Shown one piece after another: positions 1-26,499 of a stretch of 26,499 bases of DNA. Both the position numbers and the translations under genes were made by a program. This DNA is from a virus. Under the pieces are notes generated by a model, which had not been told where the DNA came from, ran no database searches, and saw only the letters and a program-made list of their open reading frames with translations. Where the stretch lies: positions 1 through 26,499 of the IMG/VR virus record IMGVR_UViG_3300008267_000474. One strand, written 5' to 3'. Numbering within the stretch: the first letter of the stretch is position 1; the number at the start of each line of letters is the position of its first letter.

Positions 1-459
1 TTTGTATTCGCAGCAATAAACCACGACTTAGGTAAGATTGGTGATGAGGATAACGAAATGTATATCCCACAAGACTCAGACTGGCATAGAAAGAATCAAG
101 GAGCTTTATATAAAATGAATCCATTACCAGAGTTTATGCTCATACCTGACCGTAGTTTGTTTTTATTACAACAAAGAGGTATAAAAGTAAGCTTAAAGGA
201 GTGGTTTGGTATCAAATTACATGACGGTCTGTATGATGAATCAAATAAAGCTTATTTTATTGCCTTTGATAAAAATGCAAAATTAAGATCTAGTTTACCA
301 TACCTACTACATCAAGCGGATAGTATTGCTGCAAGAGTTGAATACGAGCAATGGATGACTAATTCCACAAAGCCTAGAATCAAACCGGTTAAAGAAACAG
401 ATGATCAACATAAAGCAGAGCTAATGAATGTGTTTGATCAACTCTTTAAAAAAGACTAA
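1..459 (+). CDS. HD-domain phosphohydrolase-like protein, 3' part (5' end outside window)
   Basis: The reading frame is open from the first base, so the gene starts before the window; 152 residues are visible. An HD motif, NHDLGKIGDE, lies at visible residues 7-16. It is the metal-binding His-Asp pair of HD-superfamily phosphohydrolases, which act on nucleotides or other phosphoesters. The upstream His of the family would be outside the window. Later residues (HQADSIAARVEYE) fit the last helices of an HD domain, where a further Asp usually binds metal. The ATG at 58 is internal and should not be taken as the start, because it lies after the HD motif. The next gene begins 1 nt after the stop. 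HD proteins of this kind are common in T4-like marine phages, but the substrate cannot be told from this fragment. Confidence 0.75.
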   Translation, partial: FVFAAINHDLGKIGDEDNEMYIPQDSDWHRKNQGALYKMNPLPEFMLIPDRSLFLLQQRGIKVSLKEWFGIKLHDGLYDESNKAYFIAFDKNAKLRSSLPYLLHQADSIAARVEYEQWMTNSTKPRIKPVKETDDQHKAELMNVFDQLFKKD

Positions 460-460
460 A

Positions 461-784
461 ATGTTACTTACAATAGTTATATTATCAGCACTATTAGCTA
501 TTACAAGTTATTTAGCGTATATTAATTATATAAAATATAATAAAGCAATCAAGTACGCAGAAGAGACTATAAGTGTTTCTCAAATGTATGTTCAGTTTAT
601 ATCAAAGATGTGGTTTAAATTTACCGATACAAAGCAAAGAATGGATGAAATAGATCGATTAGGTGCTTTTAAATCTGATGATCAAGTAGGACATACTTTT
701 ACTGCATTACAAGAATGTATTGATGATCTGTATGAGTTTATTACAAAGTATGTCGACAAAGAAGAGAAAGCCAAAAAAGGCTAA
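461..784 (+). CDS. Small membrane-anchored protein of unknown function
   Basis: This encodes 107 residues. The chosen start at 461 lies 1 nt after the preceding stop; an in-frame ATG at 428 would overlap the HD gene by 32 nt. Residues 1-24 (MLLTIVILSALLAITSYLAY onward) form one strongly hydrophobic segment with no clear signal-peptidase site, so this is probably an uncleaved inner-membrane anchor. The rest is charged and largely helical and ends in a Lys/Glu-rich tail. I do not recognise a family. It sits between the HD protein and the late sigma factor, and its AAGG near the 3' end probably serves as the ribosome binding site of the sigma gene. Its function is unknown. Confidence 0.7.
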   Translation: MLLTIVILSALLAITSYLAYINYIKYNKAIKYAEETISVSQMYVQFISKMWFKFTDTKQRMDEIDRLGAFKSDDQVGHTFTALQECIDDLYEFITKYVDKEEKAKKG

Positions 785-788
785 AAAA

Positions 789-1454
789 ATGTATTTTGGA
801 CCAGAGGTCGAAGATGCAATAATCCGGTACAATAATACAGAAGATGCTCAAGAAAGAAGCGCTATTTATAATGCTGAAATAAAGTATGCATTTGAAAAGC
901 TTGTAGAGAATATTATACACACTTTCAAATTTTATTACACCGATGGCCAAGATTACAAATCAGTGCAGCATGATGTTGTTACTTTTTTAATTGAGAAGTT
1001 GCACAAGTTTACAGAAGGCAAAGGTAAAGCATTTAGTTATTTTAGTATAATTGCTAAGAATTATTTAATTTTAAATAATAATAAGAACTTTAAAAAGCTA
1101 GTTGATACAACGGATATTTCCGCTGTAGATGACGAAACACCAGCTACACCATCCGCTAGCGTAGATCTCGAAAGGTTTTTTAGTCAATACATAGACTACT
1201 GGGATGATAACATGGACAAGCATTTTGTTAAAAAGCATGAAAAGCAAGTTGCTGCTGCTATTGTTGAGTTATTTAGGCGTAGAGAAAATATTGAGATTTT
1301 TAATAAAAAGGCATTGTATGTTTATATACGTGAAATGTCATGTGCATCTACACAACAAATAACAAAAGTAATTAAAGCTATGAAAGATAAGCATGCTAAG
1401 TTGTTAAATGCTTATGTAGAGCTTGACTTTATACCACACGATAGGGAGTATTAA
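789..1454 (+). CDS. 55: Late-transcription RNA polymerase sigma factor, gp55-like
   Basis: This encodes 221 residues; T4 gp55 has 185. In T4, gp55 replaces host sigma-70 on RNA polymerase, recognises the late -10 element and works with the sliding clamp to transcribe structural genes. The N-terminal half is helical and holds a sigma region 2-like stretch, GKAFSYFSIIAKNYLI, around residues 80-95, typical of gp55-type and other divergent sigma-70 proteins. It is followed by an acidic, Ala/Pro/Ser linker and a basic helical C-terminal part with a helix-turn-helix-like end. The start at 789 is preferred over an in-frame ATG at 720, because AAGG at 777-780 is well spaced from it and the longer form would overlap the upstream gene by 65 nt with a poor-quality N-terminus. 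The family call is good; promoter specificity is not known. Confidence 0.8.
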   Translation: MYFGPEVEDAIIRYNNTEDAQERSAIYNAEIKYAFEKLVENIIHTFKFYYTDGQDYKSVQHDVVTFLIEKLHKFTEGKGKAFSYFSIIAKNYLILNNNKNFKKLVDTTDISAVDDETPATPSASVDLERFFSQYIDYWDDNMDKHFVKKHEKQVAAAIVELFRRRENIEIFNKKALYVYIREMSCASTQQITKVIKAMKDKHAKLLNAYVELDFIPHDREY

Positions 1455-1455
1455 A

Positions 1456-1692
1456 ATGGTTATTGTTGTACGTGTTGAGGATATACAAAAGCTAATCAAA
1501 GAGGAAATAGAGGCATGGGAATCTTTGGCTGGTGGACCTAATTTAGACGCCTACGACTTTAATCCTAAGAATGTAGATCCAAAGGATTTAAAGAAAAAAG
1601 GTTACTATAAAAATAGAGAATCTTGGATAGGTGGAGCTAGAGTTAATAAGTTAAGAGAGTTTTTAGATCTTTATAATATCGGTACTAAATAA
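1456..1692 (+). CDS. Conserved small protein of unknown function
   Basis: This encodes 78 residues. The start at 1456 is supported by AGGGAG at 1443-1448, 7 nt upstream, and by its position 1 nt after the stop of the sigma gene. An in-frame ATG at 1423 would overlap that gene. The N-terminus is a short hydrophobic strand (MVIVVRV) followed by a charged helix. The middle is rich in Asp, Pro and Lys and ends with a Trp-Ile-Gly-Gly turn and a helix. There is no signal peptide or membrane segment, and I recognise no family. By position it belongs to the sigma factor block rather than the hub block, from which it is separated by a 35 nt gap. Confidence 0.6.
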   Translation: MVIVVRVEDIQKLIKEEIEAWESLAGGPNLDAYDFNPKNVDPKDLKKKGYYKNRESWIGGARVNKLREFLDLYNIGTK

Positions 1693-1704
1693 TTTTTCTA
1701 ATGT

Positions 1705-1715
1705 CTATTTATAAG
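1705..1715 (+). promoter_or_regulatory. TATTTAT motif in intergenic gap, candidate late promoter element
   Basis: CTATTTATAAG lies in the 35 nt gap before the ATG at 1728, with 15 nt between CTATTTAT and the start codon. The same core occurs in the three other long gaps of the window. TATTTATA is the exact reverse complement of the T4 late -10 box TATAAATA, so orientation and function are uncertain. If translation starts at the alternative ATG at 1701, the motif is coding. Confidence 0.35.
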
Positions 1716-1727
1716 AAAGACATTAAG

Positions 1728-2066
1728 ATGAATACTGAGTTTATAGTTTTTGATGATAAAAAGTTCTCTGATTTATTAAGAGACATTTACATCAACAGTA
1801 AAAAGAAAGATGCTCAAATAACAGCTTTAATTGATGGTCTTAAGCCACTTATTAAGAATGTATCAGATGCATCTATGATGGTACCTTTAATTAAAGAGTA
1901 TTTAGAAGTATCTGTTAAAAATGATGATAATCTTGTTAGATTAGCATCAATAGTTCAAAAGCTTTTAATAGCTGCGGATAAAGGTGAAAAGGAAGAATTC
2001 GGTTTATCTGACGCAGAAAAGAGGCAGCTACTTAATGAGGCACAGGATTTACTAGATAAGCAATAA
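1728..2066 (+). CDS. Small helical protein of unknown function, first gene of the hub block
   Basis: This encodes 112 residues from MNTEFIVFDDKKF. An alternative in-frame ATG at 1701 would add nine residues but has no ribosome binding site; AAGAAAG at 1713-1719 lies nearer the 1728 start, so 1728 is preferred with some doubt. The protein is mostly amphipathic helix, with a short beta-like N-terminus and an acidic, Leu-rich C-terminal helix (EAQDLLDKQ). No membrane segment or motif is visible. It ends 1 nt before the first gp5-like gene (TAATATG), so translation is likely coupled. Position suggests a small tail or baseplate assembly factor such as a hub chaperone, but that is inference only. 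Confidence 0.6.
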   Translation: MNTEFIVFDDKKFSDLLRDIYINSKKKDAQITALIDGLKPLIKNVSDASMMVPLIKEYLEVSVKNDDNLVRLASIVQKLLIAADKGEKEEFGLSDAEKRQLLNEAQDLLDKQ

Positions 2067-2067
2067 T

Positions 2068-3798
2068 ATGTCGTCACACGGTTCTTATTTTAAGAATTGG
2101 TCGTCGATAGATAGAAGTACGACTCGCTTGCCTATAGAAAGGCAGGAGTATACTACGCCTTTTTTTGGACAAGTGATGGAGGTGATTTATGATAGTGAAG
2201 AGCCCGAACTTATAGGTGTCGTTAGAGTTAAAATCTTCGGCAGAGATACAGATAAGAAAGATGAAGATATTACTGCACCAGCTTTCCCAGCAGATAAAAA
2301 TATAATTAAATACCCAGTACCAGGAGAGCTTGTACTACTAGTTGTTGGTATATCAAGATTTGACGAAGAAAAAACATTAACGGGTAAAAGATTGTATTAC
2401 ACATCAGTATTGGCTTCAAGTGGTGTTGTAACATACAACGCAAATCCTTATTACCTAGATAAACCAAAAAGTGAGAGCAATACATTTTTTGATCCTGCTT
2501 ATGAAACACGGTTTCAAGCAAAGGATATACTAAAAAATAACAATAGCTTTATCATAGATGGTATGGCTAAGAATAGACCAATGCTAAAGCCGTACGAAGG
2601 TGATGTTATATTACAAGGAAGGTGGGGTGCGTCTATTAGGTTTGGTAGTACTGGATATGGGGAAGGTAATCAATGGTCTACTGCTCATCAATTATTACCA
2701 AAGTCAAGTGCATCACCACAATCAGGTAACGCTATAACATCTATAGTTGTTAGTAGACAGAGTGATAATTTAGCTACAGTTGTTGAAGATGTGAATAAAG
2801 ATGATTCATCGATTTATATGAGTGGAGTACCAAATATTCCAGTATTTTTAGCAACATCGAGAGATTTAAGTACGTTTGGTAGATTGTATAATGTACCAGG
2901 CAATCCGTTTGCAAGTCCAAGAGGTGATTATACTGCATTTCAAAAACCAACAATTGCTGAACCACGTATACAAGTCGTTAATGGCAATACTTCAGTAAAT
3001 TATTCCGGAGGTGGTGGAGGAGGTGGTGATTTTATTGGTGGCGGAAGCGGAGGAAGTGTAGATACCTCGGTTGTTAATCCATTTGATTTATACACATATC
3101 TATGCTGGAACCAGGGTAACTGGGGAGCTACCAATCATTATGCGTTAGCTTTTGGCGTTGGTCCAAATGCCTCGAGAAATGCGAAAGCAGTTGCAGAAAG
3201 TGGTATTTATAAAATAAAAAACTCACGATCAGGTACTTGGGAAAACATAAGCCAAAATTGGCCAGATAGGTATGTAGCAGTGAAAGTTGTTGCTCCGGAT
3301 GGCGCGCCTATGACTGTATACAAAGCCAGAGAAGTGTTTTTTAATGGAGGTAATGATAGATTAGTGGCACAAGCTTTCATAGATGCTTGGTACCAAATAT
3401 ATGCAGATAAACAAAAAGGTTACAAGAATTTATATGAAAGTAGTGGTACCACAAAATCTGGCTTACCATACGCAACATTAAGAGACATATTCAACAGATA
3501 CCAGCAGCCACAGAATGGCTTTACCGCAGAACGACTTGCTGTATTTGGATATATAGAAAATGGATTACAGACCGATACTGAGACAGATGAACATTTTCAA
3601 ACAATGTTTCAAATGGGTCGAACTTGGTATAGTAAATATATTGATAGAGCAGCAATACCAGCAGGAAGAAATAGGCCACAAATGGCAGGTAGACCAGGGA
3701 GAGTGGATTATGATATGGAGATATTAACTAGAGATGTAGTGCCGCTTATAGTAGAAAAGATACAAGATTTTCAAAGAGAATTAGATATAAAACTGTAA
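2068..3798 (+). CDS. gp5-like baseplate hub/spike protein with C-terminal domain of unknown function
   Basis: This encodes 576 residues. Residues 1-310 are the gp5-like module: an OB-fold-like part (FFGQVMEVIYD, VVRVKIFG, KYPVPGELVLL, YYTSVL, about residues 30-120), then a beta-rich part (PYEGDVILQGRWG, IRFGS, VEDVNKDDSSIYM, about 170-260). In T4, gp5 trimers form the central hub and spike that punctures the outer membrane. A Gly-rich linker lies at about 314-335, with seven consecutive Gly at 314-320. Residues 336-576 form a domain I do not recognise. It opens with YLCWNQGNWGATNHYALAFG, faintly like the AYN-x-G region of lysozyme-fold transglycosylases, but no catalytic Glu can be assigned. 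Because the two paralogues carry enzymes here, a lytic role is plausible but unproven. Spacing is 1 nt on both sides. Confidence 0.75.
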   Translation: MSSHGSYFKNWSSIDRSTTRLPIERQEYTTPFFGQVMEVIYDSEEPELIGVVRVKIFGRDTDKKDEDITAPAFPADKNIIKYPVPGELVLLVVGISRFDEEKTLTGKRLYYTSVLASSGVVTYNANPYYLDKPKSESNTFFDPAYETRFQAKDILKNNNSFIIDGMAKNRPMLKPYEGDVILQGRWGASIRFGSTGYGEGNQWSTAHQLLPKSSASPQSGNAITSIVVSRQSDNLATVVEDVNKDDSSIYMSGVPNIPVFLATSRDLSTFGRLYNVPGNPFASPRGDYTAFQKPTIAEPRIQVVNGNTSVNYSGGGGGGGDFIGGGSGGSVDTSVVNPFDLYTYLCWNQGNWGATNHYALAFGVGPNASRNAKAVAESGIYKIKNSRSGTWENISQNWPDRYVAVKVVAPDGAPMTVYKAREVFFNGGNDRLVAQAFIDAWYQIYADKQKGYKNLYESSGTTKSGLPYATLRDIFNRYQQPQNGFTAERLAVFGYIENGLQTDTETDEHFQTMFQMGRTWYSKYIDRAAIPAGRNRPQMAGRPGRVDYDMEILTRDVVPLIVEKIQDFQRELDIKL

Positions 3799-3799
3799 C

Positions 3800-5905
3800 A
3801 TGGGATCGTATTTTAAGGACTGGCCATCAATAATGCCTACTAAACCCTTCACAGATAGAAGGGGGGCTGATTCTACACAACCATACTTTGGACAAGTATT
3901 GGACGTACTATACGATAATGGTGATTTTGTCGGAATTATAAGAGTTAAGATATGGGGCATAAGTGAGGGTAAAGAGGATTATGACGGGGAGGATACAGTC
4001 GATACTTACGCAGAACCAGCAGATATTAATATAATTAAGTACCCCGTACCAGGTGAAATTGTTATGTTGACAATGGGCTTGAGGAGTAGAGATGACGAGG
4101 ATATAACAACAAAGACGTTTTACTACACAACAGTACTATCCTCAGGTGGTAGTATAAGCTATAATGGTAGTGCTTATTATATTAATACAACAAAAGCAAG
4201 AGCGAGTTTAGGTACAACGTCAACCGATCTACGAAATGCCGAAGAGTATAAGAAAAGGTTTCAAAAAGTTATGAAGGATTCAAAAAAGTTTTATGAATCC
4301 GACAAGCTAAAAATTAGACCAGTGCTTAGGCCCTATGAAGGTGATATGATTATACAAAGCAGATGGGGTTCTTCTGTTAGATTTGGTAGTTTAGGATTTG
4401 AAGACAATAATCAATGGTCTAAAAAGAAATCAGGATTATCAGGCGATCCCATAATGATCATATCTGCAAATAGCAGTACTGGCAACGCAACCGCAGTCGA
4501 AGATGTAAATAAAGATGACTCTACAGTGTACTTGTGTTCATCACAAACTGTACCAATAAACATTGCGACTTCAGAAAATTTATTATCATTTAGTAAAGTT
4601 TACAATGTACCGCCTAAGTCTATTGCAACAACGGTACCAGATAAGACTGTCTTTATTAGGCCAACACCAAGACCACCAGAAATATGGGTATCAGGTGTTG
4701 AATATACAGGCGGCGATGGCAGTAATGGAGGTCCTGTAACATTCCAGGGTAGTAGTGGTAATGGTGGTGGTACTTACGCTGGTGCCGGGAAAGGTGAACC
4801 TTTCCTTAAAAGTGTTGATGGTGTAGCTACACCATATGAACTACTTACATGGGATTTATTAGGTGCAAGAGAAGGATATGTGAATATATTAACATGGGAT
4901 TGTACATGCTGGAGAACAGGTGTTGGATCACACACTTTGACAGCGCATTGGGTAGATGCTAGTAAATATCATAATCAAAAAGCTGTACAAAAGATTGGAG
5001 GTAAAAGTTTGGTTGTATTAAATTTTTACGATAAGGATTTTATACACGATCCTGCTAATCCTACAAAAAAATATAACTCAGATCCATATTGGTGGCCATG
5101 GAGATGGAAAAATTACAATTTAGGTATATTGGAATTCAGGTATATTGGTGATAAAAAGGCTGATGTAGATGCAGCAAGAAGAAACACATCAAATACATTT
5201 GGTCAATTCGACTCAGGCTGGGCAGGACCTATATGGCATCAGGATATGTCTTATAAAAATCCAAAAAGTAAGTGGTATAATAATAAAGATTTTTTAGGCA
5301 GGTTTAAAGATAAAGAAAAGTCAAACCAACTTAAGCCTAATGATACTAGTCAAAATGGTTCACCACATATACAGTCATTTAACGATGCAAATATAGACTT
5401 TGCAAGAAAGATTAAAACAGAATTATTTAGTGGTGTTAAAAATCAAATCCAAAAAAAATCACAAGTTCCTGTCGATACCATTATTAATGCATTAGGTCCT
5501 GGTACCTGTGCAGCACTAACCTCCATAGCTTATAATGGCGGTGCTGGTGCTTTATCATACACAATACCACCAAATTTATTACCATTGGATTATGCGGGAA
5601 CGTTTGGATGCAAAACTCTAGCAGAAGTAGCAGCTACTGGTAATAGATTTGCAACAGCATTAGCTATTTCCGCCTTTTCGTTTAAATCAAGCGGAAATTG
5701 TGCTGAAGGAACAAAGAAAGGAGTCGCACAAGACAGAAGGCAAGTGGAGGCATATGTTGCTTTATACGATAAAATGCCACCAAACATGAAAGAGTTTGAC
5801 GATTATGCAGTTGGATCTGTATCAGCACAAGACAGTGTTAGAATTAACTTACAATCAACAATAACACAAGCAGCGTCAGAAGCTGGTGTAGCAATAACAG
5901 TATAA
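3800..5905 (+). CDS. 5: gp5-like baseplate hub protein with GH24 tail lysozyme domain
   Basis: This encodes 701 residues. Residues 1-300 are the gp5-like OB-fold and beta module; a Gly/Ser linker follows at about 304-335. The C-terminal domain is a phage lysozyme of the GH24 family, which cleaves the MurNAc-GlcNAc bond of peptidoglycan. E358, D367 and T373 have exactly the spacing of E11, D20 and T26 in T4 lysozyme, followed by GVGSH. Family landmarks also appear near the end: SIAYNGGAGAL (N579) and the Arg pair R646-R647. OB module plus lysozyme matches T4 gp5, but the order of the beta needle differs and no long needle follows the lysozyme. About 200 residues separate T373 and N579, far more than usual, with a Trp-rich insertion (YWWPWRWKNYN). 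This is the best gp5 orthologue among the three paralogues. Confidence 0.85.
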   Translation: MGSYFKDWPSIMPTKPFTDRRGADSTQPYFGQVLDVLYDNGDFVGIIRVKIWGISEGKEDYDGEDTVDTYAEPADINIIKYPVPGEIVMLTMGLRSRDDEDITTKTFYYTTVLSSGGSISYNGSAYYINTTKARASLGTTSTDLRNAEEYKKRFQKVMKDSKKFYESDKLKIRPVLRPYEGDMIIQSRWGSSVRFGSLGFEDNNQWSKKKSGLSGDPIMIISANSSTGNATAVEDVNKDDSTVYLCSSQTVPINIATSENLLSFSKVYNVPPKSIATTVPDKTVFIRPTPRPPEIWVSGVEYTGGDGSNGGPVTFQGSSGNGGGTYAGAGKGEPFLKSVDGVATPYELLTWDLLGAREGYVNILTWDCTCWRTGVGSHTLTAHWVDASKYHNQKAVQKIGGKSLVVLNFYDKDFIHDPANPTKKYNSDPYWWPWRWKNYNLGILEFRYIGDKKADVDAARRNTSNTFGQFDSGWAGPIWHQDMSYKNPKSKWYNNKDFLGRFKDKEKSNQLKPNDTSQNGSPHIQSFNDANIDFARKIKTELFSGVKNQIQKKSQVPVDTIINALGPGTCAALTSIAYNGGAGALSYTIPPNLLPLDYAGTFGCKTLAEVAATGNRFATALAISAFSFKSSGNCAEGTKKGVAQDRRQVEAYVALYDKMPPNMKEFDDYAVGSVSAQDSVRINLQSTITQAASEAGVAITV

Positions 5906-5906
5906 T

Positions 5907-7757
5907 ATGGCAGGTGGATCTTATTTTAAAGAGTGGGGATCTTTAGGTCCTAAAACAACACAACCAAGAAGTGTGTACGGCACTGACATATCTGCACCAT
6001 TGATTGGACAAGTATTGGATGTATATTACACACAGTCAAGAAATACCAACGCTGCCCCAGGTCTTATAAAAGTAAAAATATTTAGTTTTAATGATAGAAA
6101 AACTGATGAGGAGGTTACAACAATGGCCCACCCAGCAGATTTGAGTATTATTAAATACCCAGTACCAGGTGAACTTGTATTGCTAACAATGGCTTTAAAA
6201 GAGGATTTAGCTCTTAATAGAATAACCAAAACATTTTATTACACAACAGTGCTAGCTGCTGCAAAGAGTGTGACATATAATAGTAAGCCTTTTTATTTTG
6301 AGTATAAACCGGACACAAGTACATCAATTGTTAATGTTTTAAATGCAATATTCAAAAGTGACTCACCCGCAAAGAGGTTTGAAGTTAAATTGCAAGATGT
6401 AAGTAGATTTATGAAAAAATCTACTGTTATGGAAAGAGCAATACTTAGACCGTATGAAGGTGATTTTATAATACAGAGTAGATTTGGTTCATCACTAAGA
6501 TTAGGTAGTACTACAAAAGATGATAATCAATGGTCTAAGGTTGGTGGTGTACTTGGTAGTCCTATAACCATATTTTCTATCAAAACTGATGTACATAATC
6601 CGTTAAATGATCCAAAAAAACTACCAACAGCTCAAGACCAAGCAGGTGGAGATTTACGAGGAGTGTCGTTTGGAGCAGCGACAGCCGTGTTGACACAAGA
6701 TGCATTTAGTGAGTTATTAAGTAGTACAAAAAAGGAGAGATTGTTTCAAAAAAAACTTACAGTGGAAGATATAAACTCAGACGCTGCAACATTCGCTTTA
6801 TGTAGCAAGCAGCGGATCGAAGTTAAAATGGCAACATCTAGAGAGTTGTTAACATACAAATACTCTTATAATATATCTAACCAACCACTACAAGCACTTG
6901 AAAACCAAGAACCAACATTCTTACCAATGGTTGTTAAACCGCCAACTATCAGAGTATCAGGAGTAAGACCAGTTGGTCAAATTAACAGTAATGGTGGTAT
7001 AGATTCTAATTTAGGTAATAGTGGTGGTGTATTTGCTGGCAATTACCAAGAAGGAGGTGGTATAGATATTAAAGAATTATTTAAAGATGACCCAACTAAA
7101 TTGCAAGATAAAAACGCAGCTAGAAATCTCGACTACTATTCTGAAAATCAGTTTGGTCCTGTAACTAGAGAACATATTTGTGTTGGTGATTCACAAACAC
7201 CATACGTTTCTAGAAATTCTGTAAAAGCGGAAATCATAGGACCACCAGGCGTACCAAACTTACACCATGGTGGTGAGACTGTTAAGTGGTTAATAAGTGC
7301 TATAAAAACAAGAGCTGTGTCACCACTTGTAAAGACAGTCGTAGTTGTAATAGGTACCAATGGAAGATTTAGCAAATACGATAAAGTAGAAACACTAGTT
7401 CCAACAATGTTAGAAAGGTTTCCAAATGCTAAATTTTTAATAGTGCAAGGTGGATATGGTTGGGGATACCGAAATGGCCAGGCAGTAAACTTATTTATGA
7501 CAGACAAGACTGGTTTGACTGATGCACAAAAAGAAGCAGAAGACTTAAAAATAGTACAAACATACTATGCAAGATTTACAGAAGCGTTTAGAGTGGCTGG
7601 TAGTTCAAATAAGTGTATAATTGTGGAACCTGGGATTGGTAAACCAACAATGAAAAAGAAGAACGAAAAAGGAGAGTTGTATGATCAAGTTGAAGTGCAT
7701 CAGAACCATCCTATATATGGAGAGATAGGTAAAAAGATAGATAGTTTGATAGTGTAG
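5907..7757 (+). CDS. gp5-like baseplate hub/spike protein with C-terminal SGNH (GDSL) hydrolase
   Basis: This encodes 616 residues. Residues 1-350 are the gp5-like module (LIGQVLDVYY, KYPVPGELVLL, YYTTVLA, RPYEGDFIIQSRFGSS, NQWS). It is longer than in the paralogues because of an insertion of about 60 residues after the NQWS motif. A Gly/Asn linker spans about 360-386. The C-terminal domain has the SGNH blocks: ICVGDSQT with nucleophile S429, a GPPGV turn near 440, VVVVIGTNG with G483 and N485, and a terminal VHQNHPIYG with H598 or H601 as catalytic His. SGNH enzymes hydrolyse esters, often acetyl groups on polysaccharides. On a spike it could deacetylate surface glycan or peptidoglycan, which is inference. 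The start follows the lysozyme gene by 1 nt. A 26 nt gap follows. Confidence 0.8.
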   Translation: MAGGSYFKEWGSLGPKTTQPRSVYGTDISAPLIGQVLDVYYTQSRNTNAAPGLIKVKIFSFNDRKTDEEVTTMAHPADLSIIKYPVPGELVLLTMALKEDLALNRITKTFYYTTVLAAAKSVTYNSKPFYFEYKPDTSTSIVNVLNAIFKSDSPAKRFEVKLQDVSRFMKKSTVMERAILRPYEGDFIIQSRFGSSLRLGSTTKDDNQWSKVGGVLGSPITIFSIKTDVHNPLNDPKKLPTAQDQAGGDLRGVSFGAATAVLTQDAFSELLSSTKKERLFQKKLTVEDINSDAATFALCSKQRIEVKMATSRELLTYKYSYNISNQPLQALENQEPTFLPMVVKPPTIRVSGVRPVGQINSNGGIDSNLGNSGGVFAGNYQEGGGIDIKELFKDDPTKLQDKNAARNLDYYSENQFGPVTREHICVGDSQTPYVSRNSVKAEIIGPPGVPNLHHGGETVKWLISAIKTRAVSPLVKTVVVVIGTNGRFSKYDKVETLVPTMLERFPNAKFLIVQGGYGWGYRNGQAVNLFMTDKTGLTDAQKEAEDLKIVQTYYARFTEAFRVAGSSNKCIIVEPGIGKPTMKKKNEKGELYDQVEVHQNHPIYGEIGKKIDSLIV

Positions 7758-7768
7758 ATATTTATATT
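7758..7768 (+). promoter_or_regulatory. TATTTAT motif in intergenic gap, candidate late promoter element
   Basis: ATATTTATATT lies in the 26 nt gap between the SGNH-spike gene and the GDPD-spike gene. TATTTAT ends 18 nt before the ATG at 7784. No Shine-Dalgarno-like purine run is visible before that ATG, which makes the gap unlike the other three. Confidence 0.3.
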
Positions 7769-7783
7769 ATATACTAGTTTTAC

Positions 7784-10700
7784 ATGCCTCTATCCAATAC
7801 AGATCCAAACCAACAACCCACAGCACCAGCTGGTACTGGTGCAGTATTGGCTCCAAGTCCATCATCAGGAACACCATCTGTATCAGGAGCACCGTCTCTT
7901 CAACTTTCACCTCTAAGCAACATACTGTCATCAGGCATAAACACATCACCGCAGTCAACAAGTACCGGAGCTGATCCAAACAAAGTAGCTGGCCAGCCCG
8001 ATCCGTTACCAGGTAGCACAGATAAATCCCCATCAAATAAAGGCAGCGGTAATGTATTAAATGATATATTCTACGACATGCAGGTTAGTATGACCGGCAT
8101 GCGCGATGTCAATAAAATACTTAATGTACAAAAGTCAAATGAAGGTACAGTAAATAACTATACAAACGGTAGTACAATTATTATTAATTCAGATCGTTTG
8201 ATATTAAACTCAAAAAAAGATTATTTAATGCTTTGTGGTACTAAAGGTGTTTTAGTTAGTAGTCCAAAAGCTGTGCATATAGATTGTGATGAAGATTTGC
8301 ATTTGTTTTCATCTAACGGTGAGATTTTTATTGGTTTACCAAACAAAGGTAAAGACTATGATTTCGATAGTCAAACACCACCATCAAAAAAATCAGATGC
8401 AACAATGAACGAAAGATGGGAGCCGCTTCCACTAGGGTTAAAGCTGATAAACTGGCTTCAGGATTTAACAGCAGCATTAGTTGGATCAGCTTATTATGGA
8501 CCAGGTGGTACGTCATTACCAACACCCGAAATGAGAGATAATATAGAAGGCTTAGCAGCTAGATTGCCAGAAATATTATCAACAATAGCATTTATTGATG
8601 GTGTGTCACACGCTAATCCATTACCCTATACACCATCAACAGAACAAAAACCTGCCGATAATAAGCCTGCAGATCAAGCTGGTAGTACTACGAGTGGAAC
8701 AGGAACCGCAACCGCTGATGGTAAGCCTGCAAGCACAAACACAACAACGGTTAGTGGAGCAAGTAATCCACAATCAGGTGGTGGAGGTACAGCGTCAGTC
8801 AGCGCTGGGTCAGCTGCTAACGCAGGCAACCTTGAAAATATTGAGTTAAACACAAGTACAAATAACGCAGATGGGGTTGTTGGATCAGGTACATCAACTG
8901 GTCAAAATGTTGAAGGATTTACTCCAGCTATAGATGGTGGATCTTTGGATATAAGTGGAATTACTACAAAATACTTTTACATAACAAGGCAAGAAACTAT
9001 TGACGAGGTCACAGAATCTCAGGTAGAGATAATGTTTAGAAATAGTGAATACTCTCCTGCAGGTATGAGTGAGAGAAGTAAGACAGCTAGTAAGGAGGAT
9101 TTGTTAAAGCAAGCATTTGATAATGCTAAGCAGAGTGGTATTACTGATTGTAATCAAAGTACAACAACAGATGCCGGTGTTTGGGATTTTAGTGATGTGT
9201 TCTTTACAATTGGAGAAGAGACGGACGCACCAGCTGCCGAACCAGTAGCTTTATTATCAACCTCTGATCTAGGTTCTATAAGTGTCAATATACCAATACA
9301 GCAAGGCTTCAATTCCTTCGGCAATTACACACCAGCCGATATTCCAACTGATTTCAAAGTTGTTGTAGAAGATAAGTATAGCACAGCATATCCAAGTATA
9401 ATAAATCTACTTAAAAACAGAACTGCAATGTCTCACATATCAAAGTGGGATGGTGCTAATAGATCAAGTACTGAGAACCAAGTTGCTGGTGTAATGAGTA
9501 ATTTTGATAATGGAATATTGTCTGTCGAAATTGATCTTGCTTTAGACAAATTAAATCAAGTATTACTTTACCATGATGCGACTTTAGATAGCAAAACAAA
9601 TGCAACTGGTGAGATCAGAAATTGGCCTCAACAAGCTAAGATTGATGGTGTAGATATAGCTGCAAGTGATGCTAATTGGTGGCAAAAAGTAAAATATAAA
9701 AATACAAACGAGACGCTTAATAAATTATCACAGGTATTTGATGCAATGGCAGCAAATAAGGAAAAGTATAAAAATTGTTTTGTACAATTAGATAAATGTG
9801 ATGGCGAAGAATTAAAAGTTGTTGCAAGTATGCTACAAAAGGCAGACAGGCAATGGCTTAGACCACAAGTTATATATAAAGGTCGTCAACCATCAGATGT
9901 AGGTAAAACAAACAATTTTACTTTTATGTACAAATTCAATCGTGGTTCAATGAGTGCGATTGCTAGTGACGCTGAAGTTACGAAAATACGTGATCAAATA
10001 CTTGATTGGAAAAGACAAGGTCACAACGTACCGTTAGTAGAGTTAGAGTTTACTTGCCAAGATATAAAGATACTAGATGGAACATTAGCTAAAGCACTTG
10101 CATCTATTGGCACTGGTATGATGATAGTAGCTGTTGGAGGTGCTCAATACACACAGCCACAAGATCGATGTATTGATAAAACAAGAAGAATCGAACCACC
10201 ACCACCACAACCTGGTCCAAACGATCCGCCATTAAGAGAAGATCAGATATTTGTATCTTATGATTTTACTGGAGATGGTCAAGATCAATGGAGAGCAATG
10301 GTAGAAACTGGTGCAATAATGATTATGACAAATAAACCAAAAGTGTGTCAAGATTACTTAAATAGCCAAAACATAGCATTACCAATACCATTTGAAATAA
10401 CACCGTCAACGTTTAGCGGATTAAACATTGTCATTAAAAACAAAGCAAACGCTAAATTAAGAACAACCGCAGAGATAGATGATACAACACCAGATAACTT
10501 TGAAGTAATTGCTGTACAAAAAGGAGCAATATCACTAAATGTAAAGTTTTGGCCAAAAACTGATACAAATGGAGCTGTAATAGGTGGCCACCTAGTTGGT
10601 GCAACAACAGCCATTACCGGTGAATCAGGTATAGCTGGTAAAGCTGTAACCTCTGGTGATATAATGAAATGGGTACAGAATAGAGCACAATACTTACCAA

Positions 10701-10882
10701 CTAATAGCATATGGAAAGATGTGTTTGTAGTAGTTGGACCAACTAGCGGTATAACGGTCGATGGAGTGAAAATCAAACCAGACTCAGCATTTGGACTTGA
10801 CCAGCATCCAACTGGTGTTAAGTTAGAAAAAACATACTACATATCATTAGCAGATATGGAATGGGAATGGCCACAAGTATAA
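7784..10882 (+). CDS. Spike/needle protein with glycerophosphodiester phosphodiesterase (GDPD) domain
   Basis: This encodes 1032 residues. Residues 1-90 are Pro/Ser/Thr-rich. Residues about 120-190 (INSDRLILNSKKDYLMLCG onward) show the alternating pattern of a beta-helical needle, like VgrG or gp5 C-termini. A Thr/Ser/Gly linker spans about 282-390. Residues about 545-865 match GDPD enzymes, which cleave glycerophosphodiesters with a metal ion in a TIM barrel: H551 in MSHIS, E564-N565 in STENQ, E582 and D584 in VEIDL, H597-D598 in YHDATLD, then TNATGE, a candidate ligand D670 and MIMTNKP at 847-852. The usual HRG reads HIS, so the Arg is missing. The C-terminal 150 residues form an unassigned beta domain. 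The likely role is attack on lipid headgroups, teichoic-acid-like or glycerophosphate-decorated surface polymers at infection; the substrate is unknown. Confidence 0.78.
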   Translation: MPLSNTDPNQQPTAPAGTGAVLAPSPSSGTPSVSGAPSLQLSPLSNILSSGINTSPQSTSTGADPNKVAGQPDPLPGSTDKSPSNKGSGNVLNDIFYDMQVSMTGMRDVNKILNVQKSNEGTVNNYTNGSTIIINSDRLILNSKKDYLMLCGTKGVLVSSPKAVHIDCDEDLHLFSSNGEIFIGLPNKGKDYDFDSQTPPSKKSDATMNERWEPLPLGLKLINWLQDLTAALVGSAYYGPGGTSLPTPEMRDNIEGLAARLPEILSTIAFIDGVSHANPLPYTPSTEQKPADNKPADQAGSTTSGTGTATADGKPASTNTTTVSGASNPQSGGGGTASVSAGSAANAGNLENIELNTSTNNADGVVGSGTSTGQNVEGFTPAIDGGSLDISGITTKYFYITRQETIDEVTESQVEIMFRNSEYSPAGMSERSKTASKEDLLKQAFDNAKQSGITDCNQSTTTDAGVWDFSDVFFTIGEETDAPAAEPVALLSTSDLGSISVNIPIQQGFNSFGNYTPADIPTDFKVVVEDKYSTAYPSIINLLKNRTAMSHISKWDGANRSSTENQVAGVMSNFDNGILSVEIDLALDKLNQVLLYHDATLDSKTNATGEIRNWPQQAKIDGVDIAASDANWWQKVKYKNTNETLNKLSQVFDAMAANKEKYKNCFVQLDKCDGEELKVVASMLQKADRQWLRPQVIYKGRQPSDVGKTNNFTFMYKFNRGSMSAIASDAEVTKIRDQILDWKRQGHNVPLVELEFTCQDIKILDGTLAKALASIGTGMMIVAVGGAQYTQPQDRCIDKTRRIEPPPPQPGPNDPPLREDQIFVSYDFTGDGQDQWRAMVETGAIMIMTNKPKVCQDYLNSQNIALPIPFEITPSTFSGLNIVIKNKANAKLRTTAEIDDTTPDNFEVIAVQKGAISLNVKFWPKTDTNGAVIGGHLVGATTAITGESGIAGKAVTSGDIMKWVQNRAQYLPTNSIWKDVFVVVGPTSGITVDGVKIKPDSAFGLDQHPTGVKLEKTYYISLADMEWEWPQV

Positions 10883-10892
10883 ATATAAAAAA

Positions 10893-11564
10893 ATGACAGA
10901 GAATCAAGCACCGGTTATTGGAGGATTAAAAGAACTCAAAATTGAGCCAACTAATACTGGAATTAAACCTAAAACTACAAAGAGTGATTTAGTTTATAAT
11001 AAAAACAGGGCTGTAATGCACATTAATGTGCGTAAAAGTTTTGACATGCTAAATACTCATATGTCTAATCGATTAGGACTGCAGATTGAAATAGTTGAGT
11101 GTATAAAAACTGAGTATGAGATTATAAATGAACTAATATCCATTTACAAGTATAAGAATAGATTACCAGTACAGACTTTAGAATCCGATTCAGATGTTGG
11201 CTACGAAGCCGTAAAAAATTTTATCATAAACAGCGATGCATCGGATTTTGAACCACCATTAATCAGAGAAGGTGGATCAAAACTTGCAAATAGGGCACCA
11301 TATGAGCCTTTATATACTATACCAAATTACCCGTCTGTTGATCCTCGACGCACAGGTAGAGTTTTACGAATAGGGCCAAGAGCACAAATAAATCCAACAA
11401 TCTTAAATTTCTTAGTACATAATGCAGGAGATTATGGATTCTTGCATTATGGTCCCTATGATCCAACTATTTGGTATTATAGAGGTGATATTGCACCATA
11501 TGTGTATAAGCCAAAAGAAGTCGTTAGTTATTTGAATAGTGAGCTAAGTTTTCTGTTAAGATAG
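10893..11564 (+). CDS. M15/VanY peptidase-like protein lacking the zinc ligands
   Basis: This encodes 223 residues. The layout resembles M15 D-Ala-D-Ala carboxypeptidases: an N-terminal helix and strand (NTHMSNRLGLQIEIVE), then RRTGRVLRIG at 152-161 where the family has H-x-x-G-x-A-x-D, then FLVHNAGDYGFLHYG and DPTIWYY at 190-196 where the family has E-P-W-H-W-x-Y. If this alignment holds, the three zinc ligands are replaced by R152, R159 and I193 and the catalytic Glu by D190, so the protein should not be an active zinc peptidase. It may bind peptidoglycan or serve as a structural hub part. No signal peptide is visible. A start is clear at 10893, 10 nt after the upstream stop. The family call rests on pattern only and is tentative; a small baseplate protein is the alternative. 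Confidence 0.5.
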   Translation: MTENQAPVIGGLKELKIEPTNTGIKPKTTKSDLVYNKNRAVMHINVRKSFDMLNTHMSNRLGLQIEIVECIKTEYEIINELISIYKYKNRLPVQTLESDSDVGYEAVKNFIINSDASDFEPPLIREGGSKLANRAPYEPLYTIPNYPSVDPRRTGRVLRIGPRAQINPTILNFLVHNAGDYGFLHYGPYDPTIWYYRGDIAPYVYKPKEVVSYLNSELSFLLR

Positions 11565-11565
11565 T

Positions 11566-14500
11566 ATGCCAATTTTTACAAAAATAGCGTTTAATGAACC
11601 GCTAATGCTTACAATGCTGCGGACGGACATGAACGACCCAGATAAGTTAGCAAAAGCATTTACGAATCAATACGTAAAAGCAGTATTGCAAGGACTACCA
11701 GGCGGTTTACCAACACCCTTCCCAGCAACACTACCAGCACCAGGATTGTCAACACCATCAGGACCACCACCTTATCCAATTGCTCCTAACGCAGTACCAA
11801 TTAACAACTTTGAATCGAGAAAGCGAAGAATGGAGCAGATACTGAGACTACATTTTCGCACAAGACAATTAGCACAGCAAAATAGTAGTATAAAAGGCAT
11901 AAAAAAGAACATTAAAACATCATTAAAAATTATTAATGACACAAATAAGGATATACAGGTAATTATTAGGCAAGCTAAAATACTAGCAACAGAAGTAAAG
12001 AAGCTACCACAATTGATAGAAGATTTAAAAATTGCTGCGGAAGTTATAGCAAAAAAGGAAATAGGTTTAATAACAAGATTAGTAGATGGGTTAAACGAGT
12101 TTAGTTTTGCATTTACACCTGAGGACACAGCAGTAGTTAATATAATTAAAAACTTCACACAAGACGAGACTGGTGCTAGAAAGGATTTTAGTATCAAAAC
12201 ACTTATAAACTCATTACAAGATATAGTTTATCTAATAGATACAATAGAATTTGTTTTAGAAAGTATACCAATCACAAGCGTTGTAGACGATTCGGGCTTA
12301 AAAAGACCAGAAGAGAATTTACTAGTATCGAATTCCGGTCCTTATAAACCAATTGAAGTATTTGATCCAAATTCAGATCCATCGTTTTATGGATACTCAT
12401 CTCAAGATTTACCTCAAACAGCTACAACAAACACACAACAAGTACAAGAGGAGCCTGGATTTAATTTTGCAGAGGCAGGACAAGTAACTGGTATACCTAG
12501 GGAGTCATCATTATCGCCACAAGGTCAACTCAATCCACAGCCACAGCAGCAAACATCAACACCAAATACAACAACGTCTGTAGTAGAAATAGTTGCAGAT
12601 GATCCTTTTAGAATAGAAACAGAAAATGTAAGAAAGTATATATACCGACAATTATTGGAGTCTGTAAAAGGTTTATTTAGCTTAGTAAATTGTGTAGCAA
12701 GTCCTTTAGAGTATATTGGATTTTTTAGAGACTTAGCAAATTTTGATAAGGAGTATGAATCAATATTGAAAATATTAGAAAAGTATGAACTAGTTTTTAT
12801 ATTTACAAAGCCACTAGTACAAAAGCTTTATGAAAAATATGAACAAAAAAGATTAAAGCTCAAAGCCACAGTTAACGAAGTTGTAGTTGTGCAAAAAAGA
12901 CGACTACAAAAAAAGATGCAAGAAAAACTATCACGTAAAACTGCACCTGGAGTAGCTGAACAGAGAAGAGATAAGATAAAATTTGCAAGAAAGTTAAAAG
13001 AAAAATGGCTAGACAGAGCTAGATTAGCCAAGTATATAACAACCGATGTTTTAAAAATACTTAAAAAAATACAAACAATAAATAAAAATCGACTCTTTTT
13101 GCAAAAAGAGATAGAATATGAACTAGAAGTTGGACTAGCGTTATATATGCAAAAACTAGCAGCTGCTAGCCAAGACACAACAACTGGCTTCGCTTTTGAT
13201 GTAAATAATCCTGGCAGTGTTGGTTTAAGTTACCCATCTTTAAAATACTCACAAATCAGAGAAGGTAGATTAGCTAATTCATTCTCAGTTGGTAATTCCC
13301 AATTACTTTTAAGCCAATCATTATCATCAACATTAGATTATAATCCATCACTAGCACCAACATCGCAGATATACAGCGCAGGAGGATACATACAAGGTAT
13401 GTCAAACGATTATAGTGCGTTATCTGGTACAGATCCAGCAAAAATTGACGAAACAATATATAAAGTATTAACCGATCTTGGTATTAATGCAATACCATCT
13501 GTAAGAGACATACTAACTAAAAATATAACAACAGTTAAATTCGATAGTCCATATCCAATCTATAGATTTTTTTTGACAGAAAGTGATCGATATGTTGCAT
13601 TATCGAGGATGGGTAAGCAGTTAGCACAGGATGTTAACGAATTAGTACAAAGAGTAAAATTTTTAGTTAAAAACATAAGACCATTAAATGATGCAAAAAA
13701 TTATGTAAGAATAGATGATCCAAGAAACAGAATTAAGAGACAAGAAGCATTTAAGCTAGATAAAACGGAACGAGTATCTTTGCGTACAATAATAAAAGAT
13801 GTACAAGATAACATTGAACCAGAATTGCTGAAGTTATTAGAAGATGTAAAGAGTGTATTTACAACTGTAAAAAACTCAATTAACCAATGGCTAAGAAAAA
13901 GAGGCCAAGAAATTGCAGATTTTTTATTACAATTAATACCAGTAAGTCCGTCAATTAAGGATAGAAAATCAAAAGCGGAATTACTTAAATATAGAAAACA
14001 AAAATTCAAAAACATAGTCAAAAAAATAAAAAGAACAGTAAAATATATTAGATCTATAGCAAGAGTTTTTAAAGGGTTTAGATCATTTATAATAACTAAC
14101 TTGATTGTTAATAAGCAATATAGATATGATGTTAATGCGCAAGCTATAGATGATATGATTGATTCTTTGTTTGAACTCAAAATACTAAGAGCGACAGACA
14201 AGGACGTTAAGCTGCCAAAAAATGCACAATTAGGTGAAACTAGAATTGCTGGCATAGATGATGGATCTGTAGAACGCAAATTAACACAAACAAGAGATAC
14301 TATTAAAACTGACATACGTGTGTTATTGTCTTATTTAGAATATCTTGTAGATTTAATAAAGGAAATTGGTGCTATTACAAAATCGAATCCCGACGAATCC
14401 TCACCAACAAATGTATGGAATTCCCTCAAAGTGAGAATAGAGCTTGAGTGGCAAACGACAGATTTTGGGGTGGATCCATCTTTAGACGATATTACTAGGC

Positions 14501-15531
14501 TGGAGTATAAGGAGTACATGCTTTCTTTACCAGAAAGATTGAAAATATTATTTGGTGAAATTGAGAGTACGTATAACAGTGCTGTATCAACAGCTCAAAG
14601 TTCAGAATCATTTAATAGCAGAGCAAAGGCATTGGCTGACACAGAGCAAGGATCGATATACTCTACATATAGAACTTCAATGGAGTTTTTAGAAGATGCT
14701 AAGAAAAGATCAGGCAATTATAATTTAACAAACACAACCGAATTTAGAGATTTAATTACTAGATGGGAAAATGAATTTCTTGGTACAATAAAAGAAAAAT
14801 ATAATGCATTCAGCCGCAGTCAAATAAGAGCAGTTGCAACCGAGCAGTCAGGCAGCTATGTTAATCAATTAAGAGAGAGAGATGAAGCATTAGAATTACG
14901 AAGAAAGCAGCTAGCTAGACTAGCAGACGAAGATTCAGACGCTTTTTATGATACAAAAGCAACACCTGTACCAGAAATAACTAAAAGATCAAAGTACTAC
15001 GCAACTATCAGCAAACTTATACCATCTAAACCATTTGAGGAGTCAATAATATTAATGGCAATTGATGGACTAGTGTGGATATTTCAAGAGCTACAAAAAT
15101 GGTTATCTAACTTGTGGAAGAAATATATACACCCTGAATTTAAGTCAGTAGAAAAGGAAAAAGAGAGAGCAGAAGAGGAAGCAAGGGAGGAAACAAGAAA
15201 ACAAACAAAACAATTTACACCAACTCCGGAAGAAAATGAATTGAGATTTCACTTTCCAAGAGCACTTAATAAGGCAACAAAAGCATTTTGGCTAGGATTT
15301 AAATGGTATGCACCAGACGGTACCCAATTTATATGTACAAATATTCCACCAATAAAGCCATTGAGAGATCCAAAAACTAAAAAACCAGTAGTACCGGTCG
15401 ATGGTTTAAAAGGATGGATAGAAGCTACTGGTAATGCTTTATTTGAAGAACAGTTGTTTTTGATGAGTGGAATATTAACACCACCAAGGCAAACACAAAT
15501 AGTACCTATTAAGTTTAAAGGATACAAATAA
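11566..15531 (+). CDS. Very large coiled-coil virion protein, unknown family
   Basis: This encodes 1321 residues and starts 1 nt after the M15-like gene. Residues 44-78 are Pro-rich (LPTPFPATLPAPG region). Residues 82-280 are helical. Residues about 282-342 form a Gln/Pro/Thr-rich disordered stretch. Residues about 409-529 are a strongly basic coiled coil (KYEQKRLKLKATVNEVVVVQ onward). More long helices follow to about 1220, including a Glu/Arg-rich segment (EKEKERAEEEAREETRK). The last 100 residues look globular, with Trp and Pro. No clear membrane segment is seen. Size, coiled coils and position between hub and wedge genes suggest a structural tail or baseplate protein; a tape-measure role is possible but unproven, since TMP-like hydrophobic repeats are not evident. 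I do not recognise the family. Confidence 0.65.
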   Translation: MPIFTKIAFNEPLMLTMLRTDMNDPDKLAKAFTNQYVKAVLQGLPGGLPTPFPATLPAPGLSTPSGPPPYPIAPNAVPINNFESRKRRMEQILRLHFRTRQLAQQNSSIKGIKKNIKTSLKIINDTNKDIQVIIRQAKILATEVKKLPQLIEDLKIAAEVIAKKEIGLITRLVDGLNEFSFAFTPEDTAVVNIIKNFTQDETGARKDFSIKTLINSLQDIVYLIDTIEFVLESIPITSVVDDSGLKRPEENLLVSNSGPYKPIEVFDPNSDPSFYGYSSQDLPQTATTNTQQVQEEPGFNFAEAGQVTGIPRESSLSPQGQLNPQPQQQTSTPNTTTSVVEIVADDPFRIETENVRKYIYRQLLESVKGLFSLVNCVASPLEYIGFFRDLANFDKEYESILKILEKYELVFIFTKPLVQKLYEKYEQKRLKLKATVNEVVVVQKRRLQKKMQEKLSRKTAPGVAEQRRDKIKFARKLKEKWLDRARLAKYITTDVLKILKKIQTINKNRLFLQKEIEYELEVGLALYMQKLAAASQDTTTGFAFDVNNPGSVGLSYPSLKYSQIREGRLANSFSVGNSQLLLSQSLSSTLDYNPSLAPTSQIYSAGGYIQGMSNDYSALSGTDPAKIDETIYKVLTDLGINAIPSVRDILTKNITTVKFDSPYPIYRFFLTESDRYVALSRMGKQLAQDVNELVQRVKFLVKNIRPLNDAKNYVRIDDPRNRIKRQEAFKLDKTERVSLRTIIKDVQDNIEPELLKLLEDVKSVFTTVKNSINQWLRKRGQEIADFLLQLIPVSPSIKDRKSKAELLKYRKQKFKNIVKKIKRTVKYIRSIARVFKGFRSFIITNLIVNKQYRYDVNAQAIDDMIDSLFELKILRATDKDVKLPKNAQLGETRIAGIDDGSVERKLTQTRDTIKTDIRVLLSYLEYLVDLIKEIGAITKSNPDESSPTNVWNSLKVRIELEWQTTDFGVDPSLDDITRLEYKEYMLSLPERLKILFGEIESTYNSAVSTAQSSESFNSRAKALADTEQGSIYSTYRTSMEFLEDAKKRSGNYNLTNTTEFRDLITRWENEFLGTIKEKYNAFSRSQIRAVATEQSGSYVNQLRERDEALELRRKQLARLADEDSDAFYDTKATPVPEITKRSKYYATISKLIPSKPFEESIILMAIDGLVWIFQELQKWLSNLWKKYIHPEFKSVEKEKERAEEEAREETRKQTKQFTPTPEENELRFHFPRALNKATKAFWLGFKWYAPDGTQFICTNIPPIKPLRDPKTKKPVVPVDGLKGWIEATGNALFEEQLFLMSGILTPPRQTQIVPIKFKGYK

Positions 15532-15543
15532 TTGCAAATAAAA

Positions 15544-15558
15544 CTATTTATTATAAAA
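15544..15558 (+). promoter_or_regulatory. TATTTAT motif in intergenic gap, candidate late promoter element
   Basis: CTATTTATTATAAAA lies in the 32 nt gap before the small gene upstream of gp25. CTATTTAT ends 12 nt before the ATG at 15564, and GTAAG just before the ATG may serve as a weak ribosome binding site. It heads the wedge gene block, in which all later junctions overlap or are at most 6 nt long. Confidence 0.38.
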
Positions 15559-15563
15559 GTAAG

Positions 15564-15992
15564 ATGAAAACAAAGGAGTTTATACAATCCTTAAGAAAGC
15601 TAATTAGGGAAGAGGTTAGAGCTGCGGTTAGAGATGAGCTTAGTGGCATAATAAATGAGTCAATAAAAGCACAGAAGCCAAAGCAACAGTCACAACCACA
15701 ACAACAATATAAAAAACCATCAAACTCAAACTTTAACACAGGTAACGCAACATTAGATGAAATATTAGCAGAAACTATTGTTCCAAGAGGGTTTGGTGGA
15801 GAGAGTGGCCCAGCTGTGTCAGATTATACTGATATGCATTTTACAACAAACGATGTACCTCAATCCTTAAGCACAATTGTGTCTGATGAGGATTTGCCAA
15901 TAACTACGGGTTATAGTGATCCAACAATGATGTTTGTAAAGGATTACTCTGCAATTATGAATAAAGCTAATCAAATAGGCGGTAAATACTAA
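15564..15992 (+). CDS. Small protein upstream of gp25, unknown function
   Basis: This encodes 142 residues. Residues 1-33 form a charged amphipathic helix (FIQSLRKLIREEVRAAVRDE), followed by a Lys/Gln/Pro-rich flexible linker (about 36-55). The C-terminal part contains NATLDEILAET and an acidic, Thr/Ser-rich stretch that looks largely extended. There is no membrane segment. The last base of its stop codon is the first base of the gp25 start codon, so the two are very likely translationally coupled. Position suggests a partner or assembly factor of the baseplate wedge; no homologous T4 gene is recognised. Confidence 0.65.
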   Translation: MKTKEFIQSLRKLIREEVRAAVRDELSGIINESIKAQKPKQQSQPQQQYKKPSNSNFNTGNATLDEILAETIVPRGFGGESGPAVSDYTDMHFTTNDVPQSLSTIVSDEDLPITTGYSDPTMMFVKDYSAIMNKANQIGGKY

Positions 15993-16501
15993 TGCCAATA
16001 TCAGATAACATAAGTGTATTAGATGCCAAAAAAGATGTAGCTATAGGCATTGATCTTCCTTTAATGGATGATTATGGTAGTAGATTTAAACAAAACTATG
16101 TAACATTAGATCAAGCATCTGCAAATGCAAGAAACTTAATATTAACAAGACCTGGCGAGAGAATTATGTTGCCTAATTTTGGTTGTAATCTTTATGGTAT
16201 GCTATTTGAAAACATATCAGATGACATGATTAATGAGTTTAAGTTAAGAGTAAAACAACAATTTGAGTATTGGTTACCTTACATATTTATAAATAACCTC
16301 GAGGCAAGTGCAACATCAAAATTTGAAATTGTTGCATCTTTAGATAAAGATTTGAATACAGTGTATACTAAGCAGAACAAAACAAATACAGAAAGAGACT
16401 ACGCTAAAAATACACTTTATGTTCATATGATTATTAGTTTAAAAAACAATAAATTTGACACCAAGTCAATTTCTTTAGAATTGACTAACAACATGACATG
16501 A
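15992..16501 (+). CDS. 25: Baseplate wedge subunit gp25
   Basis: This encodes 169 residues; T4 gp25 has 132. It belongs to the GPW/gp25 family, found in contractile tails and type VI secretion (TssE), and sits at the inner wedge where it contacts the sheath and gp6. The diagnostic stretch is at about residues 46-75: NLILTRPGERIMLPNFG followed by CNLYGMLFENI. The rest of the fold follows as INEFKLRVKQQFEYWLPYI and the terminal strand YVHMIISLKNN. The extra length is a Thr/Asn/Lys-rich loop near residues 120-138. It overlaps the upstream stop by 1 nt and the gp6 start by 4 nt (ATGA), an arrangement that fits balanced synthesis of wedge parts. Confidence 0.92.
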   Translation: MPISDNISVLDAKKDVAIGIDLPLMDDYGSRFKQNYVTLDQASANARNLILTRPGERIMLPNFGCNLYGMLFENISDDMINEFKLRVKQQFEYWLPYIFINNLEASATSKFEIVASLDKDLNTVYTKQNKTNTERDYAKNTLYVHMIISLKNNKFDTKSISLELTNNMT

Positions 16502-18390
16502 ACTCGGTAAACAGAGATATAACAAAAGAAGTAAGATATGCCGGCAGAGATTTTGATCAGCTCAAAGCAGGATTAATAGACTTTGCAAAAAAGTATTATC
16601 CATCATCTTACAACGACTTTAACGAAGCATCACCTGGAATGATGTTCATCGAGATGGCAGCATATGTTGGTGACGTGCTCAATTATTATATTGACTCACA
16701 ATTAAAAGAGTCAATGATATTACATGCTACAGAGAGAAAGAATATATTAAATATAGCACAAGCATTTGGTTATAAACCAAAAGTATCCGTACCAGCTTTT
16801 GTTGACTTAGACGTCATGCAATTACTTCCACCATCAGGCTCTGGTGCAAACACAGTACCTGACTTTGACTATGCACTAAGGATAGCACCTGGTATGATTG
16901 TAAGAAGCACTTACAACAATACAGATTTTATAATACAGGAGGAAGTTAATTTTAGTACAGATGATTATTTGTCACCAAGAACTATAACCGTTGCCGAAAC
17001 AAGTAATATTGATGGATCGGTTGTTTACTACTTAGCAAAAAAGACTTATAAAGGCATAAGTGCGCTTATGAGAGAAAAGACTATTGAGTTTGGTGAAGCC
17101 ACAAAGTTTGCAAAAGTAGCACTAAATGATGAAAATATAATTGGTATACAAAGCGTTGTCGACTCTGATGGTAATACTTGGTATGAAGTGCCATATTTAG
17201 CACAAGATACCATTTTTCAAAAAGTTGAAAACACACAATATAATGATCCGGATTCATATGTTAATACGCAGGAGGTACCCTACCTACTTAAATTATTAAG
17301 AGTACCACGTAGGTTTGTTGCTAGAGTAACACCCACAGGCATAGAGATGCAGTTCGGTGCAGGTTTAAGTACTTCACCTGGCGAGGAATTATTACCAACA
17401 CCAGAAAATATAGCTTTATCGTTACCAACCGGTATTGAAGATACAGATATCGCATTTGATTCTGTTAGTCCAATGTTTACATCAGCGTATGGACAAGCTC
17501 CATCAAACACAACATTAACTATAAAGTATTTAGTAGGTGGTGGCATATCGTCCAATGTTCCAACAAACACAATTACAACTGTTTATGAAAAAACAATATC
17601 AAATAATATACCATCAACAAACGCAGCTTTAAAAAAAGCAATAACTGACTCACTTGCAGTTAATAACCCAATAGCAGCAACTGGTGGAAGATCAGAAGAG
17701 ACAGTAGAGGAAATTAGACAAAATACACTTGCTCAATTTATGACACAGCAACGAGCTGTAACAAAGGATGATTATATTTTAAGAACATATGCAATGCCAG
17801 CAATGTTTGGTAGTGTATCAAAAGCGTACATAACTCCAGATCAGCAAGAAAACCTAACAACTGCAGATGTAGCAGACAAACTAGCTAACCCATTAGCTAT
17901 GAACCTATATGTGCTTGGATATAATTCAGAAAAGCAACTTACCGTAGTTAATAGAGCTGTTAAAGAAAATCTGAAAACATATTTAGCACAATATAGAATG
18001 CTGACGGATAGTATAAATATAAGGAATGCATTTATAGTTAATATAGGTGTAAATGTCTCAATAATATCTTATCCAGGATATAATGCTAATGAGTTAATAG
18101 GTAATTGTTTATCTGCATTAAAAACGCATTTCGATACAGACAGATGGCAAATAAACGAACCGATTGTTTTTAGTGATGTATTTGGCGCACTTATGAAAGT
18201 TGCTGGTGTGCAAATGGTAACAAAGTTAGAAATAACAAACTTGAATAATGAATTATTAGGATACTCAAACGTTGTATATGATATAAGAAGTGCAACAAAA
18301 AACGGTATTATATATCCAAGCTACGATCCCATGATTTTTGAGGTAAAATACCCAGATAACGATATTAAAGTAAGAATAACACCATACTAA
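16498..18390 (+). CDS. 6: Baseplate wedge subunit gp6 (baseplate J family)
   Basis: This encodes 630 residues, close to T4 gp6 at 660. gp6 dimers form the inner ring that holds the baseplate together and switch shape on contraction. N-terminal landmarks are YAGRDFDQLKAGLIDFAKKY and ASPGMMFIEMAAYVGDVLNY with the following YYIDSQ and ERKNILNIAQAFGYKP. A central LTIKYLVGGGISSNVP is typical of the family. The C-terminal half has the baseplate J signature GGRSEETVEEIRQNTLAQF followed by QQRAVTKDDYILR, then the C-terminal dimerisation region. The start overlaps the gp25 stop as ATGA; the next gene begins 1 nt after the stop. Nothing is truncated. Confidence 0.93.
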   Translation: MNSVNRDITKEVRYAGRDFDQLKAGLIDFAKKYYPSSYNDFNEASPGMMFIEMAAYVGDVLNYYIDSQLKESMILHATERKNILNIAQAFGYKPKVSVPAFVDLDVMQLLPPSGSGANTVPDFDYALRIAPGMIVRSTYNNTDFIIQEEVNFSTDDYLSPRTITVAETSNIDGSVVYYLAKKTYKGISALMREKTIEFGEATKFAKVALNDENIIGIQSVVDSDGNTWYEVPYLAQDTIFQKVENTQYNDPDSYVNTQEVPYLLKLLRVPRRFVARVTPTGIEMQFGAGLSTSPGEELLPTPENIALSLPTGIEDTDIAFDSVSPMFTSAYGQAPSNTTLTIKYLVGGGISSNVPTNTITTVYEKTISNNIPSTNAALKKAITDSLAVNNPIAATGGRSEETVEEIRQNTLAQFMTQQRAVTKDDYILRTYAMPAMFGSVSKAYITPDQQENLTTADVADKLANPLAMNLYVLGYNSEKQLTVVNRAVKENLKTYLAQYRMLTDSINIRNAFIVNIGVNVSIISYPGYNANELIGNCLSALKTHFDTDRWQINEPIVFSDVFGALMKVAGVQMVTKLEITNLNNELLGYSNVVYDIRSATKNGIIYPSYDPMIFEVKYPDNDIKVRITPY

Positions 18391-18391
18391 G

Positions 18392-19468
18392 ATGATACAC
18401 AGTATACACGCATTTACAGATACATCGTTGTATGAATACTATCCTACCAAAAACACAGGACTGGATGAGATATTAGATTTATCTAAGCTAATAGTATCTT
18501 CTAGTTTATATAATAATAGAGCGCTTATAAAGTTTGATTTATCACAAATATCGCAGTCAATAGTTAACGGTACTATAACAAATCCAAAATTTTATTTAAA
18601 TATTTACACTGCGGATATAAAAGAAGTACCATATCAATACAATATTGAGGTTTATCCCGTTTCACAAAGCTGGCAAACAGGTAATGGTAAATATCGCAAT
18701 CAGCCACAAACAGTATATGGAAGTAGTTGGAAGAATAGATCAAACACTGAAGCAGCAGCCGTAGAGTGGACAACAAGCTCATTTAACGCTAATACAACTG
18801 GTGGAGCAACTGGCGGTGGTACATGGTTTACCAATTATAACTGCACACAATCATATAATGTTAGTAATGCGGATATAAGAATTGAAATAACATCGATAGT
18901 CAATGATTGGTTAAATGGAACTTTGCAAAATGAAGGCTTGATGGTAAAAAAATCAGCAGCAGATGAGCAAAGTACAGCAAAGTTTGAAACACTACAATAC
19001 TTTTCTTCAGATAGTCAAACTGTTTATACACCAAAACTAGAAGTCGCATGGGATAATTCTGTTTTTGTTACAGGATCCTTAACTCAGCCAAGCAGTGAAA
19101 AAGAACTTGTTTTGTATACACCTAATTTAAAAAAGGAGTATAGTGAGATGAGTAGAGCTAGAATTAATTTAAGAGTAAGAGAAAAATATCCAACTATAAC
19201 ATTTGCAACACAAAGTAATTATTTAATTGTAAATTATCTACCAACGTCATCTTTATTTTATAGCGTAAAGTATGCAGATACTAATGAAACGGTTATACCT
19301 TTTGATACAACATACACAAAAGTTAGTTGCACGTCTAGTGGCAACTTTTTTGATATGTGGATGGGAGGATTATATGCAGAAAAATATTATAAATTTGTAT
19401 TTAAGGTCGTAAGAGATGGAGTAGAGGACTACTACGATAACAACTATATATTCAAAGTTATAAAATAA
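18392..19468 (+). CDS. Virion protein with DNRLRE/CBM96-like beta domain
   Basis: This encodes 358 residues. Residues about 25-225 match the pattern of DNRLRE/CBM96-type beta-sandwich domains: ALIKFDLSQI at 44-53, a run of strands with YPVSQSWQTG, an RIEITSIVNDWLNG stretch around W173, EGLMVKKS, and a closing strand PKLEVAWD. Such domains bind polysaccharide or add rigidity to extracellular proteins. Residues about 226-358 look like a second beta domain of Ig or fibronectin type (ITFATQSNYLIVNYLP, KYYKFVFKVVRDG). No T4 homologue is obvious; T4 has gp7 and gp8 after gp6. By position it is a baseplate or fibre-attachment protein. It starts 1 nt after gp6 and ends 6 nt before the next gene. Confidence 0.65.
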   Translation: MIHSIHAFTDTSLYEYYPTKNTGLDEILDLSKLIVSSSLYNNRALIKFDLSQISQSIVNGTITNPKFYLNIYTADIKEVPYQYNIEVYPVSQSWQTGNGKYRNQPQTVYGSSWKNRSNTEAAAVEWTTSSFNANTTGGATGGGTWFTNYNCTQSYNVSNADIRIEITSIVNDWLNGTLQNEGLMVKKSAADEQSTAKFETLQYFSSDSQTVYTPKLEVAWDNSVFVTGSLTQPSSEKELVLYTPNLKKEYSEMSRARINLRVREKYPTITFATQSNYLIVNYLPTSSLFYSVKYADTNETVIPFDTTYTKVSCTSSGNFFDMWMGGLYAEKYYKFVFKVVRDGVEDYYDNNYIFKVIK

Positions 19469-19474
19469 TAGTTT

Positions 19475-22400
19475 ATGGCAAGAGCTTTGGTAAATAGGAC
19501 AGCAGCACCGCCGACTCCTAGCTCAGAAAGAGGACCAGATGGTAGACTTGTAGGTGATTTAAATGACAACAAATCAGCGTTGATGTCAGGTAGCGTGCCT
19601 GTTATTGATAGGTCCTTTTATAATGAAAACTTAACAGCCTACTCTCTAATACCAACATTAATTAATTATCCACCATACTTTGAAACATCTGTCTACAATG
19701 CTAGTGAACCAATAGTAAAACCTATACAATTTAATGACGAGAATAGAGACATACTATATGTTGATGATACTGGAACAATAAAAGTAGCAGCTGGTTCAAC
19801 ATTTATACTTAGATGCAAAGCCCAACAGCCACCAATTTATAATGTTGAAAATGGTAAGCTAACATTATTATATGATACTGTTGTTCCTTTCGACGCAGCT
19901 AGAAGTACTATATCGGAAAATATTAATCAAAGACAATTAGTGTCAGGTAGTGCTGATGGTAGAGTTTATCTTGAAGATGATTTAACATATGCATGGTTTC
20001 TTGACAACACACCGTTAGAAGGAGTTGTAACCGATACAGTTAATAGAACAACAGAGGTAAGACTAGTTGAACAGGGAAGAGCGATATTCATAAAAAACAT
20101 AACTCCTTTCTTGGCTGGTACATATTATTGTGAAATATCAAACGACATCGGAACAATAACGACAGAGGAGATAACAATAGAGGTTTATAATCCTGATATT
20201 GAAAATAAATTTTATGTCAATTTAATTGAAAACTCTAGCGGTGAATCTGGAATAGAGGGTTGGAGTTCTCCGGATACAGAATTCATATCAGCAAAACTAA
20301 GCACAGCACCATTTACAGAGTTTACAAAACCTTGGAATATTGATGTGTTTGGGTATTCGTTAGATATGTTTTATCCAAGACCGTATCATCTAAATACCTA
20401 TCATATAAAAAATAACAGATTTGAACAAAATCTTGCAAATAACGGTAGCTACTTTACTAGAGAAGATTTTATTTATATTGCAAAAGATGGTAAAAAAATA
20501 GTTCAAGCCGAATATGATGTTGATCTAACAGATATACAAGAGTATATACAAGGATCTATATTTGGCATTGCTGGTGTAAGAGCTATTTTTGGTTGCTATA
20601 TTGGTAACGCAATATCAAAGTTTATACATACTGTTATAGCTGCATCAAAAAAGAGAAGGAATCAAATATACACAGTAGATACCAGTCAGCCTAGAGCATC
20701 ACTGATTAACTGCTTAATAGCAGGTGCACCGATTATAGATGAAAAAATTAAAGTTATTGTAACTGAATATGATAACGAAACACCACTCAAAACACGCAGA
20801 ATGATAAATCCTGATACAGGTCAGGAGGTAATAGAGTATGGTATAGTGATAGAGGATGCGTGGTCTAATTACATAGATGAGAGATATAAGTCAATATGGT
20901 TTAACGGAGAAACTGTTAATTTGGTTCCAGAACCACTACCAAGTGGGTTTGTATCAAAAGGAAATACACGGGAGGAAATTATAATAGAAGGCATATACCG
21001 CATGTTTCCATCTATAAATCAGATACCAACCCATGGCCAGTATGTAAAGTGGAATAGGGAAATTATATCAAAATTAAACTATAGAACAAATAAAATACGC
21101 GTACAAGTTCAATTCGAGATTACTGGTTGCATTGAAGAAACAGATACGTCTTTATTAGATGCATCAGATAGGCCGTTTGAGCAATGGTCATGGCAAAATA
21201 TTATAAAGCCATTATGGTTACCACAAAATCGTGACGCAGAGCTAAAAGTTGCTGGTGAACCTTTACCATTTTATATTAACAATAGACTAGAATCTGTAAG
21301 CGCTGAAGGTTCTGATGAAGTGTCGGCCTTAGATTATTTGCCTTTACACCCATCACCAAGAGCTCTGGCAACGGGTTTTAATTTAATTTTATTTCCAATT
21401 GAACGAAGAAGACCATTAAAAACCAAATATTACACTAAAACTATACTAGAAAGACAGCAATCAGTATCATATCCGACCTTGCAAAATTCTTTGACAGACA
21501 CAACAAGCGCAGATATGTTAGCATTCATAACAAGTATTCAAGCATATACAGGATCCATTATTGCAATTGAGGCAACAAATACTTATAACGTGCCAAAGAA
21601 AATACTACCAACAAATAACTCATATTATGTTGGTACCGATGCTAATAATCCAACCTATCAAGCTCTTGAAAATTTAAAAGCATACTCAGACGTACCTACA
21701 AAACTATCAATTGCAACTTACAAGTTTCGTAAAAATAACGACATCACATCAGAAGTACCGGTTAGAAATATAACAAGATTGTTTGATCAAGGTCTTGGAG
21801 AAGTGAGGGATTGGGAAGCAGCAGCTGTTGCACCAGAGCTTATAGTAGTTGGAACTATGGGTAGTACATATCAAGGAGTTATGAGTGGTCAACTACCACA
21901 AAATGCAATTGGAGGTGATGAAACACCATTTATATTGTATAACCCAAACGCGGTCTCAACCCGAGAAATATCAATACCACAAATCATAGACCAATTACAA
22001 TCATCACTTGTTAAGTTTGTTGATAATCCAATTATAACAAATATACCTAGTGGATTTGTTTTAGAGCCAATGAATATGTCTATATCTGATTATATTAAAA
22101 ATGTTGGGATAAATTTGCAATTAAAATATGAACCATATGGTGAAAATCCTAAATCAAGTGTAGGACAGATTAATCCAGTAACTAGATTTCAAGCATGGAA
22201 ACAAAAAAAATTAACAAAATTTGTATCACAGACTGGAGCAGAGTTTGATGAAATACCAACAGTTGACGTGAGATATAATTTTTTTACAAACGTTGCAGAC
22301 AATAACATAAACTATTACTCACCAAGGCAGATTATGATGTATAGTGATAGGCTGCTTGCAGAGTCAAATGTAAACACCAATCCATTATATAAGAAAAAAA

Positions 22401-23251
22401 CACAATACAATGTATATAATAACGAATACGCTACTGTTGATAATTTAGCATCGGCACCATATACTGAGTGGAAGGTTGACGCTAGTGAAGCAGTAGAAGA
22501 AGCACTTAGAAATGTTGGTTATGCATTAAAGGGTAGAGAGAGTAATTTATTAACATCCCCACTTACGTCAATTGATGGAACTATACTAACACAGCAGGAT
22601 GGATTCTCGGGAATGGAGTATACCAATTATGTACAAAACGAAGTGGAAGATATAGGACCAGGTCCAAATCATATTAAAAAGTATAAAGGTGTAAGTGATT
22701 TAGATAATATTAAAGTTGAAAGGGTAATTACAGGATACGTCAATTCACTAGGTTTACCCGTTAGTTACCAGATAGGACAGCAGGGTAATGTGTTAGGTAC
22801 ACAAACATATACACCAATTTACGAGACTCGTACTAATGTAGTAAGCTTGAAACAACAAGCATATAATAACGCAGTTGCTAAACTTGAACAAGATTATGGA
22901 TTAACTGGCAAAGGTGGTATTGCACAAGAAGGTTATGCAGTTGGTACAAAAAATTTTAAATTAGATGATGTTCAAGTTACTTATTATAAAAATGGTGAGG
23001 TAATGTCAAACCCACCAGTAGCGGTAGTTGAAGAAAACTCTGGTATCATAGCAAATGCAGAAGATTTCGAAGGTGTTACTGTACAATGTACTTTGACTAT
23101 TACAGCATGTGCTGGTAATTGGAGTAGAGTTGCATTAGAAGGATTGTCAACATTAGGTAATAAACTAACTCCTGCAGCGATAGTTTATCCAAAAGCAAAA
23201 AAAATATATTACTTTATTTATAACTATATAGACAATTACGAGCAAGAATGA
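19475..23251 (+). CDS. Large Ig-like domain baseplate/fibre protein
   Basis: This encodes 1258 residues. After a Pro/Ser-rich N-terminus (MARALVNRTAAPPTPSS), an I-set-like Ig domain lies at about 100-235: C114 in FILRCKA, W174 in YAWFLD, and C219 in AGTYYCEISNDIGT, with a conserved disulphide expected between C114 and C219. Their distance is longer than usual because of an inserted loop. At about 249, NLIENSSGESGIEGW begins a galactose-binding-like domain of the FBA type, which often binds glycans. The long C-terminal region (about 420-1258) is beta-rich and unassigned; residues 1150-1220 may be another Ig-like domain (VTYYKNGEVMSNP, GVTVQCTLTITA). The gene comes where T4 has gp7 (1032 residues), so a wedge role is possible but not shown by sequence. 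Its stop overlaps the next start by 4 nt. Confidence 0.7.
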   Translation: MARALVNRTAAPPTPSSERGPDGRLVGDLNDNKSALMSGSVPVIDRSFYNENLTAYSLIPTLINYPPYFETSVYNASEPIVKPIQFNDENRDILYVDDTGTIKVAAGSTFILRCKAQQPPIYNVENGKLTLLYDTVVPFDAARSTISENINQRQLVSGSADGRVYLEDDLTYAWFLDNTPLEGVVTDTVNRTTEVRLVEQGRAIFIKNITPFLAGTYYCEISNDIGTITTEEITIEVYNPDIENKFYVNLIENSSGESGIEGWSSPDTEFISAKLSTAPFTEFTKPWNIDVFGYSLDMFYPRPYHLNTYHIKNNRFEQNLANNGSYFTREDFIYIAKDGKKIVQAEYDVDLTDIQEYIQGSIFGIAGVRAIFGCYIGNAISKFIHTVIAASKKRRNQIYTVDTSQPRASLINCLIAGAPIIDEKIKVIVTEYDNETPLKTRRMINPDTGQEVIEYGIVIEDAWSNYIDERYKSIWFNGETVNLVPEPLPSGFVSKGNTREEIIIEGIYRMFPSINQIPTHGQYVKWNREIISKLNYRTNKIRVQVQFEITGCIEETDTSLLDASDRPFEQWSWQNIIKPLWLPQNRDAELKVAGEPLPFYINNRLESVSAEGSDEVSALDYLPLHPSPRALATGFNLILFPIERRRPLKTKYYTKTILERQQSVSYPTLQNSLTDTTSADMLAFITSIQAYTGSIIAIEATNTYNVPKKILPTNNSYYVGTDANNPTYQALENLKAYSDVPTKLSIATYKFRKNNDITSEVPVRNITRLFDQGLGEVRDWEAAAVAPELIVVGTMGSTYQGVMSGQLPQNAIGGDETPFILYNPNAVSTREISIPQIIDQLQSSLVKFVDNPIITNIPSGFVLEPMNMSISDYIKNVGINLQLKYEPYGENPKSSVGQINPVTRFQAWKQKKLTKFVSQTGAEFDEIPTVDVRYNFFTNVADNNINYYSPRQIMMYSDRLLAESNVNTNPLYKKKTQYNVYNNEYATVDNLASAPYTEWKVDASEAVEEALRNVGYALKGRESNLLTSPLTSIDGTILTQQDGFSGMEYTNYVQNEVEDIGPGPNHIKKYKGVSDLDNIKVERVITGYVNSLGLPVSYQIGQQGNVLGTQTYTPIYETRTNVVSLKQQAYNNAVAKLEQDYGLTGKGGIAQEGYAVGTKNFKLDDVQVTYYKNGEVMSNPPVAVVEENSGIIANAEDFEGVTVQCTLTITACAGNWSRVALEGLSTLGNKLTPAAIVYPKAKKIYYFIYNYIDNYEQE

Positions 23252-26031
23252 TGCGTGGTAGATTAAATACGGTTGGTTTACAGAAAGATGAATTCAATCC
23301 AAAATATGAATTATATCCTTATGTCACATTACCACCTGCAATACTAACATCTTTACTAAATACGTTTTCACAATATACATACGCAGATCAGATTGTACCT
23401 GGCGAATATGTTACTTATGTATTAAAAACCCAATCCAGTAATACAATTACTATGATTGAAGGAACAACCTTTGAAATTAGTAGCCTAGTAATTGATCCGT
23501 CTAGATTAAATGAAAGCGATACATCAAATGTGTCCTTTATTTGGACTAAAAACAATTCACCATTATACGAATTGAATTCAAAAAATAATTTAAAAGGTGA
23601 AAAAACAATAAGAATAGAAAATTGCTCTAGAGAAGCATCTGGTATATATAGGCTTGAGGTTCGTAATGACTACGGTTCGACTATCTCGGATGAACTAACA
23701 ATAGACGTTGTTAATGTAGATAACCATCCTTTAATGTTTAAAAATTTAATTGAAAATCCAAACGGAGCTAGAGGAACTGAAGGATGGACATTTGACGCGG
23801 ACTTTTTAACACAGAGATTTTATAGACCAATATTTGGTCAATACCACACAAGCATAAATCCACAAGTATATGTTGACCCAGAAAATAAGAAAAGGCCATA
23901 CAAACATGATTTTTATTTTGACATAAGCAACAATGAGATTCAAATGCCTTTTTCATTTGACAAAATAAAATCATTGGATTTAAACTCAGATCCTTATTGG
24001 CTTTGGTTAGTGCGAAATTATTTACCTACACTCGTTAGTTCGGAAGTACCGACAGACATAGGTGGAGTTTACCCAGCGCCTAAGTATTTGGATTTAGCTA
24101 ATAAAAATGGTAATTTTATGCCATTGCACAAGCAGTTAGAAATAAATAAAACTTATTTTACAAGAGACAAAATAAAATTTACAACTTTTGGTGGTAATGC
24201 AAATTGTGTTGCTTATCAAGATATTGATGTATCTTCTGTAGAAAACATCATAGATGGTGAAGCTTATGGCATAGATAAATTGTTAGTACACTTTTTTGCT
24301 TATATTGGAATTGGTATAAGTAGATACAAAACAAGATACACAACAAGGGATGGAGATGTGTTTGAAAACAACACAATACCACTTAACTACACTTCATATG
24401 TCTCATCATCGCTGGTGAATGAGATTTTAGAGCAAAGTGTAAAACCACCACTGTTACCTTATCTTCCCAATGTCGCATCAGCACTTTTTACAGAAATGGA
24501 TGTTGAGCAAATCATATCAACCTATTGCCCTAAAGATCCAACTGGACAATTTCCTATAGTACGATTCTGGCCTTTTTCGGGTGAATGGTCAGATTTACCA
24601 ATCACAGTAGCAAATGATCCGTGGCCAAATATAAAAGCAACAGGACTAGAACCATACGCAAATAAAATAGCAGCAAGTGGCTACTGGATTGGCTTTGTTG
24701 CAAATGAAGATGGAAATGGATACGAAAAAGTACCAGGTACTGATGATTTCAGAGTATGGTTTACAAAAATATCAGATCCTAATTCAATAAGAACACCAGA
24801 CGGTAGAGCAGTTAAATTAATAAGAATACCGGATGAGTGGAGTGCGCAGTATTATAAAGTGTCAGATAACACAGCCGAACTCCTAAATAATGATGTAAGG
24901 CTGCAAAATATTGTTAATATTAAAAAAAATAGCGATTTTGAATTAGAACCAGTTACTGATGATATAACGGAAGTCCGGTTAGATTTTTTAGATAGTGATA
25001 ACTACACAATAGAATCAACAACTATAACTGGCCCAACGGCAAAAGATATATGGGCAGTAAAAGAAAAGTTTTATATGCCATTTTACATAGCAAATATGTA
25101 TGGGTGGATAACTGATTTAACATCACAGCAAGTAAAAATATATAATAAACCATACACAACTGTTAGTGCTGTAAGAGCAGTAAGCAAAACTAACACAACT
25201 ATGGATTTGCACAGCGGGTGGGTACGACGTTATTTGTATGCATTGCTAGAAGATATAGATATAAAACAAAAAGAATGGTGGCCAGATATCGGTTATGATA
25301 GAGGTGGTGCTGCATTGTTTGGTATATCCGCAGATATACAAATACCAGTAAAAACGCGAACAATTAGAGTTAATGTAATTTTTAAACATTTATCATCAAC
25401 ATTGTATGATACAAATCCAAAACTAAAAGGATGGAACCAAGAAGATATATACTATGATTATCTATCTTCAACAAATATTGATAGAAGGGTGTATGCATAT
25501 GGTAATCCTAGATGTTGTATAACAAATATGCATTTATCACTTCACCCAAACAATGTTATCGTATCAGATAAACACCCAACCTACAAAATACCAGCAGGTA
25601 ACAAGTGGTATAAACATAAACGACTAATTGAGTCAAGTGATCTAGAGGTATTTAATAGTATTGGACCTCAAGGTAGCTATCCAAGCTTGATTGGAGCAAT
25701 AGACAGCCTACAATACAGATATAATATAGAAGCTGATAATGCTGAAGAAGCGTTTAGGTTGCGTCCTGATGAGGATGTTATAGTAGATGTTGAAAGGGAG
25801 ATACGTACACAAGATTCAATTAACAACTCACTTAACCCAACACCTACTGGTATAGATTTGAGAGTATCAATACCAGATTCACCTAGAACACCAAACGTTA
25901 TACTAGTAGATGGTGATAGTTATATTCAGGGAGAACAAGAGCTTGATTATGCTAATAATGCACGTAATGCACCAGTTTATGGTGACGAAAAGCCATCACA
26001 ATATGATGATAGGGATATATCGGACAATTAA
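23248..26031 (+). CDS. Large Ig-like domain baseplate/fibre protein, paralogue lacking the Ig cysteines
   Basis: This encodes 927 residues. The start at 23248 (ATGATG) overlaps the previous stop; the second ATG at 23251 is equally possible. The Ig-like domain covers about 65-155, with W99 kept (FIWTKNN) and ASGIYRLEVRNDYGS in place of the usual AGTYYC; the cysteine sites are Ser/Leu, so no disulphide is expected. NLIENPNGARGTEGW follows at about 166 and opens the galactose-binding-like domain, with YFTRDKIKF and GISRYKTRY further on. Several Trp-rich, Pro-rich beta segments follow (VRFWPFSGEWSDLP, DIKQKEWWPDIGYDRGGAAL). The C-terminus is acidic. The role is probably baseplate periphery or fibre attachment, inferred from context. 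A 44 nt gap follows. Confidence 0.68.
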   Translation: MMRGRLNTVGLQKDEFNPKYELYPYVTLPPAILTSLLNTFSQYTYADQIVPGEYVTYVLKTQSSNTITMIEGTTFEISSLVIDPSRLNESDTSNVSFIWTKNNSPLYELNSKNNLKGEKTIRIENCSREASGIYRLEVRNDYGSTISDELTIDVVNVDNHPLMFKNLIENPNGARGTEGWTFDADFLTQRFYRPIFGQYHTSINPQVYVDPENKKRPYKHDFYFDISNNEIQMPFSFDKIKSLDLNSDPYWLWLVRNYLPTLVSSEVPTDIGGVYPAPKYLDLANKNGNFMPLHKQLEINKTYFTRDKIKFTTFGGNANCVAYQDIDVSSVENIIDGEAYGIDKLLVHFFAYIGIGISRYKTRYTTRDGDVFENNTIPLNYTSYVSSSLVNEILEQSVKPPLLPYLPNVASALFTEMDVEQIISTYCPKDPTGQFPIVRFWPFSGEWSDLPITVANDPWPNIKATGLEPYANKIAASGYWIGFVANEDGNGYEKVPGTDDFRVWFTKISDPNSIRTPDGRAVKLIRIPDEWSAQYYKVSDNTAELLNNDVRLQNIVNIKKNSDFELEPVTDDITEVRLDFLDSDNYTIESTTITGPTAKDIWAVKEKFYMPFYIANMYGWITDLTSQQVKIYNKPYTTVSAVRAVSKTNTTMDLHSGWVRRYLYALLEDIDIKQKEWWPDIGYDRGGAALFGISADIQIPVKTRTIRVNVIFKHLSSTLYDTNPKLKGWNQEDIYYDYLSSTNIDRRVYAYGNPRCCITNMHLSLHPNNVIVSDKHPTYKIPAGNKWYKHKRLIESSDLEVFNSIGPQGSYPSLIGAIDSLQYRYNIEADNAEEAFRLRPDEDVIVDVEREIRTQDSINNSLNPTPTGIDLRVSIPDSPRTPNVILVDGDSYIQGEQELDYANNARNAPVYGDEKPSQYDDRDISDN

Positions 26032-26054
26032 TTATTAAGTATTAATATTACTAT

Positions 26055-26069
26055 CTATTTATTTAAAAG
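26055..26069 (+). promoter_or_regulatory. TATTTAT motif in intergenic gap, candidate late promoter element
   Basis: CTATTTATTTAAAAG lies in the 44 nt gap, the longest in the window. CTATTTAT ends 13 nt before the ATG at 26076, and AAAAGAG before the ATG may act as ribosome binding site. No stable hairpin with a T-run is seen in this gap, so a terminator is not called. Confidence 0.38.
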
Positions 26070-26075
26070 AGCGTA

Positions 26076-26499
26076 ATGGCAAGAAGTTTGGTTAGTAGGC
26101 AACAGGCCGTTGGTGGTAGAGTAGATCCATATATGTCGGTAGACAACGATAGTGTAAGCGTACCACCTTTTGGAGCATATCCAACCGATGTACTCACAAC
26201 ACCAAACGACAGTATTGTATTAGAAGTATACAATTATACAAACGACTTTCTAGAACCTATATACAGACCATCTGCATATACAATCGATGGTTATAATATC
26301 GCGATTGACGTAGAAAAGGTACTAGAACAAAGCAGATATATATCAGGTAAATATAACCTACGTGCTCGCTTTCTACGAAATTTTCTTGGTGCTGCAGACA
26401 GCGCTAAGATGGTTATTACAGAAATATCATCAGATCGTTTAGAGGTACGTCTACAACCCCGCAGAGATAACTACTCAGATACAGAAGGAAATATCCTCG
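26076..26499 (+). CDS. Structural or tail fibre protein, 5' part (3' end outside window)
   Basis: 141 residues are visible and the frame stays open to the end of the window. The N-terminus MARSLVSRQQAVGG resembles MARALVNRTAAPP of the gene at 19475, at the DNA level too, which suggests a shared docking segment. The next part has VYNYTNDFLEPIYRPSAYTI and then a KYNLRARFLRNFLGA stretch followed by a KMVITEISSDRLEVRLQP strand pair, a pattern I associate with fibre and baseplate-associated structural proteins of marine T4-like phages. The start is supported by a purine-rich AAAAGAG about 8 nt upstream. The role of the missing part is unknown. Confidence 0.6.
   Translation, partial: MARSLVSRQQAVGGRVDPYMSVDNDSVSVPPFGAYPTDVLTTPNDSIVLEVYNYTNDFLEPIYRPSAYTIDGYNIAIDVEKVLEQSRYISGKYNLRARFLRNFLGAADSAKMVITEISSDRLEVRLQPRRDNYSDTEGNIL

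Follow-up and report, generated by a model that had tools for sequence, protein, structure and literature searches.

The window, that is, the whole analysed stretch of 26.5 kb of a virus contig, contains four intact open reading frames, A to D, which nearly abut on the plus strand. The first three encode hubs, and the fourth encodes the needle (Table 1). Genes for a gp25-like wedge protein and a gp6/Baseplate_J-like protein lie downstream of these spike genes, hence the locus is a contractile-tail baseplate operon. The earlier note described four consecutive hub/spike genes, each with its own C-terminal cargo, and this was confirmed by the ORF check, the paralogue alignments and the cargo searches: the four C-terminal domains are mutually unrelated, and the similarity of the N-terminal modules (N-modules) of A, B and C is far above the chance level. 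The linkers are Gly-rich in A and B and Ser/Thr/Gly-rich in D, as had been claimed; however, that of C is weakly Gly-rich. The count of three hubs refers to these 26.5 kb alone, a fragment of a genome the rest of which may hold further hubs.

Table 1. Features of the spike locus and of the downstream baseplate genes (positions in the window).
Feature	Positions	Strand	Remarks and basis
ORF A	2068-3798	+	576 aa; hub
Hub A N-module	2068-2982	+	OB-fold hub domain, beta-helix begins at VEDVNKDDS; paralogue alignment, AlphaFold2
Hub A linker	3004-3063	+	Gly-rich, residues 313-332; sequence
Cargo A	3064-3798	+	Orphan domain; nothing above chance level, AlphaFold2 pLDDT mostly <50
ORF B	3800-5905	+	701 aa; hub
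Hub B N-module	3800-4696	+	Paralogue alignment
Hub B linker	4700-4834	+	Gly-rich, Gly-rich residues 304-332; sequence
Cargo B	4835-5905	+	GH24 lysozyme, interrupted by a long insertion; intermediate-family HMM
ORF C	5907-7757	+	616 aa; hub
Hub C N-module	5907-6962	+	Paralogue alignment
Hub C linker	6963-7091	+	Weakly Gly-rich, residues about 361-385; sequence
Cargo C	7092-7757	+	Probable SGNH/GDSL hydrolase; PDB match, SGNH profile, hhalign
ORF D	7784-10882	+	1032 aa; needle
D N-terminal extension	7784-8068	+	Low complexity; sequence
D needle module	8069-8653	+	Beta-helix-like repeats and conserved tail; needle HMM
D linker	8654-8938	+	Ser/Thr/Gly-rich, residues 298-376; sequence
D middle domain	8939-9418	+	No match in searches
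Cargo D	9419-10393	+	GDPD, boundaries approximate; Pfam, NCBIfam, PDB, motifs
D C-terminal domain	10394-10882	+	No match in searches
gp25-like wedge protein	15992-16501		Pfam, E 2.6e-9
gp6/Baseplate_J-like protein	16498-18390		PHROG, E 4.5e-22

The N-module of about 300 aa is common to A, B and C, and the alignment ends at the linker. B is 43% identical to A over 335 aa (E 3e-70) and 45% identical to C over 229 aa (E 1e-48). No sequence match to this module was found in Pfam, PHROG or PDB, and the N-modules of ten distant relatives likewise yielded no profile match in these three collections. The AlphaFold2 model of hub A, built from an alignment of 74 sequences, features a confident five-strand beta-barrel at residues ∼30–120 and more strands up to residue 252. 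The block means of pLDDT are 82–95 over most of residues 31–120, 171–200 and 221–250, and 60–83 at residues 131–170 and 201–220. The Foldseek matches of the hub model in PDB are weak, with OB-fold proteins of the ribosomal S12/S23 type on top and, lower in the list, a contractile injection system, VgrG1, VgrS and the T4 tail (E 0.8–2 for gp5/VgrG). Among predicted viral structures, the model matches an uncharacterised homologue (E 5e-14) and a phage protein annotated as GH19 (E 5e-11), regarded as a hub that bears GH19; weaker matches are annotated as 'baseplate hub subunit and tail lysozyme' and 'Gp5/VgrG OB-fold' proteins. Thus the description of the hubs as gp5-like, suggested earlier, agrees with the fold and the gene context, although there is no detectable sequence homology to the gp5/VgrG families, and hence it is by fold and context only that we retain this class.

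The cargo of B has no direct match to GH24 in Pfam or PDB. It was linked to these lysozymes via an intermediate family, pulled from viral contigs with a degenerate DNA pattern for the motif WDxxxWRxGxGS. All 21 members of this family contain the Pfam domain Phage_lysozyme. Their profile in turn matches GH24 lysozymes of solved structure and, more weakly, T4 gp5. The family HMM matches cargo B with E 2.5e-11 in two collinear pieces flanking the insertion. Since the second piece, taken alone, has E 4.8e-6 and lies outside WDxxxWRxGxGS, it is independent of the motif used for fishing, and the GH24 assignment is not circular. Residues E358 (4871–4873) and D367 (4898–4900) fall in alignment columns that do not vary among 21 homologues. 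As judged from the alignments, cargo B is a GH24 lysozyme that retains the predicted catalytic Glu and Asp.

Cargo D, situated in the needle protein, belongs to the GDPD family. It matches the NCBIfam glycerophosphodiester phosphodiesterase family (E 3.9e-8), PDB entry 3i10 (E 1e-5) and, slightly under the gathering cut-off, Pfam PF03009 (from E 2.6e-4 for the domain alone to 9e-4). H551, E564, E582, D584 and H597 are found where the GDPD motifs require them, and the His...E-x-D...HD catalytic/metal set is made up of H551, E582, D584 and H597-D598; the Arg normally seen in HRG is absent.

The cargo of C is very probably an SGNH hydrolase. Its best PDB match is PAF-acetylhydrolase, an SGNH enzyme (E 0.011). 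Cargo C receives 14.3 bits from an SGNH profile derived from loci of Bacteroidota, compared to 9.8 for the best of 2000 shuffles used as a control, and in hhalign comparisons with the SGNH profile P is 3e-4 for cargo C and 0.3–0.6 for the other cargoes. In the alignment to PAF-acetylhydrolase and the SGNH profile, blocks I, II and III are seen in the expected order, namely GDSQT (427–431, with S429 at 7191–7193), G455, and GTN (483–485, with N485 at 7359–7361). The candidate His of block V is H601 (7707–7709) in NHP; position −3, at which the Asp of this block is usually spaced, is occupied by His598, and the nearest Asp is D593. As Pfam PF13472 finds nothing in the window, cargo C included, the domain is described as probably SGNH-like rather than as a PF13472 member. 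The single-sequence AlphaFold2 model of cargo C, considered with regard to the flavodoxin-like alpha/beta/alpha fold of SGNH enzymes, is poor (pLDDT 42.5), and the Foldseek list obtained from it is uninformative.

For cargo A, only chance-level matches were obtained by phmmer against PDB, by tblastn against phages, and in Pfam, NCBIfam and the viral contigs, as well as in 395 bacterial genomes from the phylum of the Flavobacteriaceae metagenome-assembled genome (MAG) considered below. This domain could be non-enzymatic. Hence, of the cargo identities proposed earlier, GH24 and GDPD are upheld, SGNH is probable, and cargo A matches no family.

The needle follows the hubs as the next gene in the window. 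In relatives the arrangement is mostly different: according to the needle HMM, 160 of 210 single-hub ORFs contain the needle module in the same ORF as the hub, always in the order hub, then needle. Weak DUF2345 matches, relevant to the question of the beta-helix needle, are seen in the relatives. The multi-hub clade has a separate needle gene, and so do the single-hub locus nearest to it, L173, and a few others. Among the hubs with a separate needle, a C-terminal extension beyond low complexity is present in the multi-hub clade and in two further loci, L060 and L198, whose hubs have VanY-type domains. Separation of the hub and the needle into two genes thus leaves the hub C-terminus free for cargo. 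The simplest history is that the hub/needle split was followed by duplication of the hub and then by gain and exchange of cargo at the freed hub end.

Relatives were collected by profile scans, with at most the best 80 loci taken per query, which yielded about 240 loci, many of them on fragmentary contigs. Among the loci listed, at least about 150 distinct ones have one hub, at least four have two (L005, L009, L090 and L092/L093), and the window alone has three; these counts are lower bounds, with pieces of the window itself left out. Tandem hubs are a mark of one small clade, as all multi-hub sequences group together in the tree (99/99). Hub C groups with hub 2 of L005 (99/97), while hubs A and B are sisters (96/93) situated beside hub 1 of L005, the latter grouping being weaker (85/79). 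Hence the third hub results from a duplication in the lineage of the window.

Such a lineage-specific duplication of A and B might be a case of ordinary tail-lysozyme variation, that is, local duplication and domain shuffling that left GH24 working and the other cargoes decaying. Multi-domain hubs known in other phages (PMC10966104, PMC5259590) are consistent with this. However, none of the four long ORFs is disrupted or frameshifted, and the tandem hubs persist in every member of the clade despite strongly diverged N-modules. We consider this explanation quite improbable.

The comparison with L005 demonstrates how differently the parts of the locus have diverged. The upstream 112-aa protein is 96% identical between L005 and the window, the HD protein 82%, and gp6 81%; for the hub N-modules this value is about 50%, and the cargoes do not align. 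In L005, hub 1 has a VanY (M15) peptidase (E 1.8e-11) and hub 2 is bare, whereas in L092 hub 1 is bare and hub 2 has VanY. VanY is also found on hub 2 of L009 (by Pfam) and of L090 (by close similarity to L009). L009, L090 and L092 have bare needles, and the L005 needle bears an extension of another kind. Thus the cargo of orthologous hubs is non-homologous or missing, while identity remains at 70–96% for gp6 and further flanking genes, and hence the cargo has been exchanged. All four two-hub relatives consist of two hubs and a needle, with cargo that is VanY/M15, GH108-looking (by eye) or absent. The same four-gene cargo set was seen in none of the surveyed viral-contig loci. As the relatives mostly have M15 (VanY) peptidases, the four-enzyme set is not conserved, and the multi-enzyme entry device suggested in the earlier note is not supported as a fixed set of four.

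Several candidate assignments were rejected. These are GH108 for the cargo of L009 hub 1 and a YkuD-like domain for the cargo of the L173 needle, both suggested by motifs seen by eye with negative searches, and weak Pfam matches to Carboxyl_trans, Sarcoglycan and TGFb_propeptide, which are below the cut-off and implausible.

Bare hubs in the relatives could also mean that one paralogue is the central hub and the others are situated elsewhere in the baseplate or represent assembly variants, their C-termini being structural or adhesive. The divergence of the SGNH and GDPD domains, as well as the orphan cargo A with no catalytic signature, would fit this. On the other hand, hydrolases occur time and again as cargo in this clade, with VanY-type domains on hubs of L005, L009, L090 and L092 and GH24 in the window, and VanY-type domains recur on L060 and L198; moreover, E358/D367 of GH24 and E582/D584/H597 of GDPD are retained. 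A single central hub accompanied by structural paralogues seems to us unlikely.

We prefer to interpret the window as a spike locus of a contractile phage, in which a gp5-type hub has been split from its needle and duplicated, so that the freed C-termini mount swappable envelope-degrading domains; we assess the probability of this reading at about 0.7. An ancestral hub of the T4 gp5 type, forming one polypeptide with the needle, would have been split into a hub gene and a needle gene. The hub gene would then have been duplicated, and the freed C-termini would have become mounts for interchangeable envelope-degrading domains.

Similarity to T4 gp5 is seen in the OB-fold hub, the GH24 lysozyme cargo, the beta-helix needle and the nearby gp25/gp6 wedge genes. 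However, T4 has a single gp5, a single polypeptide in which the lysozyme is situated between the OB fold and the beta-helix, whereas in the window the hub and the needle are encoded by separate genes, the hubs are triplicated, and the cargo is C-terminal and of four kinds. More than one hydrolase domain in a hub or spike is known in other phages. In cyanophage A-1(L), a single hub protein, gp15, combines a lysozyme, an endoglucanase and a peptidase domain, the last two of which were shown to be active on host cells (PMC10966104); RaK2 and CBB have multi-domain gp5-like proteins (PMC3622015, PMC5259590). Unlike the window, these phages have the domains in one polypeptide or hub gene and not over tandem paralogues. 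Thus a multi-enzyme hub as such is already known, and the unusual feature here is that the cargo is spread over tandem hub paralogues. In the open-access literature searched, we found no description of a phage whose gp5-type hub is present as tandem paralogues that differ in cargo, although a search of this kind is weak evidence.

The best functional parallel is the set of evolved VgrG proteins of type VI secretion, here borne by a phage. VgrG paralogues such as VgrG1, VgrG2 and VgrG3 of Vibrio cholerae likewise are several gp5-like spikes with differing C-terminal domains. For these three a heterotrimer of two extended members and a bare one has been proposed (PMC8668125), and VgrG3 exchanges its C-terminal domain, which is either lysozyme-like or pesticin-like (PMC9927483). 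The differences are that the window encodes a phage tail, with baseplate wedge genes rather than a T6SS locus as neighbours, that no immunity genes were noted, and that the targets would be polymers in the envelope of the very bacterium that the phage infects. The window hubs have no sequence match to VgrG families in Pfam or PHROG, and their similarity to VgrG is a weak one of fold.

The contig of L090 encodes a T9SS sorting domain (E 3.4e-12), and one relative of the hubs is situated in a contig of a Flavobacteriaceae MAG. Hence the host of the window's phage probably belongs to the Bacteroidota and so is Gram-negative. This is relevant to the GDPD domain. In the phages of Gram-positive bacteria (Enterococcus, Lactobacillus Ld17, Staphylococcus) GDPD is found in tails, with teichoic acid as the proposed substrate (PMC10194240). 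The window resembles them in that GDPD would be part of a virion tail component or fused to it. However, given a Gram-negative host, teichoic acid is an unlikely substrate, and the one in question must be different, with phospholipid-derived compounds or a glycerophosphate-decorated glycan as candidates.

By analogy with T4, contraction of the sheath would drive the spike through the outer membrane, so that the enzymes reach the periplasm. There GH24 would cut the glycan strands of peptidoglycan, whereas SGNH may act on O-acyl or O-acetyl esters and GDPD on glycerophosphodiesters, both in the envelope or on surface glycans. The hubs would be part of the virion spike, and the enzymes would act jointly.

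T4 has three gp5 copies per virion (PMC3622015), and the three hubs of the window might form an obligate A:B:C heterotrimer with one copy of each; we regard this as a tentative possibility, somewhat doubtful. Relatives with two hubs show that a strict 1:1:1 rule does not hold throughout. Instead, each virion might carry a homotrimer of a single paralogue, whether A, B or C; the particles of one burst would then differ in their enzymes, which would hedge the host range. The N-modules of the gene copies are equivalent, identity of about 45% between the hubs could favour self-trimerisation, and distinct VgrG assemblies coexist in one T6SS cell (PMC4924876), all of which is consistent with alternative spikes. 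However, pairs of a cargo-bearing and a bare hub in close relatives would be odd as two alternative enzymes, and a cursory look at the adjacent hub genes revealed no regulatory switch between them. Thus alternative homotrimeric spikes appear rather unlikely. If the A:B:C heterotrimer does form, each spike would have three different enzymes in a fixed order and orientation, to which a homotrimeric needle would add three copies of GDPD, and the three identical lysozymes of T4 would be replaced by a swappable multi-enzyme payload.

The preferred reading of the locus, with duplicated hubs freed from the needle, suggests a route to a spike serving as an enzyme mount: the hub/needle split, duplication of the hub and swapping of the cargo, while the baseplate stays constant. 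The natural hub-cargo chimaeras of this clade would allow one to test what barrier of the envelope is overcome by each enzyme, and whether heterotrimeric hubs can occur in phages. They also provide new variants of lysozyme, esterase, GDPD and peptidase, presumably active on the envelopes of the Bacteroidota.

The stand-alone M15_3 peptidase gene of the two-hub relatives L005 and L009 is distinct from the VanY domains borne on hubs and is likely to encode the lysis endolysin. The large phage proteins L254-L295, collected by motif fishing, form one family with a GH24 domain of the type YWDVNAWRxGYGSDT, and Pfam Phage_lysozyme was found in all 21 members scanned.

In L009 and in a further two-hub relative, L090, the hub 1 cargo carries an EGGY...GETMFGI motif, resembles GH108 by eye and is without a match in Pfam or PDB. 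The C-terminal domain of the needle of L173, the nearest single-hub relative, features a NIHRG...SAGC motif and a by-eye resemblance to L,D-transpeptidases; Pfam and PDB searches yielded no match. A separate 305-aa gene lies between the hub and this needle.

Directly 3' of the needle, the whole multi-hub clade has a 223-aa protein, 47–56% identical within the clade, for which a family match was sought and none found. Two adjacent large proteins of the window have one Ig-like domain each (Pfam Ig_2/I-set, E 2e-5 and 6e-4, slightly under the curated cut-offs), and are probably additional baseplate or fibre components.

Coordinates of the genes and domains considered
Feature	Locus	Position
HD-hydrolase-like gene, 3' part	window	58-459
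HD-hydrolase-like gene	L005	7653-8387
223-aa protein	window	10893-11564
Ig-like-domain proteins	window	19475-23251; 23248-26031
M15_3 peptidase	L005	4625-5095
M15_3 peptidase	L009	537-1007
Hub 1 cargo	L009	5935-7461
Hub 1 cargo	L090	10342-11868
T9SS-domain gene	L090	944-1483
305-aa gene	L173	4096-5010
Needle	L173	5013-6575

On the phage contig L090, one gene product matches Por_Secre_tail, the C-terminal sorting domain of the T9SS, at E 3.4e-12; this sequence match suggests a Bacteroidota host and secretion of phage proteins by that host. The HD-hydrolase-like gene 5' of the hubs, the first ORF of the window, truncated by the contig start, is highly conserved and provides a useful lineage marker.

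Follow-up and report, generated by a model that had tools for sequence, protein, structure and literature searches.

The stretch of DNA analysed here (hereafter the window; 26,499 nucleotides, positions 1 to 26,499 of the IMG/VR virus record IMGVR_UViG_3300008267_000474) carries a block of baseplate genes, in which three paralogous hub genes are followed by a gene for a putative needle or spike protein and, downstream of the latter, by homologues of the T4-type wedge proteins gp25 and gp6. Residues 545-862 of this baseplate protein constitute a genuine and complete glycerophosphodiester phosphodiesterase (GDPD) domain. The features discussed below are listed in Table 1.

Table 1. Location of the GDPD domain, its key residues and the neighbouring baseplate features in the window
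Feature	Position	Strand	Basis
Three paralogous hub proteins (2068-3798, 3800-5905, 5907-7757)	2068..7757	+	Common N-terminal domain, differing C-terminal domains
Needle/spike protein, 1032 aa, GDPD-bearing	7784..10882	+	ORF; alignment of the needle part to 49 related ORFs
Conserved needle domain, residues 93-292	8060..8659	+	Profile A6; 30-52% identity to 22 aligned relatives; low-confidence model
Low-complexity linker (residues about 293-400) and domain of residues about 400-535	8660..9388	+	
GDPD domain, predicted beta/alpha barrel, residues 545-862	9416..10370	+	Profile matches, 29-sequence alignment, AlphaFold model
HRG-equivalent loop H551-I-S-K554-W555; Arg replaced by Ile552, basic residue K554	9434..9448	+	Alignment and DNA
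E582 and D584, predicted metal ligands 1 and 2, strand 2	9527..9535	+	Invariant in 29 sequences; model
H597-D598, second catalytic histidine	9572..9577	+	Invariant in 29 sequences
Q668-L-D670-K671; D670 the predicted third metal ligand, end of strand 3	9785..9796	+	D670 invariant, K671 conserved in at least 90%
Proline-rich insertion, residues about 786-827; missing in homologues; low model confidence	10139..10264	+	Alignment and model
T849 in MTNKP, end of strand 8 (canonical T-[DN]-x-P)	10328..10330	+	Conserved in at least 90%
C-terminal domain, residues 866-1032	10379..10879	+	
T4-type baseplate wedge: gp25 (15992-16501), gp6/Baseplate_J (16498-18390)	15992..18390	+	

The GDPD domain, which an initial annotation had proposed from the sequence, is borne out by profile matches, a predicted barrel and the full set of family motifs, and its extent fits the range given there. 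The isolated domain matches PDB entry 3i10 in a PDB sequence search (E 8.2e-7) and the NCBIfam GDPD model PRK09454 (E 1.8e-8). Against Pfam PF03009 it scores 22.4 bits (E 1.5e-4; 22.8 bits in the genome search), just under the gathering score of 23.6 bits, which is a curation threshold and not a biological feature. Identity to cellular GDPD enzymes in a 29-sequence alignment is low (17-24%), and neither the whole protein nor the domain, used as a direct query, retrieved anything useful from IMG/VR viral contigs or annotated phages.

AlphaFold, supplied with the domain alignment, returned an eight-stranded barrel (pLDDT 79.2, pTM 0.79) with strands at residues 547-551, 580-587, 666-670, 696-700, 713-718, 751-754, 778-782 and 846-849, in agreement with the TIM barrel expected of a GDPD. 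The topology is consistent with the clustering of the metal ligands anticipated earlier, with H551, E582/D584, D670, K699, E753 and T849 lying in barrel strands or at their ends and H597 just after a strand, where active-site residues are expected. Foldseek matched the model to 3i10 (E 9.5e-14), Bacillus subtilis GlpQ (3.5e-11) and the GDPD of the phi812 central spike (3.0e-10). The best VIA match was again 3i10 (Z 22.9, rmsd 2.9, 250 aligned residues), and 33 of the top 35 VIA rows, down to Z 16.6, are GDPDs or GDPD-type phospholipases. Two VIA entries found among the GDPDs, 7wwc (Z 18.5) and 7ww4 (Z 18.0), are titled beta-1,3(4)-glucanase. Dihydropteroate synthase, appearing at VIA Z 14.4 and below, was rejected as a member of a different barrel family, the sequence matches being all to GDPDs.

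The residues H551, W555, N565, E582, D584, H597, D598, T605, G609, D670, K699 and E753 are invariant across the 29 aligned sequences. The numbering given in the initial annotation for H551 (9434), I552, S553, E564-N565, E582, D584 and H597-D598 is correct in both the alignment and the DNA; its list lacked D670 (QLDK), K699, E753, K554 and the last strand with T849 (MTNKP). In B. subtilis GlpQ, calcium is bound by Glu70, Asp72 and Glu152, His43 and His85 are the presumed acid and base, and the phosphate is contacted by Arg44, His43 and His85 (PMC7086022). Both catalytic histidine positions (H551, H597) are present in the window domain and, as judged by alignment and strand position, the three acidic metal-ligand positions (E582, D584, D670) are filled, with D670 aligning at the position of Glu152. 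The window domain therefore resembles GlpQ (5t9b) in fold, in both histidines and in a predicted metal site built from Glu, Asp and one more acidic residue; that last residue is, however, Asp where GlpQ has Glu, and I552 occupies the position of Arg44, confirming the earlier observation that the arginine following the first histidine has been replaced.

This replacement is real but is not a local oddity of the window protein, since its three phage homologues carry HAG, HAG and HAA, with Ala in place of the Arg. The third residue after the histidine is Lys or Arg in each of the four phage proteins (K554 in the window), a position where none of the 25 aligned cellular homologues has a basic residue, and a four-residue insertion follows W555. 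In a tally made with a regular expression and corrected by hand for six sequences (HRGAH and HRGANH types), the HRG arginine is present in 75 of the 77 cellular GDPDs placed, the other two having Ala. These two sequences are L186 3851-4669 (GHAAAAGEA) and L190 2930-3715 (GHAGAGGEA). As the arginine is missing from the phage homologues and from these two cellular proteins, it was not taken as a defining residue of the GDPDs. The occurrence of a basic residue at the third position in the phage proteins, and in none of the cellular ones, raises the hypothesis that the phosphate-binding charge may have been relocated to K554 instead of being lost.

Only three close homologues of the window GDPD were found, all of them stand-alone proteins of phages of 180-350 kb. 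The protein designated L168 (5695-6765; 356 aa, in a 180.8 kb contig) was reached through an alignment built with weak phage matches and aligns with query residues 16-325 (tblastn E 5e-20); the other two, L258 (5677-6765) and L259 (5722-6807), in contigs of 289.7 and 348.6 kb, were found using L168. A scan with a six-sequence alignment revealed no additional member of the phage GDPD branch. L168 scores 65.7 bits on PF03009, above the cut-off, and matches 3i10 from end to end (E 2.5e-16), and thus bridges the window domain and the ordinary GDPDs; its second half weakly matches PF16387/DUF4996. In a tree of the 29 sequences the four phage proteins group together (support 100/99), separate from the 25 cellular proteins, which are mostly from Bacteroidota. 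The end branch of the strongly diverged window domain is long (3.65 changes per column), for which reason its exact position is unsure. As judged from these comparisons, the window GDPD is a member of a small phage-only branch with an apparently altered phosphate-binding loop.

The N termini of the stand-alone homologues, MSKILKFSQFIFESEE, MRIILEFNEFILESEK and MTNILDFTSFINEAEN, follow the pattern M..IL.F..FI.E[SA]E, which includes I-x-E, and appear to resemble the capsid-targeting propeptides of T4, in which L/I-x-E is the cleavage motif of the prohead protease (PMC9026906). If this reading is correct, one branch of enzymes would serve the head in some phages and the tail in the window phage. 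Two genes near the L168 GDPD, at 6831 and 8250, also start with capsid-targeting-like N termini. The hub profile found no match in the three large phages with stand-alone homologues, a result that says little.

The conserved part of the needle protein (residues 93-292) is common to 49 ORFs, some of them near-duplicates, at the same location in related contigs. It consists of repeated short beta strands (TIIINSD, RLILNSKKD, YLMLCGTKG, VLVSSPKA, VHIDCDED, LHLFSSNGE, IFIGLPNKG) followed by a helical part. The needle identity assigned earlier is likely in view of these repeats and of the fusion to a hub domain in relatives, but the monomer model is poor (pLDDT 60, pTM 0.28), and the needle profile matches the central spike 8kea weakly (E 0.49). 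The terms 'OB hub' and 'needle' are provisional and based on sequence pattern and gene order, since no significant PDB match was obtained with either the hub (A5) or the needle (A6) profile. Matches of the N-terminal part to sarcoglycan and other proteins (E 0.05-0.2) were rejected as chance. Searches gave no convincing family or relative for residues about 293-535 and no convincing match for the C-terminal domain (866-1032).

A search for PF03009/GDPD in 100 related virus records found it in none. The nearest relative, L082 (gp6 81% identical), has a 455-aa needle protein without a GDPD. As read by eye from motifs, the needle proteins of L104, L106 and L115 have M15 peptidase-like C termini, those of L093 have GH108-like and CHAP-like ends and L104 also has a lysozyme-like one; those of L006 and L082 end in domains without a family, and other needle proteins carry nothing. 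Pfam places VanY and GH108 domains in the neighbouring hub/baseplate proteins of L002 and L003. The absence of the GDPD from relatives sharing the needle identifies it as a lineage-specific cargo domain. A C-terminal domain with the motif GIN.HR..ASG/SATG..T.VN.YSAGCQV is common to a needle protein (L006 4647-6212) and a hub protein (L005 89-1048).

Separate genes encode the hub domain and the needle in the window and in the relatives nearest to it, whereas in 32 ORFs of more distant relatives, including the phages immuto and Mel-JY01, the two are fused (for example L102 2334-3932, L166 12414-13922 and L167 12876-14024), an arrangement that presumably recalls the layout of T4 gp5. The hub and needle profiles have no significant sequence match to T4 gp5, and the window differs from a spike of that type in its separate hub and needle genes and in the C-terminal location of the enzyme. 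The 32 contigs with a complete region, some of them near-duplicates, encode one, two or three separate hub paralogues and at most three needle paralogues each, L104 having a single hub and three needles. This ceiling of three suggests a trimer, potentially a hetero-trimer bearing different enzymes. In the third hub paralogue of the window, residues about 395-616 are SGNH/GDSL hydrolase-like (GDSQ, GTN and a late H), and its C-terminal part weakly matches platelet-activating factor acetylhydrolase (E 0.011). The second has a lysozyme-like stretch, ALTSIAYNGG, within residues about 345-701, and its C-terminal part has no Pfam or PDB match.

Relatives of the window gp6 are abundant in IMG/VR; among cultured phages, Microcystis phage Mel-JY01 matches best (48%), followed by Flavobacterium phage immuto (42%), the latter from a Baltic Sea mesocosm. 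A Shine-Dalgarno-like motif precedes none of 15 window genes and none of 17 immuto genes, as against five of five in Staphylococcus phage Stab23. The gp6 relatives and the missing motifs fit a Bacteroidota-like host, which is likely on this basis although short of proof. The description of the phage as marine and T4-like is too specific: the baseplate does have T4-type gp25 and gp6, but the nearest cultured relatives are Mel-JY01 and immuto. The association of phage GDPDs with Gram-positive hosts, on the other hand, holds, as the majority of the phage matches come from such phages; a GDPD in a tail protein of a phage of a Gram-negative host is unusual but has precedent in the tail-fibre GDPDs of Aeromonas phage pAEv1810 and Escherichia phage DTL.

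Among known systems, the putative GDPD 3i10 of Bacteroides thetaiotaomicron is similar to the window domain in whole-domain fold and motif order, and its group shares with it the (N/Q)-L-D-K motif of strand 3, the Trp after the first histidine and the Lys and Glu of strands 4 and 6. Unlike that group, the window domain lacks the HRG arginine, has Lys/Arg for Asp/Gln at the third position after the histidine, contains the insertion after the Trp as well as the proline-rich insertion, and is fused to a phage baseplate protein. The central spike of Staphylococcus phages phi812 and K (9eul, 9f5m; Z 19.3 and 18.8) also bears a GDPD on the baseplate, but there the HRG is kept, the host is Staphylococcus and the domain lies at the extreme C terminus, whereas in the window about 167 residues follow it and the spike is of a different type.

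Taken together, an intact and active metal-dependent GDPD, borne on the needle of a phage that has a contractile tail and infects a Bacteroidota-like host, and predicted to be used in envelope penetration, has in our judgement slightly better than an even chance of being the correct reading. By comparison with GlpQ, E582, D584 and D670 would hold a divalent metal and H551 and H597 would act as acid and base, so that cleavage of a phosphodiester would release a glycerol-phosphate group. The needle would bring the enzyme to the host envelope at puncture, and action there is considered most likely because the GDPD occupies the slot taken by peptidoglycan hydrolase-like domains in related needle proteins. 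Teichoic acids are regarded as the target of the tail-borne GDPDs found in phages with Gram-positive hosts (PMC10194240). In the window phage the substrate may be the headgroup of a (lyso)phospholipid or a surface polymer that carries glycerophosphate. Gram-negative hosts lack teichoic acids, and a glycerophosphate-bearing glycan or (lyso)phospholipid is therefore the likelier target. With the HRG arginine lost and a basic residue two positions further on, phosphate binding is probably kept, and substrate preference may shift.

Some of the evidence runs against an active needle enzyme: I552 stands where GlpQ has a phosphate-contacting arginine, the stand-alone homologues belong to unrelated large phages and give no hint of acting in the tail, the domain is highly diverged and just below the Pfam cut-off, the needle fold is unsupported by the model, and the teichoic acid target of the Gram-positive systems is missing from Gram-negative hosts. 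The loss of the arginine, together with the long branch and the 17-24% identity to cellular enzymes, would suit a pseudoenzyme whose GDPD fold is kept for binding a phosphorylated glycan or lipid headgroup without cutting it, and of which the flanking domains without a family could form part. We consider such a protein rather unlikely, as every acid/base and metal position is retained, all four phage members have a basic residue at the third position and the cellular GDPDs L186 and L190 likewise do without the arginine.

It is also improbable, in our estimate, that the domain is a delivered effector working inside the host after entry, in the membrane or cytoplasm, for instance on membrane lipids or in phosphate metabolism. 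The capsid-targeting-like N termini of the stand-alone homologues would imply a location in the head and ejection with the DNA, but that interpretation is itself drawn from sequence, and the window GDPD is fused to a baseplate protein that has no such N terminus. An assembly artefact joining a host GDPD gene onto a phage spike gene would explain why the combination is known from a single contig, with no GDPD in the 100 related records; it is highly improbable, given that both parts lie within one open frame and that the domain clusters with phage GDPDs and away from the cellular ones.

If the enzyme is active, contractile phages of Gram-negative hosts can use the needle itself to bring a phosphodiesterase to the envelope, implying an entry step on a glycerophosphate polymer or phospholipid; to our knowledge, no such step has been described for Bacteroidota phages. 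The loss of the arginine throughout the phage branch, close to a newly basic position, offers a handle for mutagenesis of phosphate binding and substrate choice in GDPDs, and the needle/hub family provides a natural series of swappable enzymes. A broader and more speculative proposal, to which we give little weight, is that a phage GDPD branch with a rebuilt loop is directed from the puncturing needle against a Gram-negative, Bacteroidota-type envelope, beside a split, hetero-trimeric spike of up to three different hub paralogues that each bring a C-terminal domain of their own. Were the split-spike reading true, it would describe a puncturing tip armed with several enzymes, its cargo exchangeable and its envelope target new for contractile phages. 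Further along the window, 19475-26031 encodes two proteins of great length, 1258 and 927 aa, which match immunoglobulin-like domains weakly and probably function as tail fibres or in adhesion.
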